Below are positions 1 to 64,000 of a stretch of 64,000 nt of DNA, one piece after another. Both the position numbers and the translations under genes were made by a program. How positions within the stretch are numbered: the first letter of the stretch is position 1; every line of letters starts with the position of its first letter. Under the pieces are notes generated by a model. That model had not been told where the DNA came from and did no database searches. It was given only the letters and a program-made list of their open reading frames with translations. The stretch is from a virus: positions 1-64,000 of IMG/VR virus record IMGVR_UViG_3300033553_000372; one strand, written 5' to 3'.

Positions 1-539
1 AATATGCTTTAGCAATAAACGTATTTGATAATGCTATGACTACAGTTATTGAGAATGCAGAGATTGATGCTCACATTACCTCAAAAGATGTGGGAACAAG
101 ATTACATGATTCAGTTAGAATTGGCGATCAAGATAATGAGTTAGAAGTAAATGATGATGGATCAATTAATGTAAATATTGTTTCTTCAGTTTCTTCTAAT
201 GAGGTTGAAAAAAATATCTTTAATGAAGCTCCAGCTGTAGTTTCTGGTATAGAAACGTCTATAGTATCATATACAGTTCCAGCACTTATTACAGCTAAAA
301 TTCAAAGAATATCTTTTAGTGGACAATCAATTGGAACTTTCAATCTATATAAGAATGGAAATAAGATAGATGTGAAACATACTTGGTTTAATGGACCAAT
401 GTTTGGAGACTTTGTTTTCATTGGCGCATCTGAAGAGGGACAAGTTTTTGCAGCTGGAGATAAAATTGAATTGAAAGTTTTACATAATAGAACATCAGGC
501 GATTTTACAGGAAGAATCCAATTAATAGAGATAATGTAA
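1..539 (+). CDS. virion-associated protein, 5'-truncated by the window edge
   Basis: The reading frame is open from base 3 without a stop, and the first ATG at position 36 has no Shine-Dalgarno sequence before it, so the true start is probably upstream of the window. The C-terminal part is rich in beta-strand-like stretches. The segment around VNDDGSINVN resembles short linkers common in phage fibre and decoration proteins. It precedes a run of similar proteins ahead of the head-tail joining genes, which suggests a structural role. No family was recognised. Confidence 0.6.
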   Translation, partial: YALAINVFDNAMTTVIENAEIDAHITSKDVGTRLHDSVRIGDQDNELEVNDDGSINVNIVSSVSSNEVEKNIFNEAPAVVSGIETSIVSYTVPALITAKIQRISFSGQSIGTFNLYKNGNKIDVKHTWFNGPMFGDFVFIGASEEGQVFAAGDKIELKVLHNRTSGDFTGRIQLIEIM

Positions 540-562
540 GTATAAAATGACGGAGCTTTATA

Positions 563-742
563 ATGACTAAATTAGAAATTTTAAGAATCAAATCTCAACT
601 AGCATCTGTATCTGCTGCGAAGATGGAGCAAGAATACCAGTTGGAATTAAAAAAAGATGAGTGTAAGCGCTTAGAGAATGCAATTAAAGTTCAGGACGAA
701 AAAATAATTGAATTAACAGACATTTTAAATAAAGGGGAATAA
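563..742 (+). CDS. small coiled-coil protein (59 aa)
   Basis: This short gene starts MTKLEILRIK and ends LNKGE. It is highly charged, with heptad-like leucine and isoleucine spacing that suggests a single coiled coil. A CGGAG-type ribosome binding site lies just before the ATG. The stop is followed four bases later by the next start, which fits an operon. The function is unknown; it could be a small accessory of the virion genes around it. Confidence 0.6.
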   Translation: MTKLEILRIKSQLASVSAAKMEQEYQLELKKDECKRLENAIKVQDEKIIELTDILNKGE

Positions 743-745
743 CTT

Positions 746-1507
746 ATGTCAGATCAAAATACAGCTTTGCCAGTTCGTACTGAAGGAGATCTTCAAGAGA
801 AGATTCAATCTAAAATTGTAGATTTTATTGATCCAACTAAAGGTGCCCAAGTCGATGGAGATAAAAATCTTCACGTTGAAATGCATGGTGATGATCCTGC
901 TGGAACTGATAGAGTTATGAAATTATCAGAAGCTGGAAATGTTGTTTTAGACGGTGTTTATAATGTTGGGACAAATACTGTTCCTGCAAGTGTTGGCTTA
1001 GTTGCTGCAGTTAGAAATGCTGCTCCAGGCTTAGTAAACATGCTTCAAAGAATTACTTCAGTTACTAATGGATTAAAAAGATTATTAGACGTTTCTATTC
1101 ATGATGAAAATGGAGATTTCTTTTCAACTTCTAATCCACTTCCAGTTACAATTACTGATTCTGAAGGAGTTGAGATTAATGATTATAAAACTTCAGCTGC
1201 AGTAGCGGCTAACGCTTCAGTTAATCATGATTATACAGTAACAGCTTTAAAGATTTTAAAGTTATCTCAAATTTTAGTAAGTGCTTCTGGTAAAATTAAA
1301 GCAGAAGTAAAAGTTGAAACTGCAGTAGCATCTGGAGTATTTAATACTGTAGCTGTTCAATTCAACTCAACAGCTAATCCAAATCTTCCATTCATTATTG
1401 TGGAAAATGTAACTGTTGCCGCAGGTGTTAAAGTTAGACTAACAATTACAAATAAAGATAATCAACCTCAAGATGTTTACTCAACAACTTCTGGTCATGA
1501 AATTTAA
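746..1507 (+). CDS. putative virion protein
   Basis: The 253-residue protein follows a GGGGAA ribosome binding site. It has no signal peptide or membrane segment. The N-terminal 90 residues are charged. The C-terminal 110 residues alternate short hydrophobic beta-strand patterns (for example KIKAEVKVETAV and GVKVRLTITN), consistent with a beta-sandwich such as a decoration or fibre domain. Its position among structural genes supports a virion role, but no homologous family was recognised. Confidence 0.6.
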   Translation: MSDQNTALPVRTEGDLQEKIQSKIVDFIDPTKGAQVDGDKNLHVEMHGDDPAGTDRVMKLSEAGNVVLDGVYNVGTNTVPASVGLVAAVRNAAPGLVNMLQRITSVTNGLKRLLDVSIHDENGDFFSTSNPLPVTITDSEGVEINDYKTSAAVAANASVNHDYTVTALKILKLSQILVSASGKIKAEVKVETAVASGVFNTVAVQFNSTANPNLPFIIVENVTVAAGVKVRLTITNKDNQPQDVYSTTSGHEI

Positions 1508-1518
1508 TTAGGTAAAAA

Positions 1519-1899
1519 ATGGTAGATTTAACAGACGTACAATCAGGCCTTCAAGTTAAAATAATAGGCCAAAGCTCCACTGGATCAGAAACAAATCCTG
1601 TTGGAGCTACGACTTTACTTGATCTTCAAACGGCAGATGTTCCTAATCAATTAGGACTGAATACTATTTTGAATTTAACAACTACTCCAACAGAAGGAAA
1701 AGTTGGAGCAACTGCTTTGGCTAATAGAAAGATAGTTGAGATGCAAGGCTTAACTACAAATGTTAAGTGGGGATATGACGCAACATGTCCATTTGATTTA
1801 TTCAAGAGTCAATTCTTTAGTTTACCAATGGGATTTAACTGTAAAATTTATTTCAAGATGTCTACTGGTACAGGATCAGTTGCATTTGGGGAGAAATAA
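1519..1899 (+). CDS. putative virion protein (126 aa)
   Basis: The gene encodes a small Ser/Thr/Gly-rich protein with beta-strand-like segments and no catalytic motif. It lies 11 bases after the preceding gene, and its stop abuts the next ATG, so all three are probably co-transcribed. The role is unknown; a small structural or decoration protein is likely from context only. Confidence 0.55.
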   Translation: MVDLTDVQSGLQVKIIGQSSTGSETNPVGATTLLDLQTADVPNQLGLNTILNLTTTPTEGKVGATALANRKIVEMQGLTTNVKWGYDATCPFDLFKSQFFSLPMGFNCKIYFKMSTGTGSVAFGEK

Positions 1900-2412
1900 A
1901 TGTCAGGTCCATTTACATCACCAGTAGCACAATCAGTTCCGTTTGAACCAGATAGAAATCCACAATATAATGGAAATCCTGGTCCATCTGGAATTTCTTC
2001 ATTAAACGTTCAAGATGCAATTGAAGAAGCAAAAGCAGATGCACTTGCTAATGATCGCTTTGTTCTTCTAACTTCATACGGTGGTAATGCAAATTCAGGA
2101 AGATACACTGAATGGTATGCAGGATCTGCAGGTGATGTTTCTCCAATTTTATTATCTGCTCCTGCAAGATTATTAAACATCACTTGTCAAACAACTGCAG
2201 CAAATTCAAATGCAACCATTGGAGTTTTTGATTTAAATGTTAGCTCTTCAATTCCAATTTATTCTTTTGATATGGGTGGAAATAAGAGAGTGGAATTTAT
2301 TGGTGCTCCTTCATTAGCAAATTTTACAGCAGGTGCTTTAGTTGCAATTCGAGTTATCACTGGATCAATCAACACTCCAACAATGCAAGTTACATTTAGT
2401 GCATCAACTTAA
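1900..2412 (+). CDS. putative virion protein (170 aa)
   Basis: The start codon directly follows the previous stop, so translational coupling is likely. The N-terminus (GNPGPSGISSLNVQDAIEEA) resembles the collagen-like or trimerising stretch found at the base of many phage fibres. The rest has the hydrophobic alternation of a beta-jelly-roll. It may be a short head or tail fibre protein. This rests on composition and position, not on a recognised family. Confidence 0.55.
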   Translation: MSGPFTSPVAQSVPFEPDRNPQYNGNPGPSGISSLNVQDAIEEAKADALANDRFVLLTSYGGNANSGRYTEWYAGSAGDVSPILLSAPARLLNITCQTTAANSNATIGVFDLNVSSSIPIYSFDMGGNKRVEFIGAPSLANFTAGALVAIRVITGSINTPTMQVTFSAST

Positions 2413-2421
2413 GGAATTTTT

Positions 2422-3444
2422 ATGACTAAGAAAATTAAAAATATAGATTCAATAGCTCATTCTTATGGTGGAGTTTATATTGAAGCAAATTCATTTTATG
2501 AATGTCAAAATCAAATAGAAGCAGAACTTTTCTCCAAAGATAATATTTTTTTAAATGATTTAAATTCTAATCTTGCAGAAGTTTATAACGATGCAATAAA
2601 AATAATTGGACTAAGTGAATCAATACTTTTTTTAAATGATAATGCTCAAACTGTAAAATTAGATGTTGAAAAAACATCAACTGGATTGCAAAAAATTGCA
2701 GTTTATGAACCAGAAGGTGACTCAGCAACTATAGTTACTTTTGACTTAACAGATAAGTGTTCATGGTATCCATCATCAATTCAAATCGTTCAAGAAACAT
2801 TAACAACTTCCGATAATTTAATTTACTCAAGTGTAAATCCATTCTGGATAGATTTAACTCATGGTCGCTGCTATGATGAAGATAATATCATGGAAGGAAA
2901 TGCTTTTAAGTGGGCTGTCAAACTTTATATTGACGATGTTCTTCAGGCGGTTAATGAAGCTTTATGGACAGTTGATTATATTACTGGAAAAGTTATTTTT
3001 TCTAATGCTCAAACCGGAATTATAAAAGTTAGTTACTCGTATGCAACAAATTCATATTATTCTGTTAGACCAAAAATTGGAAAGAAGCTTTCCGTTAAAG
3101 CAGCTGAAGTTCAATTTTCAACAAATATTTCACTACCTTCTCCAATTATTTTTGAACCATGGTTTATTAATCATCCATATTATGGTACCATGGCTATCCC
3201 AGGAAAGAAAATTGTTTATAAAAATATGAAAGATTTCGTCAGTGCCTGCAATGAAGGTCAGGGATTAATTCCAAAATTAGGTGAACTAAATTATGATGTT
3301 CATGTTTTCCCATTTGATTATGCAAGACCAAAACCAATTAAATATTCTGACTATGTAGAGATAAGAGTTTATATTAAAAACCATGAACCATTAACAGGTG
3401 AATATGCTACTGGAACCTTCTATGTAGCAATTGATTCGGAGTAA
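2422..3444 (+). CDS. putative virion structural protein (340 aa)
   Basis: The protein has no membrane segment or enzyme motif. Residues near 185-215 (WTVDYITGKVIFSNAQTG then KVSYSY) match a short beta module that recurs at the ends of the tail-fibre proteins encoded at 12822-16569. This supports membership of the virion fibre or decoration set. A GGAATTTTT sequence precedes the ATG. The exact role is unknown. Confidence 0.55.
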   Translation: MTKKIKNIDSIAHSYGGVYIEANSFYECQNQIEAELFSKDNIFLNDLNSNLAEVYNDAIKIIGLSESILFLNDNAQTVKLDVEKTSTGLQKIAVYEPEGDSATIVTFDLTDKCSWYPSSIQIVQETLTTSDNLIYSSVNPFWIDLTHGRCYDEDNIMEGNAFKWAVKLYIDDVLQAVNEALWTVDYITGKVIFSNAQTGIIKVSYSYATNSYYSVRPKIGKKLSVKAAEVQFSTNISLPSPIIFEPWFINHPYYGTMAIPGKKIVYKNMKDFVSACNEGQGLIPKLGELNYDVHVFPFDYARPKPIKYSDYVEIRVYIKNHEPLTGEYATGTFYVAIDSE

Positions 3445-3446
3445 AA

Positions 3447-3962
3447 ATGAAAAAGTTAACCTTTGGATTTTCGACAACACATTTACCATTAAGCTGGCTA
3501 ATCAGAAAAATTCAAGGAATTGATTGTTCTCATTGCTATATTCAATATACCTCTTCATCTGGAGAAGAATTGATTTACGAAGCTGAAGGAATGCAAACGC
3601 ATTTAGTTAATAAGAAAAATTTTATTGTTTCTTCTATGGTTGTTAGAGAATACGAAATAGAAGTAACCCAAGAAAAATATGATGAAGTGAAAATCTTCAT
3701 TGAAAGAGATATTGGAGTGCCTTATGGTTGGATGCAACTAGTAGGATTTTTAATTAAATTCGTTGTTAAATTCATAACATTTAATCATATTATTATCAAG
3801 AATCCATTTCCTTCTAAGGATACCATTTGCTCTGAGGCTTCAGGTCATATTTATATTGAGTATTTAGGTGGAGATAGAGGAGGCATATTGGATGATGATA
3901 TTGATATTGTATGGATTTTGAGTAAAATAGAATCAGACAATAGATTCAAAAGGATAAAATAA
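3447..3962 (+). CDS. permuted papain-like (YiiX/NlpC-P60 type) peptidase
   Basis: The order of catalytic residues is circularly permuted. A His comes first (DCSHCYIQY, His29), an acidic partner follows (IYEAEG, about residues 45-47), and the Cys comes late (DTICSEAS, Cys128). This is the hallmark of YiiX/YebB-like NlpC/P60 superfamily enzymes, which cleave peptide or amide bonds. In phages such genes often lie with structural genes and may help entry through peptidoglycan or lipid-linked substrates. The gene overlaps the downstream adaptor gene at ATAATGG. Family assignment is fairly secure; the substrate is unknown. Confidence 0.65.
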   Translation: MKKLTFGFSTTHLPLSWLIRKIQGIDCSHCYIQYTSSSGEELIYEAEGMQTHLVNKKNFIVSSMVVREYEIEVTQEKYDEVKIFIERDIGVPYGWMQLVGFLIKFVVKFITFNHIIIKNPFPSKDTICSEASGHIYIEYLGGDRGGILDDDIDIVWILSKIESDNRFKRIK

Positions 3963-4720
3963 TGGCAACATATACATCAATTTTAAAACCTACGGCTTAC
4001 TTAACTTTGCAAGAAGTAGCTGAATGGTTAAATATTAAACCAAACTTATACGCTGTACCAGCTGATCCTGCTCCATTTTTATCAGGACAAGAAGAACTAA
4101 GAAGATTACTTGAAAGAGTAATCAATATTGCTTGTGATAAAGTTCAAAACATTTTACAAACGTCTGTTATTGCTAAACAATTTGAAGAAACGTTAGATGG
4201 AAATAACTCAAACGTAATACTTCCATCTAAGTGGCCTATTGTTTCTGTTCAAGAAGTAAGAATAGATTATAATAGAAACTTTGGTCCAGAGACAATTGTT
4301 TCATCTGTTAATCAAATTTTAAGGGGATATGCAGATGTAAGACAAGAGTTTACTGATTTGGCATTAAGAATTGTCGGAAACGATATCGTATTAAGAGATG
4401 ATGGCTTTGATACCATTATTGGAAAGATATTTTCTGGATCTGTTATTGGAAGCACAAAAATAAAATATACCGCCGGTTGGGCTAAAGATGCTGAAGATAT
4501 TCCTTTTGACTTAAGACACGCAACAACTTTATTAGTTGAATATTATTATTTCCAAAGAAGCAATAGAGATTTGAATATAACTTCAAAAGGTGTTCGTGGA
4601 GAATCCTTCTCTAAAATTAAAGATGGTATTCCGGATACGATTTTAGAATTGCTTGAGCCGTATAAAGATGTAACAATGCCATTATTCGAGAAATCTCAAA
4701 CGAATATATTTGGAGTTTAA
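3962..4720 (+). CDS. head-tail connector / adaptor protein (HK97 gp6-like)
   Basis: The central and C-terminal parts fit the phage adaptor family that binds beneath the portal. An N-terminal helical region contains LTLQEVAEWL. A middle portion has IKYTAGW followed by an acidic stretch and DIPFDLRHA, then a helix with ATTLLVEYYYFQRS. The motif of a GW, then IP.DL..A, then a run of aromatic residues is typical of SPP1 gp15 / HK97 gp6-like proteins. Two neck-type genes follow immediately, as expected for a head-to-tail joining module. Confidence 0.65.
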   Translation: MATYTSILKPTAYLTLQEVAEWLNIKPNLYAVPADPAPFLSGQEELRRLLERVINIACDKVQNILQTSVIAKQFEETLDGNNSNVILPSKWPIVSVQEVRIDYNRNFGPETIVSSVNQILRGYADVRQEFTDLALRIVGNDIVLRDDGFDTIIGKIFSGSVIGSTKIKYTAGWAKDAEDIPFDLRHATTLLVEYYYFQRSNRDLNITSKGVRGESFSKIKDGIPDTILELLEPYKDVTMPLFEKSQTNIFGV

Positions 4721-5206
4721 TTGAAGTTAATAATTGCTGATAACATTAAAGAAGTTGTTGCAAAAATGAGCGAAAATGCTTCTCTTGTAAATAGAGGCAT
4801 GGCCATTCAAATGTATCAAGCTTTAACAATGTTAGAAGCAGCCATGAAACAAAATATTAGAGTTCGATCTGGATTACATGTTAGATCTGGATCGCTCTTA
4901 AACTCTGTCCAAAAAGATCTACAAGTTAATGGTAATACTGTAACAGGTCGCGTCGGTCCTGAAAATATTTCATACGCTGCTATCCACGAGTATGGTGGTA
5001 TGATACCAGCAAGAAGAGTTGAGCCGAGAAATACTCAAGCATTAAAGTTTATGGGTGGAAATGGACAATTTTGGTTTTCAAAAGGCCACGATATCCCAGC
5101 AACAAGAATACCTGCTAGACCATATATGCAACCTGCGATAGATGAAAAAGCAGATATCATAAGAGAAAAGTTTAGATTTTTTATAAAACAAACGATGGAT
5201 AAATAA
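4721..5206 (+). CDS. HK97 gp10-like neck / virion morphogenesis protein
   Basis: The 161-residue protein carries the family signature ISYAAIHEYGG near residues 85-95 and IPARPYMQPAIDE near the C-terminus. It belongs to the group of gp10/Mu gpG-type proteins that act in head completion or head-tail joining. The start is TTG, chosen because TGGAG lies six bases upstream. The first ATG (4769) would remove the N-terminal helix. It overlaps the next gene by one base. Confidence 0.65.
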   Translation: MKLIIADNIKEVVAKMSENASLVNRGMAIQMYQALTMLEAAMKQNIRVRSGLHVRSGSLLNSVQKDLQVNGNTVTGRVGPENISYAAIHEYGGMIPARRVEPRNTQALKFMGGNGQFWFSKGHDIPATRIPARPYMQPAIDEKADIIREKFRFFIKQTMDK

Positions 5207-5700
5207 TGGAACTACCAATATCAGAACTTGAAGTAATACAGACAGCGGCAAATGTTTTCAAGTCTCGTCGACTTAGAATTTTAAAGGCTCTTCAATCAAT
5301 ATTGCAAACAATAACAATTGCAAATGGGTACACGAGAGATATTCAAGATGTTCGAATGGATACTAAATCATGGAGAGATGTTTCAGCTCCTGAGTGTCCA
5401 ATTATATTTTTAGTTGATGATCAGGTTCAAATTGTTCGACACGCTGGTAAAACTAGAGAATATGTGTGGACTATAAGAATGTTCGGCGTTCTAAAGGAAA
5501 CTACATTAGAAGAATTTGAAGAATTTATTTCTGATGTGGAAGAATGTATTGAAGACAACAATCATTTAGCAGGAATTGTTAATAAAGCTGAGATTCAACA
5601 AGTTATAACTGATAATGGTTTATTTGACAATACTAATACAAGATTATTCGAAATTGAATTAAGATGCGAATTCATTAGGTGTCTTGGTAGACCAAGATAA
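5206..5700 (+). CDS. tail terminator / tail completion protein-like
   Basis: The protein is 164 residues, the usual size of tail terminator proteins (lambda gpU, SPP1 gp17 type). It sits between the gp10-like protein and the tail tube gene, exactly where such a protein is expected. It has an alpha helix at the start, a central beta region (EYVWTIRMFGVL) and an acidic helix. The assignment depends mainly on position and size. Confidence 0.5.
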   Translation: MELPISELEVIQTAANVFKSRRLRILKALQSILQTITIANGYTRDIQDVRMDTKSWRDVSAPECPIIFLVDDQVQIVRHAGKTREYVWTIRMFGVLKETTLEEFEEFISDVEECIEDNNHLAGIVNKAEIQQVITDNGLFDNTNTRLFEIELRCEFIRCLGRPR

Positions 5701-5717
5701 TTGCTATTGTAAATACT

Positions 5718-5749
5718 TGTTGTAAACCCGAGTTGAAAAACTTACAACA
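5718..5749 (+). promoter_or_regulatory. 8-bp inverted repeat before the 96-aa gene
   Basis: TGTTGTAA at 5718-5725 is exactly repeated in inverted form as TTACAACA at 5742-5749 with a 16-base loop. There is no T-run after it, so it is not an intrinsic terminator. It lies directly upstream of the AGGAAG ribosome binding site of the gene at 5762 and could affect mRNA stability or translation. Confidence 0.35.
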
Positions 5750-5761
5750 TAGGAAGAAACA

Positions 5762-6052
5762 ATGTCACAACCTAACGCTTTCATTCGCTCTAAACTTCAC
5801 GACCCAGCTTATTTAGCTAAATTTCTTACAAAAATTGAAGATCTTTACGCTAAAAAATCAAACTCATTCAACGTTTACTTTGGTACACAAAGATACCTTG
5901 GTGAAAAAATGACTTTAGTTGATTTTTCTACTCCTGGTCAAATTTCTTTTACAGTAAATGCTGTAATTTACACTTTTTTAGTAGCAGATATCAGCATCGT
6001 TAAAAAAATACGTGCTCAAAAATATGTGTTTAAGGTAAACGCTTTAACATAA
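5762..6052 (+). CDS. hypothetical protein between tail terminator and tail tube (96 aa)
   Basis: The gene has a good AGGAAG ribosome binding site. The protein has a helical N-terminus and beta strands after residue 40, without membrane segments or cysteines. It lies in the tail-tube operon, which suggests a small tail or neck component. No family was recognised. Confidence 0.55.
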   Translation: MSQPNAFIRSKLHDPAYLAKFLTKIEDLYAKKSNSFNVYFGTQRYLGEKMTLVDFSTPGQISFTVNAVIYTFLVADISIVKKIRAQKYVFKVNALT

Positions 6053-6095
6053 TAATAAATGAACAATAAACTAATTAAAAAATGAGGGTAATTAT

Positions 6096-7346
6096 ATGGC
6101 TGGAAGAAAATTAAAAGCAAGAAGTTATGAATTTTTAGGAGTCGATCAAAAAGTTTGGTTGGGCTCTGAAACAGGTGGATTTGGTGATGATGCTACTGGT
6201 GGATTACTTCCATTAGCTGCAAACGCTATCGACTTTATTACATGCGATATTAAGTTTGATATTCCAAGAGAAGATTCTCCCTCAAGATCGGGAAGATCGG
6301 TAGTTGCAAGATTATCTGGAAAGAAAACGGTTGAAGTAAAAGTTGAATCTCACATTATTCCAGGAACTCCAGTTGGATTAAATCCAAGTTTACCACCAAT
6401 GCACCCACTTATTCTTTCTGCATTTGGTGAAGTTGATCTTTCTAATCCTGCTGAAATTAAATATAAGCTATCAAGATTCAATGGAAACTCTGCAAGAATC
6501 GTTGAAGAAGCAACCCACTATGCAAGACTTGCGGTTGGTGTTGTTGGTGATAAATTAACATTTAGTTTACCAGGTGATGGTAAAGCTCAAATGAGTTTTG
6601 AAGGTTTTGCTCAAGACGCATATATCGCTGGTGAGTCTAATTTAGTTTCAGACACGGTTATTGGAAATGATATTGAAGTAACTGTTGGCCACGGCTTTAG
6701 ATTTGAAGTTGACTCTTTAGTTGATGTTATCGATGGTGTTGATGGAAATACAATCATTGTTTCTGCTAGAAAAGTAGTCGCAGTAGTTGGAGATATAGTA
6801 ACTCTTGATGGAGCAGCGTTCAGTGCAACAACTGGAGACTTTGCTATTGGTCACGCCCCAGCAGATTATTTACCAATCACAGCTGAATATGCTCTTCTTG
6901 GATTAAGAGGAACTTTTAATGTTGCAGGATTTCCAATTGGAGACTGTGAATTAATTATGGCTGAAATTGGTTTGTCTAACAACTATACTAAAAAAGATTT
7001 CTTATACGGTACAGATAAAATTTGTGGATTTATTGCAGATAAAAGAAGAGAAGTTTCTGTAAAAATTGAAGTTCTTTTGAATAAAGACACTTTAAGTTTT
7101 TATATGAGAAATAAACAATTTATTGCAGAAGAATTAACTATCACACTTGAGCCACAAAGAATACCAGGTCCATCTTTTTCTTCTTCAGTTGGTAGAACTT
7201 TTGAGTTTTATTTACCAAAAGTAGAATTTAACATTCCACCAATTGCTAACGAAGCAGATGCTTATGTTACATTATCTTTGGAAGGTAAAGCATTAGCTCC
7301 TGATAGTAATTCACTTGATGAAGAATTTACTTTAACAATTAAGTAA
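6096..7346 (+). CDS. major tail tube protein (probable)
   Basis: The 416-residue protein is encoded immediately upstream of the chaperone/tape-measure block and downstream of the tail terminator, the classic place for the major tail protein. It is rich in beta strands. It begins MAGRKLKARSYEFLG after a strong GAGGG site. The middle segment (about 195-250, FRFEVDSLVDVIDGVDGN) looks like an inserted Ig-like or SH3-like domain, which would explain a length above the usual 200-300 residues. A strong terminator follows the gene, as expected for a highly expressed structural gene. Confidence 0.6.
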   Translation: MAGRKLKARSYEFLGVDQKVWLGSETGGFGDDATGGLLPLAANAIDFITCDIKFDIPREDSPSRSGRSVVARLSGKKTVEVKVESHIIPGTPVGLNPSLPPMHPLILSAFGEVDLSNPAEIKYKLSRFNGNSARIVEEATHYARLAVGVVGDKLTFSLPGDGKAQMSFEGFAQDAYIAGESNLVSDTVIGNDIEVTVGHGFRFEVDSLVDVIDGVDGNTIIVSARKVVAVVGDIVTLDGAAFSATTGDFAIGHAPADYLPITAEYALLGLRGTFNVAGFPIGDCELIMAEIGLSNNYTKKDFLYGTDKICGFIADKRREVSVKIEVLLNKDTLSFYMRNKQFIAEELTITLEPQRIPGPSFSSSVGRTFEFYLPKVEFNIPPIANEADAYVTLSLEGKALAPDSNSLDEEFTLTIK

Positions 7347-7378
7347 TGTTTTATAAGAAATAAATTAAGTAGAATATA

Positions 7379-7406
7379 ATAGGATCCGAAAGGGTCCTAT
7401 TTTTTT
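7379..7406 (+). terminator. intrinsic terminator after the tail tube gene
   Basis: Nine base pairs (ATAGGATCC with GGGTCCTAT, one T-G wobble) close a GAAA tetraloop and are followed by a run of seven T residues at 7400-7406. It ends 20 bases before the GTG start of the next gene. It would lower transcription of the tail chaperones relative to the tube protein. Confidence 0.85.
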
Positions 7407-7425
7407 AATCGAAAAGGAGATACTT

Positions 7426-7890
7426 GTGGCAATTAATTTTATTAAAATGAACGAAACTAAAAAAGTTGTGAGCGTACAAGATGACGCGATCGATAAAGAA
7501 AAATCTGACATGGTAGCATATTCAAAAGAATATGATATCTCACATTTAGTTTTTATTGATGGTCAAACTCCAGATTTCTTTGTAATTAATAACGTTTCAT
7601 CTTCTGATTTAGTTGCTATCCAACAAGATCATTATGTAACTGAAATTGCTCCAATTAAACCAGGTGCAACTTTAGAAGAAATGAAGAGAAATCAAGTTAT
7701 CATTAAGCCTGTTAAAACCGGCGAAATGTTAATTAAATATTTCTCTAAAGGATGTAAAGCTATACACTCTGGAACAAAAGTAACAGCAGTTGATGAGGCA
7801 TTGATTGATACTATTCCATCAACAATTCTTCAAGAAATTGGGTCTTATATTATGATGAGATCAACTGTGTCTGAGTCTAAAAAAAAATAA
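7426..7890 (+). CDS. tail assembly chaperone, G-like
   Basis: The 154-residue protein sits between tail tube and tape measure genes, as lambda gpG (140 aa) does. A GTG start is used because AAGGAGA lies just upstream. The last sense codons are AAA AAA AAA followed by TAA, within a run of nine A residues that is an ideal slippery site for -1 frameshifting. The downstream ORF at 7908 is in the -1 frame with no stop between. Tail assembly chaperones coat the tape measure during tail assembly and are absent from mature virions. Confidence 0.7.
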   Translation: MAINFIKMNETKKVVSVQDDAIDKEKSDMVAYSKEYDISHLVFIDGQTPDFFVINNVSSSDLVAIQQDHYVTEIAPIKPGATLEEMKRNQVIIKPVKTGEMLIKYFSKGCKAIHSGTKVTAVDEALIDTIPSTILQEIGSYIMMRSTVSESKKK

Positions 7891-7936
7891 TCTCTACTCT
7901 TGTTGATATGGTCCTAGATAATGAAAAATCTAGGAC
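7876..7936 (+). promoter_or_regulatory. probable programmed -1 frameshift signal (G/GT type)
   Basis: A run of nine A residues (7879-7887) immediately precedes the TAA of the G-like gene. The -1 frame is open through the stop into the ORF at 7908. A perfect 8-bp stem follows (7911-7918 with 7929-7936, GTCCTAGA and TCTAGGAC). The spacer from slip site to stem is about 23 bases, longer than the typical 5-9, so the stem may or may not be the stimulator. Slippage would give a 278-residue fusion. Confidence 0.7.
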
Positions 7937-8261
7937 TTTTGATTGTTCAACATGCGACTATAATCTCCAACTTAATAGAAACTGTAGTAACTATTATACG
8001 CCTACTAAAATAATCCTCAATGATAACCTTTATGAGCAATGCCCAAGATCCATGATATTTAATCATCGCGACGATAGGTTTTTGGTTGATCTTTATTTTG
8101 AATGTAAAGAAAATAAATGTTATCCAAATCAAGGTACAATAGTTGACCAAACTGCTTATGTAAAAGACCTATTTGACTATATAGATGGGATTGTAAATAA
8201 GTATAGAGCAAAGAAACTTTCAGAACAAAACGCAAAATCAAATCCACAAAAGAAAAAATAA
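7908..8261 (+). CDS. tail assembly chaperone, T-like part (expressed by frameshift)
   Basis: The frame is -1 relative to the G-like gene. The nominal ATG at 7908 has no Shine-Dalgarno sequence, and the frame is open back to the slippery A-run at 7879-7887. The product is therefore probably made only as a fusion of 278 residues, almost the size of lambda gpGT (279). The T-like part has a cysteine-containing stretch (DCSTCDYNL) and a basic C-terminus. The family is inferred from position and recoding, not sequence similarity. Confidence 0.65.
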   Translation: MVLDNEKSRTFDCSTCDYNLQLNRNCSNYYTPTKIILNDNLYEQCPRSMIFNHRDDRFLVDLYFECKENKCYPNQGTIVDQTAYVKDLFDYIDGIVNKYRAKKLSEQNAKSNPQKKK

Positions 8262-8273
8262 GGCAATATAGTT

Positions 8274-11200
8274 ATGGCAAATAACGAAGTCAAATTAATC
8301 TTAACAGCAGAAGACAATATATCTTCCGCTATTAAAAAAGTAACTGAAGCATTGGGTGAAGGTGGACTTGGCCAAGCTGTAACTGCCGTTTCAACTTCCT
8401 TTCTTGCGTTTAAAAGTATAGCCGAAACAGTTGTTAATGTTATTGGAAAAGTTAACGCTGAGATAATGGAAGGCGTAAATGATGCCAGCAATGCAGAAAA
8501 CGTAAATAAAAGATTGGCTATGTCAATGTCTTTAGTTGGCCAATATACCGATGAAGCATTTATTTCAGTTAATGAGTGGGCTGGAGCATTAGAAGGGGTT
8601 ACTGGAGTTTCAGATGAAACTTTAAGAAGCATGATTGCTTTAGGTATGCAACAAGGATTAAATGTTGAGCAATCAAAAAAAGCTGTTCAGACAGCGATGG
8701 ACTTATCTGCAGCAACTGGCGAAAGTTTAGATGGATCTTTTAGACAGTTAACTATGACATTATCTGGTATTGGTGGAAGATTAGAAAAAACGAATACAGA
8801 GATAGGAAACTTAACAGAGGAAGAACTAAAAAATGGTGGAGCAATAGATCTTCTTTCTAAGAAATATAAAGGCTTTGCTGATAATGCTTCAAATTCATAT
8901 TCTGGTTCTATGATCAGATTCCATACACAAATAGGAAATATTAAAGAAGAATTAGGTAGACTAATTGCTCAGAATCCAATGATCATAGCCGCATTTGATT
9001 CATTATCGAATGTTTTAGCAACAATGTCGTCAAATGCAGCTGAGCTTTCAACTTGGCTTTTAACTAATGGCGATACAATAAAAGATTTAGCTATAGCCTT
9101 TGGATTAGCAACTACAGCTGTAGGTATTTATATCATCGCAGTAAATTGGTTAACCATAGCAACTACAGCTTCTACGGTTGCTGGAATAGCATTAGCTGGA
9201 GTAATGGCAGTAATTACCTCACCAATAACATTAGCGATTGTTGCAATTGCTGGACTAACCGCTGGATTTTATTTTCTAATAAAAAATATCGATTTAGTTG
9301 TTGGTGCTTTAAAGTTTGGTTTAGGTAAAGCATTAGAATGGATTATGGTTCCATTAGGTATGTATATCGAATCTCTTGGGGCTGTAGTAGGTATCTTTAA
9401 TGAAGAATGGGGTAAGTCTTTAAAGTCTGCTTCTGATAAAATTAACCAATTCTCTAAAGATTTACAAAAATCTGGCCAAGCACAAATGGATGCGGCCAAA
9501 GCTGCAAAAGTTCATGGAAAAGAGGTTGATACTAATGCATTAATGATTGCAAGATCTACAGCTGGATTAAATGAACAACTGGCAAAACAAGAACAACAGT
9601 TATCTCAACTAAGACAAGCTTTTGGAAAAGCTTTAGATTCTGGAAAAACAGCATTTAATGCACTAAAAGATTTGGCCCCAAGAATGTCTTTGGAAATGTT
9701 TAAAGAAGATGCTAAAAATTGGACAAAGTCTATTGAGACCTTAAGGAAATCTGCTGAAGGATTAAAAATTAGACTTCAAACTGAAGTTCAAACTGATTCA
9801 GTAAAAGCTGAGCTTGAAAAAGTTAACCAACAATTAATGTACGCTAGCGAATCTGAAAAAGCCTTAAAAATAAAAACTGCTAATGAGATTCGTGGAGCGG
9901 TTACAAAAGAAGAACAAATAAGATTAGATCTAATTAAAAATAGAGAAATTTCTGTACAAGCAGAAATAGCTCAAATGAAATTAGATTCTGCGAAAGGCAT
10001 TAGAGACCAACTTATTCAAATTGATGAACAAAGAATCTTAAAGATGAGAGGTCTTGCTAGTTTAGATTCTCAATCTGGAGTTGATGCTAAAACACAAGCT
10101 ATTTTAAATGTTAATAAAATTGAGCTTGATGCTTTTAAGGCAAATTTAGATGCTCAGAAGCAAATGGCAATATCTATTGAATCTCAAAAGCAAGCTGAAT
10201 TAGCAAATTTAAAAGCTAGTTTAATGTCTGGATCTACAGGCGGTGGAGCACAAGCAAAGCAAGATGCTGAAGTAATTCAAGCACAACAAAAACAAGCGCA
10301 ACTTGCTCAATTAAGAGATCAAGATAAAATTACTGAGCAGCAGTATCAAGAACAAATTACTCAAATTAAAATTGATTCTATTAGTTCAAGAACTATGATG
10401 GAAGCTCAACTTAATGAACAGCGAGCGGCTATTTTAGGAACTTCTCCAGAAGCGCTTGCTCTAAGGCTTCAGCAAGAACAATTACAAAATGAAAGTGAAT
10501 TATTAATTCTTCAAGAAAAATATACTAATGAGCAAATAACTGACGCTGAATTTAAGTTAGCGCAAGAAGCCGCTATGGAAGAGCATACTATTCGTATGAA
10601 TGGTATCAAAGAAGCTCATTTACAAAAAGATTTAGAAAATAATCAGAAGTTAAAGAATCAATGGGGAACAACTTTAGCACAAATTAGACTTGAGCAAGAA
10701 AAGCACGGCAAATTAATGGGTACTGTTAGAGGTATTCAAGCTTCCCAAGAATTTCAAGGATTAAATACTGCACTAAATAATACAGCCAGCTTAATGCAAT
10801 CTTCAAACTCAAGCCAATTTAAAATTGGTCAAGCTGCTGCAATTGCTCAAGCAGCTATAAATATTCCACTATCAGCAATTGCAGCTTATACCTCAATGGC
10901 AAGCATTCCATTTGTTGGTCCAGCCCTTGGTATTGCAGCAGCCGCCGCCGCTGTAGCTGCTGGAGCAATGAATATACAAAAAATTAAATCTCAACGACCT
11001 CCAGGATCTCAAGCTCACGGGGGATTAGATGAAGTTCCCAAATCTTTATCAAATTCAACTTTTTTACTTAAGGGTGGTGAGAGAGTTGTCCAATCTGAAC
11101 AAAATGTTGGCCTAGGACAAGCTATTGATAAGATTAACAATAACCAAACTGGTGGAGGCCATTCAATAACTGTTAATGTGAGCGGATCCGTAGATGGTAG

Positions 11201-11300
11201 TACTATTGATAAAATGAAATCCGCAATAATTGATGCGCTTAGAGAAGCATCGGAACGCGGAGTTCCAATTATATCTGAGAGAGGCATTATAAGATCATGA
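8274..11300 (+). CDS. tape measure protein
   Basis: The 1008-residue protein is the longest in the tail-tube block and follows the chaperones. The N-terminal region is alpha-helical. Two hydrophobic blocks follow at about residues 272-340 and 858-905, the second very Ala-rich. Between them, about 430-830, lies a long Gln/Lys/Glu-rich coiled coil. The C-terminal HGGLDEVP and LLKGGERVVQ segments are typical of tape measure proteins. By the general 1.5 angstrom per residue rule the tail would be about 150 nm. The gene overlaps the GIY-YIG gene by four bases. Confidence 0.85.
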   Translation: MANNEVKLILTAEDNISSAIKKVTEALGEGGLGQAVTAVSTSFLAFKSIAETVVNVIGKVNAEIMEGVNDASNAENVNKRLAMSMSLVGQYTDEAFISVNEWAGALEGVTGVSDETLRSMIALGMQQGLNVEQSKKAVQTAMDLSAATGESLDGSFRQLTMTLSGIGGRLEKTNTEIGNLTEEELKNGGAIDLLSKKYKGFADNASNSYSGSMIRFHTQIGNIKEELGRLIAQNPMIIAAFDSLSNVLATMSSNAAELSTWLLTNGDTIKDLAIAFGLATTAVGIYIIAVNWLTIATTASTVAGIALAGVMAVITSPITLAIVAIAGLTAGFYFLIKNIDLVVGALKFGLGKALEWIMVPLGMYIESLGAVVGIFNEEWGKSLKSASDKINQFSKDLQKSGQAQMDAAKAAKVHGKEVDTNALMIARSTAGLNEQLAKQEQQLSQLRQAFGKALDSGKTAFNALKDLAPRMSLEMFKEDAKNWTKSIETLRKSAEGLKIRLQTEVQTDSVKAELEKVNQQLMYASESEKALKIKTANEIRGAVTKEEQIRLDLIKNREISVQAEIAQMKLDSAKGIRDQLIQIDEQRILKMRGLASLDSQSGVDAKTQAILNVNKIELDAFKANLDAQKQMAISIESQKQAELANLKASLMSGSTGGGAQAKQDAEVIQAQQKQAQLAQLRDQDKITEQQYQEQITQIKIDSISSRTMMEAQLNEQRAAILGTSPEALALRLQQEQLQNESELLILQEKYTNEQITDAEFKLAQEAAMEEHTIRMNGIKEAHLQKDLENNQKLKNQWGTTLAQIRLEQEKHGKLMGTVRGIQASQEFQGLNTALNNTASLMQSSNSSQFKIGQAAAIAQAAINIPLSAIAAYTSMASIPFVGPALGIAAAAAAVAAGAMNIQKIKSQRPPGSQAHGGLDEVPKSLSNSTFLLKGGERVVQSEQNVGLGQAIDKINNNQTGGGHSITVNVSGSVDGSTIDKMKSAIIDALREASERGVPIISERGIIRS

Positions 11301-11929
11301 TAATTTATAAAGCAACAAATGTAATTGATGGAAAATTTTATATTGGTTTAACTAAGGGGCCTATAAGTGGGCCAATTGGAAGACATAAAAATAAGTCTAA
11401 AAAAGTTGTGTCTATATTTTATAATGCAATTAGAAAACATGGTTTTGAAAACTTTACTTGGGAAATAATAGATTCTGATGCTATATCTTACGAACATCTT
11501 CAAGAATTAGAAATCTGGTATATAGCAGAATTAAAACCAGACTATAATTCTACCAAAGGTGGCGAAGGTACGTTGGGTTTTTCTCCAAGCATAGAATCAA
11601 TAAATAAAGGAAGACTTAAGAGAATTGGGGTTCCATTATCAAAAGAACATAGGGCAAATTTACGTACAGCTAAATTAGGGAAGAAGGGTCCACCAAGTAA
11701 AAGAAAAGGAAGAAAGTTTGGACCAATCTCAGAAGAACATAAATTAGCTATTTCTAAGGCTAGCAAAAATAAAAAACTTTCAGAAAAATGTAAATTCAAT
11801 TTATCTAAAGCTCATAAAGGAAAGAAACTTTCAGAAGACCATAAGAGCAGTATTTCGAAGACATTAATTGGAAATATTCCCTGGAATAAGGGAATTAAAC
11901 AAATAGATTACAAAAAGAAGGGCGCTTAA
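11297..11929 (+). CDS. GIY-YIG homing endonuclease with NUMOD3 repeats
   Basis: An N-terminal GIY-YIG nuclease domain is visible: IIYKATN (residues 2-8) and KFYIGLT (13-19), then GRHKNKSKK with the conserved Arg/His region, and an ELEIWYIAEL segment near residue 70. The C-terminal half carries several NUMOD3-type DNA-binding repeats (ISEEHKLAISKA, LSEKCKFNLSKA, LSEDHKSSISKT). Free-standing homing endonucleases of this type cut phage DNA and copy themselves into uninfected alleles. It is wedged between tape measure and distal tail genes through an ATGA overlap and breaks the usual gene order. Confidence 0.9.
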   Translation: MIIYKATNVIDGKFYIGLTKGPISGPIGRHKNKSKKVVSIFYNAIRKHGFENFTWEIIDSDAISYEHLQELEIWYIAELKPDYNSTKGGEGTLGFSPSIESINKGRLKRIGVPLSKEHRANLRTAKLGKKGPPSKRKGRKFGPISEEHKLAISKASKNKKLSEKCKFNLSKAHKGKKLSEDHKSSISKTLIGNIPWNKGIKQIDYKKKGA

Positions 11930-11932
11930 TAT

Positions 11933-12742
11933 ATGTCAACATCTAAAAGTATTTCATTTCTCTACAATTTTGATCTTGGAAACAGAAATGTTGATAATCC
12001 AGGAATAAATATTTTATCTGTAACTTCCACTAAAGCTGGAGATTTTTCTGTCAATAATATTCTTAGTGAATCTACAAGAAATGTTTGGAGAAGTGACAGT
12101 ATTCTCACAACACAAGAAATTATAATTAAGGCAGAAAAGAAAAGCAATATTGATTGTTTTGCAATTATTGGCCATAATTTTACAGATACGGCTGTAGTTA
12201 AAGTGCAAGCTAATATATCAAATAACTTCTTAGTTCCTCCAATAACTAAAATTATACCATATAATAAATACATAATGATTAGCATTGGACAATTTGGAGG
12301 CCAATATGAATATTATAAGATTTCTATTTTAGATCCAGCAAATCCTTGTGGATATGTTCAAATTGGAAGAGTCGTCGGCGGAAGATTACTTCAATTAGAT
12401 AAAAATGAAGACATAACTGAAAACTACAATATTCAATTTAAAGATATGTCTGAAGTAATGAAGACTGCGGGGTTCTTTAGACAATCTAATGAAAATATTA
12501 TAGCTAGAACACTAAGTGCAAATTTTCAAAAATTAAGAACTGATACTACTAATGATGACAATTATAAAAATCTTAGAAAAATGTTTGAAACAGTAAAAAT
12601 AACTAGACCATTCTTGACAATAGTTGATCCAGCAGATCCATATAGATTAAATATATGGGGTCAATTGATGGATATACCAGATGAGGCTTACACAGTTAAT
12701 AACTACGTCTCTTTGCCATTTAAAATTGACGAAGTCTTTTAA
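11933..12742 (+). CDS. putative distal tail / minor tail protein
   Basis: The 269-residue protein is the first structural gene after the tape measure, where siphophages encode the distal tail protein. The N-terminal half resembles a discoidin-like jelly roll (NVWRSDS at about 45-50, CFAIIGHNFTDTAVV at about 75-90). The C-terminal part is beta-rich with ITRPFLTIVDPADPYRLNIWG. A Dit-type or carbohydrate-contacting minor tail role is likely but inferred. Confidence 0.5.
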   Translation: MSTSKSISFLYNFDLGNRNVDNPGINILSVTSTKAGDFSVNNILSESTRNVWRSDSILTTQEIIIKAEKKSNIDCFAIIGHNFTDTAVVKVQANISNNFLVPPITKIIPYNKYIMISIGQFGGQYEYYKISILDPANPCGYVQIGRVVGGRLLQLDKNEDITENYNIQFKDMSEVMKTAGFFRQSNENIIARTLSANFQKLRTDTTNDDNYKNLRKMFETVKITRPFLTIVDPADPYRLNIWGQLMDIPDEAYTVNNYVSLPFKIDEVF

Positions 12743-12821
12743 TGTATAAAACTATAGAACGCTAATCTTTAATCAAATCAACTAAAATAAAAATGATTAT
12801 ATACCTTATGGAGAAACATAA

Positions 12822-15242
12822 GTGAGTCAAAATATTTTTCTAAACCCAACTGTATCGGTGACGCCAAGCTTGACATTTTCGTCAGTTGGTAATGGTACAT
12901 TAACAGTTGATAAATTATCTCATTTTACCATTAATCAAAACTATACGGTCATCTGTACAGCAATTGATCCATTCACTGTTTTTAATGTTGTTGGAGATTT
13001 AGATGGAGCTGTTGGTGTAGCTGTCGTTGGAACACAATTTTCAGATGAAGACAAAAAGGTTTTCTTAACTATCCAGCAAGGTCCAACGTTATTTGCAATT
13101 GGTGATACGTTTAATTTTTCAGTTGCTCAAGGTACTGATGTCACACAAGATAATATAGATTTATACGATGAGTTGCCACAAAAGAATTTTGGTCCTGGTC
13201 CTGTAGGCCAAAACAAAGGTGATCATAATTTAAGATTTAATGCTGTTCCAAGTTTTGCTTTTAAAAATATTGGTGATATAAAATATTCTGCGTTAGTGGC
13301 AGGACCTAATGGAAACGAAATCTCAATTGAATATATAGCTGGCTCACTATTGGCAGCTGCAGCAAGAACTGTACAGGCATTAACGTATACAGCTAATGCG
13401 CCTGGAACTATTGGAAATAGTATCCAAATTCAATATGAAGATTATACCCCAGCAATTCAAGCTAGCAAAGCTATTCAGAATTTGCTTTATTCTGCAGATA
13501 ATGGTGGCGTAGCTGGAAATAACATAAGCATTCAATATACTAATACAGCAACAGCTGGATCAGAAACAGTCAGTGTAGTTGGAAATGCTATCACTGTTGG
13601 AATCCAATCTGGAGTTTCTACAGCTGATCAAATTAGATTAGCAATAGGATTACACATTACCGCTCCAACATTAATTGATGTTTTAGCAACAGGAACAGGA
13701 TCAGAACCACAAATTACTCAAGCTCAAACGTTTTTAACTGGTGGTGTTAATGCTATCGGTGATGCTGGAAATGAAGTAGTAACAGTAACAATAAATCTTA
13801 TAAAAATAAAATTTCAATCTGGAGTTTCTACAGCTCAACAAATTTATAATAAAATTATATTAAGTGGAGCAGCTTTAGGATTAATAACTCCAACAATTAC
13901 TGGAGTTTCTTCATCTACACAAATAGCTCCAGTTGGTCCATTAAATTTAGAAAATGGAACTAACGATGTTGGTGATCCAGGAAATGAGATAGTAAATGTA
14001 GTTAATAAAGAAATAAAAATAACTTTTGTTAATGGTCTATCTACAGCAAATCAAATTATTTCTAAAATTATAGCTAGTGTTCCGGCTTCAGCCTTAATAA
14101 CTACTTTATTATTAGGAACAGGTTCAGAATTACAAAGCTCTCCCATTTCAAGATCTTTTTTAACTAGTGGACAAAATTCTGGAACATATGCTTTTAATAC
14201 TACTGAATTAACTAGTCCAGGATCTTTCTTTGAAGGTAATGCTCCAATTTTAATTAATGGACAAACCAATCAAGGAAATGAATTAACTTTAGGTGAAACA
14301 TTAAAGAAAGGTAAAGTTACACTAGACGATTCTATTCTTGGAAATTTACCTGGTCCTTTAGTTAATCATGTTCAACAAACTATAAATAACCTTATTCAAA
14401 ATGGCAAATGTTTCTTAGTATCTGATTTAGATGCAAAAACAGAGTGGAGTAAGCCTGCTGGAACATTATCACTTAATGGTAATTTAGTTTTAGTTTTTTC
14501 TGAAACAAATACGAAAAATATTCTATTAAATACAGCTGGACCATTTGCATTAGCTGATGGTGAACATATTTATTTTGTTGTTGATAGATTCAATAATATA
14601 AATGTAACACCAATTATATCAACTACTGTACCAAGCTCTCCAAATGGAGAAAATATTTTCAGACTAGTTTCGAGAGTAGGAACAACACTTTATTGGTGGG
14701 ACAATACTGCTCAAAGAGAAGGAAAGAAAATTAGAATTGGAGAAGGTGGATCCTCTGGCGCTTGGCAAGAGAAAATTGGTGTAGGTAATGGTGCTAACTT
14801 AAATTTCCCTATTCTAAGCGGCCTTTTTCCAATAGCTCAAGAATCTATATTAGTTTTCTCTAACACAACTCATTTCGTTAATACCGAATGGGTATATAAT
14901 GTTCTTCAAAATCAAATTGAATTTTTAGTTGCTCCAGCTAGTGGTGTCGAGATTTATATTTATTTCTTAACAGATGGTGACAGCATTGTTGTTCCATCTC
15001 CATCTGGTGTTCAACAATTCATTTATCATGTTCTGACTGCATTAGAAATAACTAATAAATCATTAACTTTACCTGTTTCTCCAGCAGTGCCAGCAAAAAC
15101 TTTTGTTGACTACGTAGGTGGAACAACTCAAGTAAGTGGATTAGATTTCACTATAACTGGAAATATTATGAATTGGTCTGGTTTAGGATTAGATGGTCTA
15201 GCAGCTTCAGGAGATATTATTAGGATCGTGTATCAATCATAA
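12822..15242 (+). CDS. repeat-containing tail protein (fibre or receptor-binding)
   Basis: The 806-residue protein begins at GTG with GGAG nine bases upstream. About residues 185-460 contain tandem repeats of roughly 75-85 residues marked by GNEVV/GNEIV, a beta pair, then SGVSTAQQI or NGLSTANQI and a GTGSE motif. The C-terminal 180 residues carry beta modules (GVGNGANLNFPI, GDIIRIVYQS) shared with the next two proteins. Such repeats are typical of trimeric fibres or adhesive tail proteins. No enzymatic motif is visible. Confidence 0.6.
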   Translation: MSQNIFLNPTVSVTPSLTFSSVGNGTLTVDKLSHFTINQNYTVICTAIDPFTVFNVVGDLDGAVGVAVVGTQFSDEDKKVFLTIQQGPTLFAIGDTFNFSVAQGTDVTQDNIDLYDELPQKNFGPGPVGQNKGDHNLRFNAVPSFAFKNIGDIKYSALVAGPNGNEISIEYIAGSLLAAAARTVQALTYTANAPGTIGNSIQIQYEDYTPAIQASKAIQNLLYSADNGGVAGNNISIQYTNTATAGSETVSVVGNAITVGIQSGVSTADQIRLAIGLHITAPTLIDVLATGTGSEPQITQAQTFLTGGVNAIGDAGNEVVTVTINLIKIKFQSGVSTAQQIYNKIILSGAALGLITPTITGVSSSTQIAPVGPLNLENGTNDVGDPGNEIVNVVNKEIKITFVNGLSTANQIISKIIASVPASALITTLLLGTGSELQSSPISRSFLTSGQNSGTYAFNTTELTSPGSFFEGNAPILINGQTNQGNELTLGETLKKGKVTLDDSILGNLPGPLVNHVQQTINNLIQNGKCFLVSDLDAKTEWSKPAGTLSLNGNLVLVFSETNTKNILLNTAGPFALADGEHIYFVVDRFNNINVTPIISTTVPSSPNGENIFRLVSRVGTTLYWWDNTAQREGKKIRIGEGGSSGAWQEKIGVGNGANLNFPILSGLFPIAQESILVFSNTTHFVNTEWVYNVLQNQIEFLVAPASGVEIYIYFLTDGDSIVVPSPSGVQQFIYHVLTALEITNKSLTLPVSPAVPAKTFVDYVGGTTQVSGLDFTITGNIMNWSGLGLDGLAASGDIIRIVYQS

Positions 15243-15275
15243 TTGTAAAAACTTAGTAAATTTAGGAGATCTCAC

Positions 15276-16310
15276 ATGTCATTATTAAAAGCAAAATTTA
15301 TTCCAGCCGACCTTATTGATGGGTCAAAAATCAAATTAAACAATGCCGAAACTTTAAGAGCAAGAAATTTTGCAAACTCTGCAGATATTGCACTTTTTAG
15401 CTTAACAGCTTCAGATAAGCTTGTTTTTAATATTCAACCAGAATATGCTGCTGATCCAACATTGGCTGATCATTTAACAAGATACTCTTGGGTTAACACT
15501 CAATTAGGAACTAAGCAATCAACATCTGAAAAAGGTGCTGCTAATGGATATGCAGGATTAGATGCAAACTCTTTTGTTCCTTTAGTAAATATTCCACCAA
15601 CTGCTTTAGAGAGATTAGTTATTGTTGCTGATCAGACTGCAAGATTTGCTTTAACAACTGCCACTGTTCAAAATGGTGATACTGTAAAACAAGTTGATAC
15701 TAATGTTTTATATTTTGTTAAGGATGATACTAATTTAGGAAATGTTGCTGGATATGAAGTTTATTCAGCTGGAACAGCATCTTCAGTTGCTTGGTCCGGA
15801 GTCACTGGGACACCAACAACAGTTGCTGGATATGGAATCACTGACATTGCTTCAGACACTGCTTTTGGTGTTGGCTGGAATGGAGAGGTAGCAATACCAC
15901 CTTCTAAGAATGCTGTTTATGATGAGATGATTTTAAAAGCAGCTTTAACAGATTTAGCATCAACTGCTAATGGAAAGGGCGCTAGCTTAATCGGAATTGA
16001 AGATGCTGCTGCAAAATTCACAGCAACAACTATTGAAGCCGCTTTATTAGAACTTTATAATAAAGCACCAAATATGGGCCGTGAAGTAATTACTTTAATT
16101 GCTGGCGATATTACTAATGGATATGTTGAGCTTGCCCAACCAGCAGTTGCAAATTCTCTTCAAGTGACCCCAAAAGGTGGATTGCTTCAAGAACCTGGTG
16201 TAGATTTTACAGAATCAATAGTTGTTACGAATACAAGAATCACTTTTGCTGGTGACTTGTTAACACTTTTGGCTACCGGTGATAAATTAATTTGTTATTA
16301 TGTTTATTAA
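15276..16310 (+). CDS. tail fibre protein
   Basis: The 344-residue protein has the layout of a tail fibre. It begins with an anchoring segment and continues with a stretch typical of phage fibres (STSEKGAANGYAGLDANSF, then VAWSGVTGTPTTVAGYGI). That stretch resembles repeats preceding the receptor-binding tip. The last 80 residues are the beta module seen at the ends of the neighbouring fibre proteins (DFTESIVVTNTRITFAG then ICYYVY). An AGGAGAT ribosome binding site precedes the ATG. Confidence 0.7.
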   Translation: MSLLKAKFIPADLIDGSKIKLNNAETLRARNFANSADIALFSLTASDKLVFNIQPEYAADPTLADHLTRYSWVNTQLGTKQSTSEKGAANGYAGLDANSFVPLVNIPPTALERLVIVADQTARFALTTATVQNGDTVKQVDTNVLYFVKDDTNLGNVAGYEVYSAGTASSVAWSGVTGTPTTVAGYGITDIASDTAFGVGWNGEVAIPPSKNAVYDEMILKAALTDLASTANGKGASLIGIEDAAAKFTATTIEAALLELYNKAPNMGREVITLIAGDITNGYVELAQPAVANSLQVTPKGGLLQEPGVDFTESIVVTNTRITFAGDLLTLLATGDKLICYYVY

Positions 16311-16320
16311 GGATTGTTAA

Positions 16321-16569
16321 ATGTCTTTGTTACAACAAAAATGGTCTAATGCCGGAAGTGGGACTTTTCAAAAAGAAGTTCCAACCGGCACTATAAACGG
16401 AGTGAATGTAAACTTCGTTACTTCTCAGGTCCCCAAAGCGGGATCTCTTTTAGTTTTTGTAGATAAAATATTAGAAATCAATTACACTTATACAAATGGA
16501 ACAAAAACTATAGCATTAGCAGTTGCACCAAAAGCTGGTCAAGATGTTTATGTTACTTATAGTTACTAA
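16321..16569 (+). CDS. small fibre-module protein (82 aa)
   Basis: The whole protein corresponds to one copy of the beta module that ends the neighbouring fibre proteins: a GTINGVNVNFVTSQVP-like strand pair, then LLVFVDK, INYTYTNG and a VYVTYSY end. It may be a detached tip or trimerisation unit, or a chaperone-like cap for the large fibre encoded next. It sits 10 bases downstream of one fibre gene and 10 bases upstream of the next. Confidence 0.55.
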   Translation: MSLLQQKWSNAGSGTFQKEVPTGTINGVNVNFVTSQVPKAGSLLVFVDKILEINYTYTNGTKTIALAVAPKAGQDVYVTYSY

Positions 16570-16578
16570 GAGGAATAT

Positions 16579-19500
16579 ATGGCTGGAAAAATCCAAAATG
16601 CTGACTTAAAATCATTATCAGAACTAACAGGATTAGGAGCAACTAAGACAGAGCTTCTAAATACTGATAAAATGTATTCACCTAAAACAACAAATGTTTT
16701 AGAAACAGATTTAAGAAAAAATAATGATGCAGCAACTACTGATCCAGCTGTTGGAAACGATTCCTCTCAGAATTATGAACCAGGAAGTCGATGGATAAAT
16801 GTAACTTCAGGAAAAGTTTTCGCATGTAAGTCTAATGGAGTTGGTGCTGCTGTTTGGATTGAAGAAGTAAATATTTCAGCTACCCAAACACTTGCTTCTA
16901 AAACTTTAACTTCTCCAGTTTTAAATAGTCCAAGTATAGTTACTCCAATTCGTTTGGACGTAAAACAAGATACTAAAGCTAACTTAATTACGTATGCTCT
17001 TACCGCAACAAACGGACAAATCGTTTTTGCTACAGATACAAAAGAATACTTTGCAATTAAAGACACGTTATTGTCAGATCTTGGCGGAGGCGGTGCTGGT
17101 GTTGGTGGGACAGATATCCTTTCAGCAGATCAAGCAGATAAATCAGCAGTTACAGATTACACACAAACTGGTCTAGAAATACTAGACACACCTATCGTTT
17201 TACACGGTACTAAATCATTCCGCTTACAACACGCTACCAGCATTAAATCATTCAAAAAAGTTATTCCTGTGGACAAAAAGTTCCGTGGTAAAAACAATAC
17301 AGTTTGGCTTGATGTCGTTTCTACAGCTACTCAAGGTAACTTAAACATCATTTTCAGAGATGAAACAAACTCTGTAGATTTAACTACGTCTCAACAAATT
17401 ACCACAGGTTCTTTACCTGTAACTGGTACAACTGCAAATGCTAGTAATCAGCTTACATCTTTAGATAACGTAACAGTTAATAGTTTAAAAGTTGGTATGG
17501 TGATTACTGGTAGTGCTATTCCGGTTGGAACAACTATCACAGCTATCAGCACAAGTTCTGCAACAATGTCTCAAAACGCTACAGGCGTTTCTACAGGTAT
17601 TAGAGTTTCAGCTTTAGTATCTAAGCAAGTTTACTCTTTTAATATTCCTGCTAACTGTTCAAGTTTATCTTGGGCAATCAGTACGGTAGTTGAAGCAAAT
17701 GTTGAATCTTATATTGACGATGTAGTTGTTCAGCTTTCAGAGTTTGCAAAAACTAGCACAAGTGTAACGGTGCCAAAGAATAACGATTTTTCGGGGAGAA
17801 ATGACGGCGCAATTACAATTGGTGCGGTAACAACTGCTCCAACAAAAGGAACTGTAGTTACAGATAGAATTATTTCTACGAGAAGTGGAAATAGATTGAT
17901 TGCTGATTATCAATATGAGCAATCAGCAGGGGGAACTGCTGGATCAGGAGACTATTTATACTCACTACCATCGGGATTAAGTTTTGACTCTTCTGTGATT
18001 CCGTATACGGGTGCAGGTTCTGCTTTAATAGGAGCCTCTAAAGCGTTTGTTGGGAGTGGTAGAATATCGGACGACGTGACAGTAATGCAGAACGCTCAAT
18101 TAATTGCCTACAGTACGACAAGCTTTAGAGTAATATCAAATTATACTTCTGGAAGCCAAAACTTCATAGGTAGCGGAGTAACCGCACTTACAGGAGCTAG
18201 ATCCCTTGGCTTCCACTTAGACGCTCCCATCTCTGGCTGGTCATCAAACGAAACAGAAGCAAAAACCATCGAGCTGAGTACTTCGCAGTTGGTGCAGACT
18301 CCTGATAGTAATTTACAATTTGGCGGTTTTACTGGAGCATTAGCTTCTACGGGCAATAAAATATTCACACTTACTACTCCAACATTTGTTAATAATTTTG
18401 GTAGTTCGATTCAATATGTTAAAGATTCTATTAATGGTGATAGATTTATCGCTCTTGTTGATGGAAATTACTCTTTTAGTATTTCTGGTGTAGTTACCGC
18501 CAACACCTCATTCGGATTAACTAAAAACGCATCATCTTTAACAACGGCTTTTAGTGGATTATCTGCATCAGAGAGATTGATCGATGGAACAACTCCGGGT
18601 GCGGGATTAATTTTAAGTTTTTCTTGGACAGGTAGATTAGTTGCTGGGGATATTTTAAGACTTCAGTCAGACAACTCAACAACAATTTCAGATGGTGGAT
18701 ATGCCCTTATTTCATTTGCTACATCAGGAAGCTTGAAACAACTCAACGTCTCTTCAGACAGCAAAATAATCATCCCAACTCACCAGTTACGTTTTGAAGG
18801 TGCTTCTTCTAGAGGCTCTACAGATACAGCAATTGTTAAGTTCGACACTCAAGCAATTACTCAAGGTGATGCTTGGGACGTAGTTAATACTGCTGCTAAT
18901 GGTACTGTAGTTACGATGAAGAAAGCTGGGAAGCTTTCAGTAAGTTCTGGGATTTTAGGTGCAGCTGGCTTGCAAATATTATTGACTAAAAATCAATCAA
19001 TATTAACAGGGTCTCCAACTAATGCTTCTGAAATAATACAATCTAGTTATGCAAACGTACTTAGTAGGTTAGTAGTGTCTGCTGAGTTCAACGTAGTTAT
19101 TGGAGATAAAATCAGAATATCAGCGACTACGGCTATCTCAACTGATATATCTACCGCTTTAAATCTTTCACTAACAGAAAACAGCATCCCTGCGAACTTT
19201 TCAAACGTGTTACCGCAATGGTCTGAGGGTGATAGTAGTGTTAGATTGAATACTGCAAATGGATTTGGTTCTACTGCTACAAAAATTAGAAGATTTACAA
19301 ATAACCCTTTAAACGAAGGTACTGCTATCACCTACACGGATAGTGCTACTAATGGTGCAAGTTTTACAATTAACGAAAATGGCGTTTATAACATAAGTTT
19401 TTCTGACGATCCTAACGTTGCTGGATCTTATGCAGGTATATCTTTAAACTCAGGAAGCTTAACAGCAAACGTACAATCATTGGCAGTATCAGAAGTTATT

Positions 19501-21108
19501 GCTATTGAACGTCAATCTGGAACAAACGAAGGTGTTTCATTTGCTACTTCTCCAAGACTATCTAAAGGTGATGTAATCAGGGTACACACGGACGGTAATG
19601 CAAGTGCTTCAAATAATCTATGTCATTTTAACATCTCAAAAGTCGGTAAACCAAACCTATCAAGCGTAGACGTTACGTCTTTCGTTAACATGAAAACTAC
19701 AGATGTTGAAGCTATTGAAGCTTTAACAGCTACTACAACTTCTGGTTCTACGAATACAGGCGTTCCAGTATTAAACATTACAAGAAATACAAATCTTGGA
19801 GTGATTCGAATTGATAGCAGTGCTGCGAATGGAACTAGTTTTGTTGCTTTAAAAGATTGTACTGTAAATATAAATGCTAGTGCTGATGTTACAGCAAATA
19901 CTTTTGTATACATTACAAGAAACGCAACAATATTAACAGCTACTGCTCCAGATGGCATTATCGAAAGAGTGGCTTCAAATGGGACAAATGGCTCTGCATT
20001 TATTGGAACCCAGATTAAGGTTAATGCTGGGGATGTTATAAGATTTCAAAAAGCAGCCGCAGCCGCAGCAAGTTGGAACTATTTAACTCTAACAGCAACA
20101 GCAGACAACAACGCCACAGCTTCACCTACTCAGCAAGTGTCCTCAGACACAATGAGCTTTAACTTTAAAGCTACTGCAATAACTGATACTGATGCTATAG
20201 GGACGTTTAATACTTACACTTATGCTGCTAGTACGAATACTGCAACGATAGCTGGAACTGCTCCAACTCAGACTGTAGCCAGTATGAATGTGAATGGTAT
20301 TCAAGTTTTTGCTAGGGCTGGTATTGCTACAAGTACTGCTGCTTCTCCTTCAAGAGTAGATATTTTTATTGGTAAAGGATTACAAAGCACGAACTTAAGC
20401 TTATTTAAAAGTACAGCTAAAAGTATTATTGGGACAATTGACTATGCTCAAGCTGATGGGAAATTAGATGCTCATGGTTGCAGAATAAAAGAATACAATC
20501 CCACCACTGGGATATTGCAAATAGACGCAGGTGGAGTACTGTACCCTGCTTCAAACACGGTTCACACTTTTCAATTCTCGGATAATACTGAACAAAATAA
20601 TGGTTACGTAACATTTAACGCTTCAAAGTCACCTTCACTGGTCACGATACCAAACTTAGCTCCGAGGATTGCTTATTTGAGTGATGTTAAGCCGAGTGGT
20701 ACGGCTGGAGGTAGTTCAGTTGCAGGGACTCAAACTAGAACACTGAATACGATTGTAGATAATACTGGAATAGTAACTAGTTTAGTAGCTAATCAGTTTG
20801 TATTACCCGCTGGGACGTATTCAATTGAAGCGAGTGCTCCAGCCACCTCATCTGAGCAACATAGAATAAGATTAAGAAATATAAGTGATTCTTTAACTGC
20901 AATTGTCGGTTCATCAGAATATATTCAGTCTACAGCAAATGTTACTACTAGATCACTACTTAGTGGAGAAATTACAATTACTAGTTTAAAAACATTCGAG
21001 TTACAACACTATATAACAACTATTAGGACTACGAATGGATTGGGAGTTGCTTTAGCTTCTGGTGAAAATGAAGTTTACTCAATGTTGAAAATCACAAAAA
21101 TTAAATAA
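16579..21108 (+). CDS. large tail fibre / adhesin with tandem beta-sandwich repeats
   Basis: At 1509 residues this is the largest protein in the window. An N-terminal 150-residue anchor is followed by several Thr/Ser/Asn/Gly-rich repeat units of about 120-150 residues. Each ends in a pattern such as SWTGRLVAGDILRLQ or FIGTQIKVNAGDVIRFQ, resembling C1q-like jelly rolls. Around residue 275-340 a different repeat appears (GMVITGSAIPVGTTITAI). The gene has no Cys-rich or enzymatic part. It is probably the main receptor-binding fibre. Base composition inside the gene is patchy, which suggests modules acquired by recombination. Confidence 0.7.
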   Translation: MAGKIQNADLKSLSELTGLGATKTELLNTDKMYSPKTTNVLETDLRKNNDAATTDPAVGNDSSQNYEPGSRWINVTSGKVFACKSNGVGAAVWIEEVNISATQTLASKTLTSPVLNSPSIVTPIRLDVKQDTKANLITYALTATNGQIVFATDTKEYFAIKDTLLSDLGGGGAGVGGTDILSADQADKSAVTDYTQTGLEILDTPIVLHGTKSFRLQHATSIKSFKKVIPVDKKFRGKNNTVWLDVVSTATQGNLNIIFRDETNSVDLTTSQQITTGSLPVTGTTANASNQLTSLDNVTVNSLKVGMVITGSAIPVGTTITAISTSSATMSQNATGVSTGIRVSALVSKQVYSFNIPANCSSLSWAISTVVEANVESYIDDVVVQLSEFAKTSTSVTVPKNNDFSGRNDGAITIGAVTTAPTKGTVVTDRIISTRSGNRLIADYQYEQSAGGTAGSGDYLYSLPSGLSFDSSVIPYTGAGSALIGASKAFVGSGRISDDVTVMQNAQLIAYSTTSFRVISNYTSGSQNFIGSGVTALTGARSLGFHLDAPISGWSSNETEAKTIELSTSQLVQTPDSNLQFGGFTGALASTGNKIFTLTTPTFVNNFGSSIQYVKDSINGDRFIALVDGNYSFSISGVVTANTSFGLTKNASSLTTAFSGLSASERLIDGTTPGAGLILSFSWTGRLVAGDILRLQSDNSTTISDGGYALISFATSGSLKQLNVSSDSKIIIPTHQLRFEGASSRGSTDTAIVKFDTQAITQGDAWDVVNTAANGTVVTMKKAGKLSVSSGILGAAGLQILLTKNQSILTGSPTNASEIIQSSYANVLSRLVVSAEFNVVIGDKIRISATTAISTDISTALNLSLTENSIPANFSNVLPQWSEGDSSVRLNTANGFGSTATKIRRFTNNPLNEGTAITYTDSATNGASFTINENGVYNISFSDDPNVAGSYAGISLNSGSLTANVQSLAVSEVIAIERQSGTNEGVSFATSPRLSKGDVIRVHTDGNASASNNLCHFNISKVGKPNLSSVDVTSFVNMKTTDVEAIEALTATTTSGSTNTGVPVLNITRNTNLGVIRIDSSAANGTSFVALKDCTVNINASADVTANTFVYITRNATILTATAPDGIIERVASNGTNGSAFIGTQIKVNAGDVIRFQKAAAAAASWNYLTLTATADNNATASPTQQVSSDTMSFNFKATAITDTDAIGTFNTYTYAASTNTATIAGTAPTQTVASMNVNGIQVFARAGIATSTAASPSRVDIFIGKGLQSTNLSLFKSTAKSIIGTIDYAQADGKLDAHGCRIKEYNPTTGILQIDAGGVLYPASNTVHTFQFSDNTEQNNGYVTFNASKSPSLVTIPNLAPRIAYLSDVKPSGTAGGSSVAGTQTRTLNTIVDNTGIVTSLVANQFVLPAGTYSIEASAPATSSEQHRIRLRNISDSLTAIVGSSEYIQSTANVTTRSLLSGEITITSLKTFELQHYITTIRTTNGLGVALASGENEVYSMLKITKIK

Positions 21109-21116
21109 GGAATTAT

Positions 21117-21959
21117 ATGAACTATAAAAAAGTATTAGAGTATTTAGGCTTCATTGATGGAAAGGATTTTGCTTTAAACGCAATATCTTTTGATATGCTT
21201 CAACAATCAAGAATGATTCCAGAGATTATCCATCATGATTTAGTCCCTGCGGTTTTAGATACTGATGGAGTTACTATCTTAACAGAAGAAATTCCAGCTT
21301 ATGATGAAACAGTTATGATTCATCATCTAGAATCTCCAGAAGTGTTAGAAGTTTTAGATACTGATGGAGTCACTGTGCTAGTTCCATATTCCCCTTATGT
21401 TGCTGCTTACGATGAAGTCTCAATGATTCAAGAATTATTTACTTTAACTTCTCCAACTCAATTACAATTAGATGAAACTTGGAAGCAAGTTCAATTATCT
21501 GATACAGACATTGCTCTATTAGTAAGTGAGTATTTGAAAAATCCATTATTTATTAAAGATCAAGAAAATGATTCAATCAATATAGTTAATGGTAATATTC
21601 ATTCATGGAATTTTAAAAATATACCTCAACCAACTATCGATGAACTAGTGGCTTTAATTGCTCCAATGACATTAAAAAATACAAAAGCAAAAATGTTAAG
21701 TGATTTAAAAGAAGCCGGTAAAAAAGATAGAGAAATGTGCGAAAATGTTTTAAATCTTATTGATGGTTTTAACAGAACTAGAGTTCTAACAAGCCAACAA
21801 GTAACAGATATGCAAACAGCATTCTCAACAATCCTTTTATTGCTTCAGGCAAATAGACCATCTTCTGCTAAAGTTTTAATTACAGCAATAGTTCCAGATG
21901 AAATCCTGGTAACAACTGAAATGAAAAATCTGATACTGGAAGAACTGATCAACGCTTAA
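21117..21959 (+). CDS. tail-fibre-associated protein with internal duplication
   Basis: The 280-residue protein follows the large fibre gene, where fibre assembly chaperones are often encoded. Residues about 40-110 contain two copies of a segment, LDTDGVTILTEEIPAYDETV and LDTDGVTVLVPYSPYVAAYD, each preceded by HH or P-E pairs. The C-terminal half is helical. Assignment as a fibre assembly protein is by position only. Confidence 0.45.
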   Translation: MNYKKVLEYLGFIDGKDFALNAISFDMLQQSRMIPEIIHHDLVPAVLDTDGVTILTEEIPAYDETVMIHHLESPEVLEVLDTDGVTVLVPYSPYVAAYDEVSMIQELFTLTSPTQLQLDETWKQVQLSDTDIALLVSEYLKNPLFIKDQENDSINIVNGNIHSWNFKNIPQPTIDELVALIAPMTLKNTKAKMLSDLKEAGKKDREMCENVLNLIDGFNRTRVLTSQQVTDMQTAFSTILLLLQANRPSSAKVLITAIVPDEILVTTEMKNLILEELINA

Positions 21960-21983
21960 AAATTGTAAAGATATTTCATAAGC

Positions 21984-22010
21984 AAAGGGGATCAATTGAA
22001 TCCCCTTTTT
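21984..22010 (+). terminator. intrinsic terminator before the holin gene
   Basis: AAAGGGGAT at 21984-21992 pairs perfectly with ATCCCCTTT at 22000-22008 across a 7-base loop, and T residues continue to 22010. It closes the fibre transcript and ends only 19 bases before the holin ATG. Confidence 0.85.
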
Positions 22011-22028
22011 AGTTTTAGGAAGACCATC

Positions 22029-22475
22029 ATGGATAAAGCGCCACATTTAGATATAGAAGGTATGAAGGAAATCATATTTAAGATTATCGGATTCTCTAAC
22101 CTAAAGTGGCTCATGTCGTTTATTTTTTTATTATTTAGTTGGATATTTAACGGGAGTGCCGAAATACTAGCAACAATTTACATTTTGATCTTATTGGATA
22201 CTATTACAGGATTAAGGATTGCTTCTATAAAAAAAGAAGTTAGTTCTCATAAGTTTTTTAGAGTGGCAACGAAGTGTTTAGTTTATTTTATAATGTTGAT
22301 CATAGGTCGCTTAGTTGATAAACATGTACCTATAAAATTCGCCGCACCAATTATGGACTCATTTTTAGTTATTACTGAATCCATATCTATATTAGAAAAT
22401 TTTTCAAAACTAGGCTACCCTGTTCCAACTATGTTGGTTAATAAACTGAAATCTTACTATGAGAAAAAAGAATGA
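22029..22475 (+). CDS. holin (phage holin family 4-like)
   Basis: The 148-residue protein has three membrane segments, at about residues 26-40 (LKWLMSFIFLLFSWIF), 44-62 (EILATIYILILLDTITGL) and 82-97 (CLVYFIMLIIGRL). A charged tail follows. The LLDTITG motif and the late SISILEN segment are typical of holin family 4 (phi29/Cph1-type). Holins form the timed membrane lesions that release or activate the endolysin. The ATG at 22029 is preferred over an upstream TTG (21996) because AGGAAG precedes it and the TTG lies in the terminator loop. It sits among tail genes, far from the endolysin at 61631. Confidence 0.8.
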   Translation: MDKAPHLDIEGMKEIIFKIIGFSNLKWLMSFIFLLFSWIFNGSAEILATIYILILLDTITGLRIASIKKEVSSHKFFRVATKCLVYFIMLIIGRLVDKHVPIKFAAPIMDSFLVITESISILENFSKLGYPVPTMLVNKLKSYYEKKE

Positions 22476-25400
22476 GTTGCGGTGGAAATTTAGGTAAATT
22501 TAGGTGGTTTTATTCTGGAAATCAAGTAGGTTGCTTCAACCACATGGGCTGCTTTAACTTTGTGGCTGGTGGACCAATTGGGTCTGGAATTTCAGCTGGA
22601 ACTTTATATAAGAAATTTTTTCCAGGAGAAATTTCAAGAGCATTATGGGAATACCCGACAGCTCAATTGAACCAAAAGTTATTAGATGCGTCGCATCCTT
22701 TCATCGATTTAGAGTGGATCGCTGATATAGAAATTTCACCAACAGTAATTTTTAGAGTAAGTGATAAAAATTTATATGTTCAAGATAAAGGTGGATTAGG
22801 TAGATTTTATGAAGCCAGAGTTCAAAAAGCTCCAAACATAAATATAACCTTAGGTGAATGGTTAGCTCCAAATTTTGAAATTGGCGATTTAAAAATAGAA
22901 ATAAATAATAGAGATGGATTTTTTAATGATTATCTTCCACATGGTATCAATTATCTCCAATGGATTGGTGCAAAGATCTCAATTAAAGTTGGTTTTGGAG
23001 AATTACTTTCTAACTATCATGAAATTTTTAGAGGCTTCGTATCTCAAAAACAAGGTATCACATCGACTAACGAAACGATTGTCTTAAAGTGTTATGATAG
23101 AGCTTCTCAAGATGAAATAAGTATTCCAGCAACTAGTTTCGATAGAACAAATTATCCAGAAACAGATAAAGAAAACATCGGTAAACCAGTTCCTATAGTT
23201 TATGGTGACTGGACAGAAGAGGTAGGCGAATATGGAGAAATCCCAGCATTTTGCTCTAATGCTCAAGATGAATCAGCTGATAGTTATATTTGGAACATTT
23301 CTGAAAATGCTCTCGAGTCAATTGGTAATGTCTACTTACACCGTGGAGATAACGTAGCAGACAAAGATGGACCTATTTTATTATTAGATAGCGCTATTTT
23401 CAAATATCCAGAAGATGGTAAAATAGAAGTGCCATCAACTATTCCAACTTTATCAAAAGGTTATCTATTATTAGATCGCGTAAGAGCTGGATTGGGATCA
23501 GGCGCCAACACTTTAGTTTCAGACTCTAGTCAAACTGATTATGTAAAAATTGGTGTTCAAATAAATGATATAATTATTCGCGACAATGATCCACTACAAT
23601 ATATTATCACATCCGTGTCATCTGGAATATTAACAACTTCAGCTGGAACATTTGCTCAAAATGACAACTATAGGATACTAACAGACAAATATAAATTTAA
23701 AGCTGGCGATAAAATTTCCATACTATGTAAAGGTAAAAATGTATCACTTCTTTCCGTTAATAGGATTGCTGATTCAGGATTAATAGGTATTAATCCAAGA
23801 TCATTATCTGTGGCGCTCGATAATACATATTGGACTATAGACAATGACGCGCAAAAGATTTATAATATATCGTTTGAAAACATATTAATTAAAACGATTA
23901 ATTTTTCCGATGTTGATCCGTCAATAACTTTCATATCTTCTCTAGTGTTTCAAAACGATAGAAGTCTTTGGTTATTAGAGAGAAATCAATCAAAAATTTA
24001 TAGATATTTGCCTGATGAAAATATATTAGGATTAAACTTTACCACGGTTCAAACCGAAATAGCCGCTTTGTTACCCAATGCAGCGGCAATAACAATTGAT
24101 GAAGGAAATATATTAACTATTTATGATAATGATCTCGGTCAATTTTATCGTATAGCTCCATATTCGCCTACAAAAGCAATTGTAGCCCAGTTCCATCGAA
24201 GCGTTTTTGCAGTTACAGCCTTAGATATTTATGATTTAGCGTTTGATGTGAACTTAGTTCACTTATTAGTAATTGATAGAAGCACAAATAAATTTTTTAG
24301 AGTTGATCCGAGCAACGGTTCTCTAATAGCGTCAAGTGATTTTAATTTAACTATAGTATCTAGTGCCATAACTTTTCCAGTTGGTGTAGGTTATTATATT
24401 GATGGGACTATATTTTTTCTAAATAAAGCAGACATATCAATTTATAACTATAATGAATTTCCAGAATCATCAACTAATATTGGATTTATTTGTAGAGATA
24501 TTCTTCAATCTTATGCTGGAAAAACTAGTTTTGATTTTGATTTATTATGGAATGAAACAAGTAGAAATGATTTATCTGAATATAAAGCAAGAGTTTACAT
24601 TAATGAAAAAGTTAATGCTATAAATCAAGTATTCAAATTATTAAGCTCTTTTAATGCTAATGCATACATTAGATTTCAAAAATACGCTTTATTTCAAATT
24701 AATTTTCAAAACTTTCGAGTTGATGGTGACATAATAAGAGAAGGCGATATAAAATTAGGGACATTTAATCCTTCAAAAGAATATAATCAATATTTCAATA
24801 CGTCTTTAGCTAAATATAAAGAGCTTCCATTTTCTGAAACAAGTATAGTTAGCGACGTATATGCTTCACCATCAGGAATAAAGTTAGCTGGCAGAGAAAT
24901 ATCAAAAACTTTAGATATGTCTCCAGTTTATTTAAGATCAGATTTAGATAAATTGGTACCATTATTTCTAAGACTAGCAGCCGCGGAGCCGGAGTTTGTT
25001 AATCTAACTGTAGGATTTAGATTTTTATTTATTCAGCCTTCTACTTTTTTTAATATCAACTTTATTAATATTGAAGATAATAAGATTAGCGGAAGAAGAT
25101 ATGAAATGATTCCTTCATTTGTTAGGTCTATAAATGTAGATCTAAACACAATGGAGATTAAATTAAAACTTTGGTCACTAGGAACTACTCAGTTTGGAAA
25201 CTTTGTTCCGGCTGGAATAACAGGCGGTGGAGAAAATGATCAAATTATTTTAACAAATCTTGGAACTGTAGGATATGTAGCTCCAATTGGAGCAATTACC
25301 ACATCATCTTTGAATTCTGTTGATTTGGAATTAGTTGGTGGAATAAATGCTCAATTAAGAACTGATAGTATTGTTGGAAAAGCCTGGAAACAAGGCTTTA

Positions 25401-25747
25401 AGGTAGACCTTATTGATGGGCTTACACAAGAAGTTGTTGAATCAAAAGAAATTTTATCTGTTATAGGCAACACTATTACATTTGTTAATAACTTAAATAA
25501 CTTAATTCTACCAACGGTTAGAAATTCCGCAAATTATATTATTGGTGGACATTATCTGAGGTTCTCAAGCTATAACTTATCAGACCAAACACAAACAGCG
25601 CAATTTGCATATTTCTCTAAACCTATAGACGGTTACCCAACAACAACTTCGAAAGAGATTGAAGAGCTGAGAGCTGGAAAGCATAAATTTGATGATGGAA
25701 GACTATCATATGTTCTTCATCCGTTTGATTATATTCCACAAGTTTAG
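22472..25747 (+). CDS. tail hub / baseplate protein with embedded beta-propeller-like region
   Basis: The 1091-residue protein starts in the ATGA overlap with the holin gene. Residues about 75-260 resemble the hub domain of siphophage tail-tip proteins (IGDLKIEINNRDGFF, EIFRGFVSQ, GKPVPIVYGDW). Residues about 440-660 contain repeated blades (SLSVALDNTYWTIDND, SSLVFQNDRSLWLLERNQ, NAAAITIDEGNILTIYDN), consistent with an inserted beta-propeller. The C-terminal third returns to a hub-like fold. It probably forms the tail tip and contacts the cell surface. Confidence 0.6.
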   Translation: MSCGGNLGKFRWFYSGNQVGCFNHMGCFNFVAGGPIGSGISAGTLYKKFFPGEISRALWEYPTAQLNQKLLDASHPFIDLEWIADIEISPTVIFRVSDKNLYVQDKGGLGRFYEARVQKAPNINITLGEWLAPNFEIGDLKIEINNRDGFFNDYLPHGINYLQWIGAKISIKVGFGELLSNYHEIFRGFVSQKQGITSTNETIVLKCYDRASQDEISIPATSFDRTNYPETDKENIGKPVPIVYGDWTEEVGEYGEIPAFCSNAQDESADSYIWNISENALESIGNVYLHRGDNVADKDGPILLLDSAIFKYPEDGKIEVPSTIPTLSKGYLLLDRVRAGLGSGANTLVSDSSQTDYVKIGVQINDIIIRDNDPLQYIITSVSSGILTTSAGTFAQNDNYRILTDKYKFKAGDKISILCKGKNVSLLSVNRIADSGLIGINPRSLSVALDNTYWTIDNDAQKIYNISFENILIKTINFSDVDPSITFISSLVFQNDRSLWLLERNQSKIYRYLPDENILGLNFTTVQTEIAALLPNAAAITIDEGNILTIYDNDLGQFYRIAPYSPTKAIVAQFHRSVFAVTALDIYDLAFDVNLVHLLVIDRSTNKFFRVDPSNGSLIASSDFNLTIVSSAITFPVGVGYYIDGTIFFLNKADISIYNYNEFPESSTNIGFICRDILQSYAGKTSFDFDLLWNETSRNDLSEYKARVYINEKVNAINQVFKLLSSFNANAYIRFQKYALFQINFQNFRVDGDIIREGDIKLGTFNPSKEYNQYFNTSLAKYKELPFSETSIVSDVYASPSGIKLAGREISKTLDMSPVYLRSDLDKLVPLFLRLAAAEPEFVNLTVGFRFLFIQPSTFFNINFINIEDNKISGRRYEMIPSFVRSINVDLNTMEIKLKLWSLGTTQFGNFVPAGITGGGENDQIILTNLGTVGYVAPIGAITTSSLNSVDLELVGGINAQLRTDSIVGKAWKQGFKVDLIDGLTQEVVESKEILSVIGNTITFVNNLNNLILPTVRNSANYIIGGHYLRFSSYNLSDQTQTAQFAYFSKPIDGYPTTTSKEIEELRAGKHKFDDGRLSYVLHPFDYIPQV

Positions 25748-25762
25748 AGGTAAAATAATTAT

Positions 25763-26293
25763 ATGACTATAAATATACCACAATTAAAACCTTCAAGAAT
25801 TTATGCTAATGAGTCAAACTTTGGCTCATCCGCTGCCTCTTTTATTTGGAAGAAGATAGTTAATAATCAAAATTGGATAGAGAAGAATATTCCAATAGGC
25901 TACATTATTTATCTTTATTCATCTCAAACATTGGCTAATGGTTTTCCAATTGATTTGCCTAATCCAAATATTTGGGTAAAATGTAACGGAACATTAATAT
26001 CAGATATCAATTCTCCTCTAAATGGACAAACTACACCAGATTTAAGAAATAAATTTTTTAAAGGAAATTCTACTATAGGATTGCTTGGTGGACAATCGAC
26101 AATTAATCTTCAACATAATCACGGTGGACAAACTGGCGTAACAGATGATAGACAACCAGATGTTCAAGCAGACGCTGGTGGTGGATATAATACCGGAGCG
26201 CCTCATACGCACTCAATAAATAGTCAACTTTCTACTGTTGAGCCTATTATACCTCCTTATGTTGAGTTACAAATTTATATGAGGTACAAATAA
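25763..26293 (+). CDS. tail collar-domain protein 1
   Basis: The 176-residue protein carries the phage tail collar pattern: PIGYIIYLYSS, WVKCNGT and TPDLRNKFFKG. A His-rich tip follows (LQHNHGG, PHTHSIN) and the protein ends VELQIYMRYK. His-X-His motifs in collar/needle tips bind iron in known fibres. It is the first of three tandem paralogues and ends at the next start with an ATAATG overlap. Confidence 0.8.
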   Translation: MTINIPQLKPSRIYANESNFGSSAASFIWKKIVNNQNWIEKNIPIGYIIYLYSSQTLANGFPIDLPNPNIWVKCNGTLISDINSPLNGQTTPDLRNKFFKGNSTIGLLGGQSTINLQHNHGGQTGVTDDRQPDVQADAGGGYNTGAPHTHSINSQLSTVEPIIPPYVELQIYMRYK

Positions 26294-26820
26294 TGGCTAC
26301 AAATTCAGATAAATTAGATAATGTAGGATATTCAGATTTTGGAGATGTTGTTTCAATTGAATTAGCTGAAGCAATGAGAAAAAATTTAGACTTTTTAAGA
26401 GCCGTTTGTGCAATTGGAGAAATAGCTCCTATCATGGTTAATATTCCAGGAGTTCCTTTACCAAATCCAGACTATTTTCAAGAATGTGATGGATCAGAAA
26501 TAGTAAATGAAAATTCTCCACTTAGATCTTTAGGTCTTACTCAAAGATTTACTCCAAATATGATTGATAGATATATTATAATTACCCCAACCGGAGGCCA
26601 AACTGCTGGTCAAGCTGGCGGATATAATAATACATATGCATTCAAACATAATCACTCTGGCTATACTGGATCTGTTGGATCAAACAGCGACAGTGATCAC
26701 TCGCATTCAGCAAGAGAAGCTGCATTCTCACATAACCACACTATAGCAGATGCTTTTCCAAGCCCAATAAATGTTGAGCCTCCATTTTATACAGTAAAAT
26801 TTTATATGAGGATCCAATGA
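26293..26820 (+). CDS. tail collar-domain protein 2
   Basis: This is a paralogue of the preceding gene (175 aa), with CDGSEIVNENSPLRSLGL, a TPNMIDRYIII stretch and several His-rich motifs (FKHNHSG, DHSHSA, SHNHTI). It ends VKFYMRIQ, again like its neighbours. The final stop overlaps the start of the third copy. It probably forms part of the same fibre tip or side fibre. Confidence 0.8.
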   Translation: MATNSDKLDNVGYSDFGDVVSIELAEAMRKNLDFLRAVCAIGEIAPIMVNIPGVPLPNPDYFQECDGSEIVNENSPLRSLGLTQRFTPNMIDRYIIITPTGGQTAGQAGGYNNTYAFKHNHSGYTGSVGSNSDSDHSHSAREAAFSHNHTIADAFPSPINVEPPFYTVKFYMRIQ

Positions 26821-27341
26821 GTATATTAACGCCAGTAGTTATTAGCCCTATTCATAATTCTGAAACAGACTATTTATCTTCAATTAATGAAGAAACTTTA
26901 CATAAGCTGATTGCAAATAATAATTGGTTATTGGACTTAAGACCAATTGGGTCTATTGTTTTTATTAACACAAACCAAGCTGGAGCATCAACTCCAGATT
27001 CAAATGTTTATCAAATATGCGATGGGTCTGAAATTACACACCCAAACTCTCCAATAAGATCAATAGGATTAAATCAAAGATTCACTCCAGACTTAAGAGA
27101 CAAGTATCCTCGTGGAGCAAACAGTTATGTGGTAAATCCAATTGGTGGAACTTGGGATCATAATGTTTCGCACGCACATTCTACTGGTGGACCATCAGCA
27201 ATTGGTGGAACTATTGATACAAAAGGCGACAGAAGAAGAAGAGATTTTCACACACATTCTATATCAAGTGCATTAGCTTCAACTTTAGTTGTAGAAACTC
27301 CAGCTTATATAGTATATAATGCATACATGAAAATTTCATAA
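26817..27341 (+). CDS. tail collar-domain protein 3
   Basis: The third tandem copy (174 aa) has PIGSIVFINT, ICDGSEITHPNSPIRSIGL, TPDLRDKYPRG and His motifs (VSHAHST, FHTHSIS). It shares the CDGSEI and SPIRSIGL region with copy 2 more closely than with copy 1, indicating a later duplication between these two. The start overlaps copy 2 by four bases. Confidence 0.8.
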   Translation: MSILTPVVISPIHNSETDYLSSINEETLHKLIANNNWLLDLRPIGSIVFINTNQAGASTPDSNVYQICDGSEITHPNSPIRSIGLNQRFTPDLRDKYPRGANSYVVNPIGGTWDHNVSHAHSTGGPSAIGGTIDTKGDRRRRDFHTHSISSALASTLVVETPAYIVYNAYMKIS

Positions 27342-27351
27342 GGACAAAAAT

Positions 27352-27648
27352 ATGTTTAACTTCGTCATTCTTCTAAATCAAGCTCCATTTTATATTTTTT
27401 CTGAAACAGAAAAAGACGTTTTAAAAACTGTAGGAGTTTATAGAGAAAAGGTAATTGGCGTAATTGAAGGCCAAAATCTTAATATGAAAGAATTAGAGGT
27501 AAGCGTTCAATTAAAAAACCAAAATGTAAAAGCTATAGATTTTGTAGAAATAGTAAATGAAGATTATAAGAAAAATAAAGTAGAAGTTTTATTAGATCCA
27601 GAAGAGCATCAAGATATGATTGATGATTTAGAATTAGGTATCGATTAA
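27352..27648 (+). CDS. hypothetical protein at the end of the tail module (98 aa)
   Basis: The small, mixed alpha/beta protein ends in an acidic tail (DPEEHQDMIDDLELGID). It is the last plus-strand gene of the tail block, and its final 15 bases overlap the end of the convergent helicase gene. No family was recognised. Confidence 0.55.
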   Translation: MFNFVILLNQAPFYIFSETEKDVLKTVGVYREKVIGVIEGQNLNMKELEVSVQLKNQNVKAIDFVEIVNEDYKKNKVEVLLDPEEHQDMIDDLELGID

Positions 27649-28995
27649 TTGAACTTTTTGCCCATAAGTTTCTTCTATAATTTTTAATCTAGTTCTGGAG
27701 TGAGATATTAAGTGTTTTGCTCCATAATCCATAAAATTAAAATAATAACCTACTTTCTTATTTGGAGACTTACGTACGACGCGACCAACTTTTTGCATAA
27801 TTTGCGATCTAGCTTTTCCACCAGACAAATCTATACAAGCGCCAGCGACTTTTGTATCAACACCTTCTCCTAATACAGAAGTACCAATTAAACAAGGTCT
27901 TTTAAATTCATTAAACTCTTTAATCATATCCATATTATATTGAGCTGATTCATCTTGGCCATTTAAAAATAATGAGTCACCTATTAAGCGTTGAATTTCT
28001 CTTCCATGTTCAACATGATCAACTAAAATTAAAGTAGGGATATTATTTCTCATCATCTTTTGAGCAGTTTCAATAGCTATAGCATTTCTATCTGCATTAT
28101 TATCAATAAAATGTTTTACGTCAGATCTATAAACTCCATGAGAAGTCTTATCATAATTCTTTATATTAAAAAACATTGGAACTACCGGGGTGATATAGCC
28201 TTTATTGATAGCATCTTGAACTGGAACTACATAAATAGTATCTGACAAAACACATTCCAAATAGATAGCTTCATTATCATCATTTTTAAAATTAGTAGCT
28301 GTTAGTCCATATCTATAATAGATATTTTTAAAATGAGTTTGAAAAAAGCTTCTACAAGTATTAGCTGCTGCATTATGAAACTCATCGAAAATAACTTGTT
28401 GAAATTGGTCAAAATACTCTGGAGGCATATTCTCAATTGCATGATAGTTGGTAACAACAATTGGTTTTGTAGCTCTTTTATCCATGAGGGACACGCTAGA
28501 GTTGCCAAAACAGGCTGAAATATAGTTATAAGTCTGAGTCTTTAGGTTACTTGAGGGTGTAATGATTAACGTAGGTCGTTGCGTTTTTAATAAAGCTTCC
28601 TTTATTGTTCTTGTTTTACCAATACCAGTTGGCATTTCAAGAATACCGCTATCATTTTTAGCAATAGCTGAAGATCCGAGTTCTTGTTCTAGATAAGCCG
28701 TTGGCTCGTCCAATTTATTAACTAATCCAATATTTATTTTATTAGGCTTTATTCTATTATCAGCAATCTGATATGGTAAATTTCTTTCCATTAAGAAAGT
28801 TTCAACTCTTTTTAATAATCCAGTTGGAAATCTACCAAGTTCATCTATTAATAATTTAGTAGCTGCTTGTCTATTTTTTCTTCTAATGAATATAGACATA
28901 TCAAAAAAAGCTACAGCTTGTCTAAGACTATAGAAGTCTTTTTGAGTTAAATTTAAAATTCTAGAATTTGAATTTTCTAATATAATAATTACCAT
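27634..28995 (-). CDS. SF2 DNA helicase (UvsW-like)
   Basis: Helicase motifs are in order: motif I MPTGIGKT (residues 121-128), motif Ia LIITPSSNLK (143-152), motif II DEFH (204-207), motif III GLTATN (230-235), motif V SVLGEGVDTK (about 372-381) and motif VI QKVGRVVRK (about 397-405). The DEFH variant and the 453-residue length match phage branch-migration helicases related to T4 UvsW. UvsW acts on recombination intermediates and R-loops at origins. It is one of only two clear minus-strand genes, convergent with the tail block and divergent from the replication block. Confidence 0.85.
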   Translation of the reverse strand: MVIIILENSNSRILNLTQKDFYSLRQAVAFFDMSIFIRRKNRQAATKLLIDELGRFPTGLLKRVETFLMERNLPYQIADNRIKPNKINIGLVNKLDEPTAYLEQELGSSAIAKNDSGILEMPTGIGKTRTIKEALLKTQRPTLIITPSSNLKTQTYNYISACFGNSSVSLMDKRATKPIVVTNYHAIENMPPEYFDQFQQVIFDEFHNAAANTCRSFFQTHFKNIYYRYGLTATNFKNDDNEAIYLECVLSDTIYVVPVQDAINKGYITPVVPMFFNIKNYDKTSHGVYRSDVKHFIDNNADRNAIAIETAQKMMRNNIPTLILVDHVEHGREIQRLIGDSLFLNGQDESAQYNMDMIKEFNEFKRPCLIGTSVLGEGVDTKVAGACIDLSGGKARSQIMQKVGRVVRKSPNKKVGYYFNFMDYGAKHLISHSRTRLKIIEETYGQKVQLIDT

Positions 28996-29548
28996 ATATA
29001 TATTAATACTTAAAAACTATGGAAAACGCTAAATTTGTTGAGGCTATTGGCGTTAGAGAAACAGGCTACTAAAATAAACCTTGGAAATAGGCCGTAGGCA
29101 ACATTCGATCACCCACCCAAATCATAAAATATTAAAAAATTTTTTTCAAAAATAAAGAAAATATAAAAAATTCTTCCACATAAAAATAAAAAAATTATTT
29201 TATGTACTTGCGGGCCCGCCGGAATATAATAACATTGCCTGCTATGCTAGCATGATTGAAGCAGTGGCCTACTGGACAAAATGAATTTCTAATAGATTTG
29301 TTTTTGAGTCGAATATGTCCTAATCACTAAGGTTTTAATCTATTTAGATTTTTTAGAATTTAGATCTATATAGATTCTATCTTAAATAAATACTAAAATA
29401 AAATATTCTTATTCTTATGCTTGAACTATGTCCTGGGTTTATATACCCAATGCACAGTGTGTCAATGCATTTTCAAATAAACGATGTAAAAAAATAAAAC
29501 TTAAGTAAAAATAGTTTCGAAGTATAGTTACAAAAACTAGGATATATA
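28996..29548. other. structured intergenic region; candidate origin / divergent promoter
   Basis: No ORF is supported in this 553-base gap between the divergent helicase and DnaB genes. It holds several dyads: AACGCTAA with TTGGCGTT (29025-29032/29047-29054), an AT palindrome around 29134-29145, ACATAAAA with TTTTATGT (29178-29185/29198-29205) and a 10-bp GC palindrome GCGGGCCCGC (29210-29219). Others are ATGCTAGCAT near 29243-29252 and TGGGT/ACCCA (29434-29449). Several TAGAT-containing repeats lie at 29290-29380, and CAATGCA occurs twice near 29448-29469. This mix suits a replication origin and early promoters, but no known origin type was recognised. Confidence 0.4.
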
Positions 29549-30904
29549 ATGACATCACCCAAATTTACTTTTGATGAAAGATTCCAGATTACCATCTTCG
29601 AATTATTGACTACAGATAAATATTTTGCAGAAAAATGTTTTGAACATGTAAGTCCAGAAAGTTTTAAGAATGAATATTTTGCTACCATCTATAATATTCT
29701 TCTCGGTCTATATAGAAAATATGAGTCAGTTCCGACAATTAATCAATTAAAAAATGAAATGCTTCAGATAAGTAATCCAACTAAGTCTGAGATTTTATTA
29801 GGAATTTATAAAAGAATAATAGATCCAACAGATACTAGAGATTATGAATACGTTAAAAAGAATTTAGAGAATTTTATAACACATAACCATATGCATCAGT
29901 TAGTTAATGGTATTATAAAGAACCAAAATGATCCACAAAAAGCAATTGAGGCTGCCACTAAAGAAATGGAAGCCATTTCAAATATCTCTTTCTCTACTAC
30001 AAAAACCGAAAACTTGTCAAATATAGAATCAATTCTACAAAGGTCTGCTGAATCATCAACACAATTAATACCAACTTTTATGCCTACAATGGATAATGAA
30101 ATGGGTGGCGGTGTTCCAAGAGGAACTTTAACCTGTGGATTAGCTGGAACAAATGTTGGTAAATCTATTTGGATGATTAATTGGGCTTATCATTTAATAA
30201 ACAATGGATATAAAGTTTTCTATGTAAATTTAGAAGGATACGCTGATCAACCATTATTAAGAATGATAACGCGTTCTCTAAAAGCCAATTTCTTTCAAGT
30301 GAGATGGAACAAGATTTCTGAACATGAAAGGGAAATGGCATTGAAATTTCAAAATGAAAAAGGAAAGAATTTTGAGTTTATGCATAACTCTTCATTTGAT
30401 TTTACAGTTGAAGACTTATTGCCAATGGTTAGAAAAATGCACGCTGATTTTCAATTTGATGTTTTAATGGTAGACTATGGGCAACTTTTAAAATCTAAAA
30501 GAAAATTTGAAGGCATTCGTCACGAACAATCTTATGTCCATAGAGCATTAGCGACTATTGCGGGCGAATTAAATATTGCTGCAGTTACAGTTGCTCAAGG
30601 AACTCGAGATACAAATGTAAAAAATCATAATGGTTCTAGCTTAATAAGAATGACTGATATCTCAGAGTGTTTTGAGATTATGAGAGCATGTGCTACCGTA
30701 TTCACACTAAATAGATCTGAAAGAGACGAAGAAATGGAAAAGGTAAGAATACTTTGTGATAAACAAAGAGATGGTAAAAAGAATATTATTGAAATTTGCA
30801 AGACAGATTTTGGTAAAATGTGCTTTTATGGCCCAGAATCAGAAGGCCTTGGTTTTATGAATGTTAAACAATATTTAGAAGAAAATCCAAAAGAAAAAAT
30901 GTAA
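29549..30904 (+). CDS. replicative DNA helicase, DnaB/gp41-like
   Basis: The 451-residue protein has an N-terminal helical domain (about 1-145) and a RecA-like core. Walker A lies within GLAGTNVGKS (197-206), and the Walker B-like DVLMVDYGQLL lies near 305-315. The GGGVPRGTLT leader before Walker A is typical of DnaB-type helicases. It unwinds parental strands at the fork and should interact with the primase encoded one base downstream in an overlapping start. A plausible AGGA site precedes the ATG. Confidence 0.85.
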   Translation: MTSPKFTFDERFQITIFELLTTDKYFAEKCFEHVSPESFKNEYFATIYNILLGLYRKYESVPTINQLKNEMLQISNPTKSEILLGIYKRIIDPTDTRDYEYVKKNLENFITHNHMHQLVNGIIKNQNDPQKAIEAATKEMEAISNISFSTTKTENLSNIESILQRSAESSTQLIPTFMPTMDNEMGGGVPRGTLTCGLAGTNVGKSIWMINWAYHLINNGYKVFYVNLEGYADQPLLRMITRSLKANFFQVRWNKISEHEREMALKFQNEKGKNFEFMHNSSFDFTVEDLLPMVRKMHADFQFDVLMVDYGQLLKSKRKFEGIRHEQSYVHRALATIAGELNIAAVTVAQGTRDTNVKNHNGSSLIRMTDISECFEIMRACATVFTLNRSERDEEMEKVRILCDKQRDGKKNIIEICKTDFGKMCFYGPESEGLGFMNVKQYLEENPKEKM

Positions 30905-32019
30905 TGTCACAATTCAACTATAAAGATTTAGAAAATTTACTTCAAGAAGTTGATATAAACTATATTGAAAACAATTCTCACTTTATAATTAAAGAATGTC
31001 CAAACTGTAATGGTGAAGATAAACTATTTATCTCTAAATCTAATTTATTATGGCAATGCTTTAAATGCAAAGATGTTGGTAATCCAGAATTTGGTAAAGG
31101 TAACTTATATTTTTTATTAAAAAACGTTCTTTATTTAGATAATATTCAAATAAAGTCTATTATTTTTGATAATAAGACTATTGAATATGCCCCAGAAGTT
31201 TTAACAATACCAGAAGAAAAAATTAAAGAAGAAAAAGTTTTACATAAAAATATAACTCAATATGAAGTTCCATCTTATTTTTATAAATTAGATTGTTCTG
31301 AAGAATCTATGAAAAAATATCCAGAAGCATATAGATATTTAATTCAAAGAAAAGTGACATCAAAAGATCAGATATTAAAGTTTGATTTAAGATATAATTC
31401 TGCTCAAAAAAGAATAATATTTCCTGCTTATATTGAAAAAGATTTTATAGTTGGAGTTCAAGCTAGAGATATAACTTTGCGATATAAAGAGCACCACCCA
31501 AAATGTCAAAATTTTAAGTGCAATTTATCTAGAAAATATTATTTTAAAAATGAAACAGTAGCCCCAATACATTGTCCAGAGTGTAATGAAAAATTAGTAG
31601 ACTCTTTTTATCCAAAGGCAACTAATTCAAAGGATTTTCCAAAAACAGAATTATTCTTTAATCAACAAAATGTAAACTGGAATTTACCAGTTGTTTTAGT
31701 TGAAGGGCCATTTGATACTATAATGACACCAAATTCATTAGGATTATTAGGAAGAACACTTTCTTCTAATCAATTCAATATCTTGGTTAATAATATAAAA
31801 AGAGATAATAAACTAATTTTATTTTTAGACGGCGACGAAGCTGGGACACTTTCGACCTTAGATGTGTATAGAAAACTATATCCATTTATTAATATAAAAA
31901 TATGTCCTCTTTATAATGACGACGATCCTGGTTCACACTCTTTAGAGCAAAATGTTATAATGTTAAATACTATTTTATCCCCATTTGATTGGGCTATTTC
32001 AAAAAATATCTTATTGTAA
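30904..32019 (+). CDS. DNA primase, DnaG-like
   Basis: An N-terminal CHC2-type zinc finger is visible (Cys32, Cys35, Cys52, Cys55 in ECPNCNGED and LLWQCFKC). A second Cys-X2-Cys pair lies near residue 220 (HCPECN). The Toprim domain shows LVEGPFDTIM (about 266-275) and LFLDGDEAG (about 305-313). The protein is 371 residues, shorter than bacterial DnaG and typical of phage primases. It is encoded in a one-base overlap with the helicase, so the two are probably made together. Confidence 0.85.
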   Translation: MSQFNYKDLENLLQEVDINYIENNSHFIIKECPNCNGEDKLFISKSNLLWQCFKCKDVGNPEFGKGNLYFLLKNVLYLDNIQIKSIIFDNKTIEYAPEVLTIPEEKIKEEKVLHKNITQYEVPSYFYKLDCSEESMKKYPEAYRYLIQRKVTSKDQILKFDLRYNSAQKRIIFPAYIEKDFIVGVQARDITLRYKEHHPKCQNFKCNLSRKYYFKNETVAPIHCPECNEKLVDSFYPKATNSKDFPKTELFFNQQNVNWNLPVVLVEGPFDTIMTPNSLGLLGRTLSSNQFNILVNNIKRDNKLILFLDGDEAGTLSTLDVYRKLYPFINIKICPLYNDDDPGSHSLEQNVIMLNTILSPFDWAISKNILL

Positions 32020-32136
32020 ATAAAATTTATATAAATCAATAGTGTAACAAAAAGTTATATTTTTATAGTATCAAAAGTTAAACAAATGGTTAATGATCCA
32101 TCCACAACAATTTACGCTACTTTTTGGAGGATTTCA

Positions 32137-32766
32137 ATGAAAAATCAAGAGACATATGTCTATTCTGAAGAACTGTTTAATTCATTAAAAGGCATCACTA
32201 TTAAGAACATTCGCAGAGAAATGGGTGGAGTTGATTTAGATCAAGCGGGTTATGATTATGAGGATTTAGAACAAGAATGTAGGATTTGGCTATTGGAAGC
32301 ATGTAAGCAATTTAATCCAGAATGTGGAATGAAATTTCATAACTTTTATTGGATCAAGATTTCTTCTAAATTAGGAAACTATAGAAACAAATTCCAACGT
32401 CAGCAGAAAAAAGGAAGAGTCAGAAACTTTACCTCAATAGGCGAATCTTTTTGGGGACTAGTTGGATTAGAATCTTCCGGTGAAGAATCTTCTGGTCATT
32501 ATAGTTCATATATGGAATCAAATCATAATGATAATAATGATGTTATTGATAGTATAATTGAAGTAAAGAAAATTTTACCATTATTGAATCCAACAGAAAA
32601 GGTTATTTACAATGATTTTTTCATTTTAGGTAAATCTTTACCAGAAATCGTAAGAACTAATGAATTTAAAAAGAATGATAAGCCTCTCAAATATTATCAA
32701 ATTAGAAAAATTATTGACGATTTGAAAGGTATTCATTCAACATTAGTATTAAGTGAGTATACTTAA
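32137..32766 (+). CDS. sigma-70-like factor or region-2 domain protein
   Basis: Residues about 38-95 match sigma region 2: YDYEDLEQECRIWLLEACKQ, then FNPECGMKFHNFYWIKIS and a basic stretch NYRNKFQRQQKKGR. Residues about 155-205 (LNPTEKVIYNDFFILGKS...) resemble region 4 with an HTH. The start at 32137 is chosen because TTGGAGG lies six bases upstream; the longer frame from 32086 lacks such a site. It could direct host RNA polymerase to phage promoters. A DNA-binding protein without sigma activity is the alternative. Confidence 0.6.
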   Translation: MKNQETYVYSEELFNSLKGITIKNIRREMGGVDLDQAGYDYEDLEQECRIWLLEACKQFNPECGMKFHNFYWIKISSKLGNYRNKFQRQQKKGRVRNFTSIGESFWGLVGLESSGEESSGHYSSYMESNHNDNNDVIDSIIEVKKILPLLNPTEKVIYNDFFILGKSLPEIVRTNEFKKNDKPLKYYQIRKIIDDLKGIHSTLVLSEYT

Positions 32767-32780
32767 TTTAGGAGATACTT

Positions 32781-33212
32781 ATGATTAATCCAGAAAACCA
32801 ATGTGCTCACCTTACGGATAAAGAAACTAAAAGTCTTTCATTAAAAGAAATGTTTGATATGCAATTATCACTTCAACTAAATATGTTTGAAAGAGGCAGA
32901 GGTGTTGATTATGTTAATGGAACATTTAAAGAAAAGGTAGATAATTTAACAATTCAAAAAAGAAACTTAGATACTGAGTTTGTTGAGTTAATTGAAAGAC
33001 TTCCTTGGAAAGAGTGGAAAACATACTCTGCAGAACAATTATCTGGTTGGACTTCAAAAGAACAAGAGCTTGAAACTAAGTTTGAATATGTAGATATGTT
33101 ACATTTCTTCATTAACTTAGGACTATTAATTGGAATTTCAGCTGAAGAAGTTGGTCAATTATATTATTTAAAAAATAAAGAGAATTTCGATAGACAAGAA
33201 AGAGGATATTAA
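32781..33212 (+). CDS. all-alpha dimeric dUTPase/dCTPase family protein
   Basis: The 143-residue helical protein carries the family motifs. Helix 1 has FDMQLSLQLNMFERGRG. The metal-binding helix shows DTEFVELIERLPWKEWK (residues 65-80). The second metal motif is ETKFEYVDMLHF (98-109), and the C-terminal motif is KNKENFDRQERGY (131-143). Members hydrolyse dUTP, and T4 gp56 of the same superfamily also hydrolyses dCTP. It begins the nucleotide-metabolism cluster next to a dNMP kinase and a thymidylate-synthase-like gene. Confidence 0.8.
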   Translation: MINPENQCAHLTDKETKSLSLKEMFDMQLSLQLNMFERGRGVDYVNGTFKEKVDNLTIQKRNLDTEFVELIERLPWKEWKTYSAEQLSGWTSKEQELETKFEYVDMLHFFINLGLLIGISAEEVGQLYYLKNKENFDRQERGY

Positions 33213-33228
33213 ACAATAGGAGTTATAT

Positions 33229-33585
33229 ATGGAAAATGTTAAAAAAGAAAAAGTAGCTAAAAAATCAAGATCAACTTACATTATTCAATGGTGGAACGAA
33301 GGATTTAAAACTAAAGCAGAAATCGCCACAAAACTTCATGAAATTGAAAATAACGGAACACTTGTTCAAAAGAAAACTTCTATTATAAGAGATGAAAAGT
33401 TTTTTGTTGGTGTTGCAAATTGGTATATCACGCAATTAGCAAGAGCTGGAAAGATTGATTATGTTGTTGCTGTTAGAAAACCAAGAGTAAAGAAAGCTGA
33501 AGCGCCAGTTGTTGAGGAAACTATTAAATCTGAAGATGTTACTGTTGTATCTACTTCAGAAGAAACTGAAATTCCTACCTTGTAA
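33229..33585 (+). CDS. hypothetical protein, possible winged-helix (118 aa)
   Basis: A basic N-terminus precedes a helix-rich segment (YIIQWWNEGFKTKAEIATKL and VANWYITQLARAGKID) that could form a winged helix. The C-terminus is acidic, Thr/Ser-rich and probably disordered. It lies between dUTPase and kinase genes with an ATAGGAGTT site before the ATG. No family was recognised with certainty. Confidence 0.5.
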   Translation: MENVKKEKVAKKSRSTYIIQWWNEGFKTKAEIATKLHEIENNGTLVQKKTSIIRDEKFFVGVANWYITQLARAGKIDYVVAVRKPRVKKAEAPVVEETIKSEDVTVVSTSEETEIPTL

Positions 33586-33599
33586 TTTTTGGAGCAATG

Positions 33600-34097
33600 A
33601 TGATAGTTATTTGGATCGAAGGTGTAGACAATAGCGGAAAATCAACCTTAGCTAAAAAGTTAATAGAAGCCTTTAATTTAGAATACATTCATTGCTCTAA
33701 ACCAAAAACCGATAATCCGTTTTTAGAATATAAAGAAATGATTCAACAAATTAATAAGCCCACAGTATTTGATAGAGGATATTGTGGCGAATTTGTTTAT
33801 TCACAATTATGGAGAGGTGGACTATCTATGAAAATGGACGAGTTCCATCAATTAGATGATTTATGTAAAGAAAGATTTGGATTTAAAACCATTATTATTC
33901 ATGCACAAGCTCCACTACATATCATAAAAGATAGGTGTATTAAAGAAAAAGAAGACTTGCTTCAGTTAGATCAGATTGAAAAATGTCAGCACTTGTTTAC
34001 TGAAATCATGTTTCATACAAAAATGCCAGTATTAGATTACTTTTCTCATACTCAAGAGCCAAAAGATATAATCGAAAAGCTATCTGCATTTCTTTAA
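33600..34097 (+). CDS. deoxynucleoside monophosphate kinase (dTMP kinase-like)
   Basis: A P-loop with GVDNSGKST lies near the N-terminus. A conserved FDRGYCGEFVYSQLW segment follows near residue 55-70, as in thymidylate kinases and phage dNMP kinases. A lid-like basic segment (DRCIKEKED) lies near 120. Two ATG codons are consecutive (33597 and 33600); the second has better spacing to GGAG. The product should phosphorylate dNMPs made by the neighbouring thymidylate-synthase-like enzyme. Confidence 0.75.
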   Translation: MIVIWIEGVDNSGKSTLAKKLIEAFNLEYIHCSKPKTDNPFLEYKEMIQQINKPTVFDRGYCGEFVYSQLWRGGLSMKMDEFHQLDDLCKERFGFKTIIIHAQAPLHIIKDRCIKEKEDLLQLDQIEKCQHLFTEIMFHTKMPVLDYFSHTQEPKDIIEKLSAFL

Positions 34098-34124
34098 GTA
34101 ATATAAAAATATTAAGGATTATAT

Positions 34125-35072
34125 ATGACAAACTATTCCACTGTGTTTAGAAATTGTGTTACTGAAATTATGAATCATGGCGATGAAGTCTCACCAAGAG
34201 GACAACTAACTAAAGAAAAATTATCTCACACAATTAAAGTTAATCCATTAAAGAGTATTTTTTCATCTCCTATTAGAGAAATAAATCATTCATTCTTATT
34301 TGCTGAAAATTTATGGTACCTTTCTGGAAGAAATTCAATGTTTCTTCTAACTCATTATAATAAAAATTACCATAATTTTGCAGATGATTCTATATTACAA
34401 GGCGCCTATGGCCCAATGATATTAGAGCAAATTAGGTATATTGTTAATACGCTTAAAAAGGACAATGATTCGAGACAAGCTGTAATTTCTTTGTGGAGAC
34501 CTAATCCATCTGAAGCAAAAGATAAACCATGTACGCTCAATTTTCATTTTATGATTCGCAATGGTCAACTTAATCTTCATGTTACTATGAGATCAAATGA
34601 TGCTGTTTGGGGACAAAATTATGATGTTCCATCTTTTAGCTTACTTTTATTAGTGATAGCTGGATCTCTTGCTGTCAAACCAGGACATTTATATTTAACG
34701 GCTAATAGTTTACATATATACGAAAAACACTTTGAATTAGCTAACGAAATAAAAAATTCTCAAGATTCTGATTATAAAGATGTAGAGTTTATTGAAGCAC
34801 CAAATGAAACGCTTGAATGTCAACTATATTATGTTGAACAATGCATCATGGCTCATTATCTTTTAGTTTCAAATAATTTTGATTTATTGAAATTTAATTC
34901 ATTACCAAATTTTTACAAACAATATGTTGGAGCTATGGCTTATCATATTCAACATAAAGTTAAATCAGAAATATTAGTAGAAGATATTATCTATTATATT
35001 AGTGACGCAAATAGTTCTTTAGGTAATATGTTCAATGACAAATATAAATCGTACTTACTCAAATCTAAATAA
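34125..35072 (+). CDS. thymidylate synthase family enzyme, possibly dCMP hydroxymethylase
   Basis: The 315-residue protein has the core family motifs: DSRQAVISLWRP (Arg117), the catalytic Cys136 in KPCTLNF, MRSND (155-159) and SLHIYEKH near 202-209. Eight residues after Asp159 the sequence reads YDV, so Asp167 aligns with E. coli ThyA Asn177. In this family Asn recognises dUMP, whereas Asp is found in dCMP hydroxymethylases. The enzyme may therefore modify dCMP rather than methylate dUMP. The C-terminus overlaps the polymerase start by 38 bases. Confidence 0.8.
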   Translation: MTNYSTVFRNCVTEIMNHGDEVSPRGQLTKEKLSHTIKVNPLKSIFSSPIREINHSFLFAENLWYLSGRNSMFLLTHYNKNYHNFADDSILQGAYGPMILEQIRYIVNTLKKDNDSRQAVISLWRPNPSEAKDKPCTLNFHFMIRNGQLNLHVTMRSNDAVWGQNYDVPSFSLLLLVIAGSLAVKPGHLYLTANSLHIYEKHFELANEIKNSQDSDYKDVEFIEAPNETLECQLYYVEQCIMAHYLLVSNNFDLLKFNSLPNFYKQYVGAMAYHIQHKVKSEILVEDIIYYISDANSSLGNMFNDKYKSYLLKSK

Positions 35073-38000
35073 TAAAAGCCATTTTTCTTGTGGAATTGGT
35101 ATTGGTAAACCAATAGAGATTATCAATAAAGCAAAAGAAAAAGGTCTTAGTGGTATAGCTATAACAGACAGGTATACTATCGCCGGACTTCTTGATTTTT
35201 ATTTTCTAGCAAAAAAAGAAAAATTTCCACTTGCTTTAGGTGTAGAACTTTTCTTTTTCGATTATTCTAATAAGATAAATAGAATTATTTTGATTGCTAA
35301 AAATCAAGAAGGATATTTTAATCTTTGTAAATTAGTTTCTTCTTCTCATAATAATATAGATATGCATAAAGTTCCTTGTGTTTCTTTTTACGATCTTAAT
35401 GAATTTAAAGATTCACTTTATTGCTTAATAGACAATCATGATTATCATAAAATATTAGAGCCTATCTTTAAAGAAAATTTAATATATGAAATTATTCTTG
35501 ATAGTGATCATATTGACAAAAATAAATCTATTATAGAAAGCGGTAATAAATTCGTAATAACTTCAGACGCATTTATTCCTGATGAGACATTTAAAATACT
35601 TCAAGACATTATGATAGATAATGCATCATTTAATTCTACAAAAGAAGTTTTCACAGAGTCTAAACATATTTTATCCTTTAATGAATTAGTAGAAAAATGG
35701 AAGAATCATATAGATTACTTTCCAGCCCAAAAGTTTATAGAAGGAATCGACTTATCAAATTTAATATTAAATGAATGCTCAAAAATAGAATTAAAATTTA
35801 ATGATCAAGTTGTAAATTTCCCACACCTCCTTCATCCATTTAATTTAGAAGGACATTCAAAAACAGAATTAGTTTGGAAAATTGCTAAAGAATATGGTAG
35901 ACTTCAAGATAATTCTATCTATAGAGAAAGATTTGAATTTGAAATGGATGCTATTCAGAATAATGGTCGAGTAGATTTAATAGATTATTTTTTAGTTTTA
36001 GAGGATTTGTGTCGCTGGTGTAGAGAAAATGGAGTCATGGTTGGGCCTGGAAGAGGTTCTGGAGCTGGATCATTAGTTAACTATTGTCTTAAAATAACTC
36101 ACCTAGATCCAATAAAATATAATTTGCTGTTTGAAAGATTTATCTCTAAAGGTCGTATTCAAATGGGTACGTTACCAGATATTGATTTAGATTTTTCTCA
36201 CCCAGATAAAGCGAGAGAATATTTAATTGAAAAATATGGATATGATAGAGTCATAAGAATAGGAACTGCTCAAACACTAAAAGCAGCTGGATCAGTTAAA
36301 GATGTAGCTAAGTTTTTAAATCCAGAATTAGATTTTATGACAATTAATAATATCACAAGAACTTTTGGTGTTAAAGACCAAGATGAAACTGAGCTTCAAT
36401 TCTTTGAAAGAAACTGTAATGAAAATGATGTTGCTAAATTATTTTTTGACCAATATCCACAAATCAAAGAAAACGTTGGTAGATTATTAGGATACAATAG
36501 ACAATATGGAACTCATCCCTGTTTTAGTGGCGATTCAACTATACTTACAGATGAAGGTTTTAAATCTTTTAGTGAACTCAATGGTTCAATAAAGAAGGTT
36601 TTAACACCAGATGGTTGGAAAGAAGCTATTTTTTTTACAAATGGATATAAAGATATTAACGTATTTAAATTTAAAAGTAAGCAATTATCTAACAAATCTT
36701 ATTACACAAAAAATACTGAAGATCATTTATTTTTAAATAACAAAAATGAATTTGAGAATTTATCCTCGAATTTTATTCCTTCTCAATTATTAGCTAACGA
36801 TTTCGATAGATTATTTATTCTTTTAGGTTGGTTATGGAATGATGGAACATATTTAAAAAATAAGAAGAGATTTTTTCTTTATCTTACAAAAGAAAAAGAT
36901 GAGGCGATTTTATCATTATTAAATGAGAACGATTACGAGATTACAAATAGATCTGATAGAGTGCTATTATCGCTAGAACTATCTAAACAAATTTTTAATT
37001 TAGGTTATTGCTGTGAATTAGTTAGAAATAAAACTTTTCCTATTAATTGGAATATTTGGACTTTAAAACAAAAGTTCTCTTGGTTAAGGGGTATGTTTAG
37101 TGCCAATGGCTGTGTGATCAGGTCTGCAATAACATTAAAGCTCACATCTATTCCTCTTATACAAGAAATTCATAATTTTTTAAAGGAAAATAAATACGTT
37201 AATGTTAAGCTTGGAATTGGAACTCAAGATTTAAAAGGTTGGAAATCTAGACCAACAGGAAGCTTTTATTTATCATTTTATGGTAATTGTCTTTTTTCTA
37301 AAACGATAGGGTTTTTACAAGAATATAAAAATTTAAAGATTTATAATAAAATATCTTATATAAATAAAGAATTAATAATAGAAAATCAATTAGTATATGA
37401 CTTTACTGTATTAGATGGATCTTGTCCTATTGGTTTAGTTAATGGATTATGGGCTCACAATTGTGGAATAGCTATAACACAAGATCCATTATTTAATTTT
37501 GCTCCACTAAGAAAAGTAAAAGGACAACATGTTTTAGAATTTTCTGCAAAAAGTTGTGAATTATCTGGCATTATTAAATACGATATACTTGGACTAATGA
37601 CATTATTATTTTTACAAAATTGTTGTGAATTAGTAGGCATCGACGATATATATGATATACCACTAGACGATAAAGAAACATTTAAAGGCTTTATTGATGG
37701 ACTAACAGCTGGAACATTTCAGTTTAATTCAGATGTAGCAATAAATATTTTATCTCATCTCCCTTTAGAATTAATGAATCTTGATTTATTGTCAATGACA
37801 ACTTCAGTTGGTAGACCTGGTCCAATGAAGAATCATCAACACGTTGAATTTTACAAGAGAGTTTTAGGAGATAAATTTTCTAGTCCGCCACATCCAGCTT
37901 TAGAAGAAGAATTGAGAGGAACTTATGGTATTATGATTTATCAAGAATCTGTAATGAAGGCTTCACAAATTCTTGGAGGATTCACTTTAGCAGAAGCAGA

Positions 38001-39030
38001 TGATATTAGAAAAGCAATGGGTAAAAAAGATCCAAAAGTTCTCATACCATATAAAGAAAGATTTATTAATCACTGTTTTCTAAAGTATCCAGAAACTAAA
38101 TTTGATTTTTATGATAGTGATGGAAACAAAGTTTCTACTGTTGGAGAACATATATGGGAACTAATGGCTACTTTCTCAGCTTATGGATTCAATAAGTCTC
38201 ATTCAATGTCATATGCATTAATAGGTTACTATTGTCAATATTTAAAAACGCATTATCCAATTCAATGGTGGATCAGTTGTTTTAAATTTGTAGATTCAGA
38301 AAAATTAAGAGAATATTATTCTGTTGCAAAAGAATATTGTGTTGATCCAGATATTAATTTATCTGAGATGGATTACATTATAAATAAAAATAATAAAATT
38401 CAGTTTCCATTTTCTTCTATAAAAGGATTAGGTCCTAAAGCAACAGAAGAAATTTATAAATGTAGACCATTCGTTTCATTTGATGATTTTATAACTAGAG
38501 TAAATAAAACTAGAGTAAATAAAACTGTAGTTCAGCAGCTTATATTCTCAGGTTGCTTTGAATCTCTACATCCAAATCAAACTCAAATACTAATAGATCA
38601 ATATTTTATAAGTAGAAAAGAAAAGACTCCACCTGAATTAACAGCTTTAGATAAATTTCAATTAAAAGAAAAAAGGGTAAATGCGTTATCATTTCTACAA
38701 GATGATCTTTATGATACATATGTCGATAGATATAGCGATACATTTACCACATATGATCAAGCATTGATTGAAAATAAAGCTCGAAAGTTTATTAATATAT
38801 TAGGTACTATAAAGAAAATAACTTTAAAGAAGACTAAAACTAATAAAGCATTTGGAACTGTTGAGGTTGAAAATGCAGGTGAAACTTTAAAACTTAGAAT
38901 ATGGGAAGATGAGATAGATTTCTACAAAGAAACTTTAAAAGATAAAGTAAGAGTTAAAATTAAATGTGGAGTTTCTGGATATAATGGAACAGTTCAATTA
39001 ACATTAGTAAGTATGGAGATATTAAAATGA
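35035..39030 (+). CDS. dnaE: DNA polymerase III alpha subunit (DnaE-type) with intein
   Basis: The 1331-residue precursor would splice to about 1017 residues. The N-terminal PHP-like domain (SHFSCGIGIG, GLSGIAITD) has lost part of the metal motif seen in bacterial DnaE. The palm carries GPGRGSGAGS and the catalytic PDIDLDFS (near residue 382). The intein interrupts THP/CGIAIT. After it come GRPGPM, the fingers region with ADDIRKAMGKKDP, an HhH segment (SSIKGLGPKA) and an OB-fold C-terminus. It is the replicative polymerase of the phage. A DEDDy exonuclease encoded at 52674 could serve as its proofreader. Confidence 0.9.
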   Translation: MTNINRTYSNLNNKSHFSCGIGIGKPIEIINKAKEKGLSGIAITDRYTIAGLLDFYFLAKKEKFPLALGVELFFFDYSNKINRIILIAKNQEGYFNLCKLVSSSHNNIDMHKVPCVSFYDLNEFKDSLYCLIDNHDYHKILEPIFKENLIYEIILDSDHIDKNKSIIESGNKFVITSDAFIPDETFKILQDIMIDNASFNSTKEVFTESKHILSFNELVEKWKNHIDYFPAQKFIEGIDLSNLILNECSKIELKFNDQVVNFPHLLHPFNLEGHSKTELVWKIAKEYGRLQDNSIYRERFEFEMDAIQNNGRVDLIDYFLVLEDLCRWCRENGVMVGPGRGSGAGSLVNYCLKITHLDPIKYNLLFERFISKGRIQMGTLPDIDLDFSHPDKAREYLIEKYGYDRVIRIGTAQTLKAAGSVKDVAKFLNPELDFMTINNITRTFGVKDQDETELQFFERNCNENDVAKLFFDQYPQIKENVGRLLGYNRQYGTHPCFSGDSTILTDEGFKSFSELNGSIKKVLTPDGWKEAIFFTNGYKDINVFKFKSKQLSNKSYYTKNTEDHLFLNNKNEFENLSSNFIPSQLLANDFDRLFILLGWLWNDGTYLKNKKRFFLYLTKEKDEAILSLLNENDYEITNRSDRVLLSLELSKQIFNLGYCCELVRNKTFPINWNIWTLKQKFSWLRGMFSANGCVIRSAITLKLTSIPLIQEIHNFLKENKYVNVKLGIGTQDLKGWKSRPTGSFYLSFYGNCLFSKTIGFLQEYKNLKIYNKISYINKELIIENQLVYDFTVLDGSCPIGLVNGLWAHNCGIAITQDPLFNFAPLRKVKGQHVLEFSAKSCELSGIIKYDILGLMTLLFLQNCCELVGIDDIYDIPLDDKETFKGFIDGLTAGTFQFNSDVAINILSHLPLELMNLDLLSMTTSVGRPGPMKNHQHVEFYKRVLGDKFSSPPHPALEEELRGTYGIMIYQESVMKASQILGGFTLAEADDIRKAMGKKDPKVLIPYKERFINHCFLKYPETKFDFYDSDGNKVSTVGEHIWELMATFSAYGFNKSHSMSYALIGYYCQYLKTHYPIQWWISCFKFVDSEKLREYYSVAKEYCVDPDINLSEMDYIINKNNKIQFPFSSIKGLGPKATEEIYKCRPFVSFDDFITRVNKTRVNKTVVQQLIFSGCFESLHPNQTQILIDQYFISRKEKTPPELTALDKFQLKEKRVNALSFLQDDLYDTYVDRYSDTFTTYDQALIENKARKFINILGTIKKITLKKTKTNKAFGTVEVENAGETLKLRIWEDEIDFYKETLKDKVRVKIKCGVSGYNGTVQLTLVSMEILK
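36520..37461 (+). mobile_element. intein with LAGLIDADG homing endonuclease in DnaE
   Basis: The 314-residue intein runs from Cys (precursor residue 496, CFSGDSTILTDEG) to the terminal His-Asn (AHN), with Cys as the first residue of the C-extein. Block B is seen as NTEDHLFL. The two LAGLIDADG helices are LFILLGWLWNDG and LRGMFSANG. Block F is VYDFTVLDGSC, in which the usual block F His is missing. Splicing would restore HPCGIAIT, a conserved DnaE motif. The element is probably still mobile because both endonuclease helices keep an acidic residue or Asn at the expected site. Confidence 0.9.
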
Positions 39031-39578
39031 GTGTAGAACAAGAATTAATAGATGAAATGAAAAAAATTAATCTTCATTTGAATATGAAGCCTTCAAAAAT
39101 TGAAGGTAATTTTTTAATTGTTGAATGTGATATAGATACTAAAATAGAATTAGAATGGATTGAAAAGATTTCTCTTGAAAAAATTACAAAGAGAAATTCT
39201 AAATTCTATGTTTGGTTTAAAACAACAGATACTACTACAACTATATATTTCGCAACTGAAGTTCCAAAAGATTTCTTTTTAACTCACTGTATCTCAGAAA
39301 CAATTATAGCAACTACATTTCCAGACTTATGTTGGATTCATTCAGATGGAACAACTCCAGAAAATGTTAATGAAATTGCTACAAAGATGAGAGAAGGAAA
39401 AGAGTATAAAACAGGTGATTTAACTTGGCATCTTCCTTCTAAATATTTAGATGATCTTATTGAGATGCTCCACACTATTAATCCAAGCTTTATGTCTGGA
39501 TTAATGCAAGATGGATTACTTTATGGACCATATGTAAAATCAGCAATTAACTTTAACCAAGCTCAAGTCGAGCTATAA
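39027..39578 (+). CDS. hypothetical protein in the replication block (183 aa)
   Basis: The start overlaps the polymerase stop by four bases, so translation is coupled. The protein is alpha/beta with a HSDGTTPENV region and a C-terminal helix. It lies between polymerase and single-stranded DNA-binding protein, suggesting a replication accessory role. No family was recognised. Confidence 0.6.
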   Translation: MSVEQELIDEMKKINLHLNMKPSKIEGNFLIVECDIDTKIELEWIEKISLEKITKRNSKFYVWFKTTDTTTTIYFATEVPKDFFLTHCISETIIATTFPDLCWIHSDGTTPENVNEIATKMREGKEYKTGDLTWHLPSKYLDDLIEMLHTINPSFMSGLMQDGLLYGPYVKSAINFNQAQVEL

Positions 39579-39589
39579 TAGGAGAATTT

Positions 39590-40474
39590 ATGAGTACAGA
39601 ATTTTACGGATTTTCAGATGACATGTTTACATCTTCACAGAAGATTCAATTTCACAGTTTTAAAAATGGACAACATAAGTTTAGATTGTTGCCACCATAT
39701 GCTCCAGGAAAAATGTTTGAACAAGTTGGTCTTCACTGGGGATACACAGATGAAAACAATAGAGTAAAAGCTTTAAAGTGCACAAAGTTTTCTCATAAGT
39801 TTTGTCCAATTTGTGACGAAGTTGAAAAAATGAATGGTCAAATTGAAATGATCAAAACTGGAGCAACGGCTTATCCAAACATTAAAGAAGCTGAAGAAGC
39901 AATTGGTGTTATTTTAAAAAGAGCTTCAGATATTAAAAGAAAGCCTACATATCTTTGGAACATTCTTACAGAAAATGGAGAACAAAAAGTTCTTTCTTTA
40001 TCTTGGAACGGTCATGATCCACTTTATAATAAAGTAAAATTATTCTGGGAGCAGAAAAAAATTAACGTAACTAATCCAAATGAGAATTACTTACTGTTTT
40101 GTGAAAGATCTGGTCAAGCAGCAAAAACAAGATACACTTATGAAGTTTTAGATAATACGACTAGAAAATTAGAAGGTGTCTCTTCTCTAACAGATTTATC
40201 AAAAGTTTATAGAGACTACACTCCTTCAGAGCTTCAATTAATTGTAGACCAAGGTCATGCTTCAAATCCAACCGAAGATCCAAATGATAGAAATTTTGCT
40301 GCTAATATGCCAAGCGGAATGAATCAAACAACTACACAGTCAACTGTTGCTCAAACAACTGTTGTTGCTCAACAATTTGCTACCACTCCTCCTCCAGCAG
40401 CTCCAGTTCCAACTGAATCTGTAAATGATACTGTAGCTCAAGAATTAGCAAATATGAAAGCATTATTAGGATAA
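39590..40474 (+). CDS. single-stranded DNA-binding protein, gp32-like
   Basis: The 294-residue protein has the T4 gp32 pattern of a zinc-binding insertion within an OB fold. KFRLLPPYAPG (30-40) is followed by His49, Cys64, Cys72 and Cys75 (FCPICDEV). The C-terminal 60 residues are low-complexity, Gln/Thr/Pro-rich with a few acidic residues, as expected for an unstructured protein-interaction tail. It coats single strands at the fork and during recombination and is adjacent to UvsX. An AGGAGAATTT site precedes the ATG. Confidence 0.75.
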   Translation: MSTEFYGFSDDMFTSSQKIQFHSFKNGQHKFRLLPPYAPGKMFEQVGLHWGYTDENNRVKALKCTKFSHKFCPICDEVEKMNGQIEMIKTGATAYPNIKEAEEAIGVILKRASDIKRKPTYLWNILTENGEQKVLSLSWNGHDPLYNKVKLFWEQKKINVTNPNENYLLFCERSGQAAKTRYTYEVLDNTTRKLEGVSSLTDLSKVYRDYTPSELQLIVDQGHASNPTEDPNDRNFAANMPSGMNQTTTQSTVAQTTVVAQQFATTPPPAAPVPTESVNDTVAQELANMKALLG

Positions 40475-40482
40475 GGTGAATT

Positions 40483-40920
40483 ATGTATTTTCGTAAATAT
40501 AAAAACTATGAAGACTTTTATGCTCAAAATCAGACTAAGTTTGATTGTGTTCAAATGGCAGCTGCAAAAATGAAATCAGTCAATGAGTTATCTCAAACTG
40601 GATCTGCTTTAGCAGAGTCTGAGAAGTTAACTTTTGATTTTTTGAACTTATCTAGTTTGTGTAGTGATTTATTGTTTGGCTTATCTTCTTCAGTTTTGGA
40701 CGCAAAGTCTGATTATAAAAAAATAGAAGGAGTTTTCCATAGAGCATCAGAAGAAAAATCTGTAGCAGCAAAAGAAAAACTTTGTCAATGTGATCCAGAT
40801 TTTGTTGAATCCCATAAAAGGTTTAATGAGCTGACAGACATTTTTGAATACATCACAAATAAGAAAAGAGATTTTGATGCTGCATACTATTATTATCGCA
40901 ATATGAATTCAGATAAATAA
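40483..40920 (+). CDS. hypothetical helical protein (145 aa)
   Basis: The protein is largely alpha-helical with a coiled-coil-like C-terminus (FNELTDIFEYITNKKRDFDA). It is encoded between single-stranded DNA-binding protein and the recombinase, where T4-like phages place helicase loaders or mediators. A mediator role is possible but there is no motif to prove it. Confidence 0.5.
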   Translation: MYFRKYKNYEDFYAQNQTKFDCVQMAAAKMKSVNELSQTGSALAESEKLTFDFLNLSSLCSDLLFGLSSSVLDAKSDYKKIEGVFHRASEEKSVAAKEKLCQCDPDFVESHKRFNELTDIFEYITNKKRDFDAAYYYYRNMNSDK

Positions 40921-40930
40921 GGAAAATAAT

Positions 40931-42022
40931 ATGGAAGAAAAACCTAACCTATTCGGTACCCTCTTGAAAAAAGAGGGTTTTTATAAAGCATCAACAATAG
41001 TTCAAGACTTAGTTTTAAAAGTTCCACCAAGGGCTCCAGCTTTTTCTTCTTCTCCAAGTTTAGCTTGGATGAGTTCAGTTGGATTTGAAGCCGGAACTAT
41101 GTCGCTTTGGTTTGGACCAAAGTCTTCTGGTAAGACAATGTTAGTTCTAGATCTCATGAAAGATTTTATGAGACAAGAGCTAGATGCTGTAGCTGTTTTT
41201 ATTGACGCTGAAATGTCATTTGAATTTGAAGCAACATTAAGATGGATGGCTGCAAATGGAATTGATCTTGATAGAGTTTTAGTTATAAGAGAAGTCTGTA
41301 TTATGGAAATTTTCGAAACTAAAGTTTTAAAAGAATTAAATCTTGCTATAAAAAATGAAGGAGTTAAGATTTGCTTTATGGCTGCCGACTCAATCCAAGC
41401 AATGTCTGTAATGAAAATTCCAGACACAGAAGCTCAAATTAATAAAGCAGCAAAAGATGGAGCCTTAACAAAAGCCGATTATGGAAAGAGAGCAAACTAC
41501 TTAGCAAAGATATTTCCATTCTTGAGAATGTTTTGTAGAGATAATCGTATCCATTTAGCCTTTATTGGACAAGCAAGATCAGGTGGAGAAGATACGTTTG
41601 GAAATCAAATATGGGAAACAAATGGTGGAGAAGCCCTTTATCATGAAGTTCAATATAGATTTTTAATTACTCCAGCTGGTGAGCCAATATTCCATTCTAC
41701 AGATTTAGATGCAAACGGTAAGCCTGTAAAAATAGGTCACCAAATAAAATGTATCTGCCAAAAGAATAAAATGGGTGAAGGTCAAGATAGAGTCGGTTGG
41801 ATTAATATCGAATATATGAAAGGCGTAGTTAATAAAGAAAATGAACTCGTTGACATTTGTTCTAAATTGTCTATCATTGAAGGTGGTGGAGCTTGGCTTA
41901 ATTACAATGGATCTAAGTACAATGGATCTAAAAAGATGGCTGAAGCTTTAAGAGAAGATCCATTGCTTTATAGAGAACTATTTAACAAAATGATGATGAG
42001 AGCATCTACCGGAGCAACATGA
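40931..42022 (+). CDS. uvsX: UvsX/RecA-like recombinase
   Basis: The 363-residue protein has a Walker A motif FGPKSSGKT (61-69), a FIDAEMSFEF segment (about 90-99) and a RecA-type SIQAMSVMKIPDTE loop. An AFIGQARSGGEDTFGNQIWETNGG region (about 212-235) follows and matches the DNA-binding L1/L2 area. It promotes strand exchange in recombination-dependent replication. Residues 10-17 are encoded over an internal terminator-like hairpin at 40958-40982. The stop overlaps the next gene by four bases. Confidence 0.85.
   Translation: MEEKPNLFGTLLKKEGFYKASTIVQDLVLKVPPRAPAFSSSPSLAWMSSVGFEAGTMSLWFGPKSSGKTMLVLDLMKDFMRQELDAVAVFIDAEMSFEFEATLRWMAANGIDLDRVLVIREVCIMEIFETKVLKELNLAIKNEGVKICFMAADSIQAMSVMKIPDTEAQINKAAKDGALTKADYGKRANYLAKIFPFLRMFCRDNRIHLAFIGQARSGGEDTFGNQIWETNGGEALYHEVQYRFLITPAGEPIFHSTDLDANGKPVKIGHQIKCICQKNKMGEGQDRVGWINIEYMKGVVNKENELVDICSKLSIIEGGGAWLNYNGSKYNGSKKMAEALREDPLLYRELFNKMMMRASTGAT
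40958..40982 (+). terminator. terminator-like hairpin inside the 5' end of the uvsX-like gene
   Basis: ACCCTCTT (40958-40965) pairs perfectly with AAGAGGGT (40971-40978) around GAAAA and is followed by a five-T run. It starts 27 bases after the start codon of the recombinase gene. The codons used here (ACC, CTC, TTG, GAG, GGT) are uncommon elsewhere in the gene, so the structure looks selected. It may act as an attenuator. Confidence 0.6.
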
Positions 42023-45000
42023 ATACAAAGTTAATCGTAATTTCAGACGTCCATTTATCATTAAAGAATTTAGACGTATCAATTGAAACATTAACTCAAG
42101 CATTAAAATTATCGAGGGACTTAAAGGTCCCTCTTTTTATTGCTGGAGACCTTAATGATGGGAAGGCCTTAATTAGATCTGAGTGGGCAAATCCACTAAT
42201 AGATTTATTCAATGAATATAATGATGTTTTAATTTATATTCTTATTGGAAACCATGATCTTCAAAATAAAAATGCTTCCTCTAATTCACTTTATTTTCTT
42301 AAAGCTTTATCAAATGTTTGCTTAATAGACAAACACATTACAAAAAATATTAATGGAATAGATTTTGGAATTATTCCATATCAAGTTTCTACAGTTGAAT
42401 TGCAAGATATTATCTTACAAATGAAAGATAGGGATGTTAAGAGCCTATTGATCCACCAAGGTATTTGGGGCGCATATATGGGCGATTATATAGTAGATGA
42501 ATCATCTATATCTCCTGATGCCTTTAAAGATTTTGATTTTGTAGGCTCTGGACATTATCATAGATCACAAAGGCCAGCTGATAATATTCTTTATTGGGGT
42601 TCGCCATTCACAACAAATTTTTCAGAAGCTAATGAAGAGAAGTTTATATGGAAAGTTGAATTATTAAATGATAAAATTAATACAGTTCCAGTAATGACAA
42701 ATGTTAGAAGACACAAGCAAATAGTATTTGAAGATTCAATTACTCAAGTTGAAAAGCTTCCAGCAAATTCATTAGTCAAAGTTCTATTGAAAGGAACAAA
42801 AGAATTTACTCAATCAGTTACGGTAGAATATTTAAAAGAATTATTAGGCGTAAACTCAGTTACCATCTCGACAGAGATAACAAAACAATCAGAACAAAGA
42901 GTCTCATCTGAGATATTAAATAACCCAATTAAAGTTATTGAGTTCTATTTGGCTAACTGTAAAACTACTTATGATAAATTAGAATTAGAGAAATATTTTA
43001 AATCTGCTGTAGGCGATCTCATTAATAATTTCTCTCAATCTTCTTCTAAACAATTTAGGCTTAAGAAAGCTAATTGGAATAATTTTCTTTCATTTAAAGA
43101 AGAATCGTTTGAATATTCACCAATGGGATTAACATTAATTGAAGGCTACGATGAAGACCTTGGCGTTAATACTGGATCTGGAAAGTCAAGCTTTTTAGAT
43201 GTTCCATGTTATGGAATGTACGGTGAGACTTCAAAATCTCTTAAGGCTGATGAGGTTATCAATAGACAAGTTGGAAGAGATTTATTTGTTGAATTATTTT
43301 TAGAATCTAATGGCGAAGAATATATTATTCGTAGATATAGAAAACATAGATTATTTGAAAACGATTTACATATGGTTATGCCAAATGGACAAGAGTTAAG
43401 AGGAAAAGATAATAGAGAAACTCAAAAACTTATTGAACAAGAATTAGGAAAGTCTTTAGATATTTTTCTTAAATCAAGTTACTTCACTCAATTTGGACCA
43501 ATGGATAGATTTTTATCTGCATCTGATACAGAAAAGAAACAATTGATTGCAGAAATTACTGACCTATCTATATATGATACTATATTAGATCGTGTTAAAG
43601 ATCTTCTTAAGGAAGATCAGAAGTCTCTTGATTCTGCTGAAACCCAACTAAAACAAGATTCTTATGTAGTATCTCATTTAAATGTTACGATTCAAGATAA
43701 TACGAATAAATCTATTAATTGGAATATAGCCCATAATAATAGAATAATTGAAACTGGAATTTTAGTTGATAAAGAAAATATTAGAATAGCTAACGATAAA
43801 ATTGAATTTAATAATAAATCAAATGAGTGGTTAAATCAAAGTTCTCAATCAATTAAGAACCTTAAATCTCAAGAAAAAGGTTTTGAACAACTTAGATTAG
43901 AGATGATTGATAACTTCAATACAGATCTATTAATGTTTAATGCTAACCAACAAGGTAAAATTGAATCTATTAATAATGAGATTGAAGAGTTAAGAAATAA
44001 GATAACTCCACTTCAAGATAAACATGATGAGTTATTAAAAACTCTTCCTGATATGTTGACATTAGAAAATGAGAGAAAAGAATTATTAACTAAAAAAGAA
44101 ACTATTGCTCAATTAAAAATAAAAGAGCAAAACATTTCAAATGAACTTTTCTCTAATGATAAACAAATAGAAGCTCTTCATAATAAGATTGCCGCTGATA
44201 TAAAAAAGATTAATGGAGGTGATTCATCTGAATGTCCACATTGTTATCAAGAGCTAGATGCAAACTGTATTCATAAAAATATTGAGGTATTTCAACATGA
44301 TATAGATAAGTTGGATAATCTTTCAAATGATTTAAGAAAAAAATCAGATGCTATTAAATTCTACATCGATCAGACTCCACAAGTATTAGAGAGACTTCAG
44401 CAAATAGAAAAAAGTGGATATGAAAAAAAGAATATTGAATTAGAACTTGAAACTATATTGAGAACAATAAAGTCTATTGGTGAGACTATTAAATTCAAGA
44501 ACGATATGTTAGATCAAATCAATAGTTCAGTGAGTCCTGCTTTAGCTCAGATAGAAAATAAAAAGAAAGAAGCTAATCCATACACACAGTTAATTATAAA
44601 TGAAGAGAGCAAAACTAATCCATATCTTGAATATAGAGATATAGAGAATAAATATATTTTATCATTAGAAAATCTTAATAAAGAGATTAATCCATACCTC
44701 TCAATACTAGAACAAAATGGATTTGATATTCAACAAGCTCAATTTGCAGAACTTAAAGGCCTTGAGACTCTAGATTATTGGGTAACCAAAGTTGATTATG
44801 GAACTTGGTGGAAACAAGCCCTACATGTTTATATTAAATCTTATTTAATGGACTCTTGTTTTGAGCAAATTAATATTATAGCAAATGAGCACCTTAATAC
44901 ATTATTTGACGGCGTATTAAAAATTAATATTTCAGCCACAACTGAAGCAAAGTCTGACATAAAAGAAAAGATTTCTGTTCAAATTATAAACAATGGAGAT

Positions 45001-45297
45001 GAATGTTCTTATAATTCATTATCAGGCGGTGAGAGAGCTAGAATATGCTTAGCTTTAAATCTTTCATTAGCTAAAGTAATTGCTAAAAGTTCAGGAAATA
45101 AATTGAATTGGATAGCTTTAGATGAGATTCTTAATGGCTTAGATGAAGTTGGTAAAGCTCAAACTATGAAGTTCTTAAAGGAACTTGAATCAGAATATGA
45201 AACTATATTTGTGATTGATCATGATGAATCATTTAAGTCTATGTTTACGAATTCTATATCGATAGTTAAGAAAAGCAAAGTGTCAACGATTGTATAG
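42019..45297 (+). CDS. SbcD-SbcC fusion (gp47/gp46, Mre11/Rad50-like)
   Basis: One 1092-residue chain contains a complete nuclease and a complete SMC-like ATPase. N-terminal metallophosphoesterase motifs are ISDVHL (8-13), AGDLNDG (42-48), GNHD (77-80), LIHQG (144-148) and SGHYHR (177-182). The ATPase half has NTGSGKSS (about 385-392), long coiled coils, a zinc-hook CPHC (about 739-742), the signature LSGGER (about 1002-1007) and the Walker B-like IALDEILNGLD. It should process DNA ends for recombination. T4 encodes these as two proteins. Confidence 0.85.
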   Translation: MNTKLIVISDVHLSLKNLDVSIETLTQALKLSRDLKVPLFIAGDLNDGKALIRSEWANPLIDLFNEYNDVLIYILIGNHDLQNKNASSNSLYFLKALSNVCLIDKHITKNINGIDFGIIPYQVSTVELQDIILQMKDRDVKSLLIHQGIWGAYMGDYIVDESSISPDAFKDFDFVGSGHYHRSQRPADNILYWGSPFTTNFSEANEEKFIWKVELLNDKINTVPVMTNVRRHKQIVFEDSITQVEKLPANSLVKVLLKGTKEFTQSVTVEYLKELLGVNSVTISTEITKQSEQRVSSEILNNPIKVIEFYLANCKTTYDKLELEKYFKSAVGDLINNFSQSSSKQFRLKKANWNNFLSFKEESFEYSPMGLTLIEGYDEDLGVNTGSGKSSFLDVPCYGMYGETSKSLKADEVINRQVGRDLFVELFLESNGEEYIIRRYRKHRLFENDLHMVMPNGQELRGKDNRETQKLIEQELGKSLDIFLKSSYFTQFGPMDRFLSASDTEKKQLIAEITDLSIYDTILDRVKDLLKEDQKSLDSAETQLKQDSYVVSHLNVTIQDNTNKSINWNIAHNNRIIETGILVDKENIRIANDKIEFNNKSNEWLNQSSQSIKNLKSQEKGFEQLRLEMIDNFNTDLLMFNANQQGKIESINNEIEELRNKITPLQDKHDELLKTLPDMLTLENERKELLTKKETIAQLKIKEQNISNELFSNDKQIEALHNKIAADIKKINGGDSSECPHCYQELDANCIHKNIEVFQHDIDKLDNLSNDLRKKSDAIKFYIDQTPQVLERLQQIEKSGYEKKNIELELETILRTIKSIGETIKFKNDMLDQINSSVSPALAQIENKKKEANPYTQLIINEESKTNPYLEYRDIENKYILSLENLNKEINPYLSILEQNGFDIQQAQFAELKGLETLDYWVTKVDYGTWWKQALHVYIKSYLMDSCFEQINIIANEHLNTLFDGVLKINISATTEAKSDIKEKISVQIINNGDECSYNSLSGGERARICLALNLSLAKVIAKSSGNKLNWIALDEILNGLDEVGKAQTMKFLKELESEYETIFVIDHDESFKSMFTNSISIVKKSKVSTIV
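42114..42138 (+). terminator. terminator-like hairpin inside the 5' end of the sbcDC fusion gene
   Basis: GAGGGAC (42114-42120) pairs perfectly with GTCCCTC (42127-42133) around a TTAAAG loop, and five T residues follow. It begins about 95 bases downstream of the start codon. The codons AGG, GAC, GTC, CCT and CTT used at the stem are rare in this genome, which prefers AGA, GTT/GTA, CCA and TTA. This argues for selection on the RNA. Confidence 0.6.
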
Positions 45298-45342
45298 TAT
45301 AATTCTATTATGGATACAATAATAATAAATTAAGGAGTTTTT

Positions 45343-45660
45343 ATGACAGAAGCAACAGCGACAGTTCCAGCACCATCAACAGTAGTATTTGTTGAGAAAA
45401 CAATTAAAGTAACTAAAGAAGCAAATGATGTTGCTGTAGCTTTAGTAAAATTAACTGAATCAATTATGGAAGCCAATAAAGATGGATTTCAAGCAATGAC
45501 AGATGTTCCAATGGTAATCATGGAAAACCTTAAAACCTTAGGCGCAGCTATTGATAATGCAGGACAAATGAAGGTTGAAGCAAAAGAAGCTATGCCAGAA
45601 TTTATTAATGCCTTCACTTCAGCTGGAGCTGAAATCGCTGGAAAAGTTCTTAAGAAATAA
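45343..45660 (+). CDS. hypothetical Ala-rich protein (105 aa)
   Basis: The protein is helical, rich in Ala and Val, and without a signal peptide. It has a strong AAGGAG ribosome binding site and is bracketed by a short intergenic gap and a terminator, so it may have its own transcript. It could be a small abundant structural or DNA-associated protein; no family was recognised. Confidence 0.55.
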   Translation: MTEATATVPAPSTVVFVEKTIKVTKEANDVAVALVKLTESIMEANKDGFQAMTDVPMVIMENLKTLGAAIDNAGQMKVEAKEAMPEFINAFTSAGAEIAGKVLKK

Positions 45661-45682
45661 TTGTTAGTAAAATTATTTAAAC

Positions 45683-45713
45683 AAATGCCACTCTTTTTGG
45701 GTGGCATTTTTAT
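45683..45713 (+). terminator. intrinsic terminator before the lipoprotein gene
   Basis: AAATGCCAC (45683-45691) pairs perfectly with GTGGCATTT (45701-45709) across a 9-base loop. A T-rich tail follows to 45713. Only about 12 bases separate the tail from the next start codon. Confidence 0.85.
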
Positions 45714-45725
45714 TTGAGGTTAAAG

Positions 45726-46412
45726 ATGAAACTATTACTTTTGTTATTATTTACTGGATGCGTGTCTCAACAATCTAACTTTTCAGATGAAGCCTATAAG
45801 AATTCGTTTTATAAAAAGGATATGAAGCTATCTTCTAATGGATTTAAAGGTATTGGAACACTTGTTCTTCCAAAGGCTACAGATTATAAGATGGACTTTG
45901 AGTCTTATGGAACATTGGATTTGTTTACATTTTCAACTTGTCACAGAGAAATCTCAATTGAGGAAGCTGGAGAGCGTGGAATTTTTGGTAATAAGAAAAA
46001 AACTAAGCTCACTTATTCTCCAAATTCTATGGAACTAGTTGCATGTCCAATTGATATTGGTGGATATGATGCAGATAAAGGTAGACACTCTTGGGCCTTT
46101 ATTGCTATCGAAACAGATAAACATACACTTCCAGCAAATGTGCAATGTAATGGAGACACCTATAACTCGAGAGGAACGACTATTTGTCAAGCAAGAGCTG
46201 GACTTGTTCAATCTATTTCATTTGAAAATGAAGTTGTTTTCGTACTAGACAAATCATGTTCAGATTTAAAATACACTTATGAAAATAAGACGCTTACTTT
46301 TACAATGAACAAAGGACCTTGCGTAAACTATTTTAAAGAAATAAAGGCCCCAAATAGAATACATGAGCTAACTACATTTGGTTATGAAAAAATATTAATT
46401 AGAAAAATTTAG
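45726..46412 (+). CDS. putative phage lipoprotein (228 aa)
   Basis: A short lipoprotein signal peptide is clear: MKLLLLLLFTGC, with the lipobox LFTGC and Cys12 as the lipidated residue. The start at 45726 is preferred over the TTG at 45714 because GAGG precedes the ATG. The mature part is beta-rich and contains four further Cys residues that could form disulfides, consistent with an exported envelope protein. It might act in superinfection exclusion or lysis, but nothing in the sequence proves either. Confidence 0.65.
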   Translation: MKLLLLLLFTGCVSQQSNFSDEAYKNSFYKKDMKLSSNGFKGIGTLVLPKATDYKMDFESYGTLDLFTFSTCHREISIEEAGERGIFGNKKKTKLTYSPNSMELVACPIDIGGYDADKGRHSWAFIAIETDKHTLPANVQCNGDTYNSRGTTICQARAGLVQSISFENEVVFVLDKSCSDLKYTYENKTLTFTMNKGPCVNYFKEIKAPNRIHELTTFGYEKILIRKI

Positions 46413-46422
46413 GAGACTCATT

Positions 46423-46647
46423 ATGCCATGGAATTTATTATTAACAATAGGCGTTAAACTTGTTGGTGCTTACTTTACAAAACATAAGGCAAAACAAGAA
46501 GAAAGACAAAAGTTTTTAGAGTTCGTAACTTACTTAGATTCTAAAGAATTAATTTCAGCTAAAATAAAAATGTCTTATAAAGACACAATGTCTGAATTAG
46601 ATCAAAAAATTGCAGAGGCAAATAAGAATGAAAATACTGTCTCTTGA
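46423..46647 (+). CDS. small membrane-anchored protein (74 aa)
   Basis: An N-terminal hydrophobic segment (LLLTIGVKLVGAYF) is followed by a charged helical tail. It directly follows the lipoprotein gene, so the pair could resemble an inner/outer spanin pair; this is only a suggestion because the anchor is short. An AGGAGA site precedes the ATG. Confidence 0.5.
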   Translation: MPWNLLLTIGVKLVGAYFTKHKAKQEERQKFLEFVTYLDSKELISAKIKMSYKDTMSELDQKIAEANKNENTVS

Positions 46648-47353
46648 TCTCTCCACAAAATCTGGTTGGTCCATAATAGATAATGGTAAACTTATTTGTT
46701 ATGGACTTGTTGTTTCAAAAATAGAAGGAGATTCTTTCTCTAATGATTATCCTCATAATTATATTAGAGCAGCTAAACAGATGGCAGTTGATTTAAAAGA
46801 AATAGCTATTAAGAATAAACCTGATTATATTGTTATTGAAGAAACAAATAAAGGCAAGAATAGATTTTCTCAAAAGTGTTTAGAATTTATTCATTATGCA
46901 ATCAATGAATCATTTGGTTGCAAGGTTCATTACATAGATACCTCTGAGTGGAGAAGCTTATTAGAAATTTCATTAGATAAAGAACAACGATCAGACAATA
47001 AAGAAATTAAACAAGCAAGAGATGAAATGTTTAATCAAATTTATAATGATGAATGTTCTCATTATAAACCAATACTTGATTTTAAATTAGCTTCATTGAT
47101 TAAAAAAAGAGAGATTACAAAAGCTCAAAAAACTTTTAATATAGAGATGATCCAAAGAACTAAAATCAGAATGAGATCGTTTAGATTTAAGGTAGAAGGA
47201 AAAGTTAAAGGCAAAATAGATGCTAAAACTTTATCGGTGAATTACGTAAATGAGTATTTTAATCTTAACTTTAAGAAAAAAGATAATGATGTTGCTGATT
47301 CAATTTGTTTAGGATTAGCCTTTATTAAAAAACTAGAGAAAAAAAATGAATAG
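46628..47353 (+). CDS. RuvC-like Holliday junction resolvase (RNase H fold)
   Basis: The start at ATG 46628 gives MKILSLDLSTKSGWSI, the first beta strand with catalytic Asp7. IVIEET (about 72-77) supplies the second acidic residue. DNDVADSICLGLAF near the C-terminus supplies the final acidic pair. The fold matches the RuvC/poxvirus A22 class of junction resolvases. It probably resolves branched DNA before packaging. The start lies inside the end of the previous gene, suggesting coupled translation. Confidence 0.75.
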   Translation: MKILSLDLSTKSGWSIIDNGKLICYGLVVSKIEGDSFSNDYPHNYIRAAKQMAVDLKEIAIKNKPDYIVIEETNKGKNRFSQKCLEFIHYAINESFGCKVHYIDTSEWRSLLEISLDKEQRSDNKEIKQARDEMFNQIYNDECSHYKPILDFKLASLIKKREITKAQKTFNIEMIQRTKIRMRSFRFKVEGKVKGKIDAKTLSVNYVNEYFNLNFKKKDNDVADSICLGLAFIKKLEKKNE

Positions 47354-47540
47354 TCAACACATTATTAGAACAGGCGATAAGGTTCTTTCTTTAGATAATA
47401 AAAGATTAACAGTTGTTCATCTTGTAAACTCTAATGGGCAACTTTGTTTATATGAATCAGTTTCTAATATAAAAGAGGTTTTTTTATTTAATGGTAATGA
47501 GAATATAAAATTAAAAATTAATGAGATAAAAATAGTATAG
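47346..47540 (+). CDS. hypothetical small protein (64 aa)
   Basis: The gene overlaps the resolvase stop by eight bases and ends nine bases before the next start. The protein looks like a small all-beta barrel (TGDKVLSLDNKRLTVVHLV, LCLYESVSN, EVFLFNG), possibly SH3- or KOW-like. No function can be assigned. Confidence 0.5.
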   Translation: MNSQHIIRTGDKVLSLDNKRLTVVHLVNSNGQLCLYESVSNIKEVFLFNGNENIKLKINEIKIV

Positions 47541-47548
47541 GAGCAAGT

Positions 47549-47953
47549 ATGTTTAGCATTGAAGAATTAGGACAGATTAAGGTTAAGAAATTGGCTACTC
47601 TTTTAGAAAAGGGGTCGCGACAGATTAATTTAAGACTACAAGATTTTGTTGATAATACAAATAAAGATCTAGCTTTATATAAAACTAGAGTTGATAACAT
47701 GTATAACCACTTAATGAGAACTTTTCTAGTTGGATTAGAAAAAAGATTATATGGTTGTGAAGTTGTTTCTAAAGCTTCACTTGAGGTTATTTATGTTAAG
47801 TTCTTTGAGTTAGAGAAATTAAAAGATCCATCATTTAATATGGAATTTAATGAATATACAAGAAGAACTAATGAGCAAGTCCAAGCTCATATCAATAAAA
47901 TAATGGAAGAAGAAGAAGCTAAAACAAAAAAAGAAAATAAAGATGAAGCTTAA
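47549..47953 (+). CDS. hypothetical helical protein (134 aa)
   Basis: The protein is strongly helical with a Lys/Glu-rich C-terminal coiled coil (INKIMEEEEAKTKKEN). It has a GGAG ribosome binding site and overlaps the next gene by 11 bases. It lies between resolvase and terminase genes. No family was recognised. Confidence 0.55.
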   Translation: MFSIEELGQIKVKKLATLLEKGSRQINLRLQDFVDNTNKDLALYKTRVDNMYNHLMRTFLVGLEKRLYGCEVVSKASLEVIYVKFFELEKLKDPSFNMEFNEYTRRTNEQVQAHINKIMEEEEAKTKKENKDEA

Positions 47954-48143
47954 GAACCCATTTGCTAAAAAGAAATCAAAAGAAAAAGTTACAGATGAGC
48001 AGTTAGAATCTGCTCGTCAACTTATAGATAGTATCCTATACCCAAAAATAACCAAAGATCTAAAGATTTTAAATGATTTCTTAAAAGATAAGAAGATTCA
48101 GATAGGTATGGATATCACTTGGATATTTCAAAAGATCGAATAG
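47943..48143 (+). CDS. hypothetical basic protein (66 aa)
   Basis: The small Lys-rich protein begins MKLKNPFAKKKSKEK and is otherwise helical. The start lies within the end of the preceding gene. It may bind nucleic acid, from charge alone. Confidence 0.45.
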   Translation: MKLKNPFAKKKSKEKVTDEQLESARQLIDSILYPKITKDLKILNDFLKDKKIQIGMDITWIFQKIE

Positions 48144-48207
48144 AAAAATGAAAATAAATTAAAATAAAGTAATATTTTATATTATAGTTAACCAAGAGGA
48201 ATATAAA

Positions 48208-48561
48208 ATGTTAGTTAAAACCTTTTCATTCAACAGAATCCAAAAAACAATCTCTGCAATTGAAGATCAGATCAATGAATTTTTAGTTGAAAATACACTT
48301 AAGTTCGCTACCCAAAATGAATCTGCAGTTAAAGGAAAATTTGTAGTTTCTTTATTTCACGAGCAAAAGAAAGGAAATATTAGAGCTAAAGTTTTTAAGA
48401 GTCAATCAGCTACTCATATCGATGAAATGGTAAATGAATTTTTGAATGAACATGATATGAAACTAGTTACACAAACATTTGTTGGATCGAATATTTATAC
48501 GATCATTTTCTATGTCGAGAAGAAATCAACGCAAGCCCCAATATCAGAAGATAATATTTAA
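48208..48561 (+). CDS. hypothetical protein with internal duplication (117 aa)
   Basis: Two halves look alike. IEDQINEFLVENTLKFATQN with FVVSLFHEQKK matches IDEMVNEFLNEHDMKLVTQT with TIIFYVEKK, each with a helix followed by a beta strand. This suggests a duplicated small alpha/beta unit. AAGAGGAATATAAA precedes the ATG. Function unknown. Confidence 0.55.
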   Translation: MLVKTFSFNRIQKTISAIEDQINEFLVENTLKFATQNESAVKGKFVVSLFHEQKKGNIRAKVFKSQSATHIDEMVNEFLNEHDMKLVTQTFVGSNIYTIIFYVEKKSTQAPISEDNI

Positions 48562-48576
48562 CATTAGGTAAAATAT

Positions 48577-49164
48577 ATGGCTAAGATGGCTAGAAATAAG
48601 ACAAGGAATGCTTTACTAGCTTTATCAGAGGCAGAGTCTAATAAAATTGGATTAGAAGTTGAAAGATTAATTCATAATGAAATGTCGTTTATTGTTAATA
48701 AATATATTTATAAGTATAAAAACGCAGCAGCCGATACTTTTGGTTGGGACTCAGACGATTTACTTCAACATATTCGTATACTTATGTGGAGAGGTGTAGC
48801 CACTTTCAATCCAGAAAGAAAATTGAAAATGACTACATATTTATCATCGATTCTTTATTATCAAATGGGTAATCTCTCAAAAAAGATTTCATCAAAGAAA
48901 AACTCTCAATCAAAACTTTATTGCCCAGAAGTATTTTTTGACTCAGATGAAATGATAGACTTTACAACAGCAGAAGATTGGTTATTATATGCTAGAAAAT
49001 TTGAGCATCTAATTGGTAAACTAACTGATTTAGAAACTAAAGTATTAGTGCAACACTTAATATATGGACATACACTATCTGATATGGAAACAAAACTGTC
49101 AGTAAAAAAAATAGACCTAATTAAATCAATTAAAGTTATTAAAATAAAAATGGAGAGCATTTAA
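48577..49164 (+). CDS. second sigma-70-like protein
   Basis: Residues about 57-110 resemble sigma region 2 (WDSDDLLQHIRILMWRGVA, then FNPERKLKMTTYLSSILYY and a basic KKISSKKN). Residues about 145-195 (LTDLETKVLVQHLIYGHTLSDMETKLSVK...) resemble the region 4 HTH. It lies just upstream of the terminase genes, the place where late sigma factors are found in some phages. The similarity to the product of 32137-32766 is in layout, not close identity. Confidence 0.6.
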   Translation: MAKMARNKTRNALLALSEAESNKIGLEVERLIHNEMSFIVNKYIYKYKNAAADTFGWDSDDLLQHIRILMWRGVATFNPERKLKMTTYLSSILYYQMGNLSKKISSKKNSQSKLYCPEVFFDSDEMIDFTTAEDWLLYARKFEHLIGKLTDLETKVLVQHLIYGHTLSDMETKLSVKKIDLIKSIKVIKIKMESI

Positions 49165-49496
49165 TGAGAGAGCAAATCTATATTCATAATGATGAGCAAG
49201 CTTGCATCGTTCTTTCTAAAGATCATCATAACGCGATTGTAGTTCAGTTAGCAGTTTATGTTTTTACTTTAGTTCCAAATATAGATAATCAACTTATTTA
49301 TAGCAGAAACACTAAAGTTATCTATGAAGCAATTATAGCCACTACTACACATAACTTTAAAAACGCGGTAGCTGATAGTATAAAATTAGCTCAACATAAA
49401 TTATCTGAAGTTCAACAACAACATAAAGTTTTAGACGGTGTGTTGAATGATTATTACAGCGCATATCGAGATTTAAATGAACCAAGAGAACAATAG
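49164..49496 (+). CDS. hypothetical protein (110 aa)
   Basis: The start overlaps the previous stop, and the stop lies 20 bases inside the terminase small-subunit-like gene. The protein is mixed alpha/beta with a C-terminal helix rich in Gln and His. No family was recognised. Confidence 0.5.
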   Translation: MREQIYIHNDEQACIVLSKDHHNAIVVQLAVYVFTLVPNIDNQLIYSRNTKVIYEAIIATTTHNFKNAVADSIKLAQHKLSEVQQQHKVLDGVLNDYYSAYRDLNEPREQ

Positions 49497-50139
49497 TATT
49501 CCAGAGTTAGAAAAAGAAAAGGTTGAAGAAATTCAAGCCGAAGTAAAAGACTCTATTCCAAATAACGGAAAGAATTTCTATACTGAACTGGTTAAGTCGA
49601 TGTTGGTAGATTATGTTGTTAATGACTTATCTGTTCAACAACTATCTGACAAATACCATATCACGATTGAGATTGCAAGAAAAATTTATAAAGGTTATTC
49701 ATTTCAAAAGAGAAAAGAAGACTATCAAAATAAATTATATGATGCTGTATTAAAGAAGGTAGCCAAATCTCAAACTGGACTAATAGCTAAAATAACTGAA
49801 GCAATAACTATTCAAGTAAATAGGATATTACTACTTCAAGCAAAAGATCCAACATATATGATTTCAAATAATAATATGAAGGACTTACTTTCTTCTCTAA
49901 CGATTTTTACTAGAGAATTTAAAGACTCAACAAATCCAGCTAATGATAAGCGCGTTGTTAATATAAATGTTGAAATGCCTAATTATATTCCAATAGTTAC
50001 AGATAACAATAAAACAATAGTTGATATTAATAATGAAGAGCCAATTAATGTTGAGCCCGAAATAAAAGAACAATCAAAAGAAGAAATAAAAGTAGAGATA
50101 CCAGAATCAGAAGATTTATTTGGTGGATTCGTTGAATGA
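49477..50139 (+). CDS. terS: terminase small subunit (probable)
   Basis: The 220-residue protein has an HTH-like segment near residues 48-75 (DYVVNDLSVQQLSDKYHITIEIARKIYKGY), a helical oligomerisation core and a charged C-terminal tail (EEIKVEIPESEDLFGGFVE). It is directly upstream of the large subunit with a four-base overlap, as expected for TerS, which recognises packaging sites. The sequence itself is not diagnostic. Confidence 0.6.
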   Translation: MNQENNSIPELEKEKVEEIQAEVKDSIPNNGKNFYTELVKSMLVDYVVNDLSVQQLSDKYHITIEIARKIYKGYSFQKRKEDYQNKLYDAVLKKVAKSQTGLIAKITEAITIQVNRILLLQAKDPTYMISNNNMKDLLSSLTIFTREFKDSTNPANDKRVVNINVEMPNYIPIVTDNNKTIVDINNEEPINVEPEIKEQSKEEIKVEIPESEDLFGGFVE

Positions 50140-51521
50140 AAACGGCTACAATAAAAATAAACTATGAGCCACATGAAGGACAAAAAGAAGTTCTGCAACA
50201 AATCATGGAGTCCGGCGCAGATGTAATTGTTATTGTTTGTTCACGTGGTTGGGGTAAAACACTTTTTGTTTCCTGTTCTATAGTTCTTCCTCCAATATTA
50301 AAACACGCTAATCTTCAAGTTTGTTGGATCGCACCAAATTATAAGATTGCAAAGGCTCCAATTGAAGATGTTTTCTTTGGTGTTAATGAAAATACTGGTG
50401 AAAGATTTATAAATGATAAATGTCCTGAAACTGGATTTGTTTTCTTTGAACATAAAAAAGGAGACAATGAGCTTCATTTTTGGAATGATTCAAAATTATT
50501 TTTAAGATCTGCTGATGCACCAGAATCTATCGTATCAAAAGGATATAACTTAGTTATTATAGATGAAGCAGCTTTAATTTCAAAAACAGTATTTCAACAA
50601 AATATATTACCAATTGCTAGAAAAAAGAATTGTAAGATTGTATTGATCACAACTCCGCGTGGAAAAAATTGGGTGTATCATTTATTTTTAGATGGTAAAG
50701 ATCCAGCAAAGAAAAGATATTTTGCTGCCCAACAACCGTGGAACAAGAGACCAGATTATCCACCTTTATTAATTGATTTAATGAAAGACTTACCAGATCA
50801 TGTAAGGCGTCAAGAGTTCGGAGCAGAATTTATTGATGGTGGTGGCGGTATCTTTAAAAATATGGATGGAATTTTTAGAGGTAAATTGATAGAGTTTGCT
50901 TCAGATCAGCAAGAATGGTATGATCCAAAATGGAAAAATATATCTTCAGAAGAAGCTACAATTATGGCTATCGACTGGGCTAAATCTGTAGACTTTACTG
51001 TTATATCGATATTTTCTCTAACGACTAAGAAAATGATTTATTATGCTAGATTAAATAAAACTGATTATAAAACTGTTTTAGAAAAATGTTCTTTACTTGG
51101 TACAAGATTTAATTGCACTGATATGATTTATGATGCGACTGGAGTCGGTAGTGGTTTAACAGATTTTATTCCAGCAGAATTTAATGCAGTACCATATGTC
51201 TTTACTAATCAATCTAAAAACGATTTAATTAATAAACTAATTATGTCATTTGAATATGGAATTTTAGATATACCAAATATTGCGACGATTAGAAATGAGT
51301 TTGAAATTTTAGAAGTTTCATTTACAAAAACTGGAAAGTTTAGCTATGAAGCTCCAGATAGTAAACATGACGACTGTGTTATGTCAATTGCATTAGCTAA
51401 CTTCTACATCGAGGATAATACTGGCGTTGGTGAAGTAGGTGAAATTGATAGCATTATTGATACCTATACACAAGCTCGTAGGTCAATTCTAGATGATGAA
51501 GATGATGACGAATATAATTAA
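50136..51521 (+). CDS. terL: terminase large subunit
   Basis: The 461-residue packaging motor has a Walker A-like CSRGWGKT (35-42), a Walker B-type LVIIDEA (about 138-144) and a coupling motif TTPRG (about 172-176). The C-terminal nuclease shows acidic sites in IMAIDWAKSVDF (about 276), MIYDATGVGSG (about 330) and DSKHDDCVMS (about 408). It translocates and cuts phage DNA into the prohead. It is unusually far from the other head/tail genes of this window and lies downstream of the replication block. Confidence 0.9.
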   Translation: MKTATIKINYEPHEGQKEVLQQIMESGADVIVIVCSRGWGKTLFVSCSIVLPPILKHANLQVCWIAPNYKIAKAPIEDVFFGVNENTGERFINDKCPETGFVFFEHKKGDNELHFWNDSKLFLRSADAPESIVSKGYNLVIIDEAALISKTVFQQNILPIARKKNCKIVLITTPRGKNWVYHLFLDGKDPAKKRYFAAQQPWNKRPDYPPLLIDLMKDLPDHVRRQEFGAEFIDGGGGIFKNMDGIFRGKLIEFASDQQEWYDPKWKNISSEEATIMAIDWAKSVDFTVISIFSLTTKKMIYYARLNKTDYKTVLEKCSLLGTRFNCTDMIYDATGVGSGLTDFIPAEFNAVPYVFTNQSKNDLINKLIMSFEYGILDIPNIATIRNEFEILEVSFTKTGKFSYEAPDSKHDDCVMSIALANFYIEDNTGVGEVGEIDSIIDTYTQARRSILDDEDDDEYN

Positions 51522-51531
51522 TAACTTATAA
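51520..51531 (+). promoter_or_regulatory. AATAACTTATAA motif, copy 1
   Basis: This 12-mer overlaps the terL stop and is found again at 58130-58141 and 59069-59080, in each case in a gap between genes. It could be a phage promoter element or processing site. See the separate finding. Confidence 0.3.
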
Positions 51532-51592
51532 GTATTTAATATCATTCATAATAAAATCAACAACTTACACTTAAAATAAATTCAACAAACAT

Positions 51593-51662
51593 TAAATTAA
51601 TGTTTACATTATCTGTAAACTATAGTATAATGAATTAACAGCAACAAAACAAAAGGTTGATT
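51593..51662 (+). promoter_or_regulatory. sigma-70-like promoter with operator dyad and conserved leader, copy 1
   Basis: TTTACA (51603-51608), a 17-base spacer and TATAAT (51626-51631) form a near-consensus promoter. A dyad GTTTACA/TGTAAAC (51602-51608/51614-51620) overlaps the -35 and spacer, suggesting repressor control. From the -10 to the fourth base of the gene (51626-51666) the sequence is identical to that at 63222-63262. AAGGTTG acts as the ribosome binding site. Confidence 0.75.
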
Positions 51663-51920
51663 ATGAACGAATTAAACAAAATGACTCTTGAAGAATTAAC
51701 TCTACTTAATAGAAAAGTTGTAGAACAAATTAAATTTTTACAAACTCAAAAGCAAGCAATTGCAGCAACAGCATTTAGAATTGGTGATAAAGCTTTTTTC
51801 GTATCAAAATTTGGAGAAAAAGTTGAAGGTGAGATTTTAAAAGTTAATATTAAATCAATTAAAGTTAAAACTGAAAAAGGAATGTGGAACGTTTCACCAT
51901 CACTTTTAACAAAAATATAA
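51663..51920 (+). CDS. hypothetical protein with SH3/KOW-like C-terminus (85 aa)
   Basis: A short N-terminal helix is followed by a small beta-barrel-like domain: FRIGDKAFFVSKFGEKVEG and VNIKSIKVKTEKGMWNVSP. Such domains often bind RNA or proteins. The ATG at 51663 is preferred because the leader is conserved at the second promoter copy. It is probably expressed early from its own strong promoter. Confidence 0.6.
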   Translation: MNELNKMTLEELTLLNRKVVEQIKFLQTQKQAIAATAFRIGDKAFFVSKFGEKVEGEILKVNIKSIKVKTEKGMWNVSPSLLTKI

Positions 51921-51929
51921 GAGGTTTAT

Positions 51930-52097
51930 ATGTTAACAAATAAAGAAGTAAACAAAGTTGTTAAAGAATTAGAAGAATTAATTGTTAAGTGTGATGATGA
52001 AGACCAAAGAGCAAGAATGTTTATCTTAATTAAAAAATATAAGAAACTGCAAAGAGAAACTAGACAACTAAATAAAATCCTAAAAAAAGGAGAATAG
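51930..52097 (+). CDS. small coiled-coil protein (55 aa)
   Basis: The gene begins MLTNKEVNKVVKELEEL and ends NKILKKGE. It has a GAGG ribosome binding site and ends one base before the next start. The whole protein looks helical and basic. No function can be given. Confidence 0.55.
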   Translation: MLTNKEVNKVVKELEELIVKCDDEDQRARMFILIKKYKKLQRETRQLNKILKKGE

Positions 52098-52098
52098 T

Positions 52099-52380
52099 TT
52101 GAAAACAATAAGTGAAGTATTTAAAGAACAAAACAGAACAAGATTTAGTGCATTAAAACAAAAACACTTTGATTTTATAATTGCTTATTTAGAGTATAAT
52201 CAAAATAAAGAGTTTCATGCATTTCATCATGACTTAAATAGAGTTTTTTTAGACAATAAGCCTGAAATACTAAATGAAGTTGTGTATGAGTATGAAGCAG
52301 TTTGTCCAAATAAGAAAAACATTGGAGTAGTTCAAGAATTTATCTCTAATGTTTTCAATGAATTTAAAAAGCAAGGATAA
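52099..52380 (+). CDS. hypothetical helical protein (93 aa)
   Basis: The start is TTG, supported by an AAAGGAG site six bases upstream that also belongs to the end of the previous gene. The helical protein contains His and Phe clusters (EFHAFHHDLNRVF). No family was recognised. Confidence 0.55.
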   Translation: MKTISEVFKEQNRTRFSALKQKHFDFIIAYLEYNQNKEFHAFHHDLNRVFLDNKPEILNEVVYEYEAVCPNKKNIGVVQEFISNVFNEFKKQG

Positions 52381-52385
52381 TTTAT

Positions 52386-52634
52386 ATGATAATGAAACAA
52401 CCATTCGGACCATTCTTAAAAGAGATTAGAGAAAAACATAGTCTTTCACAAGCTCAAATGGCCGATATATTAGGTTTTAATAACTCTCAATCTATAGCAA
52501 TTCTTGAAGGTGGTAGAAAAATGTTACCACTTCAAAAGTATGAATCTTTTTGTAAATTTTTTCACATAAATCTAAAAGAGTTTACTTTTGAAATGTATCA
52601 ACAAACTTTAGTTTTTAAAGCCAAAGAAGATTAA
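52386..52634 (+). CDS. XRE-family helix-turn-helix regulator
   Basis: The 82-residue protein has a Cro/CI-type HTH: FLKEIREKHSLSQAQMADILG, then SQSIAILEGGRKMLPLQKYESFCKFFHI (about residues 9-62). It is a likely DNA-binding regulator. It lies 0.7 kb from a promoter with a dyad operator and could repress both copies of that cassette, which is an inference. There are two in-frame ATGs (52386, 52392). Confidence 0.75.
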   Translation: MIMKQPFGPFLKEIREKHSLSQAQMADILGFNNSQSIAILEGGRKMLPLQKYESFCKFFHINLKEFTFEMYQQTLVFKAKED

Positions 52635-52673
52635 TTAGTAGTATAACCCCAATACAAAATATTGGAGAGTTAT

Positions 52674-53273
52674 ATGGATTATATCGAGTTTTTTAAAGGT
52701 AAAAAAATTGTAGCAGTTGATGCTGAATGTTTAAGAGATGTAAAGCCTCCTTTTTCTTTTCAAGCTTCAGAGTATTTAGGTAACGCAGTTACGTGTTCAT
52801 TAACTAATGATGGTGAATATCGTGATTGGGTAGAATCTAGAACAATGACTAACTTCTTTTCATACTTAAATTCATTTGATTATGTTGTAGGATATAACAC
52901 TCTTAATTTTGATTATCCATTATGGGGTGGTGAAGTTAAAACTCCAGAACATCTTGCAGCTAGAAAATTATTTCAAACAGCTTTAAAAGGAAAGACAATT
53001 GATCTTTGTTTAGACTTTCATAAAGCAGTTGGCCAAAGAGTAGGTCTTAATTCTGTATCTGTTCCAACGCTTGGTGATATGAAAGAAATGGAAGGTGGAT
53101 TTGCGCCTCAATTGTGGCGTGAAGGAAAATGTATGGAAGTAATCCAATATTGTAGGGGTGATGTGAGAAGAACAATGGACCTTTTTATGTTAGTAGTTAA
53201 TGGTCAAAAATTAAAACATAAGAAAAAAGATGGAAACGTTATAGAGTTTTCTTCTAATATTGAGATTAGATAA
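52674..53273 (+). CDS. DEDDy 3'-5' exonuclease (DnaQ/RNase D-like)
   Basis: Motifs are complete: ExoI VAVDAECL (about 12-19), ExoII YNTLNFDYP (about 74-82) and ExoIII YCRGD (about 164-168), where Tyr and Asp are separated by three residues as in DEDDy enzymes. The ATG at 52674 with GGAG seven bases upstream is preferred to the TTG at 52662. It may proofread for the DnaE-type polymerase, which lacks its own exonuclease, or act in DNA or RNA turnover. Confidence 0.75.
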   Translation: MDYIEFFKGKKIVAVDAECLRDVKPPFSFQASEYLGNAVTCSLTNDGEYRDWVESRTMTNFFSYLNSFDYVVGYNTLNFDYPLWGGEVKTPEHLAARKLFQTALKGKTIDLCLDFHKAVGQRVGLNSVSVPTLGDMKEMEGGFAPQLWREGKCMEVIQYCRGDVRRTMDLFMLVVNGQKLKHKKKDGNVIEFSSNIEIR

Positions 53274-53339
53274 TAGCTCTTCCATGAGCCTTAATATCTT
53301 CCGTGACATAATATAAGTACATTAAATGAGGAGCTTCAC

Positions 53340-53600
53340 ATTATTTTTTCAACTTCTGAAATTATATTAATATTTGGTTTTGTTGCCTCATCTATTTATG
53401 GATTTAGATTATATATAAGAAACAATGCGTTAACTAATTTATATGCCTCATCAAGAGAATATAATTATCATATTATTGAAATGTATAATGTGAACGTTAA
53501 TACCTTATCAAGATTAATAGATAGTTTAGATGAAACATCAAAAGCATTATTAAATTGCCAAATAGAACTAATGAAAGAAAAATCTAACAATAAAGTGTAA
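53340..53600 (+). CDS. small membrane protein, probable ATT start (86 aa)
   Basis: The frame is open from a TGA at 53304-53306 to the stop at 53598-53600 and has no ATG, GTG or TTG before its middle. GAGGAG at 53328-53333 is spaced correctly for initiation at ATT (53340). The N-terminus then has a membrane segment (IILIFGFVASSIYGF) and a soluble helical C-terminus. The gene fills an otherwise empty gap. ATT initiation is inferred. Confidence 0.45.
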   Translation: MIFSTSEIILIFGFVASSIYGFRLYIRNNALTNLYASSREYNYHIIEMYNVNVNTLSRLIDSLDETSKALLNCQIELMKEKSNNKV

Positions 53601-53626
53601 AAATCTCTGCAAAGGAGATAAATACC

Positions 53627-53881
53627 ATGGATGGTATCGAAAAAAGTTCTCTTATCGCTCTTAATAATAAAAAAATTAGAGAGCTTGAAAGAAAAAATCA
53701 AATTTATCGTTTAGCTTTAGAGAATTATGCTAACCCGCTATATCCATATGATAATGGAGAATTAGCCAGACAGTCCTTATTAAAATCAAGTAACAAAAAA
53801 TATAAACCAAAACGATTAGATGATTGTACTTTTGATGTAAGCTATTTACAATTTAATCTATTTGGAGAGACAGATGAATAA
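53627..53881 (+). CDS. hypothetical protein (84 aa)
   Basis: The protein has a charged N-terminal helix (NNKKIRELERKNQIYRLALE) and an extended C-terminus. AAAGGAGAT precedes the ATG, and its stop lies within the next gene. No family was recognised. Confidence 0.55.
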   Translation: MDGIEKSSLIALNNKKIRELERKNQIYRLALENYANPLYPYDNGELARQSLLKSSNKKYKPKRLDDCTFDVSYLQFNLFGETDE

Positions 53882-54500
53882 ACTAAAAGCTGATAAAAAT
53901 GATTTGATTAACTTTTCTATATCCAAACTAAAGGATTACGAAGGTTGTCCAGACGCCTCAAAGCTCTTGTTTAAGCATTTTGGAGACCAAGTTGATAGTC
54001 TATTCAACCACGAACAATACGTCCTCAAGCTTATATTAGAACATAATAAGCCTCATTGGGCTATTAATTTTATTCTTAATTTGATTCATGAAGAGTATAG
54101 ATTAAAGTTCTTTAATTTAGTTTTCAAAGACTGTTTAGATGAAATAAAAGATAAGAACTTATTGAAAGAATTAAAGAAAGGATTAAAGGCCCTAAAGAAT
54201 AATGAAGACTACGAATTAAAAGATATGATGGCTAAAAAGAAATTTGAAGCCGAAACCTTAGAGCAAGATATTCTTTTAAACGAAGAGAAGTATAATTTCA
54301 TTATGTTTCAAATAAAAACGATTGAGTCATTAATGAATTTATTATGTGATAAAGAAAAGAGATACACTCGCTCTCTAACTCTTGCTCTATCTAAAATTGC
54401 AGATGCAAAAAGCTATTTAGATATTTCTACTGCTAATGAAAACCTTAACAATAAACAAATAGCTCTTAAATTATTAGATTATTCAGGAATATTTAAATGA
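53874..54500 (+). CDS. hypothetical helical protein (208 aa)
   Basis: The protein is Lys/Leu-rich, almost entirely helical, with a coiled-coil section (AKKKFEAETLEQDILLNEEK). The ATG at 53874 is preferred to the TTG at 53862, since GGAGAG lies before it. It overlaps both neighbours. Function unknown. Confidence 0.55.
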   Translation: MNKLKADKNDLINFSISKLKDYEGCPDASKLLFKHFGDQVDSLFNHEQYVLKLILEHNKPHWAINFILNLIHEEYRLKFFNLVFKDCLDEIKDKNLLKELKKGLKALKNNEDYELKDMMAKKKFEAETLEQDILLNEEKYNFIMFQIKTIESLMNLLCDKEKRYTRSLTLALSKIADAKSYLDISTANENLNNKQIALKLLDYSGIFK

Positions 54501-54742
54501 AAGTAAAAGATAGACTAAGGAATGGTCTTCATTTAAGAGATGCTTTACAAAGTAAATCAAATGCTAAGATGATTATTAATGGCCACGAAATATTAGTTAA
54601 AGACTATATGTTAGATCCACAAAAATATAATTCTCTTCCAATGGCTAAAGAATATGTGGAAGAAATAATCCAAACATGTGAACAAAACAAACTAGACAAA
54701 GCTAAAATTATTGAATTAAATCATTATGAAAGTCTAGAATAA
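54497..54742 (+). CDS. hypothetical protein (81 aa)
   Basis: The gene begins in an ATGA overlap with the previous one. It has a basic N-terminus and mixed helix. No motif or homologue was recognised. Confidence 0.5.
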   Translation: MKVKDRLRNGLHLRDALQSKSNAKMIINGHEILVKDYMLDPQKYNSLPMAKEYVEEIIQTCEQNKLDKAKIIELNHYESLE

Positions 54743-54761
54743 AGTTATTTTAAAAATAGAG

Positions 54762-54794
54762 TACTATTGCTTTTATAATAAAGGAGCAATAGTA
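54762..54794 (+). promoter_or_regulatory. hairpin sequestering a ribosome binding site and start codon
   Basis: TACTATTGCT (54762-54771) and AGCAATAGTA (54785-54794) form a perfect 10-bp inverted repeat. The right arm contains the AG of AAGGAG and the A of the ATG at 54794. The 13-base loop includes TTTATAATAAAGG. Folding would hide the start site; the same bases could instead act as an operator. Confidence 0.55.
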
Positions 54795-55084
54795 TGGACA
54801 TCGATAAATTTAATGAAGAAATTGGTAAAGTTATGGTCTCTCTTGGAGAAGACTTAATTGTTATTGATGATTCAAAACAATATGAAGAAGTAATTCCTAA
54901 GATGGATTTAGTTATTGAAAATGCTAAGGCTGCTGTAGATTCTATCTATAACCTATGTAAAACAAAACAAATTACTGCAACAGGTCCTCAAGTATTTTCT
55001 GAGTTTGTTTTGCAAGCCTCACTATTATTAGTAAAATATAACAACATGTCTGAAATAATAACAAATGGAGAAGAAAATGCTTAA
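54794..55084 (+). CDS. hypothetical helical protein (96 aa)
   Basis: The protein is acidic and helical (MDIDKFNEEIGKVMVSLGED). Its start is locked in a perfect inverted repeat, so translation may be regulated. It overlaps the next gene by eight bases. No family was recognised. Confidence 0.55.
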   Translation: MDIDKFNEEIGKVMVSLGEDLIVIDDSKQYEEVIPKMDLVIENAKAAVDSIYNLCKTKQITATGPQVFSEFVLQASLLLVKYNNMSEIITNGEENA

Positions 55085-55517
55085 TGAAACAGAAGTAGAA
55101 TCAAATAATAATCAACCAATTCCAGATGCTCCGGTAACAAATGTTCGACCACCTAAAATTGAAGAGTCTGAAGTAAAAGAAGCTTTAATTTTTGAATTAA
55201 CAGATTCAGAGATTCTAAAAATAGCTAAATCAACTTCTCTTTTGGCCGTTCTTCAAAGAGAAAAAGAATCTTCTTTAAAGAATATTGTGGAAGATAAGAA
55301 AGAAGAAATTAAAGGAATTATTTCAGATATTAAAATCAATCACAAATTAATTGAAACTGGAAAACAAGGTCGATTAGTTGATTGCATTAAAAGAATCGAC
55401 TTTGATCGTAAGATTGTTCAATGGTTATTTGCTGGTGTGGTAATGAAAGAGAGAAGCTTAGAGTCTTATGAAACGCCTCGTCCACAAGACAATACTACCT
55501 CTTCTGTTAATCAATAA
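55077..55517 (+). CDS. hypothetical protein (146 aa)
   Basis: The ATG at 55077 is preferred to 55065 because GGAG lies six bases upstream. The disordered N- and C-termini flank a charged coiled-coil centre (LLAVLQREKESSLKNIVEDK). Function unknown. Confidence 0.5.
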   Translation: MLNETEVESNNNQPIPDAPVTNVRPPKIEESEVKEALIFELTDSEILKIAKSTSLLAVLQREKESSLKNIVEDKKEEIKGIISDIKINHKLIETGKQGRLVDCIKRIDFDRKIVQWLFAGVVMKERSLESYETPRPQDNTTSSVNQ

Positions 55518-55526
55518 GGATATAAT

Positions 55527-55742
55527 ATGAAATATGTTGTTAATGGTTATATTCCATTTGAAGTTGAAATAGAGGCCTTATCTCCAGAAGAAGCTAAAAC
55601 TCAAGCAATGGATCTATTTGATGCGGCTGAGTATGTTTCTTATAATGAGGTTAATCCAATTTTTAAAAGCGTAGCGCTATCTGACTCTGAAGAAGTAGAA
55701 GAAATAATTGAAGAAGATGAAGACTCAGAATATGATGATTAA
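55527..55742 (+). CDS. small acidic protein (71 aa)
   Basis: The start of the protein (MKYVVNGYIPFEVEIEALSP) looks like the EEA-type domain seen in several small phage proteins: two beta strands, a SPEEAKTQA helix, then a strand. The C-terminus is highly acidic (EEIIEEDEDSEYDD). The proteins at 58774 and 62836 share this layout. Function unknown. Confidence 0.55.
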   Translation: MKYVVNGYIPFEVEIEALSPEEAKTQAMDLFDAAEYVSYNEVNPIFKSVALSDSEEVEEIIEEDEDSEYDD

Positions 55743-55923
55743 AAATGCAGCAGCAATATTTCTATTTTCTCTAATTAGTATGTACTATTGTATGGTAGTT
55801 CCTTCTTTGTTGGATTCAAATAGTTATATTTTATTCTTTATTGGAATGATCAGCATTTCTCTCGTTATCTTTTTAATTTTAAAAAGTGTTTATTTATATT
55901 TAAGAAAGTATTTTTATATTTAA
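55732..55923 (+). CDS. small membrane protein (63 aa)
   Basis: Two hydrophobic segments are visible (AAIFLFSLISMYYCMVV and ILFFIGMISISLVIFLI) with a basic C-terminus. The start codon is uncertain (55717, 55732 or 55735); all overlap the end of the previous gene. It could act in lysis or exclusion, but this is not supported by motifs. Confidence 0.45.
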   Translation: MMIKNAAAIFLFSLISMYYCMVVPSLLDSNSYILFFIGMISISLVIFLILKSVYLYLRKYFYI

Positions 55924-55952
55924 TGAGCCTTTCACACACGACTAAATATGGC

Positions 55953-55987
55953 AAATAGCCTTAATCTAAAAAATTAAGGCTATTTTT
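55953..55987 (+). terminator. intrinsic terminator before the transglycosylase gene
   Basis: AAATAGCCTTAAT (55953-55965) pairs with ATTAAGGCTATTT (55973-55985), 13 perfect base pairs with a 7-base loop, followed by T residues to 55987. It ends 16 bases before the next start codon. Confidence 0.9.
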
Positions 55988-56002
55988 ACAAAGGAGTCCA
56001 TA

Positions 56003-56362
56003 ATGATGGCATTAGTTTTTTCTCTCTGTTTTAATGTTAATCCAACTTTAATGAAATCTGTAATGAGAGTTGAATCTAACTTTCAAGAATCTGCAATATC
56101 TTCTGGTGGAGACTATGGCCTTATGCAAATAAGATTAAATACAGCAAAGCATTTCTGTAATATTAAAAATATTCCAACACTTATGAATCCATATAACAAT
56201 GTAGAATGTGGATGTAAGATACTACACTCTCTTTCTAAGAGATATAAAGGAAAAGTTCCATTAATAATTTCAGCTTATAATGCTGGAACAGCTACCTCAA
56301 CTAATAAAGAATATGTTAAACTAGTTTTAAAATATAAGGACCTATATGCAAGAACAAATTAA
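56003..56362 (+). CDS. lytic transglycosylase (SLT family)
   Basis: The 119-residue enzyme has the catalytic Glu24 in SVMRVESNFQESA, the GLMQI motif (39-43) and the AYNAGTAT motif (91-98), matching the goose-lysozyme/SLT fold. It cleaves the glycan chain of peptidoglycan without hydrolysis. A short hydrophobic N-terminus (MMALVFSLCF) could be a weak signal. AAAGGAG precedes the ATG. Its end overlaps the next gene. Confidence 0.8.
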   Translation: MMALVFSLCFNVNPTLMKSVMRVESNFQESAISSGGDYGLMQIRLNTAKHFCNIKNIPTLMNPYNNVECGCKILHSLSKRYKGKVPLIISAYNAGTATSTNKEYVKLVLKYKDLYARTN

Positions 56363-56603
56363 TTTACTAAAAGCTAAAAATCTAGACCTCAAAAGAGAAA
56401 ACTCTACCAAAACAGAAATTATTAAATCAATTTCACCTAAGCTTCAAGGTTATAAAAATAGAGACTGGCATCTTTTTAAATCTCTTAATGAGATAATGAA
56501 TAACCCAGATATAGATAAAGCAAAATCAGATATGAAAGTATTAATCGCCAATATGAAAGCAGGTATAACTAGTAACCTTTTGGTAGATAATGGATTCGAA
56601 TAA
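56346..56603 (+). CDS. hypothetical protein (85 aa)
   Basis: A coiled-coil N-terminus (EQINLLKAKNLDLKRENSTK) is followed by a helical C-terminal half. It overlaps the transglycosylase by 17 bases and the next gene by 14. Function unknown. Confidence 0.5.
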   Translation: MQEQINLLKAKNLDLKRENSTKTEIIKSISPKLQGYKNRDWHLFKSLNEIMNNPDIDKAKSDMKVLIANMKAGITSNLLVDNGFE

Positions 56604-56772
56604 TGTTATATTCATATTAGAAGCTAAGCTTATTACTAATTGTGAGAAATGTTCTGCCCCAATGAAAGGAAACTACGACCCATCAAAATCTTTCTTAGTT
56701 TCATTTAAGTGTGTCGGTTGCTCTAATGAAAAAGAATTAGAGTTTGAGGTAAATAATGAGAAAACAATTTAA
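56590..56772 (+). CDS. small zinc-ribbon protein (60 aa)
   Basis: Two Cys pairs, NCEKCSAPM and FKCVGCSNE, spaced about 20 residues apart form a probable zinc ribbon. The tail is acidic. It overlaps both neighbours. Small zinc-ribbon proteins of phages can act on transcription or DNA; the role here is unknown. Confidence 0.55.
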   Translation: MDSNNVIFILEAKLITNCEKCSAPMKGNYDPSKSFLVSFKCVGCSNEKELEFEVNNEKTI

Positions 56773-56974
56773 TCTAAAAGTTCCTAGATTCGATCCTTTT
56801 AAAAATGTTTTTATTGGTATAGATTCTATAACGAAAATCTGCACTAAATGTGGTAAAGATAAACCTCTATCTTATGAGACTTACTGTAAAGATAGCCAAA
56901 GAGAATATGGATTCAAATCTCAATGCAGACAGTGTGGTAAAGATTATTATAAAAACTATAAAGAGATCAAATGA
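56756..56974 (+). CDS. small zinc-ribbon protein (72 aa)
   Basis: ICTKCGKDKPLSYETYCKDS, then QCRQCGKDYYK supply two Cys-X2-Cys pairs of the type found in many short phage zinc-finger proteins and in some endonuclease VII-like N-termini. No nuclease motif follows in this short protein. Its start overlaps the previous zinc-ribbon gene. Confidence 0.6.
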   Translation: MRKQFNLKVPRFDPFKNVFIGIDSITKICTKCGKDKPLSYETYCKDSQREYGFKSQCRQCGKDYYKNYKEIK

Positions 56975-56990
56975 ATTAAAAAGGAAGTGA

Positions 56991-57344
56991 GTGATGGATG
57001 TTTACTATAAAGAATCCACAATTAGTGGTGTTGAATACGTAACTAAACAAGACATGGAAAATGAATGTATTCATAGAGAAAAAGAAATCCAAAAACTAAA
57101 AGAAGAAGTTAATTTTGATGGATTTAAAAACTTGAAATCCGCAAATGAAAATATCAAAAAAGAGAACGATTCTTTATTTTCTAAAAATGTCATACTCAAA
57201 GAGCAGTTAAAAAGAGAAAGGGAATGCGTGGATGAGGCAATTTTCAATATAGAAAGAATGCTTGAAAGCGATGAAGTGATAATTCATAGCAATGCCCAAG
57301 ATTTTTTACTTAGGGTCAAGTTAACCCAACAGCAAAGGAAGTGA
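56991..57344 (+). CDS. coiled-coil protein (117 aa)
   Basis: A long heptad-rich region is visible (ENECIHREKEIQKLKEEV and NENIKKENDSLFSKNVI). Two adjacent starts are possible, GTG at 56991 or ATG at 56994, both after AAGGAAG. Function unknown. Confidence 0.5.
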   Translation: MMDVYYKESTISGVEYVTKQDMENECIHREKEIQKLKEEVNFDGFKNLKSANENIKKENDSLFSKNVILKEQLKRERECVDEAIFNIERMLESDEVIIHSNAQDFLLRVKLTQQQRK

Positions 57345-57347
57345 GAG

Positions 57348-57479
57348 ATGCAAGCCAGTAAAGCAAGTGGTTTAAAATTTAAACTATTCAAATATAAAAT
57401 TAGAATCTGGAAATATGGATGGGAATATTCTGACGGAATGGTCGGGAGAGTTTTCTTTTTCCCGTGGAGGATTAAATGA
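57348..57479 (+). CDS. tiny basic protein (43 aa)
   Basis: It begins MQASKASGLK and ends FFFPWRIK, with an aromatic, positively charged core. AAGGAAGTGAGAG precedes the ATG, and the stop overlaps the next gene as ATGA. The clear gene spacing supports it. Confidence 0.45.
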   Translation: MQASKASGLKFKLFKYKIRIWKYGWEYSDGMVGRVFFFPWRIK

Positions 57480-57856
57480 AAACAAAAATCAAATGTGGTG
57501 ATAATATTTTATTTAGAGAACTAGAAGGAGAAGTAGTTCAATTCATAAGCCATTATCCAAAATGTAATCTAAGAAAATGTAAAACCTTTAGAATAAACTT
57601 TTACATAGATGATATTGATCTAGAATTTAAAGTAACAAAGAATGGATATAAAATCATTACCTCTAATTCTCCTAAATGGTTAATCAATTCAACTTATAAA
57701 CCAAAAGAGTTCCATATTCTTTTTAGACCCGGCAACGGTATGAAAGATTATCTCAACTATAAAGAAATCAAAGACTATTTAAGCTCAATACAAGACTGGA
57801 AAAATCCAGGACTAATAAGAGCTAAAGCTACTATATTATTAAGAAAATACAAATGA
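57476..57856 (+). CDS. hypothetical protein (126 aa)
   Basis: The beta-rich N-terminal half (NILFRELEGEVVQFI, FRINFYIDDIDLEFKV) is followed by a helix. GGAGG precedes the ATG. It is coupled by ATGA overlaps on both sides. No family was recognised. Confidence 0.55.
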   Translation: MKTKIKCGDNILFRELEGEVVQFISHYPKCNLRKCKTFRINFYIDDIDLEFKVTKNGYKIITSNSPKWLINSTYKPKEFHILFRPGNGMKDYLNYKEIKDYLSSIQDWKNPGLIRAKATILLRKYK

Positions 57857-57972
57857 GTATCAAACTATCCATAAGCAAATATTTCAGACACAAATTAGAA
57901 TATAATCATTCAAAAAGCTTCAAGTATATCCAAATAGGTTGGCTTTATTTATATATAACAATAGAGTGGTAA
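57853..57972 (+). CDS. tiny protein (39 aa)
   Basis: It begins MSIKLSISKYFRHK and ends IQIGWLYLYITIEW. The basic N-terminus and aromatic end resemble the 43-residue protein encoded at 57348. The start overlaps the preceding stop. It is the last gene before a noncoding gap. Confidence 0.4.
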   Translation: MSIKLSISKYFRHKLEYNHSKSFKYIQIGWLYLYITIEW

Positions 57973-58129
57973 ATCCAATATAATAAATATTCCCATAATG
58001 GAAGCTTTTCTCTAATATCCCACAATATTATTTCATTTAAATGTTCCTCATCTATTGAATAAAATAAATCATAATGAACAACTAAATTAACGACTGCACA
58101 AATTCATCAAAAATATCACATGTATTATT

Positions 58130-58141
58130 AATAACTTATAA
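58130..58141 (+). promoter_or_regulatory. AATAACTTATAA motif, copy 2
   Basis: This is the same 12-mer as at 51520-51531; both copies are preceded by TT. It lies about 196 bases upstream of the HNH-like gene. Function unknown. Confidence 0.3.
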
Positions 58142-58218
58142 ATTTAAATGAACTAATAGACTAGAATACAAATAGATCGCTTAAATCCAATAGACTCATT
58201 AAGACCAAATATAATCCA

Positions 58219-58268
58219 AATAGGCCCAAAAATTAAAACCTTTAATCTAATAGGCCCAAAAATTAAAA
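58219..58268 (+). repeat. two direct repeats of 20 bp, 30-bp period
   Basis: AATAGGCCCAAAAATTAAAA occurs at 58219-58238 and again at 58249-58268, separated by 10 bases. The GGCCC core stands out in AT-rich surroundings. Two copies only, so not a CRISPR array; a protein-binding iteron is possible. Confidence 0.65.
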
Positions 58269-58336
58269 AGTCCTATATCAGGACATATGAGCCCTCGAAT
58301 TAAAAGCATTTTCTCTAAATCAAGTAATAAACAAAT

Positions 58337-58777
58337 ATGCCAAATCAATATACGAATAAACCTGGATTAACGGTCAAACAAATTAATGAAGCATATTATT
58401 ATTATTCATTTGGTAGAATGAGCTGTAAAGATGTGGCCATAAAATTTGGGGTATCGAGAGGATCAATATTTAATTATTTCAAACGCTTAGGTCTCAAAAC
58501 TAGACCTCTCAAATATAAACTAAAAGATAATCCATTCATTGAGTATAAAGGAATGAAATACTATAAAGATAATTATGGATCATATCGTGCTTCAACTAAA
58601 GCAAGAATACCTTTACATAAGGCTATCTGGATTGATAATCACGGTCCCTTACAAGGACGAGAAATTGTTTCCTTTATAGACGGTGATAAGAACAATATAG
58701 TATTAGAGAACTTATTTATAACGACACGTATGGCCTTGATGGATAAGGCACATAAAACCAAAGGTAAAAAAGAATGA
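58337..58777 (+). CDS. HNH-like homing endonuclease, probably degenerate
   Basis: An N-terminal HTH (about residues 12-50, with MSCKDVAIKFGVSRGSIFNY) precedes an HNH_3-like domain: LHKAIWIDNHGPL, then VSFIDGDKNNIVLENL. In active relatives the second segment reads HHIDG; here SF replaces the histidines. This suggests loss of catalysis or a different function. There is no good ribosome binding site. It lies next to the repeat-bearing gap. Confidence 0.65.
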   Translation: MPNQYTNKPGLTVKQINEAYYYYSFGRMSCKDVAIKFGVSRGSIFNYFKRLGLKTRPLKYKLKDNPFIEYKGMKYYKDNYGSYRASTKARIPLHKAIWIDNHGPLQGREIVSFIDGDKNNIVLENLFITTRMALMDKAHKTKGKKE

Positions 58778-59067
58778 AAATGCTTTATTTAATTAGCCAA
58801 AATGATAATAATCATTATGATACGTATGATTCTGCTATTGTTTGTGCTGAATCTGAAGAGCAAGCAAGAACAATATCACCATCTTCTTTTTATGTTTGGG
58901 ATGAAAGTATTAAAAGTTGGTGCTTTCATTTTAATAATGGACTAATGAAACTTGAAATAATGAACTCATGGGTTGATGATTTAAGCTTAATTACAGTTAA
59001 GTGCATCGGAAAAGCAGATAAGTCGGTAGATATTGGTGTGGTCTGTGCTTCATATAACGCAGGATAA
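58774..59067 (+). CDS. hypothetical protein (97 aa)
   Basis: The start overlaps the HNH-like stop by four bases. The N-terminus (MLYLISQND, then AIVCAESEEQARTIS) has the strand-SxEEAr-helix layout also seen at 55527 and 62836. It could be a small repeated phage fold of unknown role. Confidence 0.5.
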   Translation: MKMLYLISQNDNNHYDTYDSAIVCAESEEQARTISPSSFYVWDESIKSWCFHFNNGLMKLEIMNSWVDDLSLITVKCIGKADKSVDIGVVCASYNAG

Positions 59068-59068
59068 C

Positions 59069-59080
59069 AATAACTTATAA
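59069..59080 (+). promoter_or_regulatory. AATAACTTATAA motif, copy 3
   Basis: This is the third copy of the 12-mer, two bases after a stop codon and 50 bases before the GTG start of the next gene. Function unknown. Confidence 0.3.
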
Positions 59081-59129
59081 ACTAAAGTGTCACCGCTGGC
59101 TAGGTAGAAATAGAATTTAAGGATAAAAT

Positions 59130-59501
59130 GTGACCAGAATTAATCTAATTGACCCATCTGAATTGAATACTAAACATCTTGTAGCAGAATATAGAGAGAT
59201 TACTAGATTGCCGGGTAATTTAAAACAATCGCTCAATAGAATATCAAAACCTTTTTCTCTAATTGAGATACCTCAACAATATGTATTAGGACCCGGCCAT
59301 GTTAAGTTCTTCTACAATAAGATGAGATTCTTAGAGAAAAGATTTATTGCTTTAGTTAATGAGATGCTTAATCGCGGATATAAGCCAACTCATACTGATC
59401 CATCTATCTTTCAAGTTGATGATATGTTCTATAAAGACTACGAACCAGATGAAGTATCTATTGCTTTAAATAAACAAAGAATCAAAGAGAGAACTAAATG
59501 A
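59130..59501 (+). CDS. hypothetical protein (123 aa)
   Basis: The start is GTG; the ATG one base upstream is followed at once by a stop in its own frame. TTAAGGA precedes it. The protein contains RPTHTDPS-like and GHVKFFYNKMRFL segments resembling phage pyrimidine-dimer glycosylase (DenV-like) proteins: MTRINLIDPSELNTKHLVAEYREITRLP at the start, then GPGHVKFFYNKMRFL. T4 DenV begins similarly ([26 protein letters not shown]). It is therefore probably an endonuclease V-type pyrimidine dimer DNA glycosylase or relative. Confidence 0.65.
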   Translation: MTRINLIDPSELNTKHLVAEYREITRLPGNLKQSLNRISKPFSLIEIPQQYVLGPGHVKFFYNKMRFLEKRFIALVNEMLNRGYKPTHTDPSIFQVDDMFYKDYEPDEVSIALNKQRIKERTK

Positions 59502-59707
59502 CATTAGATGAAATTGTTAAACATTATCTTTTTGAATATAAAGGCAAAAGATACTGTGTTCAACGAACCGTTAAGATCAAGAGTCCAGTTCCAAGTCGTT
59601 GGTTTGATGGTATCTTATATAGACCAGAATATGATGGTGAAGTTGATTCAACTCAATTTTATGTGAGACCATATCAAGACTTTATTGAAAAGTTTAAACC
59701 AGTATGA
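59498..59707 (+). CDS. DUF1653-like small protein (69 aa)
   Basis: The pattern HYLFEYKGKRYCVQRTV, a WFDGILYRPEY stretch and FYVRPYQDFIEKF resembles the DUF1653 fold with its closing VRP...F. An ATGA overlap couples it to the previous gene. Role unknown. Confidence 0.5.
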   Translation: MTLDEIVKHYLFEYKGKRYCVQRTVKIKSPVPSRWFDGILYRPEYDGEVDSTQFYVRPYQDFIEKFKPV

Positions 59708-59802
59708 AAATCGCAATCATCATTTTATCATTTATAGCCTTACATCTCATTATGAGTATCTATAAAGATAAGATTATAGCAGAAATAAAGAGACACAAAT
59801 GA
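59704..59802 (+). CDS. tiny single-membrane-span protein (32 aa)
   Basis: The product starts MKIAIIILSFIALHLIMSIY, a single membrane helix, followed by a charged end. It overlaps both neighbours by four bases (ATGA), which strongly supports translation. Such miniproteins can act in lysis or host takeover; here unknown. Confidence 0.5.
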   Translation: MKIAIIILSFIALHLIMSIYKDKIIAEIKRHK

Positions 59803-59942
59803 GAGCACAAATAACTGGATTCAATAATCTTAAATTAAAACATATTGCAAGATTAACAATTCTTCTAAGACTTAAAGGCTATAAGTATAATGTTACAAAG
59901 CAACCAATTAATGGTTATCAAATAACATGGAGTAAAAAGTAA
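59799..59942 (+). CDS. tiny basic protein (47 aa)
   Basis: It begins MRAQITGFNNLKLKHIARL and is Lys/Arg-rich. The start overlaps the previous stop, and the last base is shared with the next start. Nucleic acid binding is possible from charge only. Confidence 0.45.
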   Translation: MRAQITGFNNLKLKHIARLTILLRLKGYKYNVTKQPINGYQITWSKK

Positions 59943-60142
59943 TGGGACACATGATCTATCCAAAAGAGAAGTTGACAGCAGTAAAATTTGATGAATTCAA
60001 AGGCTCACGTATCTTTGGCATCTGGGAAGTAGATGAGGATAATAATAATCTTGGTGATAGACCTTTAGTTTCGTTTGGTAAAGGCAAAGCAAAAGCTATA
60101 GTAAAACACATAGAAGAATTGCAAGAGTTTATCGACGAATAG
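59942..60142 (+). CDS. hypothetical protein (66 aa)
   Basis: The small alpha/beta protein (RIFGIWEVDEDNNN, a Gly-Lys loop FGKGKAKAIVK and a helix) starts in a TAATG overlap. No family was recognised. Confidence 0.5.
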   Translation: MGHMIYPKEKLTAVKFDEFKGSRIFGIWEVDEDNNNLGDRPLVSFGKGKAKAIVKHIEELQEFIDE

Positions 60143-60150
60143 GAGTTATT

Positions 60151-60870
60151 ATGATAGTTGATTTTTTTAAGGCAGCAGTACAAGATAGAAAGCCCACAGT
60201 TAAAACTAATCAGTTAAAATGTGGACCATTTCTACAAGATGAGTTAGTTTTATTAGTTACTAGAATTAAAAATGATTACCACATTATAGACTTTCATGCA
60301 TCACGGCCAGACAAAAGTGGCCAATGTAAAACTTTATATGGTGAGTTTGAATGGAAGAAAGGTTTTCCTTATATCGATGTTGGACACAAACAGCCTCTTG
60401 AAGTAGTAGAAATCGTTAAGTATAGCAACCAACAACAAAGAAATGAATTCATCAAACAGATTCAACAAAAGTATGGTGATAAAATGTTTGGTTATATTGA
60501 GCCAAATGCTGAAGTGAAAGAATTAACTGCTCCTTCGCCTATCAAATTAGACTTTTGTGAGAAGAATGCTGAACCAGCTTTTAGACCAGAGTATTCAAAT
60601 GATCATCATATCCATATTATCTTAGGTGGATACTTAGATCGTAATCATCGACTATTGGATACAAAAGAACTTCATAAGAGAATTAGAGCAAAAGATGAAG
60701 AAATAGCTGCGCTAAAAAATATTATTTTAAATCAAAATGATGAAGGAGCCAAACAATCAGCAAGAGATGTTTGGTACACTAAGTTCCATGATATAGTTAA
60801 AGAAGAACATCTGTCTCCTTTACAATATAAGAAAATAAATGAATTCATGTTTAGTGAGTATGATAGATAA
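60151..60870 (+). CDS. hypothetical protein (239 aa)
   Basis: Residues 1-90 are beta-rich. A His cluster (NDHHIHIILGGYLD) lies near 150-165. The C-terminal 70 residues form a coiled coil (RIRAKDEEIAALKN). AGGAG precedes the ATG. Some metal-binding role is possible because of the His cluster. No family was recognised. Confidence 0.55.
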   Translation: MIVDFFKAAVQDRKPTVKTNQLKCGPFLQDELVLLVTRIKNDYHIIDFHASRPDKSGQCKTLYGEFEWKKGFPYIDVGHKQPLEVVEIVKYSNQQQRNEFIKQIQQKYGDKMFGYIEPNAEVKELTAPSPIKLDFCEKNAEPAFRPEYSNDHHIHIILGGYLDRNHRLLDTKELHKRIRAKDEEIAALKNIILNQNDEGAKQSARDVWYTKFHDIVKEEHLSPLQYKKINEFMFSEYDR

Positions 60871-60912
60871 AATTGTAAAGATGAAACATTAACCCTAAAT
60901 AGGAGATTCAAC

Positions 60913-61200
60913 ATGGGAAAAGTATACGTAACTGTAGATGGAAAGAAAAAAGCTTTTGATACAATGGAAGAAGCTAAAGCATTTCAAGATGGTTTACCAG
61001 TAGAGTTTAAGAAACAATCGGTAGTAACAGAATCAAAAGAAGAAACACTTTCTTCTAATGCTGAAACTAAAGTCTTTCCAATTGATTTATCAGATGTGAA
61101 GATCGATAAAGAAGGCAAAGAGCAAGAAGTTCTACCAACTGAAGAAGCAACTCAAGAAGAAGTTGAAGCTATGGCTGAAACTGACGCTGAACTAAATTAA
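60913..61200 (+). CDS. hypothetical acidic protein (95 aa)
   Basis: A short beta-hairpin N-terminus (KVYVTVDGKKKAFDTMEEAK) precedes a disordered, Glu-rich tail. AGGAGA precedes the ATG. Function unknown. Confidence 0.5.
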   Translation: MGKVYVTVDGKKKAFDTMEEAKAFQDGLPVEFKKQSVVTESKEETLSSNAETKVFPIDLSDVKIDKEGKEQEVLPTEEATQEEVEAMAETDAELN

Positions 61201-61226
61201 TTTTATTGCGGTGTGGGTAGACCTCT

Positions 61227-61604
61227 ATGGCTCTGGAAACCCTTAATGTTAACTGTGCTCATAACAGCCGCTTATTTTATATGGAAAAGAAATTCTGTTG
61301 CTCTAAATTCAATGATGTTAAAGACGCTTTTACTTGGAAGATCATTCCAAATCATGAACAATATGTAATCAATCAATATGGCGACATCTTTAATAGATTA
61401 TCTGGTCTCAATATTAGAATGGCTGTTAATGTAAAAAGTTCTAACTTTGTTCCATTAATAAACAACATCGGTAAATTATCCAACATTTCTGTAAAAAAAC
61501 AAGTTCGTGATCTATTCGATATAGGCTATCTTAAGCAAGATGAAATACGAAATGAAAAGTTATCTACATTTTACTTAGCTCAATATTTAAAATCTAATGT
61601 ATAG
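61227..61604 (+). CDS. NUMOD4-like DNA-binding protein without nuclease domain
   Basis: Residues about 36-95 match a NUMOD4 module: AFTWKIIPNHEQYVINQYGDI followed by conserved VKKQVRDLF. NUMOD4 normally supplies DNA binding to HNH homing endonucleases; no HNH follows here. The gene may be a remnant or a captured DNA-binding domain. The start is uncertain: ATG at 61227 lacks a ribosome binding site, and the first 18 codons lie in a GC-rich, structured stretch. ATG at 61281 is an alternative. Confidence 0.55.
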   Translation: MALETLNVNCAHNSRLFYMEKKFCCSKFNDVKDAFTWKIIPNHEQYVINQYGDIFNRLSGLNIRMAVNVKSSNFVPLINNIGKLSNISVKKQVRDLFDIGYLKQDEIRNEKLSTFYLAQYLKSNV

Positions 61605-61630
61605 AATTCGCAAACAAATGGAGATTAACT

Positions 61631-62830
61631 ATGAACCTATTTAAAATGTTTCTTTCATTATTTAAAAAGAAAAGCGCTACACCAATAACTCATGTTTCAC
61701 CAACAGTATCAACACCTAAACAACAAGCAGTTGAGGAAGAAATAGACTCTGTTGTTTCAAACTTCATTTCAAATTGTCCAAACTTATTGGCTCATAATTC
61801 AAATGTATTTTTTTGGCAATGTCAAATTAAAGCAATTGTTTCTCCTGAGTCTGGATTTAATCCATATTCAAGATATGTTGAAACAGGATTATCAAAGGAC
61901 GCTGTAACTGGAAAACAAAATGCTTCAGAAGGCTTAATGCAATTATCTTATCAAGATGCAAAATATCATGGTGCCAACTTTGATTGGAATAAAGATAAGT
62001 CATTATCAGACACAGATATTGGAAAGTCAATCTTCAATATAAAGAATAATATTGAAGCCGGAATGATGATCTTAGATAAGCAATTAAAGTTGAAAGGAAC
62101 CATCATTACAAAAGGTTCACCTTATTATTGGGCTGTACTTGATACGTCGAGACCAGGTCATCCTAAATACTTAGCTGAGTTAAATAAATATTTAGCATTA
62201 AAACCTACACCTATAGAAATAAAACCTATTGAGACAAAACCAGTAATCACTGAAACAGTAAAGCCTTTGCCGACTGTATTAACTAAAAAAATGAAGATAG
62301 CTATTATTGAAGGTCATGGAGATAAAAGCTCAAAAGGAATTGATACCGGATCTGTTCAATGGAACGGCATGACTGAATTAGCATATACACGCGAATGTAC
62401 GGTTTTAATTAATCTTAGAAAAGATGAGTTCAAACATGAAGTGAAAACGTTCACACAGTTTCCTACAGTTGGAGACGCTGCCCATCAAGTTTTAGCATGG
62501 AAACCAGACATGAGTATGGAGCTACATACGAATGCATATAATGGAAAAGCAAAAGGTTGTCAGTGTAACGTTCTCTCTAATGATCCGGCTTCATTAAAAG
62601 TAGGTCGTAAGTTTTCAGAAATGTTCTGTAAGAAATTCAATAGAGTTTTAAGAGATGGCGATGGTGTTCTTGAAGCTGGAAGAAATGAAAGAGGTGTTTA
62701 TAACTTAGCTGTAGTTGAAGCATTACCAGTTTCAATTTTATGTGAGCCATTCTTTGGTGATAATAAAGCTGAGTGGATTAGTCCAGACGTTTATGTTTCA
62801 TTCTTAATTGAATTTGTTAATTCATTATAG
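61631..62830 (+). CDS. bifunctional endolysin: SLT-like domain plus amidase_3
   Basis: The N-terminal domain (about 45-190) has SPESGFNPYS (Glu73) and EGLMQLSYQDAKYHG, resembling a lytic transglycosylase. A Pro-rich linker (190-216) leads to an N-acetylmuramoyl-L-alanine amidase of the amidase_3 type. Its zinc-site motifs are EGHG (His229), MTELAY (Glu249), MELHTNA (His299) and LCEPFF (Glu372). The protein should cut both glycan and stem peptide. There is no signal peptide, so release would rely on the holin at 22029. A strong terminator follows. Confidence 0.85.
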   Translation: MNLFKMFLSLFKKKSATPITHVSPTVSTPKQQAVEEEIDSVVSNFISNCPNLLAHNSNVFFWQCQIKAIVSPESGFNPYSRYVETGLSKDAVTGKQNASEGLMQLSYQDAKYHGANFDWNKDKSLSDTDIGKSIFNIKNNIEAGMMILDKQLKLKGTIITKGSPYYWAVLDTSRPGHPKYLAELNKYLALKPTPIEIKPIETKPVITETVKPLPTVLTKKMKIAIIEGHGDKSSKGIDTGSVQWNGMTELAYTRECTVLINLRKDEFKHEVKTFTQFPTVGDAAHQVLAWKPDMSMELHTNAYNGKAKGCQCNVLSNDPASLKVGRKFSEMFCKKFNRVLRDGDGVLEAGRNERGVYNLAVVEALPVSILCEPFFGDNKAEWISPDVYVSFLIEFVNSL

Positions 62831-62835
62831 TCTCA

Positions 62836-63066
62836 TTACTGAATATATGGTAGAATAGGACAACCAACATCTATCATATATTCAGTATTTTTTATAAGCT
62901 CAGTTTTTGTAAAAACAAAGCTTCTCGTTTTAAAGGTCGTTTCAATCTCATATTGAGCAATATTTCTAGCTTCTTCTTTTGATCTAGCACTAACAATTAA
63001 TTCACGTTCAACTTTAACATTAAATTTATATTTGACTTTATAATGTGAGACTTTTATTAAGTTCAT
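62836..63066 (-). CDS. hypothetical minus-strand protein (76 aa)
   Basis: The N-terminal strand and the helix VSARSKEEARNIAQYEIE look like the SxEEAr layout of the products at 55527 and 58774. The last 18 codons lie within the hairpin that terminates the endolysin transcript on the plus strand, and there is no clear ribosome binding site. The ORF is plausible but less certain than its neighbours. Confidence 0.45.
   Translation of the reverse strand: MNLIKVSHYKVKYKFNVKVERELIVSARSKEEARNIAQYEIETTFKTRSFVFTKTELIKNTEYMIDVGCPILPYIQ
62837..62893 (+). terminator. intrinsic terminator of the endolysin gene
   Basis: Eighteen base pairs (62837-62854 with 62870-62887, one G-T) enclose a 15-base loop, and six T residues follow at 62888-62893. 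It begins seven bases after the endolysin stop. It overlaps the 3' end of the antisense ORF at 62836-63066. Confidence 0.85.
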
Positions 63067-63188
63067 AATGGGTACAGTAACATAAGTTTAATAAAAATGA
63101 ACTCATATTGGTATTAAATATATATAAATTATATTTACTTACAGATATCAATCACTTAGTGACTCTATATTAATTAATGAGTATACTG

Positions 63189-63258
63189 TAAATTAATGTT
63201 TACATGTATGATTACATGTGTTATAATGAATTAACAGCAACAAAACAAAAGGTTGATT
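63189..63258 (+). promoter_or_regulatory. sigma-70-like promoter with conserved leader, copy 2
   Basis: TTTACA (63199-63204), 17 bases, then TATAAT (63222-63227) form a near-consensus promoter. Sixteen bases ending in the -35 (63189-63204) and forty-one from the -10 onwards (63222-63262) are identical to copy 1 at 51593-51666, while the 17-base spacer differs. A TGTAAA/TTTACA dyad (63187-63192/63199-63204) overlaps the -35. Confidence 0.75.
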
Positions 63259-63408
63259 ATGAGAGCATTTCTTTATATGAATCAAGTTAATAAAAAAGAA
63301 CTAATAGAACTACACAGACAAGCTAAATTAAATGGTAGAACTTTAAATTGGATGATTGCAAATGTTCCAATGTCAGTAAGAAACTTTATTAAAACAATAA
63401 GAGGTTAA
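63259..63408 (+). CDS. tiny basic protein (49 aa)
   Basis: It begins MRAFLYMNQVNKKELIEL and ends FIKTIRG. It is driven by the second copy of the promoter/leader cassette with AAGGTTG as ribosome binding site. The product is unrelated to the product of copy 1. Probably an early gene; function unknown. Confidence 0.55.
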   Translation: MRAFLYMNQVNKKELIELHRQAKLNGRTLNWMIANVPMSVRNFIKTIRG

Positions 63409-63409
63409 T

Positions 63410-63655
63410 ATGATCACATTAAAAAAAGGATACTATGGCTCAAATGTTCAACACTATGGAGCTTATGTAGAAAAAATAGAAGTGATCGTTTCATCAAGCA
63501 ATGGCGATACACCAAAAGAAGGCTATGAATATACTGTTGGATTTTATACAGAAGAAGGACAAGTTTGCATAGACCAATTTACAGTAGAAAATTTCTCAGT
63601 TGAATCGGCTCAAATTAAAGCTCAAGAACTTTATAACTTTTTACTTAACGCTTAA
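63410..63655 (+). CDS. hypothetical protein (81 aa)
   Basis: The protein looks beta-rich with a C-terminal helix (VESAQIKAQELYNFLLNA). The start lies one base after the preceding stop. GAGG precedes the ATG. No family was recognised. Confidence 0.5.
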   Translation: MITLKKGYYGSNVQHYGAYVEKIEVIVSSSNGDTPKEGYEYTVGFYTEEGQVCIDQFTVENFSVESAQIKAQELYNFLLNA

Positions 63656-63668
63656 TAAAGGAGAATTT

Positions 63669-64000
63669 ATGAAAAACGTAATTATACTTTTATCATTAGT
63701 CTTATTAGCATCATGTAAAGGAAGTGGAGGCTCAACTGCAGCGAGCTCAATTGCTTCTAACACTCCAAATAACTTTACGACAATATCGAGAACAGACAAT
63801 GTAGTACAAAATGTTGTTTATGATATAACAAATGGTGGTTCATCGTATTACTCATCAACAAATAATTTAGCAGATAATGATGTGTTTACAATTCCATCAG
63901 TTGTTACTTTAACTTCTGATTCAATTGGAGCAATTCAATCAGACGATTATGTTGAGCTACAAATAGTGAATAGAATTAGATGTAACTACGCAAAGAGTGG
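63669..64000 (+). CDS. putative lipoprotein, 3'-truncated by the window edge
   Basis: The start MKNVIILLSLVLLASC is a classic lipoprotein signal with lipobox LLASC (Cys16). The mature part is Ser/Thr/Asn-rich and beta-like as far as the window goes. AAGGAGAA precedes the ATG. A surface role such as superinfection exclusion is possible but not shown. Confidence 0.6.
   Translation, partial: MKNVIILLSLVLLASCKGSGGSTAASSIASNTPNNFTTISRTDNVVQNVVYDITNGGSSYYSSTNNLADNDVFTIPSVVTLTSDSIGAIQSDDYVELQIVNRIRCNYAKS

Follow-up and report, generated by a model that had tools for sequence, protein, structure and literature searches.

A predicted dCMP 5-hydroxymethylase and a putative T4-like pathway to glycosylated hydroxymethylcytosine DNA in a phage unrelated to T4

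Described relatives and comparison with the new locus

Hydroxymethylcytosine (hmC) genomes, thymidylate synthase (TS) homologues with Asp at position 177 and DNA beta-glucosyltransferases (beta-GT) are already known. In the dCMP hydroxymethylase of phage T4 (gp42), an acidic residue three positions before the catalytic Cys (Asp145; Asp or Glu at C-3) represents a hydroxymethylase signature, which activates the water for hydroxymethylation, and its exchange in the variant D145N abolishes activity (PMC6400193). Position 177 (E. coli TS numbering) sets the base choice, position 147 is associated with modified-cytosine contigs, and Asp177 was linked to contigs with modified cytosine by MetaGPA (PMC8670742). 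The choice between deoxyribose and ribose is governed by Arg126/Ser167 versus Lys/Ala, as illustrated by the CMP hydroxymethylase MilA, in which Lys133 and Ala176 select ribose and swapping both reversed the preference to dCMP (PMC5175136). Moreover, diverse phage DNA glycans were reported by a 2024 Cell Reports study, as cited in PMC13216743.

The window analyzed here covers positions 1-64,000 of an IMG/VR virus record of 77,040 bases and features a gene for a TS-like protein (Table 1). As Asp177 marks cytosine without telling which group is placed on the ring, five positions were used as a diagnostic code, i.e., 126, 143, 147, 167, and 177 of E. coli TS. The window enzyme carries R-D-T-S-D, identical to T4 dCMP hydroxymethylase; E. 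coli TS and the bacterial TS loci feature R-L-H-S-N, the SPO1 dUMP hydroxymethylase R-D-N-S-N, and MilA K-D-T-A-D.

Besides the code, the virus has a gp56 homologue (36% identity), a beta-GT homologue and a dCMP deaminase in common with T4. Nevertheless, its enzyme shows low identity to gp42, occupies a separate place in the tree and has Gly where gp42 has Ser94. The kinase belongs to another family than T4 gp1, the polymerase is of the DnaE type instead of the B family of T4, and, unlike in T4, a GalE gene overlaps the beta-GT gene; the genome is otherwise not T4-like. The Asp177 "pyrimidine HMase" family (AXL3, PW916, HTVC119P, phage G gp319, and metavirome contigs; PMC8670742) is 35-40% identical to the window enzyme and shares with it the code and the kinds of neighboring genes, whereas the window protein branches separately beside this family and its NTP pyrophosphatase is of the gp56 kind, that of AXL3 falling into other PHROGs.

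Table 1. Features of the enzyme gene, its surroundings and the distal part of the record. Positions with the prefix L010 are counted within bases 60000-77040 of the record, all others within the window.
Feature	Position	Strand	Basis or remark
DnaB-like helicase, same gene run	29549-30904	+	phrog_19
DNA primase, same gene run	30904-32019	+	phrog_47
All-alpha NTP pyrophosphatase, T4 gp56 dCTPase/dUTPase homologue	32781-33212	+	BLASTP 36% identity, E=4e-24; PF08761
118-aa protein, same gene run	33229-33585	+	no Pfam or PHROG match
P-loop nucleotide kinase, thymidylate-kinase type	33597-34097	+	phrog_761, E=1e-17
Predicted dCMP 5-hydroxymethylase, TS fold	34125-35072	+	ATG to stop, 315 aa; Pfam, alignment, model
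Asp133 codon	34521-34523	+	alignment; three before Cys136; T4 Asp145; Leu143 in E. coli TS
Asp167 codon	34623-34625	+	alignment; position of E. coli TS Asn177 and T4 dCMP hydroxymethylase Asp179
DnaE-type DNA polymerase III alpha with intein-like insert	35035-39030	+	Pfam, NCBIfam
GalE epimerase	L010:5941-6933		four-base overlap with beta-GT gene; NCBIfam equivalog
T4 DNA beta-glucosyltransferase homologue	L010:6930-8093		PDB 1bgt, E=4.7e-17; phrog_7922, 1.5e-26
dCMP deaminase	L010:10151-10639
Nmad1 protein	L010:10636-10974

The enzyme, its fold and its diagnostic residues

The reverse strand of the enzyme gene is crowded with stops, and no other TS-like gene was found in the 77-kb record. The 315-aa protein was matched by Pfam Thymidylat_synt with 1.2e-27 (97 bits vs. 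a cut-off of 24), while its scores in the NCBIfam TS equivalog models stayed far under the cut-off. Its best PHROG is the one holding SPO1 gp29, and the top sequence match among solved structures was MilA and not a TS. Likewise, a Foldseek search with the AlphaFold model (pLDDT 82) revealed MilA (5jnh) first, with E=1.9e-20 and TM 0.78, followed by all TS structures at 5e-15 or weaker and a TM of about 0.58. In the phylogenetic tree, the TS, CMP and dUMP types formed one group each and the window enzyme branched off separately next to the viral R-D-T-S-D group (support 93/98); no single supported clade united the window group with T4 gp42.

The sequence-only reading of this gene had assigned Asp167 to the site of E. 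coli Asn177, eight residues past the Asp of the RSND motif. A MAFFT alignment with E. coli ThyA, T4 gp42, SPO1 gp29, and MilA agrees on the position, which corresponds to T4 Asp179, and the spacing from D159 to D167 is as described. The further claim that the exchange of Asn for Asp is the switch to dCMP chemistry holds for the reading of cytosine but not for the product, as methylation, hydroxylation and hydroxymethylation are not told apart by Asp177 alone but by the C-3 Asp together with the retained folate residues. Since D167 is unchanged in the five nearest named relatives and Asp177 with the complete R-D-T-S-D code is present in 82 of the 83 related viral loci, it is a conserved feature of the family and not an isolated substitution.

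The nucleophile C136 is located in the stretch D133-K-P-C136, followed by Thr137 at position 147, and the remaining catalytic set is kept with E61 (E. coli E58), Y95 (Tyr94), D159 (Asp169), H197 (His207), and Y199 (Tyr209). The phosphate/ribose pocket features the pair of the deoxynucleotide type, R117 and S157. T4 Ser94 (Ser or Thr two residues before Tyr96) was also called a hydroxymethylase signature (PMC6400193); here, G93-A94-Y95 was found instead, in the window enzyme as well as in its nearest relatives. This mismatch is not decisive, as MilA has Thr and SPO1 gp29 Ala at this site and the T4 variant S94A keeps about 25% of its activity (PMC6400193). According to these residues and matches, the gene is predicted to encode a dCMP 5-hydroxymethylase, to which a probability of about 0.9 is assigned.

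An ordinary thymidylate synthase, converting dUMP to dTMP for phage replication, would share the fold and the Pfam and NCBIfam thymidylate synthase matches, and the status as sole TS-like gene in the record would suit it as well. This is highly improbable in view of the joint departure from TS at three positions (N177 to D, H147 to T, L143 to D), the low equivalog scores, a fold match weaker than that of MilA and an alignment without a recognizable TS C-terminal closing tail. The leading sequence and fold matches among solved structures would rather favor a CMP hydroxymethylase of the MilA/BcmA type acting on ribonucleotides, and MilA, an enzyme of the mildiomycin pathway, indeed has the cytosine-reading Asp, the C-3 Asp and the Cys-Thr pair in common with the window enzyme. 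Against this, Lys133/Ala176 of MilA correspond to Arg117/Ser157, by which a preference for deoxynucleotides is predicted, and the gene sits in a phage replication operon, so that such a function is hardly credible. The same low rank is given to a dUMP hydroxymethylase of the SPO1 type, which would lead to hydroxymethyluracil DNA: the best PHROG is shared with SPO1 gp29 and near relatives such as PW916 are annotated as deoxyuridylate hydroxymethyltransferase, but in SPO1 gp29 and its relatives positions 177 and 147 are both Asn, in contrast to the Asp and Thr of the window enzyme, and a gp56-type dCTPase and a beta-GT suit cytosine.

Neighboring genes, distal glycosylation genes and related loci

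The predicted dCMP 5-hydroxymethylase is accompanied by genes of nucleotide metabolism. The gp56 homologue, which falls into phrog_173 together with T4 gp56, starts 1.3 kb and ends 0.9 kb upstream of the enzyme gene, separated from it by the 118-aa ORF and the kinase. The sequence-only reading had recognized it as an all-alpha dUTPase family protein related to gp56, which stands, and had called it adjacent, which is slightly loose at this distance. The protein is predicted to remove dCTP and to supply dCMP. Similarly, the dNMP kinase of that reading is a P-loop nucleotide kinase, but its likeness to T4 gp1 is an analogy at most: the two proteins belong to different PHROGs (phrog_761 vs. phrog_139) and a profile comparison aligned the P-loop only. 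On these grounds, a hydroxymethyl-dCMP (hm-dCMP) kinase of the T4 gp1 family was rejected; the kinase is nonetheless predicted to act on hm-dCMP (and dTMP). Downstream, the last 38 bases of the hydroxymethylase gene are shared by the DnaE ORF, whose product is predicted to use modified dCTP.

The intein-like insert of DnaE comprises about residues 495-840, starts with CFSGDSTILTDEG, ends with AHN before Cys and shows a weak LAGLIDADG match (E=0.0037). Elsewhere in the window, a single 1092-aa ORF (42019-45297) combines an SbcD-like metallophosphoesterase with an SbcC/Rad50-like ATPase as a fusion of the T4 gp47-gp46 type. A likely GIY-YIG homing endonuclease (11297-11929; recognized by eye, with a weak NUMOD3 match) lies between tail genes. 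The large terminase (50136-51521) is about 25% identical to its best matches in the phage collection, which are from Thermus phages, and several lipoprotein-like ORFs occur (e.g., 45714-46412).

The distal part of the record contains the beta-GT homologue, about 32 kb away from the hydroxymethylase gene. Its identity to T4 beta-GT is only about 23%; the catalytic and UDP-binding residues E22, D100, R191, R195, D258, R269, and E272 of T4 are kept. Together with GalE (NCBIfam equivalog, 304 bits vs. a cut-off of 262) it forms a pair (L010:5941-8093, i.e., about 65940-68092 of the record). The overlapping GalE gene suggests that the donor sugar belongs to the phage's own module; GalE could supply UDP-Gal or could instead restore UDP-Glc in the host pool. 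The combined scenario, in which GalE makes the donor and the DNA, replicated in fully hydroxymethylated form by the DnaE polymerase, carries galactosyl-hmC or another non-glucose hexose, appears rather doubtful. Searches of the record revealed neither DHFR nor ThyX; this absence, which would be expected if folate is not oxidized, is weak evidence, as the record is possibly incomplete.

These genes also bear on a dCMP methylase of the Xp12 type, in which Asp177 would be combined with a TS-like hydride transfer, resulting in 5-methylcytosine DNA. The exchange of Asn for Asp at position 177 alone turns TS into a dCMP methylase, according to work cited in PMC8670742, and the restriction pattern of phage AXL3 described below is equally compatible with 5-methylcytosine. 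In the tree, the enzyme of phage DLP4 clusters with TS; it features Asp177 but Asn at C-3 (143) and Pro at 147, and a DHFR gene is located two genes from it, whereas none was found in the window record. DLP4 belongs to the Bosaviruses, as does the 5-methylcytosine phage Xp12, and the methylase signature of Asn at C-3 plus Pro147 is drawn from DLP4 only. Unlike DLP4, the window enzyme has Asp at C-3 (D133) and Thr at 147 (T137), and a T4 beta-GT homologue would be useless for 5-methylcytosine. Methylation is thus very improbable.

A comparably small chance is given to a 5-hydroxy-dCMP synthase as in RB69/Mosigvirus, where the sugar is attached directly to 5-hydroxycytosine. Mosigvirus-type enzymes belong to the TS homologues, carry Asp177 and an acidic C-3 residue and occur alongside epimerase-type genes (PMC13390438), and RB69/Mosigvirus share with the window virus the TS-family Asp177 enzyme, the epimerase in the genome and the sugar on cytosine, the latter being predicted in the window virus. 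RB69 ORF048c, taken here as the Mosigvirus 5-hydroxy-dCMP synthase (PMC13390438), features Asp177 and Glu at 143, the window enzyme Asp at 143. ORF048c has Asn for the folate residue Asp169 and Phe for Tyr209 and lacks Gly173, having lost folate-site residues which the window enzyme keeps as D159, G163, and Y199; this loss signature derives from ORF048c only. In addition, the glycosyltransferase of the window virus belongs to the T4 beta-GT type, whose substrate is hmC. Diagnostic residues led to the rejection of all five alternatives, i.e., TS, 5-hydroxy-dCMP synthase, dCMP methylase, and the hydroxymethylases of dUMP and CMP.

The predicted assignment as dCMP 5-hydroxymethylase also fits into the gene neighborhoods of related viruses. 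Most of the 83 viral loci feature a kinase, an NTP pyrophosphatase or a dCMP deaminase inside 2.6 kb of the R-D-T-S-D gene. All kinase (61/61) and dCMP deaminase (63/63) matches and 65 of the 66 NTP pyrophosphatase matches were found within this distance, where an even spread would put about 20 per gene type. None of the three adjoins the 28 bacterial K-D-T-A-D genes or the TS genes. Furthermore, beta-GT homologues directly adjoin the R-D-T-S-D gene in five loci (L075, L083, L091, L154, and L155), which represent three lineages, as L075/L083 and L154/L155 are near-identical pairs. In the latter pair (L154:5993-8246; L155:3499-5752), kinase, hydroxymethylase and beta-GT genes follow in this order, joined by overlaps, the kinase being homologous to that of the window; this operon is a predicted compact cassette for hmC glycosylation, as judged from its gene content. 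Scanning the viral contigs with the window kinase or the glycosyltransferase of the record singly revealed no relative; a search with a glycosyltransferase alignment led to L154-L156, with L156 belonging to the same contig as L091. In phage G, an annotated alpha-glucosyltransferase is located near its copy of the enzyme. Near-identical R-D-T-S-D enzymes were also observed on bacterial contigs of Bacillus sp. FJAT-27264 (L094) and Paenibacillus sp. BJ-4 (L095), which are possibly prophage or island copies.

Among the closest isolate relatives is the enzyme of AXL3, with about 40% identity. Only two of 37 enzymes, with A/T-only sites in each case, cut the DNA of this phage, which has a separate ThyX; the pattern was left unexplained by the authors (PMC7504290) and is compatible with modified cytosine. 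The genes with the cytosine code in AXL3 (L003:7986-8795) and PW916 (L002:3280-4098) are annotated as thymidylate synthase and deoxyuridylate hydroxymethyltransferase; judged by their code, these annotations are probably wrong. No published enzyme assay or nucleoside analysis was found for the virus or the near relatives of the enzyme.

Predicted pathway and its meaning

The substrates and product, the succession of the steps, the kind of sugar, and the DNA content proposed in the following are derived from homologies, residue identities, gene order, and co-occurrence. The gp56-like dCTPase would convert dCTP to dCMP, thereby withholding plain cytosine from DNA and feeding the enzyme. By homology to T4 gp42, Cys136 would attack C6 of dCMP while Asp167 would read and protonate N3 of the cytosine, with methylene-tetrahydrofolate as carbon donor. 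Water activated by Asp133 would then add to the exocyclic methylene to form 5-hydroxymethyl-dCMP, and folate would not be oxidized in this reaction. The neighboring kinase may phosphorylate hm-dCMP, with a host or phage kinase completing hm-dCTP, which would be inserted by the phage DnaE polymerase. Finally, the T4 beta-GT-like transferase would attach a hexose from a UDP-sugar, and GalE would adjust the pool of UDP-Glc and UDP-Gal.

Both the product hm-dCMP and glycosylated hmC are predicted from the C-3 Asp, Thr147, Arg126/Ser167, the MilA match, and the gp56, beta-GT, GalE, and dCMP deaminase homologues. The hydroxymethyl-dCTP pathway proposed from the sequence alone hence receives support from the residues, the fold and sequence match and these homologues. 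A genome with glycosylated hydroxymethylcytosine, made by a T4-like pathway in a phage unrelated to T4, is very likely.

New in this respect are the virus lineage, the joint set of genes and the code which separates the products. With the five-residue code, the product of an Asp177 "thymidylate synthase" can be tested more sharply than with Asp177 by itself, and many phage genes currently named thymidylate synthase or dUMP hydroxymethyltransferase would receive a new label. The pair of GalE and beta-GT allows the sugar identity to be probed directly; galactosyl-hmC, if true, would be a cytosine decoration unlike the glucosyl-hmC of T4. The genes of this record would represent a nearly complete T4-style pathway for hmC and its glycosylation in a phage which has a bacterial-type DnaE and to which none of the isolates searched is closely related, and the predicted sugar-coated DNA would serve as a chemical disguise against bacterial defenses.
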